Assembly: GCA_030407315.1 (NCBI GenBank) | Contig: JALQPE010001904.1 | Coordinates: 20,781-84,780 of the forward strand | Length of the DNA: 64,000 bases | Direction: 5' to 3' | Source: Asparagopsis taxiformis | Taxonomy: Eukaryota > Rhodophyta > Florideophyceae > Bonnemaisoniales > Bonnemaisoniaceae | In this document: in pieces, positions 1 through 64,000 of the stretch | Position numbering within the stretch: position 1 is the first letter of the stretch | Layout of the letters: each line of letters opens with the position of its first letter | Made by a program: the position numbers and the translations under genes | The notes under the pieces: generated by a model | Told to the model about the DNA's origin: nothing | Database searches by the model: none | The model's input: the letters and a program-made list of their open reading frames with translations, nothing else

Positions 1-2196
1 GTAGTACGTCGTCGTCTGCGTCTAGCTGTAGTAACGCGCATCCGATTTGGCCTTGCGACGCGTCGGTGTCGAGCACATACGGGTGCCCTTCGCGCGGTAG
101 ACGGAGGATAGGCGGAGATAGTATCGCTTGTCGCAATGATTCGAACGCGCGCGTTTGCTCCGGCGTCGGCGCGAGTAAGTTGTCTCCTTGGTCCTTCTTC
201 AGCAGCTGCGTGAGCGGGGCTGATACGAACGCGAATTTTTCGACGAATCAGCGGTATACGTTGCAAGTTCCTAGAAAGCTGCGTAGCTGCGTTTTCGTCG
301 TCGGGTACGTCGCATCGCGCAGTGCGTCGCATTTCGTCGTCGGCACGGATAGCTTTCCAGGCGAAATAGTATGTCCAGATAGTCTACCGAGCGCTTGAAG
401 AACTCGGTCTTCGCGAACTTTAGCGAAACGCCAGCGCGTCCGAGGATTCCCAGTATCTCGTCCACGTGATGCACGTGCGCGTTTACGTCGGCGGAGAAGA
501 TGATTACGTCATCCAGGTAGACAAGGCAGTGCTGCCAGTTCACGTTCGCGAGCAAAATATCGAGCGCGCGCTGAAACGTCGCCGGCGCGTTCGAAAGTCC
601 GAAGGGCATGCGGCGGAAACGGTACGTACCAACGTGCGAAGTAAACGTAGTCTTATCGCGGTCGGCGGGCGCTACTGGGATCTGCCAGTATCCCGAATTG
701 CAGTCCAGCGTAGTGAAAACCGTCGCGTTACCGAGCGAGTCGACGCAATCGTCCATGCGCGGAATCGGATACGCGTCCTTCACGGTAGCGGCGTTGAGGC
801 GGCGGTAGTCGATGCAGAAGCAGGAGGTCCCGTCCTTCTTAGGCAAGAATACGACCGGGCTTGCCCATTCCGACGTAGCGGGCTCGATTACTCCAGCGCG
901 GAGCATCTTTTCCACTTGCGTACGGATAATTTCGCGCGACGCGTGTCCGGCGCGGTACGGCGGTTGTTTGACGGGGGTCACCCCCGGAAACAACTCGATA
1001 CGGTGTTCCGTGGTGTGGATGGCTCCAAGCGTGCCGTTCCACATTCGCTCGTGTTTGCGTAGCATCTCGATAATTTCCGCGTGTAGGCCGTCGTCTACCT
1101 GCTCGTCGCGCAGCGTCGTGCATGAGAGATCTTCCCAATGCGGCGTCGCGTTCGCAATTCCGTCAGTTTCGCGCGGTTCCGGCGGACTCGTATCGTTGCG
1201 TCGCGTTGCGTCGTCGGGCGGTCGGTCTTGCGGATTCGGCGCTTCTTGTGCAACTTGTAGGCAACCTACGGGGTTGGGCACTGCGGCGCCCACCTTTATG
1301 CCTTTGGGCAAGACCTGTAGGCGGGTGCCGGCGTTGCGCACATGCACACTGAAGGGCACGTTCCTTTTAACCTGCGTTTCACCATTGGCTAGACGAAGCA
1401 ACTTCTGCCCGTAGAGTTTGGTCGCGGGTATCGTAATGCAGCGTCCGTCAGCGCTCGTGGTGACTTCGATAGCTCGCGTCGCGTGCGGCGGGATAGACGT
1501 GCGGCGCACTACGCGGATATGTGTGAAATCTGTTGGTCGGATAGTCTTGGGGGTCGGTGCGCGGCGCGATTTCGTCGGCGTGCGCGGGAGCATCGGAACG
1601 TGGTCCCCATAGCGGGTTCGCAGCGCGCGCTGCGGCCCAGTATAGATCATCCGAACCACACGGTCGACGAAGTCCGCTCCCAGAATGCAAGGGACGGATA
1701 AGCGCGGCATCACCAGGAAAGTTTGAAGGTGCGCGCGGGCACCTAGAAGAACGCTAAGTCGCAGCGACGCGTTCGGCGCGAGGCGTCGTCCGTTCGCGTC
1801 GATAATCGCGCAGCGCAGCGTCGGCGGCGTAGCGTGGCTCTTCCAATAAGCGCCTAATACGTTCTCGCGAATGAGGATCGGGCCCGCGCCGGTATCAAGC
1901 ACAGCGGTCACCGCGGTGGCCGTGCGTAGATTATATCCGACACGAATCTCGAGTTTGTAGTTCGCGGTAGGGGTCTGAAACAGGACCACTGTTTCGGGTG
2001 GTAACGGAGGCGGTTTTGCGCGCGGCGGTTGCGTCATCGCGTGTCCGTTGAGTGGAGAGGAGTCGGCCCACCCGCTACGACTCCTCGTTGGCGTTTCCCG
2101 GGTCTTCTGCGAAGCGAACCAAGTGGGGCGTGAGCTGCTCGCCGTCGTGCGCGTCATCTTCGCGCGTGCGTTCGCTTTCGCGCTCGCGTGCGTCAT
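1..2196 (-). pseudogene. Ty3 pol: retropepsin, reverse transcriptase, start of RNase H
   Basis: The continuous frame runs from 2196 to 271. Its first 180 residues include VLDTGAGPILI, the D-T-G active site of an aspartic protease, and later CILGADF, the usual ILG element. The RT follows with DYRRLN, TTLDCNSGYWQI, FRRMPFGLSNAPATFQ and the catalytic YLDDVIIF. The frame is lost near position 400-330. Sequence resembling the RT connection and the RNase H start continues in another frame to position 1, seen as the minus-strand string VLDTDASQGQIGCAL. The copy is therefore frameshifted and incomplete in this window. Together with the domain order this supports Ty3 rather than copia. Confidence 0.88.
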
Positions 2197-2238
2197 CGTC
2201 CGCGGAAACTTCGAAAACCTGAACGTTGCGCTGCAGGT

Positions 2239-4038
2239 TCAGTTCTTCGGGCGCGCGGGGCTATGCATCTCGCGAATCGCGGCCTGTTGTTCGGACCAGA
2301 GCAGCGGGCAATTCACCATTGGATGCCCGAACTTCCGGCATATCAGACATCGGAACGCCGCTGTGCGAGACGTGTCGGCTGGTGCCGTCTGTCTCACGAT
2401 AGGCGGTGGGTAAGTTGCGCGCGGTATGTGCGCCGTGTACGGTCCCGCGCGTTCGCGTTCTCGGTCGTCGTTATGCGCAAAGCGGCGCGAGCGGTCGGAG
2501 GGCGACGCGTCGCGAGAGCGTGGCGTGCGATAATTCGAAGAAGGGGTGCCAAGCGAGGTTGGACTTCGCATGGGGCTCGGGGTCGAGAACTTCCGTTCGC
2601 GCGGAGCGTGCGGCGTCGCGGCGGAGGTTGAGACGTTTGGCGATGAGAAGTCTGAAGGCGGGGTGTGCCCCACGGTCAGCGCCTGCAGCGTCGGTGTCTC
2701 TTCCTCTTCCACGTAGAGCGCAGGAGTTCGCCGTAGTAGCGGTCGCGCGCTCGTCGTCGGCGTCATCGCTCGGTGCGTGTCCCCGTGGCTCTGCGCCATA
2801 GATACTAGCTCTCGAAAGGTGTATCGACGCGGGTCGCGAGACAACGCGTCTCGTACGAGGTGTTGCGCGTAAGGGCGTAGACCGTCGACGAAAATAGAAA
2901 CAAGCGTTCGTTCGCTAAACGCATCGCCGCAGCGCAGCGCGCAGCGTCGTGATCTCGTAGCGAACTGCGTTTCGGTTTCCTTCGGGTCCTGCGTTTGTTG
3001 TGCCACGTCACGGTACGCTTGCGCGACGTCGCCTTCGCGCGCATAGGTTAGCAAGAGCCACTGAACGGCTTCCGCGTAGCACGTAATCGAATCGACGCCC
3101 GCGCGAGCTCCTCAGAACGTTCGTCCCACGTACGTTTGGAACGTGTCGCGCGCCTCGTCGGCCAGGAAATACTTGAGAATCGGCAACGCTGCGCCTTCGG
3201 ATACGCCAGTGTCGTCGCATGCGCTCTTGAAATACTTCAGGAACGATAGCACGGCGATTCCGTCAGCGCCCGTGAAATTCTCCCCTTGCATCGAATGGCG
3301 CACCATTTTCGCGGTGTTAGCCAATTCGCTCGCAATTGTCCGGTTGAACGCGCGGTCCGTATTACGCAAGCGATACGTGCGATACGAAAGCGCGCGCGTG
3401 AACAGCTCGTTCAACGGCTGGATCTCTACCAGCACAGAATGCGCGGGTCCATTGTCGCTATCCGAATGCGGGTGATCGTCGAATGACAGGTCCTGGCGCG
3501 CCAGTTCCATCCATCATTCGGGATCCGCATTGCGCGCGTAGTTCGTCGGAGTCGCACGCGTTGCGGTTCGCGTTCGGTTTTCGCGCGCAGCGACGTTCAC
3601 GCGTTCGGTATTATGCTCCTCGCGGGAGTCCATCGTAGTGACGATTAGGTTGTGGACTTGCGCCCTCATCTGAGCCGTCAATCCACGCGATTGGCCCTTG
3701 ATAGCGCGGTACACCGCAGCTCGTACTTCAGCCTGGAGCATGCATTGGAACGTAGGGTCGTCCACTACTTGTCGAACCAAGCTCGGAAGCGTTGCGGACG
3801 GCGTAGCGTGCACGTCGGAAACGCGGAACTCGGCCTCGCGCTTCGTTGCGGCGCCATCGTCGGACGTTTGCGCGTCGTCGTCGATGCTCGCGAGCGCTTG
3901 CGTCGGTAGCGGCGGCCACGGGGAAGCGGTAGGGTCAGGGATATGTGAAGCGACCAGTGCGTCGACTGCGTGCGTTTGCGACGCGACTGGCGGCGGTTCG
4001 GTCGGCGCGTTCGATCGCTCGGGCGCGGATGGGTCCAT
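2239..4038 (-). pseudogene. Ty3 gag polyprotein, two in-frame stops
   Basis: Starts at an ATG at 4038 and stays in one frame to 2239, interrupted by TGA at 3514-3516 and 3112-3114. The N-terminal part is acidic and proline-rich. The middle resembles the alpha-helical capsid region of Ty3 gags (QTYVG, FTGADGIAVLSFLKYF). The C-terminal third holds a zinc knuckle, CLICRKFGHPMVNC (C-x2-C-x4-H-x4-C), which binds the element RNA. The family product forms the virus-like particle. Both stops could come from CGA by a C-to-T change, in keeping with the high CpG content. Gag is followed in the same frame by pol after a third TGA, so the ancestor may have been one gag-pol frame; the stop could also be a read-through site. 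Confidence 0.8.
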
Positions 4039-4596
4039 CGGCGCGGTAGCGTTCGATCGTCGCTTAGGGAAAAGGGAAAAAGGGATGATGGGAAGGGAGA
4101 AAGGGGAATTCGGCGCGCGTCAAAATCTCGCGTCGGCGCGTCGAAAAATTGGCAAGTAAAAAGGGAAGCGCTTCCCGAAAATTGTCTGCGTATCGGGCGC
4201 GCGTAGTAAGGGTGAGGGGGACGAGTTCGCTCGCAGGAGGGCTTCTTCCTCGCTCGGAACGCGCAAAGACGGGTCTCGGTCGTCCGCGAACCCAGTATTT
4301 TCGGCACCGCCGAACCCGCGTTAGGGTTGCGAACTAGCGCGCGCACGCGCTGCGTCTTCGATTGCGTCGTTCCGCGCTGCGAACCGTCGTAGTAGAGATA
4401 GGGTAGTTATACAAACCAGAGAGGCTATAGCACCGCTTCCGGGATAGCGATACGCGCGCACGCGTCAATCGCCCTCGCTGTCGCGCACGACGAACGGAGA
4501 AAGGGAAAATTAGAGTAAGCAATAGGTTTTGGCGTCCCGTGTTTTCCCCAAGCGGAATTTCTGTCCTTCGCTGAGTTCGCATGTCGGTTCGCGCAA

Positions 4597-4614
4597 TTCT
4601 AGGTCGAGAGACCA
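4597..4614 (-). other. Primer-binding site of the Ty3 element
   Basis: Two bases inside the LTR end the minus strand reads TGGTCTCTCGACCTAGAA, the expected TGG start of a site complementary to a tRNA 3' CCA end. The same 18 bases occur at 45063-45080 directly after another LTR, which supports the call. I could not assign the tRNA. Confidence 0.75.
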
Positions 4615-4616
4615 GT

Positions 4617-5405
4617 TGTAGGACCAGCCGGGGTGGCAATCGCTAAGGGAGTTCTAGAATTGCAACCGTGTCAGGGCGAGGTGAACCGGATCGCGCTGGT
4701 TGAACTTGCGTTTCGCGCGTCGCTCGGTCGCGGTGGCGAATGGGTGGTACAACGGCAGAACGCGTAGGGATTGATCGCAACACGGGATTCGCGGGCCGGC
4801 GCAAGCCGTGATCTCAGGGTGAGATCACCGAGTGAACTCGAGCACAACACGATCCACTCAGGGGTCGTAAATCCCTGGTCTAGTGGCGTGCGACGCAACA
4901 CGCGCTATCGCGGTGTGACGCAGCTCGACGATCGGTTTATGAGCAGCGCGCACGCGAACGTCGGCGATCGTGAGCAACCCGCACGCAACGTTTCAACGCA
5001 ATCGGTCCTCGCGATTCGCTAAACGCTTAACTCGTAGCTGCGAAGATGCTGACTGTTTATTGGTAGGGTGCGAAGCAGAACGATCATTAATAGCTAACTA
5101 CTAAGGAGAGGTTGTCCTTGCGCGACCGGCCGGCGGCCGCTCGCTCGCACGCAAAAGGGAAATATTTGGGAAAAAGACTTTCGTCATAAAAAACCCAAAA
5201 AGGTGAAATAAAGGGAAATTCGTAGAAATCGCTACATGTGGCGCCGGGCTCGCAATCGCACGCGTTCGCGCAGGCGCGCCGTGACACGTAATTGTATCGC
5301 CACGCATACGCTTGCTTACTAACTAACTAAACGCGGATGCACGCGGACTCAACTCGACGCATCGCTCCGACCCGCGCGCGCACTCGCAACATAAATTGCA
5401 TCAAA
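4617..5405 (-). repeat. 5' LTR of the Ty3/gypsy element
   Basis: This 789-bp block matches 6484-7288 over its whole length in the same orientation. Both start with TGTAGGA on the plus strand. The other copy ends ACCACA and this one ATCAAA at the equivalent place, so the minus-strand LTR begins TG and ends CA in the intact copy, and the terminal dinucleotide has mutated here. The outer boundary is set by alignment to the solo LTR, whose ends are fixed by its target duplication. Because the partner LTR is outside the window, age and target duplication cannot be read. Confidence 0.85.
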
Positions 5406-6002
5406 CGATGCAGCAAGTAGAAGTTAACAGGAGCGTGGCATTGCTGCCAGCAATATGCAGAGTATTCGAGCAGTATGTGGAATGGTGGACCGTCATTTCA
5501 AAATTTTAAAAGTTCCAGCGGACTTGTTTGGCAGATGTTCTTGTAGGGACCAGACTTGAGAGAAAAAGACGGAGACCGGACTATCTGGGAGTTGCGGTAA
5601 TGTGTGGAAATCCAGAAAAGCGGCTGCTACTGGGCCAGGAAAGTTTTGACGCTCTGCGGCGGCGAGGGCCGAGGCGACGTTACTGGTCAGATGCACCGTG
5701 CTAGAAGCGGTGAGTTTAGATGTTCAGAGTGAGTTTTTTAGCCGACTGTTGTCTGGCTGGGTATACTTTAGTCTCCTCCACTGTATTGTCCAGCAGAGTG
5801 TAAGATAGAAACGATGTTGAATCTGCATCGCGTTCGAGAATGCTGCGAAGAGCGACATGTACCGCATCGGAAACTTATGTGCAGGCGCGGCGCAAGGGCG
5901 TCTGCTTGGCAGAGGTGCAGACGTCGTGTACTACAGTGGAGTTGGGGGTGTGTGTGGCGAGAATGCTAGAACCTGTGAGGTGCGGGACGGATATATCACG
6001 GT
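5406..6002. other. Gene-poor stretch downstream of the ATE1 fragment
   Basis: On the minus strand one frame stays open in pieces (about 5960-5720, broken by a TAA, and 5493-5696), and it might be leftover sequence of the gene whose start lies at 6305. I could not match it to the arginyl-transferase C-terminal domain. The Ty3 LTR abuts at 5405. Nothing else is recognisable. Confidence 0.3.
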
Positions 6003-6305
6003 TCAATCTGGTTTACAGTAGCGACGGAGTCGTTTGAGGACTCGCTTCTGCGTGGAGGACGGTTGGAATCTTGAAGTGTCGAGACGAATGACGAAGGCTG
6101 GACGGCAAGTCGAGATCAAATTGGGACCGTAGAAATAAGTTCCACTACGACACCAATCTGTATCGAGCAAGTTTTGATAATCGTGCACGCCGAGATGATT
6201 AGCCCACATGCCGTAGTTGTGGCAGCATTGTTGTCTGCCACAGTAGCCACATTTGGAACAGTTTGCACTAACGCATTCTACAAGGCTGCTTGCAGCTACG
6301 GGCAT
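6003..6305 (-). pseudogene. ATE1: Arginyl-tRNA-protein transferase (ATE1) N-terminal fragment
   Basis: A 100-residue frame from an ATG at 6305. It carries SKCGYC near residues 17-22, then YGMWANHLGVHDYQNLLD, WCRSGTYFY and STCRP with a following IR. This is the pattern of the ATE1 N-terminal domain: a CGYC pair, a region like WA..L...DYQ.L.D, then a WRRSG-like stretch and a CC(P) element ahead of a short IR strand. ATE1 joins arginine to the N-termini of proteins in the N-degron pathway. A full enzyme is about 500 residues or more, so only the N-domain is here. A TGA ends it at 6003 and no C-terminal catalytic half was found before the Ty3 insertion. A spliced gene is possible because GT occurs just before the stop, but downstream frames are also broken. 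The WRRSG arginine is Cys here (WCRSG). Confidence 0.6.
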
Positions 6306-6483
6306 TTCAAAGGATCGTATGATGTTGCGGATGGTCTGGTGCTGGAAGGATGGCAGAGGTTGTGACGGAATGTGTGTACAGAGAGCTGATGGGGGTTAAC
6401 AGTTCAAATAATTCTACTCTTCGACAATAAACTTTCTATACTAGTGTGGCCAACATGTTTAACATCTTTATCACTATCGTAGC

Positions 6484-7288
6484 TGTAGGAACAGCCGGGA
6501 TGGCGATCGCTAAGAGAGTTCTAGAATCGCTTGCCTTGTCAGGGCGTGGTGAACCGGGTCGCACAGTTGAACTTGCGTTTCGCGCGCCGCTCGGTCGCGG
6601 TGGCGATCGGGTGGTACAACGGCGGAACGCGCAGGGGTCGATCGCAACACGGGATTCGCGGGCCGGCGCAAGCCGTGATCTCAGGGTGAGATCACCGAGT
6701 AAACTCGAGCTCAACACGATCCACGCAGGGGTCGTAAATCCCTGGCCTAGCTGTATGCGACGCAACGCGCGGTCTCGCGGTGCGACGCAATTTGACCGTC
6801 GGTAAACGCAGCGCGCGCGCACGTACGTCGGCGATCGTGAGCAATCCGCACGTAACGTCGTAACGCAATCGGTCCTCGCGACGCGCTCAACGCTTAACTC
6901 GTAGCTGCGAAAGTGCTGACCGTTTATTGGTAGGGTGCGAAGCTGTGCGACCACTAATAGCTAACTTACTTGTGACAGGCTGTCCTTGTGCGGCCGGCCG
7001 GCGGCCACACGCTCGCACGCAAAGAGGGAAATATTTTGGAAAAAGAATTTCGTCATAAAAAACCCAAAAAGGGAAAATAAAGGGAAATTCGCGGAAATCG
7101 CTACACGTGGCGCGGCTCGCGGTTTCGTGGCAATGTTCGCGTGCACGCGCTCGCATCGACGCTCCGTGACACGTAATCAAGACGCCACACGTACGCTCGC
7201 TTACTAACTAACTCAAACGGATGCTTGCGGACTTACGTAAACGCGCGCGCTCGCATCGATTTCGTCGACCAACTTAAATTGCACCACA
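6484..7288 (-). mobile_element. Solo LTR of the Ty3/gypsy family with 5-bp target duplication
   Basis: An 805-bp copy of the LTR at 4617-5405. It is flanked by GTAGC on both sides (6479-6483 and 7289-7293) and has TG...CA ends: plus strand TGTAGGA at the left and ACCACA at the right. The intact duplication with no internal region shows a full insertion followed by LTR-LTR recombination. It does not belong to the element at 1-5405, which has its own LTR next to its primer site. Confidence 0.9.
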
Positions 7289-7300
7289 GTAGCAACTAAT

Positions 7301-8307
7301 TCATAGGACTTCTAATACATTACTACTCTTTGTGACCCCGTAGTCAGATTTAGCTGATATCAAGTCTACGTAGATGATAGCTGTAGACCGAGGAGGAAAC
7401 ACCATGTTATGCTGGTCAAAAATTTCCGACCGCACTGTAAATGGTAGTGGAAAACACGCTCGGGAGAACAATTTTTGATGCGCGTTTGAACGCTTCTGTT
7501 TCAGCGCGTTCTCAAACGCATTGCCGCGTATATCTACTTGCTGCATAGATTCATTCGTAGGTGTAAACCATTTTGAATGCAATTCTTCATGAATTGATAT
7601 AGCTGTAGGCCATTCCACCCTTAGTTCCAAAGCCATTCTACTCTGAACTACCTCCACTTCGAACATTCCATCACTTACCCTTTGCAGTAACACCACAACC
7701 ACTGTAACCATATCCGTACTTGTTTTTGGTAAAGTCCACTGAAAACAACGTGAATGGGAAGGAAATCACTATATTGTTGTCCTCCACTTCCAATTCCAGT
7801 ATTTGTTCCACCATTAGTGGAATCATCTTCAAATTCCAACACACGACTTACATCGATACCACGAGTATTGGAACCAGTTCCACTGCTGTTGAAACGCTTC
7901 GCGGCTGAGCCTTGCACACCGCTAACTAGTCTTTTCAGCCCGCTCCCAGAGTCTGTTTCAGAGGGTTCATCTGGGTAGGGATAAGGTTAGAGTAGAGTAG
8001 AATGGACAATAAAATAATTTTGAATGAACGTACCATGAAAAAATTCTCTCTTCTGGTTATTGAAGCTTGTTCGAAAGCTGGAGAGGGGGTACTAGCGGAA
8101 AAGCTCTTGGCCCGCATGAACGTCGGCCGGCTCGTCGTCCTGACCAATCGCCCCCCTCTCCAGCATTGAACGCAGCAGTACAATTGCTGGTGATTTCTTA
8201 GTAAGCCTAGGGAGGTTGGGGGGACGAGGCATATTGGTACCAGACATGATTAGGACGGCGAGCCGACAACACAGCGCCGATTTATAGATTGCCGCCAACA
8301 AATTCAT
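7301..8307 (-). pseudogene. Unrecognised gene, probably spliced and decayed
   Basis: Several minus-strand reading blocks follow one another. The first, 8307-8092, contains MSGTNMPRPPNLP and an acidic stretch. The second covers 8100-8034 and ends ATG|GTACGT. After a possible 63-nt intron at 7971-8033 (GTACGT..CCCAG, with CTCTAAC as a branch-like site) comes a Gly/Ser/Thr-rich block at 7970-7675. The last block, 7711-7301, reads as a folded domain (LRVEWPTAISIHEEL and later MVFPPRSTAIIYVDL). The blocks are in different frames and the intron does not reconcile all of them, so at least one indel is present. I do not recognise the protein. The 3' end lies just beside the solo LTR. Confidence 0.35.
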
Positions 8308-8474
8308 GGAGAAATATTAAAATTGAACTTGATAGAAAACAATTACATCTAATTAATTGAACAATTACAAAAAACGCAAATATTCTACTCATTTCAGGAC
8401 AAAGTTTTAATCTTGAATGTAATGAAATGATACATAGGCCAGCTCCATTCTGGCTTGATGGCTCAGTTTAACAC

Positions 8475-8895
8475 ATCCAAAACTTTTGCCAAAACTTATC
8501 GAAACTTTCGAGAACCTAAAATTCGAAAGCCAAAAGTTCCTACACTAGTACGATACAAGTGGGCTGGTTCCTGGATATTGTATCTTAGTATCGTGTGTCC
8601 CAGTCGTAGGAATCTTACAAACCAAATACATCAGGGAAGAAAACTTTCGCCACAATAATATCCGAAACTTTCGCTCTTCCGCCAAAACTTTCGATCTTTC
8701 GCTGCCAAAAGTTCATATCTGGTTCTACTCAGAACAATTATTGTTCTACCAGTATTTTCTATCCTCTGAGTAGAATCAGCACACGAGAGCTTAAACACCT
8801 GCGAAGTCATTGCTTGGAACTTTCGGGCCGTGATAAAATGTTCCTTTGAAACTTTCGAAACTTTTGGCAAAACTTTTGCCATAACTTTTGCTTGA
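8475..8895. repeat. Cluster of AAACTTTCG / AAAACTTTTGCC motifs
   Basis: Short degenerate copies of CCAAAACTTTTGCC and CGAAACTTTCG occur around 8480-8545, 8640-8715 and 8815-8890, mostly in one orientation, with weaker relatives near 9140. Spacing is irregular, so this is not a simple tandem array. It lies ahead of the Harbinger-type transposase and may be subterminal repeat DNA of that element, where transposases often bind. That role is inferred. Confidence 0.45.
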
Positions 8896-9295
8896 ACACT
8901 AGCCAAGTTTGGAACCATAAGTATAGCATACATCCGCAAATCAAAACTTCTTCGGTAATTATTTAGTTTTGATAGCTATACAGATAACAGGATGCTCAGA
9001 AACTGCTTTAATTGACCTTGCAAATGGTTAAATGGATTTTTTCGACCACGATATTCTAGCTAAAGCTTTCGTCGAGAAATCTTGTCTTGAACTCTATATC
9101 AGCTTAAACGGAAAGGTTGCAAGAAGAATTTTTCAATGAAAGTTTTCCCCGAAACGTTTCAGTGCAAACGCTACTCTATTTTATTCCATTGCTTACTTTC
9201 CATGAGCTGCTTTTTATTCTCTTCCGCACAGATAATTGACTGATTCATAGCATCTATATCCGGTATTGTTTATCGATGGCTATAAATGCTAATAG

Positions 9296-10287
9296 CCACA
9301 ATCGGAGAGGATATTATTCTTCAAAAACATATTCTTCCTGAAAAGTATACTTCAACTCCTCTCTACTGCCAGGATTTCTCATAGATCCAGATCTGAAGCT
9401 GTGGACTTTGAAGCCATTGCAGCTGAAACGTCAGCCATTGCTCATGTATCTCGCATGTTCCAACATCGCCGGTTTATTTCATTTTTCGGTGTATGTGCAA
9501 CTGTCTGCGAAAAAGCGTTGAGAATGATTTTGTCTAATCGTCCTGAAGGATTTCTCCCTAAGCATCTGCTTTTTGGTCTTCTATTTTTGAAGACATATGG
9601 AACAGAAACTGTTTGTTGTTCTGTAGCAGGAGTGTCAGAGAAATAATTTCGGAAATGGTCATGGTTATGCATTGAAGCACTCTCCAGTTTGCACGTGGTA
9701 AGTTCATCTTTCATGATTGATATTTCTCGTTATGTTGAATCAAACTAACATAGCTTCGTTATTTCTGTAAGATTCACATTGGAGAAAGTTTTGCTGATGT
9801 GTCCCCAAGTGATATATCTTTCATCATGACATTTGATGTAACAGATTGTCGGATTCGAGAACCTACAACTTTCAATCCAATTTGGTATAGCCACAAGTTC
9901 AAAGTTCCAGGACTGCGGTATGAAATCGCAATAAGCATTGCCAAGGGCCATATTTTGTGGGTCAATGGCCCTTATCCATGCGGATCTCATCCTGATGTGA
10001 AAATTTTCCGAGATTGTTTGAAAAGTCATCTTCTACCCGGAGAAGTTTTCCTGGCTGATAGGGGCTATACTGACGAAAGATGCGTTTCAGTTCCTCCTGG
10101 GAAGGACTTGCGTACTTCTAGTTTGTTACGTGCTCGCCATGAAACTCTTAACAGTAGGATAAAATCCTTCAAGGCAACTAGTGACGTGTTCAGGTACTCG
10201 AAATCGAAGCACTCTGTTGTTTTCCATGCTGTTGCGAAACTATGTCAACTATCAATCATGAATGGAAATGAACTTTTCTCTGTTTAA
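9296..10287 (+). pseudogene. PIF/Harbinger (IS5-like, DDE_4) transposase, one stop, one intron
   Basis: The second exon, 9772-10287, carries the core of a DDE_Tnp_4 transposase: MTFDVTDCRIREP (first Asp), GSHPDVKIF, LADRGYTD (second Asp) and ARHETLNSRIKSF (Glu), then FRYSKSKHSVVFHAVAKLCQL, the usual tail of this family. The first exon is open from 9296 and includes CEKALRMILSNRPEGFLPKHLLFGLLFLKTYG split over two helices, ending at 9697. Both exons are in phase 0 across a 74-nt intron. A TAA at 9644-9646, inside the first exon, is the only visible break. No ATG lies in the first open stretch, so the true start is probably further upstream or spliced. The enzyme would cut and paste DNA; this copy is dead unless the stop is an error. 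Terminal inverted repeats were not found. Confidence 0.8.
9698..9771 (+). other. Predicted 74-nt GT..AG intron in the transposase
   Basis: GTAAGT at 9698 follows codon GTG, and TTCTGTAAG ends at 9771. Removing it joins the upstream frame to the catalytic frame exactly in phase 0, and the protein reads on through a stretch expected in this family. It is one of the clearer introns in the window. Confidence 0.65.
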
Positions 10288-10695
10288 TTTAGTCTATAAG
10301 TTGCACCTGATGAATAAATCTTATCGCGTTGTATGATTTTCTTTCTTAAGTTCTTTTCCCCTTTCCAAATGTATTCGCGACCATTTTTCCCAAAGAGACA
10401 TGTATCCTAGGATAGTAGTTGTTGTTCTAGAGTTCATGATCATTTTAAACTGGCAAGTTCATGATGGGAACAGATGTCATCTCTGTACAAATCCGTAATC
10501 TCCTTTGGCTTCGCTGTAGAAGAAACTTCATTAATCGGTCGCTTAGCGCACCCAACGTCTCGGGAAGCTGTTCATAGTTTAAATGAGAGTATTTATAATA
10601 GTTAAGATAGAAACATCTTTACCTTTTCTTATCGAGAAACACATACTTCTGAGAGGGATCACAAAAGAGGAAAAGAAAAATGAAGAAGGCTTGAA

Positions 10696-10758
10696 CAAAA
10701 GCGCAGGAATAGTTTCATTCCGCTCCTGTAGCGGACTGAAACTATTCCTGTTCTTTTG
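10696..10758. other. Near-perfect hairpin, 5-nt loop
   Basis: Arms 10704-10724 and 10730-10750 pair over 21 bases with one mismatch around loop CCTGT. Pairing resumes after a 2-base mismatch, giving arms of about 28 bases. It lies about 400 bp downstream of the transposase. It could be a small foldback relic, a 3'-end structure or a small RNA precursor; nothing decides between these. Confidence 0.6.
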
Positions 10759-11509
10759 CCGGTCTTCAGTCCTTTTAGAGATATAGGAAAGATACAGTCT
10801 GCTCTACACTGGACAAAATAATCCGCTGGTTACACTAGTCTGAGATCGAATCGTTAAGGAACGAATCCATTGTGTTCTGAATGAATTTTGGAAAATGTTT
10901 TAAAATTTTAGCTTTCGTAAAGCAAGGAAAGAACATGGGTGGATATCATGTTTTGGGATTGGTTACCGCACCTCCCTGCAGTATGAAGTGGACATGGACC
11001 GTTCAGGTCCATGAAAAGGCGCGAATAATATGGGACTACATCACTTGGAATGAGCCTTTGTAGGAAACAGACTGGTCCAGACCACGGTCTAGTCAGACCA
11101 TGCACAGGTCTACATGCAACACTTGCCTTGGGGCAACATGAAACAGTTATGGAATGAACATGAAAAGATACAAATCTGCGGGATGGCTTACTGCACGACC
11201 CCGCTCCTACTACCAATCACAATGTGCCAGACTAGCACAACGAGTTTGTGTCCACGTTTTGAGGGAAGAGGACGTAAACCTTCATACACCTGTACGGATA
11301 TCCGAGAACGAAGCAGAAGTTACTGGCCTGCTGAGTTGAACGGTTTATTTGTTGAACTGATCTGTAGCTATCCGCACTCCAAATACATATGGCTTCCTCA
11401 GAAGGCGTATGTCAACCTACCTTTCCAGTCCAATTTTGCAGGTCCACAGTTTCGGGATGCACCTTGATAGTCGATTGTGGCTACCAGTCTGACAAGTACA
11501 ACCGGTGAA
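10759..11509. other. Intergenic, no gene seen
   Basis: Short plus-strand frames here start at non-ATG codons and have no recognisable content. A few small palindromes occur (for example ATGGACC..GGTCCAT near 10994). It precedes the unknown gene at 11510 and probably holds its promoter, but I see no clear TATA or initiator. Confidence 0.4.
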
Positions 11510-12337
11510 ATGGGTCAAAACGACGAATTGACATATGCTGGGACGCATAAACACTATGCCGATATCCGTAGGGGTAGGCGAGGAGGGATGTTAACAAGCC
11601 TGGGATTTTCCCTGCTCGGTGCGGACGTCAACGCCGAGTTCAATCGCGAGGATTCAGAAAGCTTGTCGCAAAAGGCGAGGACCTCCTGGATCCGGTGGTC
11701 AGAGTCAGATGATGTCAAGTGTGCTAGAAAGCTCAGCAGAGAGGGTTTGCAAGCTATTGCAGCCCTCTTGGACAGAGTGCAAATTGCCCAATACACTGAT
11801 GCCGCAGATATCAAATGCTACCGTGAGGCATGGGAGGACTGTATCGAAGCAAGTTATAAAGACGAAGATGAACGTCAGCGCATTGATCGGCATGTCTTCC
11901 GTCATCTAGTCTCTGTTGCTCGTCCAAGTATACGACAAGCATGTAATGCCATTGAATCTAAGCCGTTGGTAACGATAGATCAAACTGCGCTAGAGGATCA
12001 CCTCACTGAAGACTTGATGGAGTTACTTGACGACCGACGTGGAAGAAAGGAGTTTTGGGAAGAATTGTTGAAAGTCCCTGTTGGACATGATGAGGGAGGC
12101 GTGCGAAGGACCACTCTGAATACCTTGGGAGTGCGTGATCTCACAAATATCATCCCTACAGCCACCCAGTTGAGCTACGTAGACACTACTGGTTGTTACT
12201 ATACCTCCTGGGAAGCATGGGACGAGACAGATGCAATGCTTTTTTCCGAAGAGGATTGGAAAGGTGAGCTACAAGATGCAGCGAAGGAAGTCAGGGTACA
12301 GATTGAAAATTTCGTCGAAAGAAATGGTAAACTATGA
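11510..12337 (+). CDS. Unknown protein, N-terminal part (276 aa)
   Basis: I chose the ATG at 11510 (MGQNDELTYAG), the first ATG of a frame that opens slightly earlier. The protein is hydrophilic and mixed alpha-helical, with no signal peptide, membrane segment or known motif that I can see. It ends with ELQDAAKEVRVQ... and a stop whose TGA overlaps the next frame as ATGA. The last part is the first copy of a 35-residue repeat whose second copy starts the next frame. Length-compatible pairing of the two repeats suggests both frames belong to one protein of about 800 residues, separated by a single-base-loss type frame change or by a 56-nt intron (12327-12382, GT..AG). Function unknown. Confidence 0.6.
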   Translation: MGQNDELTYAGTHKHYADIRRGRRGGMLTSLGFSLLGADVNAEFNREDSESLSQKARTSWIRWSESDDVKCARKLSREGLQAIAALLDRVQIAQYTDAADIKCYREAWEDCIEASYKDEDERQRIDRHVFRHLVSVARPSIRQACNAIESKPLVTIDQTALEDHLTEDLMELLDDRRGRKEFWEELLKVPVGHDEGGVRRTTLNTLGVRDLTNIIPTATQLSYVDTTGCYYTSWEAWDETDAMLFSEEDWKGELQDAAKEVRVQIENFVERNGKL

Positions 12338-12479
12338 CATACGTGAATAATCTACTGGACCCTGCACCTGATGAACTACAAGATGCTGCGAGGAAAGGGA
12401 AACTACATCTAGGAAATTATGCCCGGAGCAGCAGCGCTAGGGTTGAAGTGAATAATCTACTCGACCCTGTACCTACTGC
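12266..12479 (+). repeat. Diverged 35-codon tandem repeat at the frame junction
   Basis: Copy one starts GAGCTACAAGATGC at 12266 and copy two GAACTACAAGATGC at 12373, 107 bases apart. Both copies end with a GTGAATAATCTACT block, placed 77 bases into copy one and 75 bases into copy two. A 105-base unit would keep the frame, so copy one carries two extra bases (equivalent to one lost). The middles have diverged strongly, so the duplication is old while the frame break may be recent. Confidence 0.7.
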
Positions 12480-13974
12480 TATTCGCAACTTAGTCGTGGA
12501 CGTAGTTGGTTCGGCTACAGCGAGGAGGTTTGAATCCGGTGGTAAATCTGTGAGGAGCCAAGGATGGTCAGACCAGATAAGGCAAGAAGTGCGCAATTCG
12601 TTGCTTACCAGAGGCATGAAAGAATGGGAGGCCCCTTCCAGAGCTCTAGCGAGTATTTGCTTGTTAACCCTCACAGTTGCAAATGGAAGTATCAAATTTG
12701 AAGACGCTAAATTGTTGTTACACGAAGTGTGTCGGCGAATTTTCGTATGCTACATTCGTGAAACAGCAAGAGACTTGGTGCGCAAGTCTGATGTCATCAG
12801 ACAGTCTGGTGACCTCTCGACACAGGCAGAAGCACTGAGTGCCAGGGTAGGCAATGAGTTGAATAGACCAACAGCACAACTTCCAAAGACTGTAGCCGAG
12901 CTGAGAGCGGCCGGATACAATTTATATCGACTTCTCGATGGGACCAGGGACAGGTTGGTGAGAATGGGTGGGGGAAGAGAAGTGTTGTATACAAATTCAG
13001 ATTATGGGGCTTCGTTTATTCTGAAAGAAATTGAAACATTGGAAGAGGCAAGATACTTGTCAGCTGCTTGGCTGATAGAAAAGCGTATCGGAGTGACTGC
13101 TTATATCGACGCATGCCATGAAGAAGCAAAAAGAAGACAAAAGTGCGAAACTCCTGGCGTGGACGCCACATATGTATATAGTGAAGCCAGAGCAGCTCGA
13201 AGTGTGATGACCGAATTGGGAAAAGTAACCAAGGTTTCACTTGCTCAAAGCGTGGGACATATGCGCGCTGCATTTCTAAAAGCGTTAGATACAGAAGACA
13301 AGAAGGGATATAGGGCAATGGTGCTGCAAGGGGGTGGTATCTTCGTAATCGAATATAAGGGGTCTAGTCGAAAAGCATGGGTAAATGTGGGGTCGGGCAT
13401 ACCATGGCTGATTACAGGAGGTGGTCAACGATCTGAGCAACTCGGCGCAAAAGCGTGTGCTGCAACACTCGTATGGAGGGATTACGTTGTAGAAGCTTTG
13501 GTCGAGACGCAAACGGAGGTGAGAATGAGTAGCATGCTGGAACAGATTGGGAGTGATATTGCCAAAGAATTATATCCAAATCTGGGATTCGAAGTTGCGG
13601 CCAGTCTGTTAGGGAGGGGTTGGCTTCTGGTGGCAGTTCCAGAGGTACAAGCATGCGCAGTGAGAGCAATCAATCTAGTAAGACGGGAAGAAAGCTACAA
13701 GGACTATTTAACGGCTAAGAAAGAGAGAGCCGCCAACGGATCGCGACTACGAAGTCTTATTGCTGATTCGGCGATTGGGATGGAGTTACAAGCTATCGAA
13801 GTGAATAACAAGCTTGTTTGTGGAAAGTCGCTCGAGTTTGAAATCACTGGGTACTGGCCGGGAGATCGGAATGTTCTATGTCACTTGGAGAAAAATGGGG
13901 AAAGCGAGAAGTGGCAACGGCTGCGTACTTTCGGGAAGCCAGAGGTAGTGAGAGCCATGTTTGACGGACGTTGA
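12334..13974 (+). CDS. Unknown protein, C-terminal part (546 aa)
   Basis: Starts at the ATG that overlaps the previous stop by four bases. It begins with VNNLLDPAPDELQDAA and soon repeats VNNLLDPVP. The remainder is a long, well-behaved frame with balanced composition, and a Gly-rich patch MVLQGGGIFVIEYKG around residues 328-342 followed by ITGGGQ. No catalytic motif, membrane segment or known domain was recognised. The start may be artificial if this is the second part of one gene. The four-base ATGA overlap recalls coupled genes of some fungal dsRNA viruses, but no polymerase motif is present and the repeat evidence favours one split gene. It is flanked by non-coding DNA on the 3' side. Confidence 0.65.
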   Translation: MTYVNNLLDPAPDELQDAARKGKLHLGNYARSSSARVEVNNLLDPVPTAIRNLVVDVVGSATARRFESGGKSVRSQGWSDQIRQEVRNSLLTRGMKEWEAPSRALASICLLTLTVANGSIKFEDAKLLLHEVCRRIFVCYIRETARDLVRKSDVIRQSGDLSTQAEALSARVGNELNRPTAQLPKTVAELRAAGYNLYRLLDGTRDRLVRMGGGREVLYTNSDYGASFILKEIETLEEARYLSAAWLIEKRIGVTAYIDACHEEAKRRQKCETPGVDATYVYSEARAARSVMTELGKVTKVSLAQSVGHMRAAFLKALDTEDKKGYRAMVLQGGGIFVIEYKGSSRKAWVNVGSGIPWLITGGGQRSEQLGAKACAATLVWRDYVVEALVETQTEVRMSSMLEQIGSDIAKELYPNLGFEVAASLLGRGWLLVAVPEVQACAVRAINLVRREESYKDYLTAKKERAANGSRLRSLIADSAIGMELQAIEVNNKLVCGKSLEFEITGYWPGDRNVLCHLEKNGESEKWQRLRTFGKPEVVRAMFDGR

Positions 13975-15538
13975 GACAAGGATGATTTAGTGACTGTGGG
14001 CCACAGTCTGGCGACGTGGTCGCACAATAACAACAAGGCGGAGAAGGGTTGCACGATGATGACAATCGGTAAGGACGGTAAGCTGGGACCAACAGTGTAG
14101 TATTGTGCAGAGCATGGGTATTTGTAACCTCGATAGCTTGACTGTTGTACGTACACTATATCGATATCGCTTTGTAAAAATAAGAGCTGGTTTGATAGCA
14201 CCGTTTGGATCAGTCGCCGTGGACTTGGTGTGGGGTGCTGACGGATCATTCTATGAACGGTATGCCTTGCTGTGCTGCCAGTATCCAAAACAAAATATTG
14301 CAACCTTTGTGTAGGCATTTGATAGTTGTCTGTTCCTTTCCACGTCGAGCTTTGTCATTATTGTTTGAAATCAAAACGTGTTAAAATTGAGGTATCATCA
14401 GGTATTGAAGTGGAAGTTACGATAAAAAAGTTTGTCTGCAGTAAGAAATAAAATGCTTACCATCGCGACGTACGTTTGACGAGCAATACAGTCATCCAAA
14501 GTCGCGATGTTTTCATTCATGACTTGAATGTCATGCAGTCAGCGTACGGGCCGTTACGACTTACAAACACATACATCGACATACCAATTGCAAAGAAATG
14601 GAATCAGTCGTTTAGTTGTGCATGAGGTACGCCTTTGGGAAGGAACGAGGGATTTGGCGCTGGGACAAGGAAAATTGCAAGACATAGTGGAGAAACGAAC
14701 TTGATAAGTGGTCACCGCCTCAATAGCTTCTAGCTTTCATTGGCGTGCCAGTATCGAGACAATCGCTCAACTCGCGACCAGACTCGCAGAATGGAACATT
14801 GAATTAATGGTGACGTATTTCTGCAGTTCTATACCTCGAGAACTGAGAAGCTTAGTTTGCGACCAAAATTGTTACAATGCCTCCCGCAAGCTACCTTGTG
14901 CTTTTTCGGTGCAGAACGCTCCAGCTTTGGATATCCGTGAGGTCAGTTTCTGATGGCAATACAGTGATGGACATAACTATACAATATTTCCGTAAAGCAT
15001 GATACGTTGACAAATCCCAAATAGGGAATCAACTTGGGTGGATCGTGTGCATCGCTTCTTTAGCACCATATCTGGTATAAACTTGTAATCAAACGAAATA
15101 CTTTACATCTCATACGGTACAAAACACGATGCATCCTCAAGAACATATAGTGTTTGTGTTTCCTCTGCCACTGCGCTCTCAACCCCTCACTTTTCAAACC
15201 ACACAACGAAAAGTGCACCCCACACAAGTAATCCACGCTGTTCAGCACGGATTTTGTGTGAGCGAAAACGCGAGATGGTTGTGGACGTGGGTTGTGAGAC
15301 TTCACCCATAATTTTTGGAATGCTTCATATTCTTCTCCGCTGATCAAAATTATCATAAATTTTTTGCCGCGAAATTTTCGGATCAAACCACGGACGGTAA
15401 TGTATACGGGAAGACGCTGCCTCTACGTAGCCCACAACCCAAACAAGCTCCGCTAGTGCACCCAACCGTGAAGTCCAAGTACTCGCAGGCAAAGCTTCAA
15501 AACTTTGTCTCATTTGTACTTCTGGACACTCTCAAACA
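13975..15538. other. Intergenic before PRP8
   Basis: About 1.5 kb without a convincing gene. A perfect 8-bp-arm palindrome (GACTGTGG/CCACAGTC) lies at 13992-14008, just after the unknown gene. The AT-rich 15000-15500 part presumably carries the PRP8 promoter and leader, but no core element is obvious. Confidence 0.4.
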
Positions 15539-18500
15539 ATGCAAGCCGAAAATCCTGCTGATGATTCAATGCAAGATGACCAGTCATCACGCTGGGCTCA
15601 GATCAAGTCGCAGCCGTATTCCACTAACAAGAAATTTGGCTTCAACGATATGCAGAAAGAGGACATGCCTCCCGAGCATCTGCGAAAGATTATGCGAGAT
15701 CATGGCGATATGAACTCTAAGAAATTCCGCCGAGAGAAGCGCGTGTATCTCGGCGCACTCAAATATATGCCTCACGCGCTGTTGAAACTTCTCGAAAACA
15801 TGCCGATGCCCTGGGAGCAGCTTCGCGAAGTTAAAGTCCTGTATCACATAACGGGTGCCATAAGCTTTGTGAACGAAGTTCCGCGCGTTATTGAACCAGT
15901 CTTCCTGGCGCAGTGGGGCACCATGTGGATAATGATGCGAAGAGAGAAGCGTGATCGTCGTCATTTCCGCCGCATGAGATTGCCGCCTTTTGACGATGAG
16001 GAACCTCCGCTCGATTACTTGGACAACGTCATGGATCTTGAACCACCCGAGGCGATCCGCATGGAGCTTGACGACGACGGCGAAGACAGTTCTGTGGCGG
16101 ATTGGTTTTACGAACACAAGCCCCTGTCAGATACTCCTTTCACCAATGGTCCTTCATATCGAACTTACCACCTCAATCTCCCAATCATGGCTACTCTCCA
16201 TCGCCTAGCTTCCCAACTGCTTCCTGACATCATCGACCAGAACTATTTCTATCTATTTAACAAGGAGTCATTTTACACTACAAAGGCTCTCAACGTTGTG
16301 TTACCCGGTGGCCCCAAATTTGAACCTGTTCAGCACAGTGATACTAGCGCGCGGGAGCTAGATGATGACGATTGGAATGAATTTAATGACATCAACAAGC
16401 TTATTATACGACGCCAGATCAGAACGGAATATCGAATCGCTTTCCCTTACCTCTACAATTATATCCCGGAAGGTGTATCGCTCTCTGAGTATCATTCTCC
16501 ACCAGTTATGTATATCAAGTCGGAGGATGTTGACCTTCCAGCATATTATTACGATCCAGTTCTCAATGTTATTCCACCAAGCACAAGGGGTAAATCCAAG
16601 AATACATCTACTGATGGTAAATCAGAAGGTGATGTCCGTGATGGTGAAAACACTCTGGAAAACGACTTCAGCTTGAAAGGTGGTGAGGCGGATAGCTTTG
16701 GACTGCTTGGTATGACGCTTGGTGGTTCTGAAGATTTGGAAATGCCAGCTTCTTTCCAGCCTTTCATCGCTGACGAAGAGCTAGAAACCGAATACACGTC
16801 TGCTGGAATCGCACTGTACTGGGCTCCGCGACCGTTCAGGATCAGGAAAGGAGCTTGTCGTCGAACCATAGACGTGCCCATCATCAATCCCTGGTTCCAA
16901 CAACGATGCCCTCCTGATGTCCGCGTCAAGATCCGAGTTTCATACCAGAAGCTTCTGAAAAACTATGTTTACAATGAGCTCCACCGAAGAAAAACTAAAA
17001 CCAGAGCTCGCAAGAGCCTGTTCAAAGCTCTGCGAAATACCAAATTCTTCCAGCAAACTGAAATCGATTGGGTTGAGGCAGGCCTGCAAGTATGTCGACA
17101 GGGTCACAATATGCTCAATCTTCTCATCGCTCGCAAGGGTTTGACGTATCTCCACTTGGATTACAATTTCAATCTCAAACCAATCAAGACTTTAACCACG
17201 AAAGAGCGCAAAAAGTCTCGGCTTGGCAACAGTTTCCATCTTGTAAGGGAGATCCTTCGTTTGTGCAAAATGGTTGTTGACTCTCACGTGCAATATCGAT
17301 TGGGGAATGTTGATGCATATCAGCTTGCTGATGGATTACAGTTCACGTTTTCTCACGTTGGGCAGTTGACTGGGATGTACAGGTATAAGTACAAGCTCAT
17401 GAAGCAGGTTCGACAGTGCAAAGATTTGAAACATGTGATCTACAATCGTTTCAATGCCGATCCTGTAGGGAAGGGACCAGGTTGTGGTGTGTGGCTACCG
17501 ATGTGGCGTGTCTGGTTATTTTTCATGCGTGGTATCACCCCTCTACTTGAACGCTGGCTCGGCAATCTACTTGCCCGTCAGTTCGAAGGCAGGAACACAA
17601 GAGGCGTTGCGAAAACTGTCACAAAGCAACGAGTCGAGTCTCATTTCGATCTTGAACTACGTGCGCAGGTGATGAACGACATCATCGAAATGATGCCGCC
17701 TGGGGTTCGAAATTCCAAAGCGAGAACTATTGTTCAACATCTGTCAGAAGCATGGCGCTGTTGGAAGGCCAATATTCCCTGGAAAGTTCCCGGTCTTCCT
17801 GGTCCTTTGGAAGATATGATTATGCGCTATGTGAAGTCCAAAGCAGATTGGTGGACTAATGTCACTCATTTCAACCGGGAGCGAATATCTCGAGGTGCAA
17901 CAGTGGACAAAACAATTGTCAGCAAGAATCAGGGTCGAATGGCGCGACTCTGGCTCAAGGCAGAGCAAGAGCGGCAGTACAATTATCTCAAGGATGGCCC
18001 TTACATCTCAATCGATGAAGGGATGAAAATGTACTTGTATATGGTCCGATGGTTAGAAAGTCGTCGCTTCGCTCCCATTCCGTTTCCGCCGTTATCGTAC
18101 AAGCATGACACCAAGCTTCTAATTCTGGCACTGGAAAGATTGAAAGAACAGTACACAACTATTTCACTTCTTAACCAATCGCAGCAGGAAGAATTAGGAC
18201 TTGTCGAACAAGCATACGACAACCCTCACGAGGCACTAAATCGAATCAAGCGGCATCTACTATCCCAGCGTGCGTTCAAAGAAATGAAGGTTGACTTTAT
18301 GGACAATTATGACCATTTGATTCCAGTGCACTTCGTTGAGCCGCTTGAGAAAATCACCGATTCTTACCTTGACCAGTATCTTTGGTATGAAGCTGACAAA
18401 CGAGGACTGTTTCCGAACTGGGTGAAGCCAGCAGACTCAGAACCACCTCCACTTTTGGTGTACAAATGGGCAACAGGCATTAACAATTTGCATAATGTTT

Positions 18501-21500
18501 GGAACACCTCAGAAGGTGAAGTAATTGTACATTTACAAGCGCGCCTTGATTCGTTCACGGAGAAGATTGATCACCTTTTGTTGAGCAAAATGCTTCGTCT
18601 CATCATGGATCACAACATCGCAGACTATATCACAGCGAAAAACAACGTGAATGTTTCATACAAAGATATGTCTCACACAAACTCTTATGGTCTGATAAGA
18701 GGCCTTCAGTTTTCGACATTTGTTGTTCAGTACCACGGTTTGCTTCTTGATCTGTTAATTCTTGGGCTTCGGCGAGCGACAGAAATGGCGGGACCTCCTA
18801 CGGCGCCAAACGACTGGATGAGTTTTGAGAATATTGGGGTAGAAATAGCACACCCTATTCGAAGATACTGCCGATACATCGATACGATTTACATGGTGTT
18901 CGGTTTTGATGCTGACGAATCGAAGGAACTGGTGCAGAGATATTTGGCAGAACATCCGGATCCGAACAATGAAAATGTCGTGGGATATCGGAACAAGAAA
19001 TGTTGGCCAAGGGAGGCGAGAATGAGGCTGAACAAGCACGATGTCAATCTCGGCAGAGCGCTTTTCTGGGACATCAAGAATAGAATTCCTCCTTCTGTCA
19101 CCTCCATAAGTTGGGATAGCGCCCCATCATTCGTCTCAGTCTACTCATCTGAAAACCCAAATCTTTTGTTTGACATGGCAGGCTTTGAGATTCGAATCCT
19201 GCCGAAATCTCGGGGAGGTATTGGGTCTGGCCTGACAGCCGTCTCCTCTCGGGGTGATGGCGTGTGGGCACTTCAAAACGATGTGACGAAAGAATGCACA
19301 GCTACTGCGTATCTACGCGTCAGTGACGAGGGGATCAAAGCGTTTGAAAATCGCGTGCGTCAAATATTGATGTCATCAGGGTCGACGACTTTCACCAAAG
19401 TTGCGAATAGGTGGAATCAGGCCTTGATTGGGCTGATGACGTATTACAGAGAGGCTGTCGTGAACACACAGGAACTCTTGGATGTCTTGGTAAAAGCGGA
19501 AAGCCGAGTGCAGACAAGAATCAAGATTGGTCTCAACTCGAAAATGCCTTCGAGATTTCCGCCCGTTGTATTCTACTGTCCGAAGGAGCTTGGTGGTTTA
19601 GGTATGCTTTCTATGGGTCACATATTGATCCCTCAAGCCGATTTACGATATTCACGACAGACAGATGCTGGGGGAATAACGCATTTCCGTGCAGGCATGA
19701 GCGGTGGTGGATCTGAAACGTTGATTCCAAACTTGTATCGCTATTTGCAACCGTGGGAAACGGAGTTTTCAGATTCTCAGCGTGTGTGGGCCGAATATGC
19801 TCTCAAACGGGCAGAAGCAGCCGCTCAGAATAGAAGACTTACTCTTGAAGACTTGGAAGATAGTTGGGATCGTGGTATCCCTCGGATTTCAACTCTGTTC
19901 TCCAAAGACCGACATACACTCGCCTATGATAAAGGTTGGCGAGTACGTCGGGAGTTCAAGAAATACATGTATACCCGTAACGATGCATTCTGGTGGACTC
20001 ACCAGCGCCATGACGGGAAACTATGGAGTTTGAACAACTATCGAATCGACATGATTCAAGCGCTAGGTGGCGTCGAAGGAATCCTTGAACATACATTATT
20101 CGCGGGAACGTTTTATCAGACCTGGGAGGGTCTATTCTGGGAAAAGTCGTCTGGATTTGAGGACTCGATGAGGTTCAATCGGGGACTGACAAACGCTCAA
20201 AAGTCAGGCCTCAACCAGATCCCTAATCGTCGATTTACGCTGTGGTGGAGTCCGACGATCAACCGATCCAATATTTACGTTGGGTTCCAAGTTCAGCTTG
20301 ACCTCACCGGATGCATGATGCACGGAAAGTTACCAACACTGAAAATCTCTCTCATCCAGATCTTCCGCGCCCATCTATGGCAAAAAATTCACGAATCGCT
20401 AACCATGGACATCGCGCAGGTTCTCGACCAAGAACTCGACTCTTTGGGAATAGAGACTGTCAAGAAGGAAACGATTCATCCGCGCAAGTCGTATAAGATG
20501 AACTCGTCCTGTGCTGATATTCTGCTCATCGCTGCATACAAGTGGCTAGTTTCCAAACCATCCTTGCTTTCGGCAAATAGTTCGAACGATCAATTTGCTC
20601 CTGGAAGTGAAGACGGTACCACCACAAGATATTGGATTGATATCCAGTTGCGCTGGGGAGACTACGATTCGCATGACGCTGAAAGGTATTCGAGAGCTAA
20701 ATATCACGACTATGTGACAGACAACATGTCGATATATCCAAGTCCGACAGGTTTGCTGATCACAGTCGACCTTGCATATAACTTGTACGCCGGATATGGA
20801 TGCTGGATTCCTGGAATGAAGCCGCTGATGCAGCAAGCATTGGCGAAGATCAACAAAGCGAACCCAGCGCTTTATGAGCTGCGAGAACGAATTCGAAAGG
20901 CTCTGCAGTTATATTCGTCGGAACCAACTGAGCCATACTTGAACAGCCAAAATTACGGAGAACTTTTTGGAAATCAAGTGGTTTGGTTTGTGGACGATAC
21001 CAATGTCTACCGAGTTACGATCCACAAAACGTTTGAGGGCAATCTTGTAACGAAGCCAATCAATGGAGCGGTATTTATATTTAATCCGCGAACAGGTCAG
21101 CTGTTCCTGAAGATCATTCACACTTCGGTGTGGCAAGGTCAGAAGCGATTGTCACAGCTTGCAAAATGGAAGACAGCGGAAGAAACGGCGGCACTAATCC
21201 GATCACTGCCTATCGAAGAGCAGCCACGTCAACTGATCGTGACAAGGAAAGGAATGCTTGATCCTTTGGAATCGCATTGTCTAGACTTTCCCAACATTGT
21301 CATCAAGGGGTCTGACTTACAACTACCATTTCAGACATTGCTTAAGGTGGAGAAGTTTGGCGATTTGATCTTGAAGGCTACGGAACCGCAAATGGTTCTA
21401 TTCAACGTATTTGATGACTGGTTGCGAAGCGTTTCGTCGTTCACAGCATTTTCTCGGTTGATTCTAATTCTACGCGCACTGCACGTAGACGCGGAGAGAA

Positions 21501-22666
21501 CGAAAGTGATTCTTCGGCCTGATGTGAGTGTTGTAACGGAGGCGCATCATATTTGGCCGACCCTGTCGGATGAAGCTTGGATGTCGGTGGAGATCAGTTT
21601 GAAAGACCTCATCCTTGCAGACTTTGGGAAGAAGAACAATGTCAACGTCGCCAGTTTGACAGGGTCTGAAATTCGGGATATTATTCTTGGTGCTGAAATC
21701 ACGCCGCCGAGCGCACAACGGCAACAAATGTTGGAGATTGAGAAGGCGGCCAAGGAGCAAAGCCAGATGACGGCTGTTACGACGCGGACGAAGAACAAGG
21801 AAGGGCAGGAAATTATCGTAGCGACGACATCCAACTATGAGCAAATGGCGTTTGCTTCGAAGACGGAATGGCGGGTTCGAGCCATTTCGGCTACCAATCT
21901 ACATTTCCGCACGCGTCATATTCACGTTCCAGCAGAAGACGTGAGTGAGAGTGTCAAGTACACGTATGTGCTACCGCAGAATGTGATTCGCAAATTGATT
22001 GTCATCTGCGACCTACGTACCCAAGTCGGGGGACTGTTATACGGAATCACGCCGCGGGACAATACGTCGGTTCGAGAAATTCGGTGTATTGTGATGGCGC
22101 CGCAAGTCGGGAGTCACGAGAAGGTGACACTATCGGAGAGCATTCCAAACCATCAAGTACTGGAGGACATGGAACCTCTTGGGTGGATTCATACGCAGCC
22201 AAACGAACAGCCACAACTGAGCGCCAACGATGTGATCAGTACAGCGAGGCTGTTGTCGCTGAACAAGAAGCTATCGATGGAGAGCACGATCGACATTACA
22301 GTGTCGTTGAACGCGGGCTCATGCTCGATCAGCGCGTTCAAGTTGACGGCGGGCGGTAAGGAATGGGGTGACAATAATCGCGACGCCAATGTGAGCAATA
22401 TAGTTCCAGCTGGCTATGCCACGTCGCACTACCAACGAGTTGGGCTGTTATTGAGCGAACAGTTTGTTGGGATGTTTCTGGTACCGGAAGTTGGCTCGTG
22501 GAACTATAACTTGATGGGCGTCAAGCATGATGTCAGTGGAGCGTATGGACTGCGCGTTGGAAATCCCAAATCGTTTTATGACGAATGTCATCGTCCGGCA
22601 CATTTTCTGACCTTTGCTCCCGACAGGCGCCAATCAGATGCAATAGACGCCGATTTATATGCGTGA
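15539..22666 (+). CDS. PRP8: Pre-mRNA-processing-splicing factor 8 (Prp8), intronless
   Basis: The protein has 2375 residues (human about 2335, yeast about 2413) and is collinear with Prp8 throughout. Prp8 is the central U5 snRNP protein that cradles the spliceosome active site in the nucleus. Visible marks: an N-terminal block with [33 protein letters not shown] split over residues 61-94, [11 protein letters not shown] near 423-433, the RT-like and linker regions, the RNase H-like domain with VDDTNVYRV at 1818-1826 and [19 protein letters not shown], and a Jab1/MPN domain with GGLLYGIT near 2164 and [11 protein letters not shown] from 2218. It ends DADLYA like other Prp8. The usual two catalytic-type aspartates in VDDT are present. 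An extra, low-complexity acidic/Ser stretch of about 45-50 residues (roughly 349-400) sits before GIALYW. The ATG at 15539 gives the expected N-terminus. A 7.1-kb splicing gene without introns fits an intron-poor genome. Confidence 0.98.
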
Positions 22667-22803
22667 TTACACGTTGCACATTGCGCGCACACTGCGTGCT
22701 CGTTTGGATCATACTTTGCGCGACGACTTATTGATTCAACAATCAATTGGCCTTCTCCTACTCGATTGCTTCCCCCGTCTGCATCCACACCATCATCGTC
22801 AAC

Positions 22804-24246
22804 ATGCCTAAGCAAGTGCTCGCTTCGCACCGATTGCGCGTGCCGCATCGTCTTCGCTCCCCAAAACCACACAAGCCGCCTCGACCAAAGATGCAAATCG
22901 CCACCCTCGCTGCGACCTTGCTCCTCATCGCCTTGTTCTCATTGTTCTCGCACGGCAACTCGCTGCTCTCGTATGCGACTATTCGAGACGCCATGGCGCC
23001 CGCCGATGAGCACATGCGTCCCGTGAGACCCCGTCCCAACCTCTCCGCTGCCGTGCGCCAACAACAGCCGGCCGTGATTGTTGCCGCCGACGGGTCGCGA
23101 TTTCAAATTGGCGCCCCCCATCCCTTCTCCATGCTCGCGCTCAACGACTCGGCACATCTCGTCCTCAACGATGTGCATCAGTCGTTGAACATTGGCACCC
23201 GTCATGCTAATCTTGCCTTTTTCCTTCAGATTTCACAGGCGACACTACCGTTGTTGCCGCGCTTACTCGTTATTCTATGGCATCCGCACAATATTTACGT
23301 CATACATCTCGACTCGAAAATTGCAGACCACCAAGCAAACGCCTTTCGAGACGCTGTTATAAACAATGCAAAGTTTTCTAATGTCCACTTGTTAGAGCGT
23401 GAACCGATTACGTACAAAGGCGTATCTATGCTACTCAACACGCTGTCTGCTATTGAGTATCTGCTGCAAACCGACAGCAACTGGGACTATTTTATCAACC
23501 TATCGGGGTCAGACTATCCGTTGGTCAACGTCGAGACGATGCGACGTCTGCTCGGGGCGCGCGATATTCTCGACCGTCGCGTGAGCTTCCTGCAAATCGC
23601 GACGAGTAAGGAATTCTGGGAGCGCATGCGTCACTCGCGTTTCGACTTTATATACTACGACACAGCGCTCGGGATGAAGAACATGTCGCATCAACTGCTG
23701 AACACCTGGCAGCGGCAGCCGGTGAAGGACGATGTCGGTGTGCAATTTGTGCAGGCGGAAGCGTGGATTATCGCGCATCGTAGCTTTGCCGAGTTTTCAG
23801 TACGCAGTTCATTTTCGCGAAAGCTACTGATCCTGCTGTCGGCGATGCAGGACCCCGAGGAGCATTTTTTCCCGATGCTGGCGTGGAACAATGCACAGTG
23901 GAACGCTACACTGGCGCATCACGCGTTTCGCGGCATCTTCTGGGACTTGAACGGCACGATGAGCGGGCAGCATCCGTACTATGTGGACCAATTGGACGAC
24001 CGCAACGGGGAGTACAAGTTCTGGAACGCACACATTCGCGGCTGTCGTGGCTTCTTTGCGCGCAAGTTTGCCAAAGCGAATAGCGCGTTGATGGAGCGCA
24101 TCGATCGACAACTGAGCGGCACGCACGCGCAAGCGGATCGGCAAGCGGTGCGCGCCTCGTTGGAAATACTGCACAAATATGTGTCGTGCGTTGCCGACAT
24201 TCAACCGCACAGCGCACACATTCGCTCGTACAACGTCTGTCGATAG
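22804..24246 (+). CDS. Type II membrane GT14 glycosyltransferase (core-2/I-branching or xylosyltransferase-like)
   Basis: I start at the ATG at 22804 (MPKQVLASH), giving 480 residues; the frame opens a little earlier without ATG. A short basic cytosolic tail is followed by one hydrophobic segment (about residues 31-49), the layout of a Golgi type II enzyme. The luminal part has HLDSK near 168-172, YKGVSMLLNTLSAIEYLL, and DYFINLSGSDYPL near 228-240, the signature block of family 14 enzymes, then HPYYVDQLDD and a Cys-containing tail. Such enzymes move xylose or N-acetylglucosamine from a nucleotide sugar to protein or glycan. Substrate cannot be told from sequence. The gene starts only 138 bp after the PRP8 stop on the same strand and has no visible intron. 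Confidence 0.88.
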   Translation: MPKQVLASHRLRVPHRLRSPKPHKPPRPKMQIATLAATLLLIALFSLFSHGNSLLSYATIRDAMAPADEHMRPVRPRPNLSAAVRQQQPAVIVAADGSRFQIGAPHPFSMLALNDSAHLVLNDVHQSLNIGTRHANLAFFLQISQATLPLLPRLLVILWHPHNIYVIHLDSKIADHQANAFRDAVINNAKFSNVHLLEREPITYKGVSMLLNTLSAIEYLLQTDSNWDYFINLSGSDYPLVNVETMRRLLGARDILDRRVSFLQIATSKEFWERMRHSRFDFIYYDTALGMKNMSHQLLNTWQRQPVKDDVGVQFVQAEAWIIAHRSFAEFSVRSSFSRKLLILLSAMQDPEEHFFPMLAWNNAQWNATLAHHAFRGIFWDLNGTMSGQHPYYVDQLDDRNGEYKFWNAHIRGCRGFFARKFAKANSALMERIDRQLSGTHAQADRQAVRASLEILHKYVSCVADIQPHSAHIRSYNVCR

Positions 24247-24298
24247 CATCATCATCTACCAATAAAATTTTGTACCAAACGTCTGTACTGTACACACT

Positions 24299-26069
24299 CT
24301 ACTTATTTATGACAATGTCCTCCTTGCGCGATGACGCCGCCGCCATCACATGACTGCTACGATTCGCCGCCTTACGACTGTCGTCGTACGACGGATTGCC
24401 GTCGCGTCGACGCTTGCCAGCCGGCAGTGGAGCTTTGCACTGCTGACAATCCGATCGTCGGATGTGATTCTCGCCGCCACACTCGCGACATTCGCGAAAC
24501 ACCCGCGCTCGTCCCTTCTTCGGGTTGCGCAAGTGCACCGGCACCGTCGCGCCGTTGCCGCCCTCGCCGCGCCTTCGTCGACTTCGTGACTGCGAACAAC
24601 TCGCCTTCTTCGCCGCCCAGCCCGTGCCTCCCGCCATGTTCTTCCCCGCTTGAAAGCTGCTCTGCACCGCGGCTGCCGCCGCCGCTGCTGCCACCCCCGC
24701 CCCGCCGCCACCCCCGCCTATTGGCATCGAATGCACCGCCGCCGCAACGGCTCCACCAGACGTGCTCGAGCTCATCCCGCCCGTGTGCTGCGACAATTCA
24801 AATTCGCTCTCTCGTCCGCGCTCTCGCCCCTTGATCTTGCCACTTCCGATACTGCCGCCACTGCCACCGCCGCCTCCACCAATGCCGCCACTCGACTGTG
24901 CCGCCCCGACGTGATTTGCCGTCATCACCGCCGTGCCGCTCTTCACCGCTCCCGCTTGTTGCGGATTGGGCAGCGTCGTGGTGCTCACCGGCGATGTGAT
25001 CGGCGCACGATTCGTCGGCATCGTTCGCACTTGTCGTCCCCGATTCACTGTTTGTTTCCGTACCAACGCGCCGCGCGTTTTCTTCACCGTTTTGCCCGTT
25101 CGCGTTGCGCCGTCGCTCACCGACAGACTGTTGCGTTGTGATAGTTCTCCAGACACTGGTAGTACATTTGGAACGTTTGTACCCGTCAGCGAGCCATTCA
25201 CTAATCCGCTTACCATAGTTGTATTTAAAGATGTGCCCAATACGCCCATTCCGGCATTGAGCGAGCCGCCAAACGAATTGTGTGCATTGGCACCACCCTG
25301 AGTGGCAAAGCTGCTGTGTGAATTACCATTGTTTACATTGATATTCGATCCCCTTGTGTCACCGACCAAAGGTAGCGGTAGTACCGATTGGTGTGCCGTT
25401 TGTTGCGCCGGCATATTCTGCGATGCCACCAGCGTGTTTTGCGGCTGAGCCGTTTCCCACGGATATCCAGCAAGCGCATCACCCGACTGTGGATTACCAA
25501 AATGCGATGCGCCGGCGGTGGGATCGTCGACGACACCGCCGCCACCTTGTAAAATCGATGTGGGCAGATTGGCCAAGCTTCCAAACGAGGCTTGCGAATG
25601 CTGTTGTTGACTGGGTAGAAGAGGTTGCATTTGTAGCGGGTGCGCATTGGCAAAAGTGTTTGGTGCATTGGAAGTTTGGGCGTTGATGATGGGTTGAGAC
25701 ATGTTGTGCGATACAAATTGAGAGGAAGTTTGCGTAAGGGTGGAAGTGCCTGGAAAGGCATTGGCATTATTCCTCGAGGGCATATCAAGCGAAGAGAGTT
25801 GCGAGGACACATGCGGAATGTGCAAGCCGGAGAGCTGATGCTGTTGATGTGAATTGTGCGCTTGTTGATGCTGCTGCTGTGATTGTTGATGGTTCTGCTG
25901 AGGTGGCTGCAACTGATGAATTTGAAAATGGGGTTGTTGATGATGCGATAGATGATGGGACCTCTGTTGGTGATGATGCATTTGTTGTTGCTGATGCGGG
26001 GAGGGCACTGGAGGTACGGTTTGTTCGTGGGGATGATTATCCATGGGTTGCAAATGAAGGGGTTGCTGC

Positions 26070-26123
<54 letters not shown>

Positions 26124-26386
26124 GTGGGTTGCTGTTGTTGTTGATGGATATGAGGATGATGCTGGGGTTGGGGAGGAGGAGGTTGTTGTTGTTGCTGCTG
26201 CTGTTGCTGTTGTTGAGGGGTTTGTTGTTGTTGTGGCTGTTGTTGCTGGGGTTGCTGCTGTGAGGGAGGGGGCTGCTGATTGGAAGGTTGGGAGAGGAGA
26301 GCAGAGTGGGGGAGGAGAGGGGAAGAGTTTTGAGGATTGGAGTGGCGCAAAAGTGCAGGGGGATCGAAGAAGAAGGATCGATCCAT
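24299..26386 (-). CDS. Polyglutamine/histidine-rich protein with C-terminal zinc finger
   Basis: The 695-residue frame starts at the ATG at 26386. Residues about 35-185 are dominated by Gln with Pro and His, including uninterrupted Gln runs of more than 10; the DNA is a mix of CAG and CAA. A Ser/Thr/Asn-rich disordered middle follows, then Gly and Ala tracts near 500-575. Near the end, C633 and C636 with C647 and C650 form CRECGGENHIRRSDCQQC, a CxxC-x10-CxxC zinc ribbon of the RanBP2-like or related short type, followed by GKRRR. Such layouts are common in transcription or RNA regulators, so a nuclear regulatory role is likely but not proven. It converges on the glycosyltransferase gene, with stops 52 bp apart. 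Long frames on both strands here are products of the CAG/CAA repeats. Confidence 0.75.
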
Positions 26387-28560
26387 GACGGGAGATAGTT
26401 GTACGGGTGGCAGGGGGAAAGAAATGCAAAACCATGCGGGGTGAGCGTGGCGGAGGTGAGCGGTTGAGGACGGACAGATCTAGCAATGCAAAGTGGTGTG
26501 CAGGTCAAGGGAGTAGAGGTAAACGGAGCGGAGGCGAAGCGAGCAGAAGGGGATGGTGTGCTGTGCTGTGCAGTGCAGTGCAGACGAAAACAAAACAGTG
26601 CAGCGCAAGTGTGTGAATGAATATAGGGCGGGGCGGGGCGGGGCCTTGGAATCGCCGTGAAATGCAACAATGTGTTTGATGCTAGCTTGGGATTTTGCAA
26701 AAAAAATTAACGCAAATCCACGCAATCCTCTCGCAAACAACTCAAAATCGGACAAGATATTGTTGCTGTAGCGACGTGCGGCGCGGCGCGGCCCCGGTGC
26801 CAATTATTTTTCACACGCTTTTGCTTTGGCGCGCGCGCGCTGCGCGATCAGTGGAAACTGGACTGACACGCTGACCGACGAGCTGACAAATCACTTTGCA
26901 GTGAGAGGGGCACGACGACTCACACGCTGCGCTGCGCTGCGCTGTGCTGTGCTCAGCTGCGCCGCACCGCACCACACCACCCACCCTACAGTACCGCTGC
27001 GCTGTGCTGCCTGCCGCGCACCGTTAGGCCTACACGCGTACTCAACGTACTCTCGTTATGTGCGTGCGCGCGCGCCGCAAGCACAGCCGTGCCGTCGATT
27101 CGACACCCCCGCCTCGCCGATACATATAGCTGCCCCGCCCTGTGCGCCCATTTGCTCACGTAGATGCAAATGGAAACCGCGCCCTCACTGCGCGGCCCGT
27201 GTCCCTGTCTGTGTTGTTCGTACCTTACTCGCTCAATGTTGCCGCGCGCCCAAGCTCGAGCGAGCGCGTCGGGTCGCCAACTCAAGGTAACGCTCTACTC
27301 TGTCCTGTCCTGTCCTGTCCTGTTCTGCCCCACCCCACCCGATGCTACGCCATGCCATGCCGTGCCACGACCTCCATACGTTACACCTCTACTGATGAAG
27401 CAATGGTCAGCTTGCAGTCGACTAGCACGACCACACACACAGCTTAGAGTTGAAACTGACGACGCCTCATACAAATTATCGTATTTCACGATGGACCGCT
27501 CTCGTCATCTGTACACATCTCGTTTTGTACTGCAGCTGCGCAGCGAGTGCGGCCCGGAGCGAAATGGGCGGTACTGGCGTACAACTGACTGTACCGACCG
27601 ACCGACCGACGTGCGCTGCGCCGTTGATCGCGTGCACAAACGAAGGGCCGCTGTGCTGTGAGTGCTGTGCTGTGCAGTGCCCTGCAGTACTGTGCAGGGG
27701 TGAGGCGGGGGAGCGCTGCAGTGCACACTAGAGCAGTGCACTGCACTGCACTGCACTGCAGTCGATTCGACAGTTGCTCACTCGCACAAGATGTATGTTG
27801 CAAATGTCGTGTCAGACAGGGAGGCCAAAACATTCCGTCTACGTCGGCCATACAAAACGGAATGTCCGCCAAAACATGCCGCAGCGACGCTGTGCTGGCG
27901 CGTGTACATCACAAGTCGGCAGATGTTTGTCGTCCACTTGTCATACCCACGGGGACAAGGTGAATGAATGAACAAACCAACGAAAAAAAGCCTCCTCGCT
28001 TCGGCCCGTTGCACGAGCTGCCGGCCCTACATGGGCCCGTCTGCACGCGCATCGGTTGGTCGGCGACAACACGGCGTGCGCGCATGGGATTGACTGCAGC
28101 TGTAAGCAAACGTCGCCGAATGGCGTATTGTAAACACAGGCCTCAAGTGGACGGACCACACCGGACCGTCATCGATCGCGCCGATGAATTTGACGTAGCC
28201 TTGATTGGACCGTGTGCTTTGCGCGCGCTATGTGCCAAGCGAATCATCGCCGCACCGCCTGACTAGACTCGAGTCGTGCGCGCCGCCTTTTCTACTCGCC
28301 TCGGCTGTCAGCGCTGCATTCATTGCATTAGCTTTGCATGCAGCAGCACACAACCAATCATTGACCTCCATCTATTTTAAGTCGATACAACAACAAATTG
28401 TTCATCTGCCCCCGCCACGCCGCGCCGCGCTGCGCTGCACACCTTGTACGGTATGATACCATCTGTCACTGACGCTGTATGCGTATGATTCGATGAAACC
28501 GTAATTATTCTTCAACATTTCGTTCCGTTGGTCCATCACACAACTCGTTGCACCCTCTCG
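26387..28560. other. GC-rich low-complexity upstream region
   Basis: This follows the start of the polyglutamine gene on its upstream side. It has a GGGGC repeat run near 26625-26644 and many GCTGC, GTGCTGTGCTG and TGCACTGCAC stretches (26925-27010, 27295-27330, 27655-27770). Long frames exist but are Cys/Ala/Arg-rich translations of these repeats, so I call no gene. The GC-rich part next to 26386 probably includes the promoter of the minus-strand gene. Confidence 0.5.
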
Positions 28561-31100
28561 AGACTCGCCAATGTCATTCATACAAGGACCGGCATCCTTC
28601 ATACACAAGCGCTCATCGCACCATGACGAAAACTACCTCAGATTAGGGTTAACCATCATGTCACGTAACCGCTACTCGCGCCCGCCCCATCCCGTTCAAA
28701 CCCTAACTCTCCCCTGCACCGTGTCCATCCAAACCGTCACTGACACCCAACTGCATCAAACTTGCCCGGTCCACCTGCCGTCCCCGCCCGCCATGCCGTG
28801 GCAGTCACCTCGTCAGCCAGCTGTCCCCTCCCCTCCCTCTCTCTAGTTCGTTATTCGTTCCCAACACACTCACCGCCATGGCCTCCACCGGTACCTCCTT
28901 TCATACCTTCCTTCCCCCGTCTACACTCATCCAGTCTCCCATCAACCCTTTTTCATAGCGTGCACCCCCATTCTTCCTGCTCCTCGTTTCGGTGGCTCCC
29001 ATCCCCCCCTCGCACCGCACCCTCACTCATATCCCCCCGTTTCGAAACCAGACCGACACCTCGTTGTTTCGAACACACCGCCACTTCTCCTCCGAGGCCC
29101 TGTTCCCCTCAAACATTATGGCCACTTGTATATCACCGCAACAATTCACTGTTGTAACCCAATCAGTCCCTTTCCTTGCTTTCTGATCTCATCTACTTCT
29201 CCGTTCACAATGATGTCATGTCCTGCCTTTCCCTCACAAACTTCCTCTGTCAACATCTTATCGTTTCCATTCCTATAATACACATCTACCTTTGCTTACC
29301 CTTGTAGACTTTAACCCTTGTCTACTCCCGATTTACTCCGCCTATTATTATTGCACCCCTTGTGGATATACTGTATACCCGCTCATTAGCGATATCACAC
29401 TGTTCCTTGCGTTCGACAGTAAAAACTCTCATCGTCCAAACTGTATGGCTGTGTGACCAGCGTAAAATTAAACCAATCATCCTGGATGCACATGATACTA
29501 GCATGCATCTTTACAAAAACTCGGGTCAATTGATGTTTCATGAACAGCACAAAAGATGTACCCTCAATCAGTCGACCCACTCCCAGTACACTTTCCAGAA
29601 TTGCAAGTCATACATTTTCTCTCACCCGTGTATATCCCGGTGTGCATCATATTCTCCATATAGTCTTCGATATCTCTACCCGCTTCATCGATGCCACCAG
29701 TGTATACTCGCAGTCATAGACGTTATGAAGATGAAGACAATGAGAGACTCTGAAAGAAAGCATCGTTTCCCCTTGCTTGGCTGGCCTGGGAGAACAACAG
29801 CGCTACTCAAAAGTCTCACTTCATCACGCAGCGACAGCGAAATTGCCGACCTTTCGAGCGAGGAAACTATCAACTAATAAACAAGCGCGTTTATTTTTGA
29901 AATTTATCAAGTTTGATGAAAATTAATGTTCTCAGTACTGGGAGGGCGATATCAACAGCCCATAACACTTCGCCCTAGATCTTAGGGACACACGGATGGT
30001 TCACACATGATATGTAAGAGCTGTCACGGAAAATATTTGAAAAAGTGCAACGCGTTCATTTTCACGATCAAGCGCAAATACCAGACCAATAGTTTTTTCA
30101 GGCAAAAGTTTGTTTTCGATCGTCAGAGTCGGCGGGGCAGTGTGATATAGGCCGTACAGAACGATTTGGCGCAGTGAGACTCTGCTATATCGCCCTTGAT
30201 GTCGGACACAAGGCATGTTTTTCGTGGTCAAAATTATACACCATTGTGGAAATAGCTCTCTATATCACACTGTAGACACACTGTTGATGTGGCGATATCA
30301 ACCTCTGTGAAAGGTGACAAAGGGGGTTGTGGGCCACTCGTAAATTTTGTAGCTTGTTTCCAACTCTTTTTATAGGCTGAAATATGGTCTAGAAAATATC
30401 GATAATATTGGCAGCCTAGGCATAGAGCTGAGCGAAGTCCCGATTTCAGCCTATTCAGGCTGGTTTGAAATCCAATTTCGGAGGATGAGTTGGGTCCGTA
30501 ATTGAAGCAATTTATATTGTTCCATGGACTGACGAAGAAATTATAATTAAGAACACGACTTACAGTAGATAATCAATGTGATGTTAGGCCACCGAAATTT
30601 CTTCGTTGAATGTCGCCTGACTGAATTCAGATGTACAACTTGGAAAGGGGACTTATGATGTGAGGACACCGAAGAACCCGCGGAAGGGGATTAACACGGA
30701 TGAAATGACCACAGATTGGAAGTTTAATGCGTGTGTTTCGCATAGCACAATCCCAGCTGTGGGATACTGCGCCTCGCAGGAAAGGGAGAATGCAAATTAA
30801 TTTGCAATGAAAACAGCTAACGACTCGAGCTGGGGATGTTCGCTGAAGGGTCGCCAGTGCGTACGGAACGTGACCGAAAGGTCGGAAACTAAGGTAACGG
30901 GCGCAGCGAGAGATGGATCACGAAGAGTTGGCGCCAATCGCAGCTTGAATCCACGGGCACGTGTAGTAGCGCGGGGCTACAGCAGGGAAGCGAGCCTTTC
31001 CACACGTGTACGCCGGCGCGCGTGCACGTCATTCTACACTGGTAGCGACACTGTTAGCTATAGTGTCAATTTTAGTTTACTGTAGTAGAAGTACACGAAA
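28561..31100. other. Intergenic, no gene supported
   Basis: Pyrimidine-rich at 28670-29350, more balanced afterwards. A 171-residue frame at 29362-29877 begins with GTG and has no recognisable domain. The words GCGATATCAAC and TGTGATATAG recur near 29948, 30141 and 30290, which hints at old repeat DNA. Nothing else can be supported. Confidence 0.4.
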
Positions 31101-31111
31101 AGTGTCAGTGT

Positions 31112-32990
31112 AGTGGGGAATTTGTAGGGACCTCAAGGCCCACCCCATTGGTTGGCGGGGACCATCGGTCCTGGCCAACTGAGATCCGACTTTAACATAT
31201 TTAGAACGGTGACTAACCGCAACGGTTACAATAAGTCAGAACTTTTGTGGACTACATTCTATTCACCTGGAAAGCGCCATAAAACCGCTCTTCAGCGCGC
31301 AAAATCTCTCGCGAGAGTAAATCTACGATTCCCAATAGTGTTCCGTCGCGCTTGAACCGCAAAACACACTGCGAAGTGCCGTAACGCCGAGTCACGGATT
31401 TGCAGGAGACTCCTACCGCGAGGTAGTAGGACCAGATCCAGTGTTGGCAGTCGAGCACCCCATCCGGTCCGACTCGCACAAGGAGATACTCCGGAGGAAT
31501 CGCAAGCCCAACTAACCTTTAAGTAGGTTGGGGACGGCAGACCGAAATACTCCTGGTCGGAGGAATCTCGTGGAAGACCCACTCTACCACTCTACTGACT
31601 TCTTAGTCGAAGGCCGTTGCAGGACTAGATCCTCGAGTATTACTAATTCTCCTCCTTTCGGAATCCAGCTGATAACCGCCGGTTGGAGATCATTTCTACA
31701 GCGTACTCACTGGATAGGGGCTTTCCTCGTTGTCGCTTGCGCTACTCCGTTTCCGGAGAATTCTATCGCTTCGCAGCGAGAAAAAAAGTCCTACACCAGC
31801 CCGACACCCCCAGTTGCCTACTGAAATGGGAATAGGCAGGAAGGTCATGCTCCTCCCCCACGTTCTTCGGCACGCACATAAGTGTACATAATTCGCTGAC
31901 AGGTCGCTCGGATACAACCGGAATCTCGCCAACGATCTCCTGCGGAGGGGGGCTAGTACACAGGCTGATAAAATTTAAAATGAACAGCCAATGAGTTGCA
32001 GGTAATGTAATCATAACGACTGCGTGCTATGCAAAAATAATCATAGATAACTAAGTGCAACCCAGAAAACAGATCTAATTCCACCTAGAAAGATGAGTAT
32101 TAGTGTAAGACCTTAGCCCTTTTAGATAGATTGTACCTCCAAGGAGGATTAGTAGATAGGGATAAGGCTTCGAACTCACGAGTGAGAGCGCCGATTCCAC
32201 GAGGCGGATGCCTCGTGCGATTCTAGTAGCCCGAGGGCTGTGTCGGGTGGATCGATCCCTCGGAGTCCGGACACCAGTCTCCCAACCCGGTAGCGGGTGG
32301 TAGAGCGGGGTCCGGGACGGCTGTATCTAACCTGCCAGAGGGATCTATCGGCCGTGGCCGTCCTCAACTCACTCAAGGGTTAACTAGGCGCTTAGCGCGA
32401 TGGATACCGGCGGGGAATTGTGGTCGACTCCACGCGTGGGTGCCCACACAGCGGATTCCGCAACTGCGAAACCGCAGGCGACTGCGGTCGAGACCGATTG
32501 AGAAGCCCACTGGCGTTGGCTCGGTTGACCGGTTGGGGGTGCCGAACCGACAACGCTCCCAGTTGGTAGCCTTTTTCCGGTGGGCGGAAGGCCACTCCTG
32601 GTCGCGTGGCGGCGTTAAAAGAAGCGGGAAGGTGTTCCACTACCGCGGAGACGAAATGCCCTAGGGTAATCCACGTGCACTCCTGCCGGAGGAGGCTCGC
32701 GGCGGGCAATTGGGGATAAGTGCGAGCGGTCCCCAATTGGAGATCGAAACGGAGCGGCTGGTATCCTGTGAAGGAATTGCCGCCGCCGTTTAGTTGTAAG
32801 TTAAACAACCACGGTCGAATGATTTGGAACCGAAACGATCTGACTTTATTGTAGACTAGTGGCCAGCCAAGTGACCTTAAATGGTCAACGAGGCTGCCCG
32901 GACCGGTCCAGGACCGATGGTCCTGGTCCGGCGTCCAATGGACCTTGTGGGGTGTTTATGAGGCCCAGGGGCCTTACAGAGTAAATTGCT
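31112..32990. mobile_element. Possible non-autonomous element with diverged inverted ends
   Basis: GGACCATCGGTCCTGG at 31159-31174 is matched exactly in inverse at 32908-32923. Outside it the two sides share further inverted words (CCATTGG, a run like GTAGGG..CC against GTAAGG..CC, and AATTT), suggesting diverged inverted repeats of roughly 80 bp. The 1.7 kb between is GC-rich, has many small palindromes and no convincing protein. No target duplication was found. It may be a MITE-like or larger non-autonomous DNA transposon. Limits are approximate. Confidence 0.35.
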
Positions 32991-33521
32991 ACGTTGCTAC
33001 GTGTAAACTAATAGAAACGGCCGGGTATAATGTACACGTGCGCAGCTGTAACGGGCGGATCGGCCCTCACGCACACGTGTGCAACTAAGCGCGCCTAAAT
33101 CATACACGTTGCAATCCCGCGGGAGGGTCCAGCGCAGGCCATCTGGCCCGGTGCCAATGCAAGGCGGCACGCGCCCATTCGCCCTTGGGCGACAATTACT
33201 CTGCCACGTCACCGCTGCGAGCGGGTTGGCGACGCGGCTCTTCGCGGCTGATTATTTGCTGAATAACCATTCACGCTCGCGAGCGTCATCTGCACGCGAC
33301 CCTTCTCTTGCGCCCATTCTGTCCTCGTGAGAGGCATCCCTTCACGCCCCTTCACCGCACCATACGGGACAAGTCCCACACTCTCCCATTCTTAAACCCG
33401 CGTGCTCCTGTGCGCAGGTGTCATGTATTCGTCAACTCCCCCGCCTTCTTCCTCTTCCACCTCACAGCGACTCATCACTTCAGTTTCTTCTATTCCGATC
33501 CAGATCAGCGAGTGGGGAACC

Positions 33522-35135
33522 ATGGCGTGTCCACATCCCGACGCGAAAGGCGACGTTAATAACAACCCTCGGGAGTCCCCTCGACCGTTGCCTGCAACGA
33601 GTACTCCGACCGATACCGCCTCGGCGGTGACAGCGCGAACAGCAGCCCATCAACCGTTGCCGGGTTCTTATCTTGATCTCTATGCTCCTGCCGCGGCAGC
33701 CACGCAAGGCCTTTCTGACCCTTATGCGGGGACGGAGGTGATGCCGAACTATTACAATAACCGTCCGCGGCCGCAGAATGCGCGCGAATCTGCCCAGTAA
33801 GACTTGAAGATGTACCAATGATGGCCGTACGATGAACATATGACATACATGGTGTTCCTCTGATGTACCGATAAGGAACACTCGCTCTTCAGCTGATGGC
33901 CGCATAGCGATACACCAAAGATGGACCTGAGATGTCTTTACGCTCATCTTTCGGACATCATCGAAGTATCTCTTGCACACTGTAGAGATATCACGTACAT
34001 CATAGGTTCATCTGAGGCGTATCACGGGTACATATTCATTTTCTTATAGGGCTGTCATCCCCTTGGGTGTTTCGTATTTCACCCCCACAGGTGGTGGCAA
34101 CCGCCCTCCGCGCTTTGGCTCCACTGCAGTCCGGAGGGACCAAACTCAAGGCCGTCAGGGATGGGGCGTCTCCCCTTCAGTACCGGCTCCGGCAAGGGTG
34201 CTGAGTGACGGTAGCCATAGTCGTCTCCCTGGGGACCCTATAAGAAAAGGAATATGTACCCCTGATATGCTTTAGATGAACCAATGATGTATGTGATATC
34301 TCTACTGTACGCAAGAGATATTTCGCTGATGCCCGGCAGATGAGCGTATGGACATCTCCCGTCCATCATTGGTGTATTGCTATGCGGCCATCAGCTGAAG
34401 AGCAAATGTTCCTTATCCGTACATCAAAGGAACACCATGCATGTCATAGGTTCATCATGCGACCATCTTTGGTACATCTTTAAGGTTTACTGGGGGAGTC
34501 ATCTGCGGGATCCGTCCCGGCCCCAGCCGGGGGACAAGTATACTCTGCATTGGCTCGCCTCGTTGGTGAAGCGGAGTCACCGACCATGGCCGCCAAGCTA
34601 GGCGAGGTGTTGAATATGGTAAACACCTTGCCATCGGCCAAGCCAACGGACATCCCCGAGCATTCGCAGCTTACCGGAGGAACTCCTGACTCCCAAGCGG
34701 CGCGCCAGGATCCTTATTTTGGGTCTCCGTCTCCTCGGGCGCCACGGACTTTATGGTTGACGAAACCCCCTGCCGCCCCTTCAGCTGCAACTCCATGGAG
34801 TTGCCCCTGGGCATGAGAAACGAGTGGTGGAGTGGATGCGAACGCTTCACACGCAACACTTCATCCATCATCAACATGCTTTTGGGCACGAACTCTCGCG
34901 CGCACCCGGTTATCGCAGTTACGAGTCGTACGGCCGCTTGCCGTTGCGCCGTCCCGTCCTGGAACGGTTCGAATGTATCAAAGGGACTTATGGAGCTGCC
35001 GTGGCGGATCAGGTAATGCGCAAGCGCATGGGACATGGCCGGTGCCGTATCACCATCCCGGCCAACTTCCCGAGCGACGTGTATCACCTCAGCGAACCTG
35101 AGGACGGACCGATGGCACAGCATAAGCAAAAATAG
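33522..35135 (+). pseudogene. Unknown gene interrupted by a 708-bp foldback element
   Basis: The ATG at 33522 (MACPHPDAKGD) opens a Pro/Thr/Ala-rich frame that runs into an inserted element at 33793. After the element, the frame at 34501 continues. Removing element plus one copy of the duplicated ATCTG joins the two frames in register, which is strong evidence that they were one gene. The downstream part is open to about 34816, then another frame (about 34790-35135) carries a basic, Tyr/Arg-rich end with VLERFECIKGTYGAA, so one more frame change exists. The product is not recognised. Its basic C-terminus and Pro-rich N-terminus would fit a nucleic-acid-binding gag-like protein, but that is speculation. 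Confidence 0.5.
33793..34500. mobile_element. Foldback/MITE-like insertion, 260-bp inverted arms
   Basis: Left arm about 33793-34054 and right arm about 34230-34495 are inverted copies of each other at roughly 85-90% identity, around a GC-rich 175-bp centre. Shared blocks include GATGTACC, GCTCTTCAGCTGATGGCCGCATAG and GAGATATCAC. ATCTG flanks the element at 33788-33792 and 34501-34505. Restoring the reading frame of the host gene on removal supports these limits. No protein is encoded, so it depended on an enzyme in trans. The right end carries a few extra bases before the duplication, so the exact ends are slightly uncertain. Confidence 0.75.
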
Positions 35136-35453
35136 AGAATTTTCCACGAAAAATACCGTATCGTACTGTAGAATAAGTCATCGTATTTTAGCGGAACGCC
35201 AGTCCCCAACGTTTGGACAAGGCCCATGGAAAAATGTAAAAAATTATGGGCAGAAACCAGAACGGCAATTTTGTTGTACTGTAGGCAGGAACCAAGTGGA
35301 ACTGTGGTGTGGCCGTGAAACGATGGCCGAACCATGTACGGATGGACACGTAGGAATGGAAAAGAACCAGGACCATATATGGGCGGGACGGTAGGTGGAC
35401 TGGAACAGGCCAAGTCACGCAGGCACGGATGGTTGGAGTGGAACCAGTACTGT

Positions 35454-35741
35454 TGTTGTTGACAACCCATTTTATCATAAGCACACACTTTTATGGCACG
35501 TATCTAATCGTGAATCGGCCACTAAGCAATTCACCACATATCCTCTATATGTGAATTGCACTTACTGACAGAATGCAATACCGGCACTCCGATACAGTAT
35601 AAATGCCGGCTTCACCCCATACACAAGCGGGGAATAAAAGAATAAGGGAAGCAACCCTCGGTCTTCACGTGCCGGCTGAACTCGCCTTGTTGATTACCCT
35701 TCCCTCAGCATTCCCACCATTACAGAATGGAACATATGACA
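35454..35741 (+). repeat. 5' LTR of the copia element
   Basis: Starts TGTTGT and ends ATGACA. TATAAA at 35598-35603 and AATAAA at 35633-35638 are the likely promoter and poly(A) signal, only 30 bases apart, as in compact copia LTRs. The 3' copy shares both. Three of the five differences between LTRs fall in bases 7-12. Confidence 0.92.
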
Positions 35742-35754
35742 GTTATGGGCCCAG
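35742..35754 (+). other. Primer-binding site matching initiator tRNA-Met anticodon region
   Basis: GTTATGGGCCCAG directly follows the LTR. It is the exact reverse complement of CTGGGCCCATAAC, the anticodon stem-loop of eukaryotic initiator tRNA-Met. Drosophila copia primes from a cleaved half of this tRNA in the same way. There is no TGG start for a normal 3'-CCA primer. Confidence 0.8.
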
Positions 35755-35881
35755 AGGGCCAGGATAAACCAAGGGAATTCCTGCAACCGCCCCCTCTCAC
35801 TATATCCACAGACATCTTTCAATGGCGGAGCAATATCCGGAGCTGGGTTAGGCTGGTAAGAAAGCTGCCAAAGGCGGGGAC

Positions 35882-36868
35882 ATGAAGGCCAAGGCATTGA
35901 GCCAAGCGCTTGGAGAAGCTATATATCAGGCAGTAGACCCCTCCAGTAGATACCAATTAGACCTCGCCATGAACAAAGGAGACCTGCTGATGGATCAGGC
36001 CGAATCAGACTCAGAACAAGATCTAGTAGTGGATACAATCATCAAGATTATTGCTAAAGAATCACCAACTGAGGGAATAAGACGATTGACAAATATGATT
36101 CAGGATATATATAAGTGTCGCAGACTTTCCAATGAAACTCCCCGATCCTACGCCAAAAGATTTGAAGGTCTCGTATCATTATACCTCAATAATTGCAGAA
36201 CAAACGACTTGGAAAGGGACAACCAAATCTTTTCGATGGTACTTATAGAAAACGCTGGTTTCCAACAAACAACCAAGGACAACATCCTTCTACAACTATC
36301 CACAAGTGCAACCACGAAGACGCATTACCACCCTAAATCAACGCTGCAGCTGACTGTGGAATTTGCTCGAGAAATACAATCATTCATCGATAATTTTGCC
36401 GGTTCCAAGAATACAGAAAAAGAAAGAGATGCAATAGAAGAAGCAAAATGCATCGGAATTAAACTCCGAAATGTATTGAAAAGGTCTGACTCTTCCCTTA
36501 CATTGGATAATACAACCTTCCAAATCTGCTTCCATGAAGCTGTAAACGCCGTATCACAAATAGAAGCCACACAAGATATTCTCAATCCACAGGAAAGCAA
36601 GACACCACTACTCCCGAGGAAGGCAATACTCCTCGGAGACCATAGACCACCAACATGGCATGGAAACAAACGGCCATACCACAACTCCAACAAACGGAAA
36701 ATGAATCGCAGGAATGACAAGCACAACACAAGATGTCACGAATGCAATCAATTTGGACACTGGAGAGGTGATCCGGAATGCACCAAGTTTGACCCCTCTA
36801 AACGACGTAGGCATGTGGAAGAGAAACATGCACTCGAGAGAGACAACGAAGATAATTTTTTTCAATAG
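35882..36868 (+). CDS. Copia gag protein
   Basis: 328 residues from the ATG at 35882. The body is helical and charged like copia capsid proteins (RLTNMIQDIYKCRRLSNETPRSYAKRFEGL over two helices). A zinc knuckle variant, CHECNQFGHWRGDPEC (C-x2-C-x4-H-x6-C), lies near residues 289-304, followed by a basic tail. It would form the particle and bind element RNA. The frame is intact. It ends at TAG (36866-36868) just after a T7 run; the pol frame is entered one base back. This is the only undamaged large gene of the element. Confidence 0.85.
   Translation: MKAKALSQALGEAIYQAVDPSSRYQLDLAMNKGDLLMDQAESDSEQDLVVDTIIKIIAKESPTEGIRRLTNMIQDIYKCRRLSNETPRSYAKRFEGLVSLYLNNCRTNDLERDNQIFSMVLIENAGFQQTTKDNILLQLSTSATTKTHYHPKSTLQLTVEFAREIQSFIDNFAGSKNTEKERDAIEEAKCIGIKLRNVLKRSDSSLTLDNTTFQICFHEAVNAVSQIEATQDILNPQESKTPLLPRKAILLGDHRPPTWHGNKRPYHNSNKRKMNRRNDKHNTRCHECNQFGHWRGDPECTKFDPSKRRRHVEEKHALERDNEDNFFQ
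36856..36862 (+). promoter_or_regulatory. Possible -1 frameshift slip site between gag and pol
   Basis: The heptamer T_TTT_TTT is set in the gag frame two codons before the TAG. Slipping back one base enters the protease-integrase frame, which is open from at least 36859. This matches the known X_XXY_YYZ pattern. No pseudoknot was assessed. Most copia elements use a single frame, so a lost T is an alternative. Confidence 0.45.
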
Positions 36869-36870
36869 GG

Positions 36871-38413
36871 GTGAGGGCAAACCTGCCATCTGACCCAAAC
36901 TCCATATTAGACGATGGCTCACCTACTTCACACGGTGGAATATCAAATGCTGCCAAATTCTGTAACATATTGGGTATCCCGTTCAACATCAGACTACCTC
37001 GAAATGCATACCAACTAGGATGGGGCGTGGATTGCCTTGGTTCGAAACCAATAATCGGATCATGGTCTCTCACCGTGTTTGAAATAAAAAGGCTACCTAC
37101 AACATTCGATTTCGACCTTATTGAAGGAGATTCACCCCTTATAATCGGATTGGACAAAAGAAAACATTCCAATACTCACAACCTCAGTCGTCAACCTTTC
37201 ATCACATTCATGCGCCCTTCTGATACAAAGCCTCGAACCTTCACGACCTATATAACTCCAACCGATCAACGATTAAGTCTGAGATTACTACCACACAATG
37301 AAATGAAAGTCTCCGGATTGCTCTCAACTTATTTTCCACCTCATTTAACATCTCCACTGGCCCTTGCCAAGAAGATACACAGATATTCACACGCAACATA
37401 TCCAGAAATGAGGAGGCTGTTCAAACTGGCTGGGAAACTCACTCCCCCATTGGATAAAGCTCTAGAGAAAGTTTCTCTTGCATGTGAAATATGTACATCC
37501 CATGGGAAACCCTCTATCTCAAGAAAAGTATCCATATCAAGAATATCGAGTCACTTCAACAAAGAACTTCAGGTCGATTTTTTCTGCGTACAACTGAAGA
37601 GCACCAAAGTAATTCGCCTTCACATGGTCGACTCCTATACGTCATATTCTGAAGTTGAAATGACCAACTCTCGCTCACAAGATTTTATCACGAGGACAAT
37701 ACAAAATAACTGGATTTACAAACACGGTGCACCATCCTCCCTAGCTGGTGACAATGAACTCGATCGCGAACCTACACGAGCGCTCTGCAGAAGGCACAAC
37801 ATCGAATTCCTGACACGGCCGACTCGCCGCCATAACAAAATTGGGGTGGTAGAAAGGAAAAATGGTGTACTCAAGCTAATCATTGAGAAAATCTCCGAGG
37901 AACTGTCTGCTGCTGACACTTCGCTGTTACTATCACGAGCATGTTTTCTCTCCAGCCTTTTCGCTGGATCCAAGACACTTAGCGCTTTCCAGCTCGCCTG
38001 AGGATATAGCCCTTCCATACTCGGTGTACCGTCGACAATCGCCCCCCCCCGAACTTGTCTCTGCATATCAGCAACAAATGGCCACACGCGCTTTGGAAAA
38101 ATTACTCCGCACCCGTTCCCCCAACAACATTCCACAACATCTACTTCCACCAGGCCGTCCCGTGTGGGTGTACCACAAGTCCTCCGAGCATTGCGAACCC
38201 AACCAATGGCTGAAATGTAATTTTATATCTGCTCAAAAGCATTTTATCCTTGTACGCCGAGACTCTTCAACAAAAGGACAGCCGATGAAAGTCGCATATG
38301 AGGACATCCGCCTTGCTTCAGAGGGACCTTTAGCTGAATCTCTATCGGCATGCACACTTGAGGAAGAGCTAGACTATCCTAACAGCCAACGACCGCTTGA
38401 CAGCCTCACATAA
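36871..38413 (+). pseudogene. Copia pol part 1: protease and integrase, one frameshift
   Basis: The first frame runs to 38001. It has SILDDGSPTSHGG in the place of the retropepsin active site, with DDGS rather than the usual D-S/T-G, and SPLIIGLD as the later hydrophobic-Gly element. The integrase follows: HRYSH and CEIC form the zinc-binding N-domain, LQVDFF (Asp), GDNELD (Asp) and VVERKNGVLK (Glu) the DDE core. The frame shifts near 37985-38000, and the integrase C-terminal domain (GRPVWVYHKSSEHCEPNQW, then YEDIRLA) continues in the next frame to 38413. An inserted base is the simplest cause. The DDGS site may mean an inactive protease or a lineage variant. Confidence 0.85.
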
Positions 38414-38525
38414 ACATTGTCCCGCATTCAAGCCAATACATCACCGCACCGGCCTATAGCACAAATATTCCGCAGTCCGACAATACGGGGGTGAGGGAAG
38501 TGAGCATTGGTGTATTGTCGCTCCA

Positions 38526-40334
38526 ATGTCTAATAACACCCCACAAACCTCTCCAAAAGAGGTAAATCATGTTGTATCCGACAACTCAGAAGAGTATGAT
38601 GATACACAAACCAGGAGTGAAGCACCAGAAAAAGACATTGGGAACTCTGTGATCAAGGATATACCTCCCCCTTACTTTGAGGAGCTACAGTCAGAGAGGC
38701 AACGTTACCTTCGAGATATTGGTAAGGAGATTGGCACCTCACAAGTGACAAGAAAACAGTTGGAATTTGCACCACCATGGATAGTTGCGGATTCATTTAC
38801 AACTGAACATGACAGCAACTGGAAAGAGGCATACGACATCATTCCGGAAAAAGATGTTCAGAGCAATAGCAACATAATAAGCTCTCACGTTGTATATAAG
38901 ATCAAAACATCCGAAGATGGCGGAAAGACCCTTAAAGCGCGCATAGTGCCACATGGAAATAGAGATCAGGACAAAGAAGACATTAGAAAAGACTCCACTA
39001 CCGCTCAATTCGATGCTATTCGCATGACACTTTCCGTTTCATCCATCCTCAACTTCCACCTCGGTATGGCTGACATAAAAGGCGCATATCTCCAGAGCGG
39101 ACTAATTCGCCGTGAAATTTATGTAAGACCACCAAGAGAGTGGGGAGGCCATCGTGGTGTACTATGGAAACTTAAACTACTTCCCTATGGGATTGTAGAA
39201 GCTGGACGACAATAGGCCACAACGATTGAAACATGGATGATCGAAAAGTATGGTCTTACCCGCGCCAACAATATTAACCAAGTGTACTTACTCCGCGATA
39301 ATTCAGGAAGAATAGTACTGATCGTGGCAAAGGTGACAGAAGACTTCCTCATTGGTGGTTCCCAGAGCAAGATAAAACATTTCACAGATACACTATCAAG
39401 TGAATTCAAAGTCGGGAAAACAAATTTCGGAGATAACTTCCACTTCAATGGATTTGAAATAAGCAGATCTTCAGTGGGAGACATAAATCTATCTATGAAG
39501 AACTACACCAGCAGAATACAACAAATTTCATTGTCAAGACAGCGACGGAAAGAATTACTTGAACCAGTCACTTCAGACGAACGAACATTTTTCAAAAGTT
39601 TAGCCGGTACGCTTAACTTTCTAGGAAGCGGAGTACTCCCAACTGCATCATTTGCAGCATCATGGATGCAACAGCAAACTCCTATTCTGAAGGTGACACA
39701 TTTACATACAGCAAACCAACTAATGAAGGAGATACTCGAATTATCACCATCAATAACATTCCTTAAACCGAAAGAACAAGTCCGAGATGTATACGTTTGT
39801 TCCTTCACGGACGCAGCCTTCAACATTTCTCGAAGCAGATATTATGGCCAGTCAGGGAGTATCACCGGACTAGCAATTGAAGTTAAGAATAGTCCCGTCA
39901 TCTATCATCTCATCGATTGGAGTAGCACAAAGCAGAAACGAGTCTGTTATTCATCTTATGGAGCAGAAGTCTTGGCTTGCGCTGATGGAGAAGATAGAGG
40001 ATTCCACCTCAAAGAGTCATACTCTAGCCTCTTTCCGAAGTTGATAATTCCACATAAGCTCCATGTCGACTCCAGAGCATTATATGACACTATCAAAACT
40101 TTACACGAAGGGAAAGATTATAGGATACGCCTAACCTTCGATCGAATTCGTGATAGCTTTGAGTCAAGAGAGCTCGATACGCTAAAGTGGATACCTGGAG
40201 CACTGAACATCGCTGACGCACTTACCAAGCGTAATGTTACACTTTTCAGAATGATTAATACTACCTGCGCCACTGGAGAATTAAGTATCGATATAAATGC
40301 AGGTTATGAAGTCAATAGCAGGACTTGGCGATGA
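38526..40334 (+). pseudogene. Copia pol part 2: reverse transcriptase and RNase H, one TAG
   Basis: Begins with an acidic linker from 38526. The RT is recognised by VVYKIKTSEDGGKTLKARIV across two strands, MADIKGAYLQSGL (first catalytic Asp), and KLLPYGIVEAGRQ. A TAG at 39213-39215 sits where Trp is expected (GRQ*ATTIE). After it the same frame goes on to 40334 with KVTEDFLIGGS in place of the YVDD box, so the second and third Asp read E-D, a possible loss of activity or a clade trait. RNase H shows CSFTDAAF, YGAEVLACADGEDRG, HVDSRALYDTI and WIPGALNIADALTK. The part ends 230 bp before the 3' LTR. Confidence 0.88.
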
Positions 40335-40563
40335 CTAGCAGCACGCACGCAGTATGTTATCATTTCACTACGCAGACACTACGCAAAGGGTTATAGCCCC
40401 TCGCATACATTGCATTAGCAATATAGAGAATACTTATACACATACGAACACAACTTAAGCACGGCATCGACATTACGGCAGCACGCGAAGTTGCTCAAAT
40501 AGTTCATAACAAGAAGAACAACAGCAAGAATGACTTACGATGGACTACAGTCATTCGGGGGTG

Positions 40564-40851
40564 TGTTGTAGACTGCCCATTTTATCATAAGCACACAATT
40601 TTATGGCACGTATCTAATCGTGAATCGGCCACTAAGCAATTCACCACATATCCTCTATATGTGAATTGCACTTACTGACAGAATGCAATACCGGCACTCC
40701 GATACAGTATAAATACCGGCTTCACCCCATACACAAGCGGGGAATAAAAGAATAAGGGAAGCAACCCTCGGTCTTCACGTGCCGGCTGAACTCGCCTTGT
40801 TGATTACCCTTCCCTCAGCATTCCCACCATTACAGAATGGAACATATGACA
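40564..40851 (+). repeat. 3' LTR of the copia element
   Basis: Same length as the 5' LTR, with TATAAA at 40708 and AATAAA at 40743. A short purine-rich run (GGGGGTG, 40557-40563) just upstream may be the plus-strand primer site. The flanking ACTGT at 40852-40856 matches the 5' flank. Confidence 0.92.
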
Positions 40852-41728
40852 ACTGTATATGGGTATTATTAGATATGGGGTGCACCGTGACTGCGATATG
40901 TGGTGTAAGGTGCACAGCTCTTCCTAGAAATAAACTATAAAATGGAATGGGCACATCGTGACGGCGGGTTGTCTGGAACCAGACGTAAACAGAACTCGCT
41001 GAATGGACGGTTACTACAGTATGATTATTTTAGACATTTTAATAATTCCACAGTAGGTGGGTTTCTTGTTCATGGGGCGTGACCAGGTCGACAGGCGGAA
41101 CTGGCCAAATCATAATTTGGAAAGGGACCATTGACTGGGCATGTACTGCCCAAGGCGAAGGGCGATTGGTTTCCAGAGTACAGTACTGTGGAAAGACAGG
41201 ATATATTCTATTTTCACACCTGCTCGGGACGTTGGAATGATTCCAACTCAGAGTACTGTAATGGATACAGTTCAATTCCACTGGATGTAGTGGTTATACC
41301 GTCGGGTGGAAGTGGATCATGTTCACTGGGTGGAGTGGTTGTACCGGTGGGCGCTCTAGGTAGAAACTGAAAGGTGGAATGAACGGCACATCGCACTTTT
41401 GCGGAGAAACCGCAGGACGGATAGGTCTGACTGAAACGATACCTCTGAGCAATGCGAATACGCATAGGAAAAATGAATTAGATTAGGTTGCAGCCAGTAG
41501 CAGGAACGCGAGATGTTAGATATGGTGTTTTGGATATGGAATAGGTAATGGATAAATGGTCGGTTATGGCTAAAAGTTTAATGGCATGCAAATTATCTGT
41601 GAACTGGACGGACGAACCAAACGCTATTCTACCATGTTAGATACTAAACGGCAAAACACTATCTCTAAATAAAGTAACTACAAATACTATTTGAAGTACA
41701 TATAGGGATGAAACGAGAGGAGGGAGGC

Positions 41729-42110
41729 CAGAAATTTCGGTCAGCACCTGGAAGGAGAAGAATAGACGAATCAATGTTTAGTGCTAGGAATGTAATTTCA
41801 GTAATGCTTGAAGCATGATTAGAAGCGAGAGAACATACCGTTGATAGTGGAGCCAGAGCTTGAGTAAGCGGATTGTAGAGAACCCAGAAACTTCTGTTAG
41901 CACATAGATGGAAAGAAATGGATGACATAGTGGTTAGTGCTAGAAAGTGGGATGCTGAAAGCTCGATTAGAAGTGAGAGAACGTACTAATGACAGTAGCC
42001 CTGGAGAAAGGCGAAACGGAACGTAGGAAAGGCAGAAACTTATGTTAGCAGAAGAACAACGAAGAACCGCAGAAAAAGAAAATGGGAGGAACAGATAAAA
42101 GACTAATTGG
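41729..42110 (+). repeat. Degenerate ~150-bp tandem repeat
   Basis: Words like CAGAAACTTCTGTTAGCAC start at 41729, 41885 and 42033, and between them TTAGTGCTAG, GATTAGAAG and GAGAGAACATAC recur in the same order. Three diverged copies of 148-156 bp are visible. No gene overlaps. The rest of 40857-42128 shows no gene and reads as mixed repeat DNA. Confidence 0.5.
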
Positions 42111-42128
42111 GCTGGAAAACCTTATCGT

Positions 42129-42192
42129 AGGATGAGGCCGTGGTGCAAAACCGCATCCGTAGGGATGCGGTTACACACCACGACCCCATCCT
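42129..42192. other. Hairpin with 30-bp arms and 4-nt loop
   Basis: Arms 42129-42158 and 42163-42192 pair with 5 mismatches of 30 around loop GTAG. It lies in gene-free DNA. It may be an MITE relic or a structured 3' end. Confidence 0.6.
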
Positions 42193-42474
42193 GCGTACGT
42201 GGTGTGCTCCATGCGACAGGCGATGATGATGGCGCTTAGCGTGACGCAAGCTTTAAATACTGGTGCACAGTAGGCTCAACGAGGCGGGGTTTGCGCTTGC
42301 AGAAACAGAGAAAGCGCGCTCTTTTGGTACTGACAAATCATAGACAAGTCATCGATGATTCATCGACACTTCATGGACTGACACACTGCACGCTTGTGAG
42401 TAGAAACGTATATTGCAAGCCGAGCAGCCGAGCAAGAAAAAATTTAAGAAAAACATTTTTTCATATGATCAGTG

Positions 42475-42531
42475 ACTGCAGTAAAAAGTGATCTAGGAAG
42501 ATGCATTTGGTAGATCACTTTTTACTGCAGT
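42475..42531. other. Perfect 21-bp inverted repeat, 15-nt loop
   Basis: ACTGCAGTAAAAAGTGATCTA at 42475-42495 would be matched exactly in inverse at 42511-42531. Perfect arms imply recent origin or selection. It lies 300 bp beyond the end of the minus-strand transposon-like pseudogene and could be a terminator-like structure or miniature inverted-repeat element. Confidence 0.7.
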
Positions 42532-42836
42532 AAAAAACTATTTTTCCGTTACTTTTATCGTGGTATATTCCGCCCTGATGAAGCTGGTTCAGGTTGACGG
42601 TAGTTCAACGAATGGATAAGGAAGCTGAAGGTAGACTGGGGAATAAATACGTCGGAAAAGGATAGGGAAGTAGTCTAGCGACAATGAAGTGAAAGTTTAC
42701 GAGTGCTGAAAGGAATAAAGTCATATATTAGGCTCGAGAAGTACAAAAAGTAGTATCTGTAGAACAGGAATGGGTGAATCCAAGAAAAAGCATTCTGACA
42801 GGACGAACCAAACCGTATACACAATTTCATAGATTT

Positions 42837-44327
42837 CTACGCTGTCCTTGGCGGATATCCATCCGCTCTGGTAATGAAAGAGTACGAACCTCCTTCTGTG
42901 AAAGAAGGACCGCCGTGCGTTATACCTCCTCTTCCACTCCTGTTCTCCACTTTGCAAAGTGACGGAGTGCAGTTGTGCAGCAGGCCAACCTTTCGAACCC
43001 CGGATGTAAGAGGGAGGAAACAGGAACCTGAATCCCTACTCACAGTAAAACTAGAATTATCGGAGTTATTCTTGGAAACACATTGCACAATTGCATACGA
43101 TAGAGGATTAATTCCGCCGGAAGATCTGTCCTTCATAGAGAGATGAGGTAGAACATGTTCTTGTCCCGAAGCCGGTTCGAATACAGTATCTACAGCCCAG
43201 AAGGAGGGTGAAGAAGTCTTCTGTAAGATCTTAGAATTTAGCAAATTCGAGTAACAAGCTTGTACAACACACCCGGAAGCTATTTCATGACACTTGAAAA
43301 ACTCTCTAGATGTACCAGAGAATGGTGTGGAGCAACCAGGGTGCATAGAAATAAGTCAAGCACCTTTGCAAATTATTCCAGAAATGTCTAAAGTATCTGA
43401 ATTGTGCCCACAGGTGAAGTCCTGTTGGGTTGATATGGAACACACAGGAGACCAAAAGTAATATGAAAAAGGAGATGAGAAGCATGGGAGAGAAGACTTC
43501 CTGAGATGTTCGAGAAGTGGGTCCTGCCGAAGATCATGCAGAGTGCTTGCTGGGATATGCTCCATCGATTTACAATGGTCGCGTCCGAACAAGATCCGGA
43601 GAAGGAATCGTTTCGAGATATCTCGCTGAACAGAAGTTGGTGGCGTATTTGAAAAATTGTTGAGAGCCAGGCTGAGCCTTCCCTTACAGTGGATTCCAAG
43701 TGCAGCCATCATTGCATCCAACTGCCTGTCAGCACATCCTGAACGTTCAAGTCCTCTTTTCATCTGTTGGTGGGTTGCTTCGAAGGAAAGTTCAGCCACC
43801 TGACGAGCATGGTTGAGTAGAGGAACCGTGTGTTCGAAAGCTTCAACGAGTCTATGCAAGTTTGTCTTATTGTCCAAAAGCTTCCTTGCCCTGAATCCCG
43901 TAGTCTTCTGTTCAACTTCATTTTGGTCGGCGTCAATTACCACAGAGCCGTCTCCTTTCAGTTTTCTTTTCTTTGATGGTACCGTACTCCTTTTTCTCGG
44001 AGGAACGGTTACGAGCAGGTCATCTACACGTTTTGCATAATCTTTCGAAAGCTGTTGCAATTTTCGAAAACGCTTAGCTGCCGATAGTCCAGTCGCGCTC
44101 TGTACTAACGCTATGACGTCAATATCGACACGAGGTAGAAAATAAGTAGCTGCGGCGATTGAGGATAGCAATCGAACGAGTTCTAGGGAAAGTTCTCGTT
44201 GCTTCTCGGAAGCTCGGATAGACCTTGCTCCAGAGCCTTCTGAAGACTCCTCGGACTGGAAACTAATAGCCAACCCAAAACAGTGATCTGCGACTAGAAG
44301 TAAAGCAAATCTGTCCGAGATACCCAT
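42837..44327 (-). pseudogene. Transposon-like protein, one TGA, 5' end cut by LTR palindrome
   Basis: From the first ATG outside the adjacent palindrome (44327, MGISDRFALLL) one frame runs to 43356, stops at TGA, and continues in the same frame to 42837, about 497 codons. The middle has a basic patch PPRKRSTVPSKKRKLK, a possible nuclear signal, then LVEAFEHTVPLLNHARQVAELSFEATHQQMKRG, quoted here as two helices around residues 175-210; I recall this kind of block from large algal and oomycete transposon proteins but cannot name the family. Sequence upstream of 44327 is open into the palindrome, so the gene was probably longer and was broken by that insertion. Function as transposase or accessory protein is inferred only. 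Confidence 0.45.
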
Positions 44328-44465
44328 TGTATTTGTTTCACCCGAGGTGAAGTTATATATCCTCTTCTGGTTGGTGAGACCTAGGACGTGGAGGGTGTAG
44401 TATACGTCGCAATTCTGAAATTGCAAATATTTACGATTTCCGCGGAATTCGAATTTCGGTGGACT

Positions 44466-45761
44466 CGACCGGCGACAGCAATGCACGAACATTGCTGGCG
44501 CATGCGCGCGCGCAACCGGCACACGTGTGCAACGAACGTACTGGCAACGGCAAACGGACCAACGGGTCCCTACGTGCGACCCACAAGGTCCTTTCCCATT
44601 CGGGGACGTTACGAGCAGTGTTGACACTGTGAAGCGATGCCATCGTGGCTATATAGGTATTGGCATCGTGCCGGGAGGGAAAGGGGACAAGCATCAAGCA
44701 TCGAACGAGCAACGGCTCTAGTCTACGACTGACTTCTACGTTTACGTTTACGTTTTGCCTAACGAGGCTTCGTCTCCGTCGAGCTGCGCACTCCCTATCC
44801 ATCGCCACACGTGAGGCTGGTCGCGTGTAGTGCCTACGGGCTTGGTTGAGAGTACCTCCGGTGACGTGCCACCTCGTTTACCGAACGTAATCCTCGCGTG
44901 GATTGTTGCGTCGTGACGCTCGTGTCTACTCGCTAACTCTCTACTCTACCTTTCTACCTACCAATACAGTCAAAACACCAGCGGGTGGACTTATTCGTTT
45001 CGTTAAGGACAGCGTGTCCGTGGCTCGTACCAGCTACTTCTAGAACTAACGTTGTTCCACACTGGTCTCTCGACCTAGAAGTTGCTACGAGCATAACGAC
45101 AACCAACGAGGTTGAGCTCTTTTACGTTAACGAAAGCTACGTGCTACAGACTACGGTCTATGTGTGGAACAACGTTAGTTCTAGAAGTAGCTGGTACGAG
45201 CCACGGACACGCTGTCCTTAACGAAACGAATAAGTCCACCCGCTGGTGTTTTGACTGTATGTTTGGTAGCAGATAGAGGATAGGGTAGAGAATAGGTTAG
45301 CAGGTAGACACGGGCGTCACGACGAACGATCCACGCGTGGACTACGTTAACGAACGAGGTGGTACGTCACCGGAGGCGCTCTCAACTAAGCCCGTAGGCA
45401 CTACACGCGATCAGCCTCACGTGTGGCGATGGGTAGGGAGTACGCAGCTCGACGGAGACGAAGCCTCGTTAGGCGAAAACGTAATACGTAACGTAGAAGT
45501 CAGTCGTAGACTAGAGCACGTTGCCCGATCGTTGTCTTGTCCCCTTTCCCTCCCGGCACGATGCCAATACCTATATGGCCACGATGGCATCGCTTTACAG
45601 TGTAAACACTGTTCGTAACGTCCCCGAATGGGAAAGGACCTTGTGGGTCACACGTAGGGACCCGTTGGTCCGTTGGCCGTTGCCAGTACGTTCGTTGCAC
45701 ACGTGTGCCGGTTGCGCGCGCGCACGCGCCAGCAATGTTCGTGCATTGCTGTCGCCGGTCG
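44466..45761. repeat. 1.3-kb palindrome of two inverted LTR copies around a primer-binding site
   Basis: Left arm 44466-45062 and right arm 45162-45761 are inverted copies at roughly 90% identity, separated by 99 bp. The left arm ends CCACAC and is followed at once by TGGTCTCTCGACCTAGAA, the primer-binding site also used by the Ty3 element at 4597-4614, so each arm is an LTR with its 3' end facing the centre. Near that end both families share TTCTAGAACT. The remaining internal DNA is only about 80 bp. No coding region remains. The left end cuts the gene at 42837-44327. TG/CA outer ends and a target duplication were not identified. Confidence 0.85.
45063..45080 (+). other. Primer-binding site inside the palindrome
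   Basis: The 18 bases TGGTCTCTCGACCTAGAA are identical to the site of the Ty3 element at the window start and lie directly after an LTR arm. Identity between two unrelated-length LTRs argues for constraint by the same tRNA. Confidence 0.75.
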
Positions 45762-45891
45762 TCGTCTGTGTTTTCGGAAGTGGACGCGGACGTCCAGTCT
45801 CTCTAGTACGGGTCCTAGTCGGCCCCGAGATTTACTAGAACAAATGAACGTCCGCGTCCAAAAAAAAATAAAAATTTTTTGGATGCGGACG

Positions 45892-46106
45892 TCCACTTTC
45901 TCTAGTACATATGGCGGAATACTAGGACCCGACATCCACTTTCTCTAGTACATATGGCGGAATACTAGGACCCGACATCCACTTTCTCTAGTACGTTTGG
46001 CGGAATACTAGGACCCGACATCCACTTTCTCTAGTACGTTTGGCGGAATACTAGGACCCGACATCCACTTTCTCTAGTACATATGGCGCAATACTAGGGC
46101 CCGACA
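45892..46106 (+). repeat. 43-bp minisatellite, five copies
   Basis: Units start TCCACTTTCTCTAGTAC at 45892, 45935, 45978, 46021 and 46064, with a partial at 46107. Differences are few (ACATATGG against ACGTTTGG). An A/T-loop hairpin (GTCCGCGTCC..GGATGCGGAC) lies directly before it at 45849-45892, and a diverged unit near 45794. Confidence 0.95.
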
Positions 46107-46235
46107 TCCAGTATACAATATATCAGCGAAAACCGGGAGGGAAGAAATTACAGTAGATGGTAAATTCAGGGCCCATATCGGACCGTATTTTATTCTCTCA
46201 TTTAGGAAACTGCTCGTATACAATACGTCTCTCTA

Positions 46236-46379
46236 GAATAGGGAATACATATCTGGTCAGAATAGGAAATAAATACCTGGTTAGAATAGGAAATACGTAT
46301 CCAGCCAGAATACGGAATATGTATCCAGCCAGAATACGAAATACGTATCCAGCCAGAATACAAAATACCTGTCAGCATA
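46236..46379 (+). repeat. 24-bp minisatellite, six copies
   Basis: Units of the type GAATACGAAATACGTATCCAGCCA start at 46236, 46260, 46284, 46308, 46332 and 46356. Being a multiple of three it gives repeating 8-residue translations on both strands, which explains the long frames here. I do not call the 250-codon plus-strand frame a gene, though the region to 46909 stays open. Confidence 0.9.
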
Positions 46380-47237
46380 TCGTCGATCACCCATCTCCCT
46401 CACTATCGCGTTCTCCCTACCTTCCGAACGCCATGCACCACCATCCGCACATACTTCAAGAACCCTCACGACCTAGATTACAAAAATCCGCTCCTTCCCA
46501 ATTCCATCCCCGCTTTCCTCGACACCACCCCAGCCCATTAAATCATCAAGACATCAAACATGAACATGGTCAGCAAAATCTTACACCACTTGAAACCCAC
46601 TCTCACTTCTATCGTATGCCCGAAAATATACACATACCAGAAACACCTCACAGCTTCATTCCCCATCTTCCTACATCCCTTCTTCACTTTCCTTCAGTCC
46701 TGCCGTTCCTGCTTCACCACTCCTGCATCACTTACACAACATCAAAATCAACCACAACAGTCAGATTCAAAAGCAACGCTTACCACGACAGATATCCTAG
46801 AAACTCCCTTACTTACCTCTCCGAGAGGATGAGTGAATCATCCATCCTAAACACTGATTTCGGTATGCACAGAATGTACTTTCGAAACCAGAATCTGAAA
46901 ATTTTTTGATGTTGATTGACTAATCATAAGTTGATTGAATTGTGGCCAATGAGACGAAGACATTGACTGACTGAGTGGTATTGTGCTGACAGTTTCAAGT
47001 ATAACCCCACGTGTCCAGCAGTTAGCGAAACACATACACAGACGTCCGTCTCTGTGCAGCGGTCAATTTTTATGCCGCACAACGCAACGCGTCGACTAAA
47101 GTACAATGCAAACCGACGCATCATCGGAATACATTTTGCATCGATCCCGACCATATCAACTGCACAACAATCATGTTAAAACGATGCCAAACCGACGAAA
47201 GCAACGCCGCGTTATCGTTGGCTAGCGTGCAAGCACC

Positions 47238-48890
47238 ATGTTTTCCATCGCGGAAAGACTACAGCGGTACAGTTGTCCCGGCGACAATCTGCGCGTCGCA
47301 ACCGACATGTACGCCGCCGAGCAATTGTACGAGCGCTGCGTCGAGGAGCACAACCACATCGGAGCCATGTATCGTCTCGCAACCATTCTACGCGTCTCCG
47401 AAAACATGCACGACGGCCGACGCCCCATGCAACTGTCCCAACGCTGCGTCGATGAAGGCAACCATCCCGGCGCCATGTTCGATCTGGCACGCATGTATTC
47501 CGACGGTAAGTTCTCCGAGCAGGATTTCGTACGAGCCGTCGATCTGTATCAACGCGCCATACAACTAGACAACGACGTGTGCGCGATGTTCGAGCTGGCA
47601 ATGATCTATGACGTCGGCGAGAAAGACGTTCCAATGGACGTCTTGCGCGCGATGAACTATTATCAAATGAGCATTGACGTCGGCCAGCATCTGGAGCCAA
47701 TGTTCTGGCTCGCTCGATTACTCATCTCCGATATCATGCGGCCGAAACGCGATGTGTCGCGCTCAAAGCGTCTGTTCACCATGTATGTCGAGCGATGTGA
47801 AGAGACGATGCCGATTATCGAGATGTGCAACGAGCTGATGTACGGATCGTCCAATCTCCCACGAGACGCCGCACTAGCCGCGTGCTTGCTACAGGCATGC
47901 GTGGAACGATGGGACGAGTGTGATGCAATGATACCACTCGCGGAAATCCTTCTGAGCGGCGCTTCCGTTGTCGCCAGAGACGCCACGCGTGCGATACGTC
48001 TATGTGAACGAGCCGCCAGTGTTCGCTGGGAGTATTCACTATCAACGGCTGTGTTGGCGCGCAAAATCGCCTATGGATCATCGCAGATTCAGGCCAATGT
48101 GCAGCTCGCTGTGTATCTGTGTCAGATGAGTATTGCGAGGGGGAACGATGCGGCCGCTATGCTTACATTGTCTGAACTGCTGTTAAAGGGCGCTCCGGGC
48201 GTGGAAAAGGACGTGGATTGTGCGATGAATTTGGTGGATAGAGCTTTCGGAAGTGATTGTGTCAAGTTTCAGATGTCCAAGATTATACAGCTTGCAAACG
48301 ATATGGCACATGGAAAGGGCGGAATGGCGAGGAATCCGTCGTTTGCCGTTTTGTTGTTGGAGAAATGCATGAATATGAAGGATTTCAAATCTGAATCGAC
48401 ACTGGCTCTTGCGGATGTCGTGCTTCAAACGAAAGCAGTTTTGGATATTGAGCGGGGCATTCAACTATGTCGTCAGTTGGTTGGTTTGGAATCATATTGT
48501 GAAAAGCTCGAGGATCTTGCAGAGTCGATTGAATTTAGCGATGCGGGTAATGGTGCGCTCGTGATGCGTCTGTTGGAACTGTTCATCGACAGTAAACATG
48601 GCGCAGCCGCTATGGTTACACTTGCGGAATATCTCATCACTGGAGATATGGGCATTGCAAAGGACAGTGAACGTGCCGTATGGCTCTGTGAACGTGCGTT
48701 GGAGAAGAGCAGGGACTGTAGCGACAAAGTGGTCGGTATCGCAAAACAAATGGATTGTGCGAAATCGTGCAAGCCAACGGACACTGCACTCACGATTCGT
48801 CTATTACAAATCTGCGTCGACAAATCCAACAACACAGAGGCCATCGTCATGCTCGTCAAAATTACTGTGTTCAAACAAAGCGAATCGTAA
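47238..48890 (+). pseudogene. Sel1-like repeat protein, main part
   Basis: 550 codons from the ATG at 47238. The whole length is a run of about 14 units of 36-40 residues with the Sel1 pattern: LYERCVEEHNHIGAMYRLA, LSQRCVDEGNHPGAMFDLARMYSDG, LYQRAIQLDNDVCAMFELAMIYDVG, and so on, i.e. a Cys/Ala helix, a short turn, AM..LA and a Gly. Such solenoids hold protein partners together, often in the ER or in signalling. The unit-like stretch LKRCQTDESNAALSLASV at 47176-47230 is in another frame just upstream, and further units follow after the stop in a third frame, so the present ATG and stop do not mark the original ends. No signal peptide is visible. Confidence 0.7.
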
Positions 48891-49606
48891 CACGGACCAC
48901 GCACTACGGCTGTGCGGCAAACTAATCGATAGCGACGTGTCTTGCGACAGAGCGCTTCATCTCGCGGAGGAAATCGGCAAGGGTACGACGCGCGTCGCCA
49001 AAAACATGCCATTGTCCATAAGAATCTGCGAAATGTGCATGGAGAAATGAGACGATCCATGCGCGATCGAAACTGGCGTGGAAATCATGTGCGGTTCCAC
49101 AGAAGCTAGCGACGTAAATCGCGCAATCCGTCTCTGCGAACGCTATGTAAACAACAACATATGCTGCGAAATCATCTGCATCGCGCAAAAAATCTGCACC
49201 GAAACATCTCAATACGTACACAACCCATCCATATCGCAACGTCTACTAAACGTCTGCCTCAGCGAACGACACGACCTCTCCACCATATTCCTGCTCGCAC
49301 AAATCCTACTGCAAGGCGTACGCGGGGTTGCATGCGACCCCGCGCGCGCCATGCAGCTATGCGCGATGTGCATACGACACGACGTGTCGTACATCGCGCG
49401 GTTGCGACGCTTCGCGGGGCAACTCGGGCGTCAAAGCGGCGACAAGAAGCGTGTACATTTTGCGATCGCGCTGTGCGAGCGGGCGCTCGCGCACGCGGAC
49501 GACACGCGCGTCATGGTGCTTCTGGCCGAGCTGCTGATCCGTCTGGATTGCGAATTGCACGGAAGAAGTGATATTAGAGGCGAAACGACAAGCCGAAGGG
49601 CTTGGT
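48876..49606 (+). pseudogene. Sel1-like repeat protein, frameshifted remainder
   Basis: After the stop at 48890 Sel1 units continue in the next frame: DHALRLCGKLIDSDVSCDRALHLAEEIG (two helices), then a TGA at 49048-49050, then AIRLCERYVNNNICCEII, LLAQILLQGVRGVACDPARAMQLCAM and LCERALAHADDTRVMVLLAELLI. The units and composition match the part before, so this is the same gene with one inserted base and one stop. CpG content rises towards 49300-49500. Confidence 0.65.
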
Positions 49607-49948
49607 AATAGTGCTGTGTTTTATATTGCATCTGATATGTATAATCACGGGTGGAAGGGCGGAGAAACGGCGTCGATTCGTGCTTATCTGGCGACGAATG
49701 CGACGAAGAAAAGAATTTCAGAAGAGTTGAAGACAGTTCATTGGTTTAATCCAGAGGAGTTTGGAGTCAGTCAAGATGCAATGGGCATGTCGAGATTGGT
49801 AGACGCGGCAATGTGCGTGCAGGCGGATCGATTTGTTCATGCACTGCCGTCGAATTTTGGCAGTTGGGTAGCGGGGCAGAGGGCGGGCAAGGGGAAAGCA
49901 GAAACAAAGGTATTGAATTGCATGGATCAAAGCTTCATAGACCGATGA
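49547..49948 (+). pseudogene. Glycosyltransferase-like C-terminal fragment (fucosyltransferase type)
   Basis: A frame different from the Sel1 remainder shows EAKRQAEGLGNSAVFYIASDMY, about 40 residues of mixed sequence, then RLVDAAMCVQADRFVHALPS and NFGSWVAGQR. The order IASD, then a (V/L)D..MC..AD.FV block and a SNFS-like turn recalls the last third of GDP-fucose protein O-fucosyltransferase-like enzymes. It is too short to be an enzyme. Its upstream part is not in the window, and it is fused directly onto Sel1 sequence, so a rearrangement joined two gene pieces. Identification is by eye. Confidence 0.4.
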
Positions 49949-50594
49949 AGTAGCGCGGTTGGGTGGATGACAATCAACATTTTTGCAATGGCGGTCGGTT
50001 GAATTTTCCATCGACAGCATGGTTGCGAAATATATACTGAGCGGAGATCAGCGACATTATGGTTCCTGCACGGGCACTAGAGTTGGGATGTGGTCTCATT
50101 ACATGGACATCCTGACTCCTCACGTTTCCTCTTCGCAGCATGTCTAACATTGCTGCTGCGCAACTGCTATCTACACCACTTTTTATTGTTCAATTTCGGG
50201 ATAAAGCTGGTATACTTAGCGTACTGCGGTTACCACACAAGTCACACTGGACATGTGGGCTAATAGTCTAAGCCTAAGTAAAGTTGCGAATACGGTACTT
50301 CTGAGGACATGCTACACTACCATAATATATTAGGGTGTATGGGTATCTAGGAATGGGAATCTACTGGTGGATTGCGAGCTAAGACCTGCCTGCTCTGGCA
50401 AACAGAATTTCGGTGCATCAGATTCGCGCGCGCGAAGCGCGCGCCAGCGCGTAAAGGGAACTTGTACCAACACATAACCTTTCCTATACAAATGTAGCTT
50501 TGACCGGCACTTAATTAATCCACTCAAACACGTAGCCTCCATTTCCTCTCTCTCCCTTTATTCTATTCATAGCCGTGACTACATCTGTAATATG

Positions 50595-52498
50595 CTATTC
50601 CATGTAGTGAGCTCCGAGGGTAACCAGAAATCCCATGAACGAAACTTGCACAAGTAGTGGTCGTAACGCATATAGTTCAGTTCTTGCACCCTTGGTATAA
50701 CCGTAGCAGTTCTCGATCACATGTATTCCATCATTTGTAACAGCCTCTGTTGATAGTTTTGCATACATTGCGGACGTGTCCCGGAATTGATCTGCTTCAC
50801 GCTCAATTTGCAATCTCCAAGTCGACTGGTCGGACGATGTCAGAGCATAACAGCGGCATTCTAATATGGTGCTATTATTTTCTCGATGTCTTGCGATCAG
50901 GCAAGTCATGCTTCCGACTAGTTGTTGCAGAGCATTGCCGATTTCGTTGAGAATATCCTCAGGGAAAACAAGCCCTAGCTCCAGCGAAGAAGCAAATCGA
51001 GGCACGCTAATGTCTTAATATCCAATTCCGTAGCAGCTAGACATGCACGCATTTCTAGCTTCGCAAGATCCCGAGCAAATCGCCATGAAAGTACGGAACG
51101 CGTCTGCAGCAAGATCATATCGACCCAGATCTCTTAGCTGCACAGCAGATAGCTGGGCAACCTTCTGCGGAATATGATGGAGATGCGAAAGATGCAGTGT
51201 TGACGAATAGTGTGCATCGGAATTGTACAATGGATGAGCAGGGTGTGGGTCGGTAGATTCGGTGTAAGCGGGCATGAGTTTTGAGCTTGTGGTATAATTA
51301 GGACGCGAATAGCCCGAGATGGCATATCGTTGGGTTGCACAAGCGCATGTGTGTCTGTGAAGTGCAACGCGGCAGTCTAGATTATCTGTGATGTTGAAGT
51401 TGTGAAGCGGAGCGGGTGCAAACGTGTGTTGAGGAGTAGTAAGTGATTGCTGCTGATTGTAGACTCTGACGACATTGGAAGGGCATGATCAAGTAGCGCA
51501 GAGCTATGGGTCCGAGAAAATTGAACTTGTCCTTGAGCTGCAGGACTGCGCCTTTCTTCAGAACCGTTTTGCGCATACTGTTTTGGAGCCTCAGTTTCCG
51601 CAGATATTTGACTCTGATTTCCACTAGTAGTACCTTTTTCAAAATACAATGGAGAGTCTGTAGACTCTCCAAACAGAGCGTCTACCGGCAATTTTTAGTT
51701 CATAGTCGGTAGCGTTGCTTAGACTCTCACATTGCAGCTTTTGTGCATAGAGCTGTGGTTGGTACTCAGAATTCGGGTGATGCCCAGCATGTAATTCATT
51801 CGCCAGAGATGGTTGATAAGAAAGCGGACCGTGCTCCCTTCCCAGAGCTGTTCCAAACAGTCCTTGTAAATGCAGCCGTGATATTTTCTTAGGGTCTCTT
51901 CCCAGGGATTCAGGTTGCTGACTAGAGCTTAAACAGTATGCAATGAGCTGAGACATTTTTTGTCGTGCAGCAGCATGTTACCTTGCCAGTTCTAGTAGAT
52001 CGGATCGCCTGAGCGACACCACAGAAGCTTGCAGCGTATGAGTACCAGATTTTCTGGCAGGATAAGGCAGTTCCCAGTCGAGCCGATGTATTCATAGATG
52101 CAACCGCGAGTTAGTAGGGCGCGGAGAGTTTGTCTTGTTTGCATACCACCTCGCAAATTTTGCGAAGCTGAGGACTCTGCAAACTTCCGTTGCTCCAGCA
52201 CATTGTAGTGAATCGTCTGCGCCTTTCGACAGCGGTTTGATGGGCTATGCATCGGTAATTGATTTGTCTGAAAATTCTTTTGCACATTGTTTGGTTGAGG
52301 AGCCACTTGGTTTTGCTGCATTCGCTTTATCAACACGCTTGCCTGTGGTTCTTTCAGTATCAGCAGGGAGTTTGTCAAATGTTGTTGATGCGCTAGCCGG
52401 GCTTCTTGTGGCTGTACATTTTGCTGACCGACAGGACTTGATTGTGGTTGAACCATTCTAGTACCATGCTGCTGCGAGAAGCTTCTATTCTGCGACAT
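50595..52498 (-). pseudogene. Glutamine-rich protein, decayed
   Basis: The upstream block 52498-51992 (ATG, MSQNRSFSQQHG) is rich in Gln, Pro and Asn. Blocks 51956-51639, 51691-51377, 51275-51015 and 51005-50595 follow on the same strand in alternating frames; the last two are one frame with a TAA at 51015. The C-terminal blocks look like folded helical protein (VAQLSAVQLRDLGRYDLAADAF, and later ILNEIGNALQQLVGSMTCL). Introns may explain some steps, but the stop inside a good frame indicates decay. A transcription-coactivator-like layout is possible; no domain was recognised. Confidence 0.4.
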
Positions 52499-54234
52499 CT
52501 GTTACGCATTTCATGCGTAATGAATGAAGGATTGACTGACGGTTGATAGCGGCTCCGGATGAGTTCTGGCTGGAGTAGTATTCAAATGAAGCCAGAGGTT
52601 CACATGAAGGCGGAAGTCCACATCAGTACGTTTGGTTGTGGGCGAGCGACGGAGGTCTATTTTGCTTCTACGCTTTTGGCTTTTGGCAGCGACGCGCGAA
52701 AGCGATGCTGCGCCCCGTATCGTATGCACGCTTAGTAAGCGCTTATGGGTAGCAGACTGTGCAATTTTCAAGTGAATTCCAACGAGTCCGCCAGTCGTTA
52801 CACAGCCTCCCCTTCCACTTCTGTCCGATAGGAGCCCCCATGTACATCACGTTTTCGCCGAGCAGTTTAGTGTTGGCTTTTAATGTATTCCAGTTGGACA
52901 GAGGCAGTTGCTGTAGCAACGCGCTGGATGTATTCATGGTACAGACCTTATGCAAGATCAGCATGTGAGTGTCCGTCAATTAAAAGATCCAGTTGAGGAA
53001 TTGCTCTGCACAACTCGATCACTGAGGTGATTTACTGCGATGACGGGGCAGATGCAGCCAATGGTTGAGAGCATTAAGTGGTTCAACACGCAAATGAAAT
53101 CGTCATTAATCAAGCCCGTCGACGGATGAAACGCGCGAAAAAATTGTTAGCAGTGCCACAATTTTGATAACGCATAGACTCAGAGCGTGATCGCAACGAT
53201 GCGCCCAGAATCCGTGAGGGGGAAATGGATGAGTAGGAATGTGTATCGGGATTCAGAGTCGCAGATCGATATTGTTAGAAGTAGGAAAGAACAAACCGTC
53301 AATGATAGAGAAGGGAGCGCGCAAACCATACTTTGATGAATGCGAGCGGAAGGAGGTTGGTACATCATCTCGTGGATATTGTGGAGGGAGGTGTTGAAGA
53401 GTGTGCGTCGACGTTCTGACACATTGCGAGAGACCCTTAATAGTAATCAAAACTTGTAAATATAAAAATGTGCACCACGTGGCGCCATATGCAATTGTAT
53501 GGAAAAATGTGCGTTCATCTCTCGCTTCGCTGCCTCAACTGGCCTTGCGTGCTTACTGAAAGCTCAGACCACTGGTTCCCATCGTCCTCGAGCCCGACTC
53601 GTCATCTTTGCTCTCCATATTATCACCCTTTCTTGATCCTCTCCTCTACATTGCAATTCGTCTGGTGAAACCGCACACAACGGAACATGCCACCAGACCT
53701 AGACCTGGACTGCAACCCTGCCCATCCTCTTCCCTATTTCCCAACTCACGAGCACTACCCTCAATCCTCGATGAACTAGATGCGCCAGCACACCACGATG
53801 GTGGCAATGGTCTGTGCGAGTCCTAAACCAGTCCTCCCGTCCGCCCTGACGTGACTTCCCTTGGAATGCGTCTCATGTTACTCGCATTCAACGCACAAAT
53901 TCATCCTCTAACGCTTCTCCGCGACCAAGACGCACCAAATCGCGACAATGTACTTCGCGTTCGTTGCGCGTGGTGTCGGCACTTTCTCGCCCATCGCGAC
54001 GCGTCACAATCGCGCTTTCGTCACCACGTACCACAAAGCCCCCGCATCCTTCAACGCCCTTTTCTGCGTGCGATCCCTGGGTGTGAACATTCCGCGCATA
54101 TTCATGAATAGCACCTTATTTACTACGTTCAGTTTGCCATGAACTGTTCCAATAGCGATGCGTTCGCCAGACAACAATTGCATGCATCAATGCATGTCAA
54201 ATTTGACACACAATAGAATGGTCTCCGCAATATA
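52499..54234. other. Intergenic, nothing recognised
   Basis: Short frames on both strands with no recognisable content. Pyrimidine-rich at 53500-53830. Confidence 0.4.
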
Positions 54235-54801
54235 TTAGACTTCGCTCGCAACGGTTCTCAACGTGGCATCATTATGTTTGATGTTATGGTCACTTAGCTT
54301 CTTGAGATTACATATGACCAATTTGAACGGCTCTTGACATTCAATAATTGTTGATCTTCTGAATCCAACGATAGTCAGTGCCCAGTTGCATCGCCTCATC
54401 TGTCCTATCCGTACAAACAAGAGGCCATAAGACGTTTTCCTCCACGTAACATTCAGCGATTTCATTGTCGCATCGTGTCTATTGAATATCGTAATCCTGC
54501 GTATTCTTAAACTCCTCTCCATTACTCTCCAGCATTCGACCATACCACGTGAATATCTGCGTCTACTTTCTCGCCAACCTTCGCCTACATCAAGCACCAG
54601 GTCATGAACGCCCAATCCGTACCACTTACTACCCGCACCGCCCACCTCCCTATCAGTGGTCACTAGGCAGTTGTTCTCCAGCATGCCTACAATCGCCTTG
54701 ATCTCTTCCTTGCACACGCACCATATCCTCCGCAGTGTGTCCATGGGAATGTCGGTTCGTCTCCTCACGACGTAACAATGAGCGGAACACGTCGGGTGCA
54801 C
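54235..54801 (-). pseudogene. NB-ARC-type ATPase fragment, winged-helix end
   Basis: A 188-residue frame starting at a non-ATG codon. It contains TDIPMDTLRRIW, then a helix EEIKAIVGMLENNCLV, a short charged strand and WYGLGVHDLVLDV. This is the order of the winged-helix part of NB-ARC proteins: (I/V)P...L..LW, a helix ending in .L...SL(V/L), then Y.(L)HDL..D. NB-ARC ATPases act as switch modules in innate-immune-like signalling, and red algae encode them with TPR or WD repeats. The P-loop and Walker B parts upstream are missing, and what follows HDL is unlike TPRs. Probably a relic. Confidence 0.45.
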
Positions 54802-54961
54802 TTAGTTGTCTGCAGTGCAGATAGACGCACAGTGTGACTCTGAGTGTAGCTACCGGAACAGGTGGGAAGGAAATAGACACGTTTTATCGTTTGAATTGTA
54901 TTCAGTATATAGAAGGGATAGAAGATGAGATATTTTCTTTCTTTGTCTCATGCGAAAGTTA

Positions 54962-56176
54962 CTATTTGTCCATAGTGAATCGTAGCAGACCTTCTTTGAT
55001 ACGTGTTATGTCCTCTGCAAGAATTGTTTTGTCATCAGACAAGTTTTTGAATGTCGTTAGTATAGACGATGCGGCAATTTCCGATGTCCAGGGAGAATCT
55101 GCTCCACTGTTTGTGAGCCTATTAAGATTTTTGTACTTGCTTTTGTACGTATCGTCTCCCTCTCTTCCGTACCACGCAACAATCAATCCCGAAAATGATT
55201 TGTTTTCAGTATGATGAGAAACAATTCTGGCTAGCCAGAATGGTTCTTTTGAATCACATTGGTCTCCAACTACGGCCACGAAGTGGTCTCTGATGTATAC
55301 ATGATCCATGAAATTACTTTCAAGAGTTGTCTGCACAATAGGATGTGCTAATGAGTCACTATTTGGTGGAGTGCAGACTGTTATTGGTCGTATCATTGTC
55401 CTCATTGAGCGCTGGTGACGACTTCCAGTTGTCAAAGATGGAATACCTCTCCTACGACCCTGCATCCATCTCGAAAATCGAAATGCGACACTCAAAAACT
55501 CATAACAGACTTCTAGACCCTGATACACCAGAACTTTTTCCCCTTTTCTATTCAAAGCTGCCATTTTGTTCAAAGCATTTCCACGCACGTCCTCGCTTCC
55601 GCGTAGTAAAACCTTTGCGTCTTCTCTTAGCTTTTGTAAGTCCATCTTAGCAAAGCAGCTCTGGCCACCGCGAGGAGAACAGCACTTCCAGTTTTTCGGA
55701 TCATTGGAGAGTAAATCCTGCAGTCTTCTTTTCCGATTTGTAAGGACATTGGCTGGGGTCTTTCGGTGACGATCAATATTCCGTTTTGTAACGATGTGCG
55801 CAGTCACCGGTACGGTTGACCTAACAGCGGGGTGATTTGGATTTACAAGCGCAATGGGAGATGTGGGACGTACTGGGCTTGGTGAGGGCGGCGCGGAAGG
55901 TGCTGGAGAAGGAAATATGTGCTCTGAAATTGTACGTGATGAGGATGCCGCCTCAGAATTTGGTGTTCGATGTCCAGGTGATGAATCTCGGATATTTTGG
56001 GTCAAATTTTGGATTGATTTTCTTGTCAGAAATGACTTCCGTGGAGCTTTTGAGGCAGTTGTTTTCCGAGCTCTGGAAGCAGTATTGCGAGGAGCTTTTG
56101 TGGCCCTCTGCTTCCGAACAAGGTTTTCACGTGCAGATACACTTCTGCGACCTGAGCGTCTTGGTTTTGTCGACAT
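54962..56176 (-). CDS. Core-less relative of the neighbouring transposase (404 aa)
   Basis: An intact frame from the ATG at 56176. Residues 1-80 are strongly basic (Arg/Lys/Ser, KAPRNTASRARKTT), nuclear-signal-like, then a Pro/Ser linker. Residues about 165-245 (CCSPRGGQSCF, then ALNKMAALNRKG, VCYEFLSVAFRFSR) match the start of the transposase at 61148-63812 (KKKCFQNVDL, VCYRFLELCFKFSR). Residues about 295-400 (DHFVAVVGDQCDSKEPFWLARI, LIVAWYGREG, ILAEDITRIKEGL) match its end (NHFVAVNGEGCTAKQPFWLGQI, LIVRWYEVCG). The roughly 450-residue catalytic middle is missing. Loss of the core with an undamaged frame suggests a maintained DNA- or chromatin-binding protein: a repressor, a titrating factor or a domesticated gene. 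It points away from the methyltransferase gene, about 1 kb off. Confidence 0.75.
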   Translation of the reverse strand: MSTKPRRSGRRSVSARENLVRKQRATKAPRNTASRARKTTASKAPRKSFLTRKSIQNLTQNIRDSSPGHRTPNSEAASSSRTISEHIFPSPAPSAPPSPSPVRPTSPIALVNPNHPAVRSTVPVTAHIVTKRNIDRHRKTPANVLTNRKRRLQDLLSNDPKNWKCCSPRGGQSCFAKMDLQKLREDAKVLLRGSEDVRGNALNKMAALNRKGEKVLVYQGLEVCYEFLSVAFRFSRWMQGRRRGIPSLTTGSRHQRSMRTMIRPITVCTPPNSDSLAHPIVQTTLESNFMDHVYIRDHFVAVVGDQCDSKEPFWLARIVSHHTENKSFSGLIVAWYGREGDDTYKSKYKNLNRLTNSGADSPWTSEIAASSILTTFKNLSDDKTILAEDITRIKEGLLRFTMDK

Positions 56177-57222
56177 GTTGTTCTTTCAACGCAATGGATT
56201 AGGATATCGACAAGTTGTTCGATGTTTTCAGCTACCACTTCGACTCGAGGTTGTACAGTTGATAGCTAGTATGCGAAAGGGAATGATTATTAATCCACTC
56301 ATATCGATCTTCCTTTAAATGAAAGTAGTGGTAGTGAGAACCGCGCTGTATATCTAAATTGAATTGTTCTTTACTCTACTTCTAAGTATAGATTCCACCA
56401 CTCCTGTGGAAGGATATTTTACACACTTGCTTAGCTCGGAAACAAATATCATCCGTACAGCCTCATTGACCTATTCACAGATATTGATATTCGGATGAAT
56501 AGCTGGAAGATGTTCCAAACACGTGTCTCCTTAGAACGCATGTGTATGGATAGCAACAGATAATATCTATCATACGTACCCTTCTCAGTGAAGCTGACAG
56601 GTGAATGTATAAGCTGGTTTTGTACTGGTTTTTCTGTAGCGAATCAGATTTTTCAAATTGTGAATCATTTTGACTGTAAATACTACTGTGTATAGATTCA
56701 CCGGGCCAGTAATATGATCATACTGATATTGATGAAATACAAATATTTTGCTCCTCTCATTGACACATATGTGAAACCCTAAATTCAACTGCATAACACC
56801 TGTGGTTCAATTCCTGTGTTACACAGAGGCTTTAGCCACTCTTGTGATCAGCAACCCCTGATATCCTTTAATCAAATAGTCTTTTGTGTATTTACGTTCT
56901 GTTCCGTGCAATTCTGGTGTGTTGTATGATTAGCTGTGGTTGATGAAATAGTAGCGTTTGGAGAAAGAAGAGCTTATCGTCAGAGTTGAGAAGGGATGAC
57001 GTTAACATATTTGAATGGGCCAGGAGATATAGGAATGGATCCAATCAATTATTGGATGAAACTAGTCGTTTCTTAGAACAAAACAAATTACAAAATACTC
57101 CACTTCTGGGTAATGTTGATATTTCCTAGCTAGCCGCCGAGTAAGTATCAGAACTGCCAGATTATCCTCTTGGTTCTTACGGGGATTTGCAAAATTTACT
57201 TGGCTACGAAATTCATTTGGCT
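56177..57222. other. Divergent spacer between core-less relative and ParB-methyltransferase
   Basis: AT-rich, no supported gene. It holds the promoters of two divergent genes if both belong to one unit. No clear shared inverted or direct repeat with 63813-64000 was seen. Confidence 0.45.
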
Positions 57223-58568
57223 ATGAAGGGGAAGAACTTAAGGAACTCTTCGATGAGAACCCCTCATTCTAGTGTCAACCAGAATGCATCAACACCTCTT
57301 TTCTCCGACGTTATGGAGGGGTCTGTTAACACTCGTGTAGACCCACATGCTTGTATTCCTCTAACCTGCGTAAGAGATCTTGTTCGTTCTGGAGTTGATA
57401 GACTCAAATGTGTATTTGGAAACAAATTTCGAATCGTTCGGGCGTTGCTTTTGACCTCAATTCTGGTGGTGGATTTGTGGCTGGTTCTGATAATGCCGTT
57501 GTTGTTGCCTTGACAGGTGGATTGAAAAGACACGTTGTAGACCACTTCAAAACTGGTCCTCATAACAACCGGCATCCAATGTCGGAATCACAAGCGAAAG
57601 AGAAGGAAGAGTCTCGAGCTGTCTGGTATGGGGTAGTAGACGGAATGCACAGGCTTACGGCTATCCTGGAGCTCATGGAAGAAAATCCGGAAACGTGGGA
57701 GTCATTTCTCTGGCCGGTTACAGTCCTCAAAGGTGGCCAAAATCTACAGGTTCTTAGACAACTCGGAAGACACCAGAACAACAAGCACAACTCCGCTTTC
57801 TACATTGAAACAACATTCTATGATATGCTTTCTGGCCTCCGGAAAGAGGCTGATCGTCTCAAAAGTATGAAGAATGGGAAGCAACCAACAGCTAAAGAAA
57901 TTGCCTCTGCCTTTGACGGCTGCACTCATCTCAAGGACAATACCACAAAGCAAACAGCAGCGACTTCAGTCCGTCTTCCAGTTTCGGTAATTGAGGAGAT
58001 TGGTCATATCATGAACTCTGAGCACCCAGAACTGACTGCGTCAGAATCAGATCGTTCTGGTAGGACCTCGCACATTTCTGGACTGGTTGACTTTCGGGTC
58101 TACCGGAACTTCATCAACATTACTACTATTAAGTCTGCAACAAACTTCATGAATGCCAGTGGAGCAGACTCTGAACAAAACCAGATAAATACGCTGTATA
58201 GACTTCGTGATGTGTGCAGAATGAACAAGTTCAAACCTGTCTCATATAAAATTGCTGCAGAACAGTATGTCAAGGCCTGTTCTGCAATGAGTGAGGCAAG
58301 GAAGTTCGAATTACTCATAGAAAGTGAATCATGGCCGGCTGGAATGGAAGTAACCAGAACAAATTTGCTCCAATCATCTAAACTCGATGAGGAAGTTACT
58401 GCAAATTCTGGAAATGACCATGACATCTTAAAAACTCTTCTTCACCAGTACAGAAAGATATGTCCCGAAACTGCTCCACTAAAAGAGCGAAAGTACTCTG
58501 AAGCTCACTCAATGGAGGTCAAAGATGGAACAGAGACTGATTCAGAAAATTGTGATGGAAAAATTTAG
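57223..58568 (+). pseudogene. ParB/sulfiredoxin-fold domain part of a ParB-methyltransferase gene
   Basis: The ATG at 57223 (MKGKNLRNSS) opens a frame with ACIPLTCVRDLVRSGVDRLK, like the first strand of ParB-type domains. The frame changes near 57420-57450 and goes on in the frame that ends at 58568. There WYGVVDGMHRLTAILELM carries the G-x-H-R box of ParB-fold proteins (usual form: VDGxHRxxA), followed by VTVLKGG and RHQNNKHNSAFYIET. In bacteria and phages such domains bind or cut DNA and are often fused ahead of a DNA methyltransferase. The C-terminal part is helical, then acidic (DGTETDSENCDG). At about 58556 one lost base in an A-run moves to the methyltransferase frame, so both were probably one protein. 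Confidence 0.65.
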
Positions 58569-60111
58569 CCTGTACGGGAACGGAATCGGAAGAACAAATT
58601 ATAGAAAAGAATCGGAGCATACATACAGACACTTCTGTTATACAGTCAGGCAAGGAACCCTTGCCAGAGAAAGTTGTGAACACCAATTCAAATGCAGACC
58701 AGTATACTGAGCAAGTTGATTCAAACTCGCCTAGAAGTGCTCAGAATGATGTCGACCTGGAAAAATACCAGAACAATAAGATTTCAGGAAAACACACAAA
58801 TCCCCCTGTCTCGAGTGCTAACTCTGAACGCCTGAATACAAGAAAGAAAGGATCTGAAAGCTTCGCCCTTGAGGAAGACAAGACTGACTATTTGAAGGAG
58901 ATGAAGATAAGCTGTCATCAAATGAAATGGCAACTGTTTGATAAGACTGTATGGACAGATGAATCTGAGCTTTTTGACATGATTCTCACTGATCCGCCAT
59001 ATGGAACACCGAAATCCACCTCGGTTCGGTCTGCTTCTTATGACAACTTCATAGGAGATGATGAGATCAAAGCGGTTTGTCAGTTTGCTAGAAGAGTGTT
59101 GAAACCCGGTGGATGGTTTTTTTCCTTTGTCTCATTCCGGAACTTCGAGAAATTCTACGATGAGCTCAGAAAAATCGGATTCGTTGGACCAGAATACCCG
59201 TATGTGATGATGAAAGATACGAAAACAGTCCAGCACCACAGGGGTAACGACGTTCCCCAGAACGGGTGTGACTTCGCAGTACTGGCTAGGGCTCCAGGAA
59301 CAAGAAGAGATGGTTTCAAACCAGATCTTTCCAGTCCATATAATTTCATTCCCTCAAAAGAGAAAAGGAAGTTCGCTGCTCTCTCTAGCATTCCAGTTTC
59401 AAAGGAGAAGCTTCTAAAGCCAGGTTCAAAATCTCCAGTTCTCACTGAGGAGAAGAACATTGGACTTCTTGCTGAGATAATAACTACTTTCTCACCAGAA
59501 CGAGGTAACATTCTGGATATGTACGCTGGTACATTTACGTCAGCCATTGCTTCGCTTCGAACCGCACGGTCTTGCACTGTAGTGGAATCTAGCGCAAATA
59601 CGTTCCGCCTAGCTCACGAAAGGCTTCGTCTTGTGGCCCAAATTTTCTATCAGGAAGCGGAGAAAAACCAGTGCTTCACGAAGAAAAGAAAGATTGATCC
59701 AAATCTGGTGAAAGATACTACGGCTTCCGAAGATCACTGCAAAATCACAGGGAGTCCCAGGCGGAAAAGGGAATGGATGAATCTTCATGTGTGGTCAAAG
59801 GTGGAGATAGAGCACTTCTTCTTATAGGGGATGTAGTTGTCGGTAGCGCAACTATACAGAACCCGACAATTCCGGAGGAGATGTTCTGTTTTTCGATACA
59901 CAACAGTCCTCTTGCCAATTTCCAAAGAGTCAATGAACAGTTGGTTTCATGTTACGCTTTCCAAGTGCTACCAGAAGCTAAAAGTATCAAATACCCCTAC
60001 AAATACGGCGGCATCGAAACACCGCCGGAAACACTTGGTGGAATAGAGGGATTTTTCGCTTGGGATGCTCGAAGAATGAAATCTATTGATTCTACAGAAC
60101 GAGCTGCATGA
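58558..60111 (+). pseudogene. Beta-class DNA amino-methyltransferase (DPPY), bacterial type
   Basis: The main frame ends at 59827. After a hydrophilic linker it has FDMILTDPPYG (motif IV, catalytic, residues about 105-115 counted from 58661), FARRVLKPGGWFFSFV, a target-recognition-like middle, then ITTFSPERGNILDMYAGTFTSAIA (motif I, SAM binding, about 273-297) and ARSCTVVESSANTFRLAHERL. Motif IV before motif I is the permuted beta-class order of N6-adenine or N4-cytosine DNA methyltransferases. Motif I reads DMYAGT rather than the common DPFxGSGT. A frame from about 59773 to 60111 (DRALLLIGDVVVGSA) looks like the natural C-terminus after one more lost base. The family is prokaryotic and phage-borne; acquisition by transfer is inferred. 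Which base is modified cannot be decided. Confidence 0.8.
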
Positions 60112-61147
60112 GAAATCGGAAATTTCATCTTTAGTTTCTTTGAAATCAGATCTAGAGGGTGCAAAGACATCAAACTTCATTTGATACTTCCCGTTCTAGT
60201 ACCAAGCCTCGCACACTGAAATGATCATTCTTTCAAGATTAGAATCACTGCCACTATCGAATTCACACCAGATTCAGGTGCCAGGTTCTACAATTGACTC
60301 CTCATCGATAGTAACAAAGAAGAACGCCTTTTCACTCCATGGCAGGCAAGTAATAGTCCTGTCTCAACCCGGGATAGAGTGATTTCTTCCCTCTAGATAT
60401 ACATACCTACTCTCCTATGTGTCCAGAGGCTCCTGGTTTGGGAGAGAAAAACATGACCAGTACTACATGAACATAGGAAGATGGGACCGATCATTCAGAA
60501 TATGGAAAACTTTTGAGAAACGATTCACAAATTATGAATGGTTGAACGCAGTCTCGTACTCAGCAGCTGGTTGATTCTTTAAGAAGGTAGCGCTTTCTGC
60601 CGACCAGCTAGATAAAATTTTAAGTGATAAATTGATACTAACATGCACACCACAGATTTGCGAACGTATAAGACCGGCTGGTGCACCATCACAGAAACAG
60701 TTCAGTGTGCTAAAGGGGCTTTTCGATAGCATCAGAATTCTTTAAAACGTTCAACAGCAGCAGATACGCACTGTGGCAGAATTCTTGACGTGCCAGAATC
60801 ATACCGTTTCACTGATTTCCTCCTGAAGGTAAGATTTCTTCTGCAAGGCTTGCAATTTAATTTAACTCCAACAGATCAACATGTAAGTGATTGAAGGAGT
60901 GCTCTGGAAATTTTGGCGGCAGTTGATGAATATGGTCCCCTTATCTACCAGAATACAAACATGTACATTTCATAGATTTCCTCATTCGTTCTAGGAACCT
61001 TTTCTCACACCCAAAGTTTCCTCGTGTCTTTTTTTCTTGCTGAAAACCGCAGATGCCTGTGAAAGAATCTATCGTTTCTCTTTCCAATTAATCTGCAAGC
61101 ACGTCATTCCTGTCTCTCCAGCCCTTTCCCGCAGTGCAAATCGAAAT
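60112..61147. other. Spacer between methyltransferase and transposase genes
   Basis: About 1 kb without a supported gene; frames are short on both strands. It should contain the 3' end of one gene and the promoter of the next. Confidence 0.4.
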
Positions 61148-63812
61148 ATGGGAACAAAAGAACCACTTCCTAAAGACGTACGGGAACAAATGAGAGTCCA
61201 CGCAGAGATCATTGTCTCTTCCCTTTCAAGATGTATGAAATGTGATTATGAGGTGAAATCTCATCCTGAGACGCCCCAGAATATCGCTGACGTTTCAGAA
61301 CCCAACTTCAATTCTGGAAAACATACCGATGACAAGCTCAGAAACCACAGGAATAACCGACTTCTTCCAGAGAAACCAAAACAATCTTTAGTGAGCCCAA
61401 GCAGATCAGCTACTTTGTTTCCTTCCAAATCTGGATTTGTGCAATCAAATTTGCTACGATGGTTTGATTCTGCTTCCAAGAGTTCTGCTAGTTCTTGTGG
61501 AAACCACAATCGACAAGAATCAAATTCTCGCACGACCAATACATCGTACTCGCTGGAGACAGAATGTCCGCAACAAACTAACCTCCCATTCCGACAAGCT
61601 AAAACAGTCTCCGAAAACGCATCACCTTCTATGCTCAAGAAGCGAAAAACATACCAAAGTCAAGAACGGAGCAATAAATCAGGCAGAGAAAGCGAAATGA
61701 AAAAACGTAGGAAGAACATCGCTTCCACAGTTTCAGTATCCCGCTTAGCAGGGAACAAGTGCTGTTCAAAAAAAAGTGCTTCCAGAATGTTGACCTCATA
61801 TTCCTCCAGAATGAAGCATTTCGGGTATTGCAATGGGATCAAGAGAAACGACGTACCTATCTCCACAGCCTTCTTGAACCAAACTCGAATGTTTTCCACT
61901 TTTCAGGCATACCTGTCTGCTACAGGTTTCTAGAGCTATGTTTCAAGTTTTCAAGATCACTGCAAAGTTCTGTCAAGAGTAGGCGGGTTCTTTCTCTTCT
62001 ATCCAATCCCAGGGATTTTAAATCAAAACAGAGAGACGCAGTTGTTTGCTTTCTTGATAGGCTTTCGGAGTCTACAGGAGACAGAATGCCCGATAACAAC
62101 GAGAGGCACTTGCCATTATTCCAAAAGAAGGCTGTTTACGAAATGTTTCGAAGTCAACACAAGATTCTTTACCCTAGCCAGAATGTACCATCTCTGAGCT
62201 ATTTTTACTCTACATGGAAAACTTTTTGCAGTCATGTGAAAGTAAGACGCGTTCAGCGGTTTACCAAGTGCACAGAATGTGAATATATCCGGGATTCGCT
62301 GGCCAAGTTCGGGTCAGATCCCTCCAAAGCTGAACCATTGGTATCGAGAAGGAAAACTCACATCGAAATGGTTGCGAGAGAGAGAAGAGAGTACCAAAGT
62401 AAATGCGAGCAGGCTGCATTATTTCCATCCCAGTTTACTTCAATGATTATCGATGGAGCGGACCAGTCTGGTTACGGTCTGCCCCATTTCACGGTGAACA
62501 CCAAGGCAACAAATGGGCACAGTCTGAAAGTCAAACTGGTTGGTGTTCTAGAACACGGCGTAAGGAAACACCTTTCTCTGTATACGATGACATCAGAGTT
62601 TGAGACAGGTGCAAATCACATTATTGAATGCTTGCACCGCACACTCCAGAGGAAGTCAACAGGATCGTCATTACAGGGTACACTCTACCTCCAGGTGGAT
62701 AACTGTACCCGCGAAAACAAGAACCGATTCTTATTCTGTTATTTAGAATCACTGGTTGCATGGGGAGTTTTCAAAGAAGTGTACATTTCCTTCCTTCCCG
62801 TCGGACATACTCACTCAGATATTGATCAAGCATTTAGTTGTACATCTCGTCGTTTGCGTTCGAACAATGCAGTAACGATGGAAGATCTCATGCACGAGTT
62901 GCGTCAATCATACACACCAGAGCCCTCAGTTTCTAGACTGCTTCACATCGCTAACTTCTCGGGGCTCTGTAAGGAGCAGAGTTCTATCAGTAACGTGGAA
63001 AATTTTTCAAAGTATCGCTACTTCCGGTTTTTCAGATGCAATCATCGTTCTGGTCGGACTATGACTGATTCTGGTCATGGAAAAATGTATTTCATAACTG
63101 CATGCGAGTGCAAAGTGTTTTGCAATGACCAATGGGAGGAACTTCAGGCAAAACCAGCAGGTGTTCGAGGATTTACAATCCGTCCTCCTGATCTTTGCAT
63201 GACCCCTGGAACGAAAACGTTTTCTCCTCCGAATAGAAAAGAGGTCTTGGAACGTCTGCGGTCTGAGGAGACTAGAATAAACAGTCCATCCAAATTACAG
63301 GAACTTTATGAGTTGACGGAACATGTATACAATGAGAGAACTGAAACATTTCATTGGAATTTACAGGTTTGCTTCGAGTACAATGGCATATATCGCCCAA
63401 ATGCCCGAAGTTTACAATGGAATGAAGATCATGATGAAAGTGAGCAGCGCTTTGAAGACAATGATGAGCCGTTGAGTAATCTTAGCTATTCAATTAATCA
63501 TTTTGTAGCTGTCAATGGTGAGGGTTGTACTGCGAAACAGCCATTCTGGTTGGGACAAATACTTGAATGCAAGAGAAATACAGGGGGTGTCATCAACACA
63601 TTAATAGTGAGGTGGTATGAAGTTTGTGGATCAGGGAACGCATGGAACGGGAGATACTCACCAGCAACTCTGGTCAAGGGAATTCAAGGAAAGAATGGAA
63701 GGGTCTCATATCGGTTGATTCTGTTATAGCCGAATTTCCTTCACTAACAAACAAAAGACTTAGAGCTGGGGTAGAAAGAGAGATAAGATCCGGGCTTGCT
63801 TCGCTTCAGTGA
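61148..63812 (+). pseudogene. Large transposase-like protein (DUF7869-type), two frame changes
   Basis: The ATG at 61148 (MGTKEPLPKD) opens a basic, Ser-rich N-terminal region. At an A8 run (about 61770-61777) the frame steps back one base, and the main frame goes on to 63729. It begins KKKCFQNVDL, then VCYRFLELCFKFSR, a Cys pair KCTEC, and an Asp series: MIIDGADQSG, LYLQVDNCTRENKN and LPVGHTHSDIDQAF. This trio is typical of a widespread transposon-associated family (Pfam DUF7869, from memory), probably an RNase H-fold transposase. The C-terminal NHFVAVNGEGCTAKQPFWLGQI domain resembles BAH/chromo-like readers. A second step near 63690 leads to a frame ending at 63812 whose SVIAEFPSLT..IRSGL matches the end of the core-less relative, so 63812 is the better end. 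Both steps may be lost bases or recoding. Confidence 0.7.
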
Positions 63813-64000
63813 TATTTTGTTAAAAGTTTACTACGCCTCTTGCCATTCAACCAAAATTTATCAGAACAGTAGATCAATCAACTTATTCTCATTCAGATAT
63901 AGTCAGTCAACTTGGAGTAGTAATTTTGTATTCAATCATTTTTGAAAATTTAAAATTCTGTTCCAAAAGTACATTCTGTTACCACTCAAATCAGTGTTCC
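63813..64000. other. AT-rich window end
   Basis: AT-rich, no gene. I compared it by eye with 56177-57222 in both orientations and saw no terminal inverted repeat. Confidence 0.4.

Follow-up and report, generated by a model that had tools for sequence, protein, structure and literature searches.

A giant red-algal DNA transposon that carries a ParB-like/methyltransferase fusion gene upstream of a DUF7869 transposase gene

Why a eukaryotic transposon should carry a bacterial-type DNA methyltransferase is the question posed by this locus, and one case cannot separate cargo from machinery. A sequence-only reading of the window (the whole stretch of 64,000 nucleotides analysed here) had proposed that a ParB-type box, a permuted methyltransferase and an Asp-series transposase lie together on one strand, and they do: the box (57624-57653), the ORF with DPPY...DMYAGT (58556-59824) and the DUF7869 ORF (61711-63729) are all on the plus strand. 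Because the pairing is kept across subfamilies, with intact beside broken copies in one genome, the choice between cargo and machinery becomes directly testable.

Extent and ends of the element

The stretch first noticed, 57223-63812, is the right third of a larger entity, a 17,149-bp red-algal DNA transposon at 46850-63998. Its edges are common to matches with other copies: 18 of the 41 matches of window 46800-49800 start at query positions 50-51 (window 46849-46850), and among the 40 matches found with window 61500-63999, including that of the window copy to itself, 20 stop at 2499-2500 (window 63998-63999). The features are as follows.

46846..46849, no strand: left target duplication, CCTA
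46850..63998, plus: whole transposon, 17,149 bp
46850..46905, plus: left terminal inverted repeat, starting AACACTGATTT
46913..46974, plus: left subterminal TGAYTGA repeats, 4 of them in the terminal 125 bp
47226..48890, plus: Sel1-repeat ORF
50595..51014, minus: glycosyltransferase family 41 (OGT-like) gene fragment
54962..56185, minus: 407-aa ORF, paralogous to the DUF7869 protein but divergent and without the catalytic domain
57223..60111, plus: ParB-like/methyltransferase fusion gene, frameshifted in the window copy (ORFs 57402-58565, 58556-59824 and 59698-60111)
57402..58565, plus: ParB-like part, with the box W[YF]G[VI]VDG[ML][HF]R at 57624-57653 (WYGVVDGMHR)
58556..59824, plus: predicted beta-class amino-methyltransferase domain, motif IV (DPPY) preceding motif I (DMYAGT)
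61711..63812, plus: DUF7869 transposase gene, with frame shifts close to its end in the window copy (ORF 61711-63729)
63874..63938, minus: right subterminal TGAYTGA repeats, 3 copies spaced 29 bp
63945..63998, minus: right terminal inverted repeat, terminating AAATCAGTGTT

The left and right terminal inverted repeats agree at 78.6% over 56 columns (E=7e-5 against the whole window), their Smith-Waterman score is 32, while 200 shuffles reached at most 16, and the subfamily B copy on C348 terminates with the same last 11 bp as the right end of the window copy. The left end is flanked by CCTA; on the right the contig breaks off after CC (63999-64000). Other copies are flanked by 4-bp duplications of TTCA (C1919), AGGT (C90) and GTAG (C1837), and in C902 the duplication TAGA lies next to a damaged right end. 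The subterminal motif TGAYTGA, picked post hoc from a viewed alignment, occurs at 64, 83, 115 and 119 from the left end and at 61, 90 and 119 from the right end, and at 62 and 91 from the right end in subfamily B. Common ends, 4-bp duplications and differing flanks uphold the earlier view of a eukaryotic DNA transposon.

A left end near 55.4 kb had been considered, as the sequences of C2267 and C1910 at the places where a left end was expected gave no match, and was rejected because 18 other matches start at 46849-46850. The C2267 copy is broken at window 52964 by a different repeat. Matches on C1910 and C1579 both stop at window 49376-49383.

Linkage of the two genes across the genome

The genome yielded at least 99 methyltransferase and at least 106 ParB-domain matches. 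Among the matches listed, 71 of the 99 methyltransferase places (haplotype duplicates counted) have a DUF7869 gene downstream on the same strand within 6 kb, whereas two control arrangements of the two genes gave 0 linked places. The linkage extends over six subfamilies with identity down to about 55%, in each of which the fusion gene keeps its upstream position, its orientation and a short distance; the spacing of the two genes varies little within a subfamily, most gaps in the first list being 1.1-1.2 kb or 2.0 kb. Besides the window copy, C90, C1919, C1667 and C902 each have the fusion gene, the DUF7869 gene and both ends, so that the linkage proposed as a check recurs in other copies. C90 and C1667 have a common right flank and are possibly one insertion. 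The same linkage is apparently present on four environmental contigs. Chance ORFs were rejected in view of the profile matches and the copy number. Taken as an anatomy, a giant red-algal transposon with terminal inverted repeats, 4-bp duplications, a DUF7869 protein and an upstream same-strand fusion gene can be stated with high confidence.

The two genes could in principle have come together by nested insertion, the ParB-methyltransferase belonging to another element such as Plavaka or EnSpm. The genome holds at least 123 Plavaka transposase matches, and giant EnSpm elements in red algae, as well as frequent nested insertions in giant elements, have been reported (PMC12477816). However, none of the 99 methyltransferase places lies within 10 kb of any of the 123 listed Plavaka matches (all 123 were used, from 123 of 1208 candidates scored), against the 71 near DUF7869. 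The near-constant gap and the position of both genes between the same ends also speak against nesting, and a fusion copy with its own ends inside a DUF7869 element was not seen in the copies viewed, though not specifically sought. We regard this origin as very improbable. Bacterial or phage contamination is more improbable still: the methyltransferase is bacterial in type and contig C1526 of the assembly bears a typical bacterial ParB, but the gene is found on many contigs, enclosed by transposon ends, and the diversity of its flanks refutes this explanation. The 3 phage matches, 23-26% identical, cover the methyltransferase part only, and no relative of either the fusion or DUF7869 was found in viral contigs; on these grounds derivation of the whole from a phage or virus was rejected.

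The fusion gene and its two halves

The ParB box and the methyltransferase lie in separate ORFs in the window, but in L062:1306-4197 they form one intact ORF of 963 aa counted from ATG, and stop-to-stop frames measure 987-1027 aa in many other copies and less in others. In near-identical copies, then, the two ORFs of the window are a single fusion protein and not two genes. Over 7 kb, 2 mismatches and 13 indel columns separate the window copy from that on C2267; given this near-identity and the position at the very end of the contig, the frameshifts of the window copy may be assembly errors. That the fusion is under purifying selection is indicated by substitution ratios (pN/pS) from 33 of 50 loci whose ORF exceeds 600 aa and includes both boxes, each place being represented once; the 17 loci omitted were repeat fetches of places already in the set.

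This constraint bears on the possibility that the fusion is passenger cargo, a captured host or bacterial gene with no part in transposition. Other gene pieces are indeed aboard, namely the Sel1-repeat ORF (Pfam Sel1, E=1e-22), within the left 3 kb common to copies, and the glycosyltransferase fragment (Pfam Glyco_transf_41, E=6e-22), and accessory genes are reported on giant algal elements (PMC12477816). Against it stand the constraint itself and the fact that, in all six of the subfamilies seen, the fusion gene stays close upstream of DUF7869 in an unchanged orientation; we consider it rather unlikely.

The methyltransferase half is, by its sequence, clearly a beta-class N6A/N4C enzyme of bacterial type. 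It matches Pfam N6_N4_Mtase (PF01555) at E=3e-11 with 44.1 bits (cut-off 26.7), and PHROG_67 DNA methyltransferase at 7e-20, has a Rossmann fold and places motif IV before motif I, which bears out the permuted order read earlier. For the fusion, the rows shown by Foldseek and VIA are methyltransferases. Unlike the beta-class enzymes M1.HpyAVI, MboIIA, M.BceJIV, CcrM and rotifer N4CMT, the fusion has a long ParB-like half before the enzyme domain and is extended at its C-terminus. A DPPY motif indicates adenine N6 as the methylated position, and N6-adenine is therefore the probable target.

The basis for calling the N-terminal half "ParB-like" is an invariant VDG box together with profile matches below threshold. 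In the box, W, G, the second V, D, G and R are identical in 9 of 10 aligned sequences (query counted), that is, in all that cover it; for a DG.HR-type box of the ParB/sulfiredoxin-like superfamily, D, G and R are present in 9/9 covering sequences and H in 8/9. No curated ParB profile exceeded its own cut-off on this part of the window ORF, where the box is overlapped by sub-threshold matches to GmrSD_N (0.026) and the PHROG "ParB-like partition protein" (0.14). Seven N-terminal pieces gave matches below cut-off to DndB (3/7, best 0.00099), GmrSD_N (3/7, best 0.024) and PHROG ParB-like (3/7, best 0.0067); the N-terminal alignment, A3, draws 7 rows from the 10 in A1, as P0007 lacks the region and P0002 and P0008 were omitted. 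A PDB sequence search with E up to 10 gave no relevant match for the ParB-like part, and PF02195 was matched on another contig only, not on the fusion. Of the three assignments made earlier, the profile searches supported the methyltransferase and DUF7869, while the ParB type is carried by the box residues and its profiles stay below cut-off.

A device resembling restriction-modification, in which methylation shields the element from a host or rival nuclease and not from silencing, is about as improbable as passenger cargo. No endonuclease was recognised among the element ORFs scanned, a subset of frames without intron models, and PADLOC returned nothing for 7/7 N-terminal pieces.

The DUF7869 transposase

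The DUF7869 ORF has a Pfam match of E=1e-53, and D123, D205, D245 and D247 of the L062 protein are invariant in 49/49 sequences, in agreement with the Asp-series transposase recognised before; in the window copy the putative catalytic Asp codons lie at about 62452, 62698 and 62818/62824. The structure model has an RNase-H/DDE-like fold and a C-terminal BAH-like domain. Modelled RNase H topology together with the invariant Asp-Asp-Asp places the protein among predicted DDE/D transposases. The VIA rows for DUF7869 name no transposon superfamily to which it could be assigned, an absence that proves nothing, and our literature search found no paper on DUF7869. The 407-aa ORF aligns with the DUF7869 protein in two collinear BLASTP segments (31% and 46%) and, by hhalign to A2, across the C-terminal domain (probability 98.2, E 5e-14).

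Proposed role of the fusion

The best explanation, which we hold to be probable, is a giant cut-and-paste (DDD) transposon with a self-acting fusion. DUF7869 would cut and join the ends; the fusion would bind element DNA through its ParB-like domain and the helical region after that domain, and would methylate bases there, probably adenine at N6; the resulting mark may keep the element expressed or license its transposition. The likeliest predicted role of the fusion is to mark the DNA of its own element, and that it methylates this DNA is again somewhat better than an even bet. An anti-silencing or permissive function of the mark is plausible at slightly under even chances, and, more tentatively, transposition may be controlled through how the ends are methylated. 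Least likely of these is an epigenetic circuit of the element's own, comprising a ParB-like adenine methyltransferase as writer at the subterminal repeats, a DUF7869 (DDD) transposase of a class without superfamily description and with a chromatin-reader-like BAH domain, and the core-less transposase-derived protein as likely regulator. If the element does mark itself, red-algal 6mA or 4mC could be partly a transposon product, which would be relevant to the dispute over where eukaryotic 6mA comes from and what it does.

Relation to known systems

The pairing had been put forward as not known to be described, a claim that is now weakened. A ParB-methyltransferase accessory protein is already in print for the giant (21.5 kb) Sola1 transposon Sola1-1_Ec32 of Ectocarpus (PMC12477816): there, too, a ParB-like and N4C/N6A methyltransferase fusion of ~1000-1100 aa lies within a giant algal DNA transposon, and the same role, binding and modifying its own transposon, is proposed. 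Here the fusion is likewise of ~1000 aa (963-aa ORF), with a methyltransferase above the Pfam cut-off and a sub-threshold ParB-like part, inside a DDE-type DNA transposon with common ends, 4-bp duplications and a linked DDD protein. In Ectocarpus, however, the gene lies on the strand opposite the transposase and the carrier is a Sola1 (PMC12477816), whereas in the red-algal element it lies on the same strand, upstream of DUF7869, in six subfamilies; the likeness is one of description. Similar transposon-borne proteins are named for the red alga Bostrychia (Petroll et al. 2025) and for green algae (Iyer, Abhiman and Aravind 2011) in PMC12477816, and the Bostrychia case could be the same family as the fusion here. 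No report of a ParB-methyltransferase paired with DUF7869 was found in the literature searched, which did not include Petroll et al. 2025, where it could be contained. ParB-methyltransferases on algal transposons being known, what is added is a pairing with DUF7869 kept across several related families.

As to superfamily, Sola elements (Sola2) have a DDD transposase, 4-bp target duplications, variable inverted repeats and sizes that may exceed 15 kb (PMC10741241; for the 4-bp duplications also PMC3627910). The element agrees in its 4-bp duplications and DDD transposase, a likeness by description, but Pfam assigns no function to the DUF7869 family. DNA-modification enzymes are also borne by transposons in fungi, where TET/JBP dioxygenases on KDZ, EnSpm, Plavaka and other transposons are thought to aid escape from silencing and have moved between superfamilies (PMC12730594); these, however, work on methylcytosine, whereas the red-algal enzyme is a bacterial-type amino-methyltransferase. 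The C(2)C and H(3-4)H motifs of Plavaka/EnSpm (CMCT) transposases, as defined in PMC12730594, were present between the second and third catalytic residues in 0/49 DUF7869 proteins, and Pfam Plavaka, which matches at least 123 other places in the genome, was absent from the 14 families that these 49 proteins matched at E 0.1. Target duplications of KDZ (Zisupton) elements are 8 bp (PMC12730594), against 4 bp in the red-algal element.

The fusion gene and its carrier

The ParB-type box, methyltransferase and transposase noticed from the sequence are all present on one strand of the window. In profile searches the methyltransferase ORF matched Pfam N6_N4_Mtase (E=3e-11) and PHROG_67 (7e-20), upholding that part of the sequence-only reading, and the third ORF matched Pfam DUF7869 (E=1e-53); for the ParB label, no profile scored above its cut-off. 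The ParB-like part and the methyltransferase make up a single gene, since near-identical copies have both frames in one ORF. Reading ORFs of more than 600 aa with both boxes gave 50 loci, corresponding to 33 places and 29 distinct DNA sequences. At L062, a locus with an intact ORF, the fusion measures 963 aa counted from its ATG, and the stop-to-stop frames of many further copies are 987-1027 aa long. The copy in the window carries frameshifts. Because its differences from the copy on contig C2267 over 7 kb are mostly indels (2 mismatches, 13 indel columns), and because it runs to the final base of its contig, there is fair suspicion that assembly error produced the frameshifts. The features are as follows.

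46850-63998: the element, a 17,149-bp DNA transposon
left half of the element: Sel1-repeat ORF
left half of the element: glycosyltransferase-41 fragment
54962-56185, minus strand: 407-aa protein made of N-terminal and C-terminal pieces of the DUF7869 protein, without the catalytic core
57223-60111, plus strand: ParB-like/methyltransferase fusion
61711-63812, plus strand: DUF7869 transposase

Judging from its sequence, the 407-aa protein could plausibly be a regulator.

Element limits were defined by the points where other copies cease matching. On the left, 18 of the 41 matches to window 46800-49800 start at 46849-46850, and on the right, 20 of the 40 matches to 61500-63999 (window included) finish at 63998-63999. 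The ends are inverted repeats (78.6% over 56 columns), and AACACTGATTT with an inner ACAGAATRTAYTTT-like block is common to both ends and to the right end of another subfamily, with 61% identity between the DUF7869 proteins. Target duplications of 4 bp flank the copies on C1919 (TTCA) and C90 (AGGT) and the rearranged locus on C1837 (GTAG); on C902 a TAGA duplication adjoins a damaged right end, and the window copy is flanked by CCTA on the left and by CC on the right, where the contig stops. Both ends carry repeats of TGAYTGA, a motif chosen only once the alignment had been seen, with 7 of the element's 12 copies lying within 200 bp of an end. The three at the right end are spaced by 29 bp, and two occur at nearly the same positions in subfamily B.

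Linkage to DUF7869

Genome searches listed 99 places for the methyltransferase (99 of 2430 candidates scored), at least 106 for the ParB-like domain and, with two queries, at least 118 for DUF7869. The recurring linkage for which the sequence-only reading had proposed a check was found genome-wide: DUF7869 lies on the same strand, 0-6 kb downstream, at 71 of the 99 listed methyltransferase places, and the control arrangements within 8 kb of these 99 places, upstream on the same strand or on the opposite strand, each occurred 0 times. The other 28 have no partner among the DUF7869 matches listed; some are close to contig ends, and others could be genuinely separate. For 22 of the 66 entries in the first DUF7869 list, the matches listed include no methyltransferase or ParB match upstream. 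Linked examples occur in each of the six subfamilies A-F, which were grouped by eye on identity to the window methyltransferase (100% to about 55%).

Giant EnSpm elements with accessory genes have been reported from red algae, according to PMC12477816. The obvious other carrier in a red alga would be a Plavaka transposase, which was found at no fewer than 123 places (123 of 1208 candidates scored); not one of these 123 listed matches comes closer than 10 kb to a methyltransferase place among the 99 listed. Many Plavaka matches are in frames of 1036-1037 aa; Plavaka is a second large transposon family of the Asparagopsis taxiformis genome.

Among 5.8 billion proteins searched, with the 7992 best candidates scored, 15 fusion relatives by profile and 9 by single sequence passed E=0.001; the weakest of the 15 has 23% query coverage and carries methyltransferase domains. 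DUF7869 relatives are far more numerous (263, best 120 listed). Four fusion relatives (P0001, P0004, P0006, P0131) match DUF7869 proteins (P0015, P0018, P0023, P0026) in source and contig size (7926, 8748, 7140, 8751 bases) and, because both agree, are taken to sit on the same contigs; the remaining 11 have no such match among the best 120 of 263.

Copies and selection

The left end, fusion, DUF7869 gene and right end stand together on a single contig in the window copy and on C90, C1919, C1667 and C902. Some "copies" are one insertion on two haplotypes, as the common right flank of C90 and C1667 indicates, so copy counts are not counts of independent insertions. The left part differs in other copies (6 matches listed for window 46850-57400).

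Extent of matching to the left part of the element
C1910, C1579: starts at window 49376-49383
C2114: starts at window 50571
C2267: starts at window 52964
C1782: starts at its own contig start
C2441: spans window 48480-55328

Within subfamily A, the median pN/pS of the fusion is 0.42 (range 0.12-0.55; 42 of 78 pairs, those showing 10 changes or more), within B 0.32 (10 of 55 pairs) and within C 0.38 (range 0.14-0.71; all 28 pairs). Silent sites are saturated in comparisons between subfamilies, for which medians are 0.26-0.39. The fusion is under constraint. Many intact copies in unlike flanks differ at just a few positions, which suggests recent movement of the element, part of the near-identical copies being haplotype duplicates.

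Several loci depart from this structure. Among the 41 matches found with the left 3 kb, 17 start sharply at window 47007 rather than 46850 (96-98% identity), from which there seems to be a second element family with a common Sel1 region but another end. On C145, C589 and C2663 the left end shares 96-97% identity with that of the window copy but the ParB-like domain, 10, 19 and 24 kb away, only 64%; these elements may be chimaeric, with left and right parts swapped. C1837:12589-61058, in which a single left end is accompanied by several pieces and by two identically flanked right ends, is a rearranged or duplicated copy, and C481:29393-43386, with four ParB-like domains at ~4.3-kb spacing and one internal TGA apiece, is a tandem array of element pieces. 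Window 44466-45761 is occupied by an element whose inverted arms measure 226 nt (97%), and a 43-bp minisatellite comes next (45763-46220); the same minisatellite piece, inverted, lies in C2267 exactly at the transposon break-off point (window 52964).

Known counterparts and possible role

The sequence-only reading knew of no description of a ParB-methyltransferase next to this class of transposase. The kind itself is known on algal transposons: PMC12477816 describes a 1104-aa ParB-like/methyltransferase protein inside a 21.5-kb Sola1 transposon of Ectocarpus and cites green and red algal cases. The Ectocarpus gene is described there as opposite in strand to its transposase, whereas the A. taxiformis fusion is on the same strand as DUF7869. 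Added here are the DUF7869 partnership, of which no account was found in the open-licence papers searched, the position of both genes on one strand, and the fact that the partnership is kept through six subfamilies.

Beyond the observed anatomy, linkage and constraint, the fusion protein would read element DNA and then write an amino-methyl mark there. Some bacterial transposons have their transposition controlled via the methylation state of their ends, and by analogy the mark might act likewise here. Slightly favoured is that it would be permissive and counter silencing. Adenine methylation is linked with permissive chromatin across eukaryotes in the title of PMC12695648, and self-modification is proposed for the Ectocarpus protein in PMC12477816.

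Genome surroundings

Of 13 phycobilisome-family matches in the assembly, 11 are on C469, where one repeats 177,170 bases further along, pointing to a plastid genome of red-algal type, some 177 kb long; on this ground the host was taken to be a red alga. The sole PF02195 ParB among the matches listed (L001, C1526:7582-7839) resembles ordinary bacterial ParB, and C1526 is probably a bacterial contig. GC skew is strong outside the element (+0.245 at window 12001-14000; -0.297 at 28001-30000).
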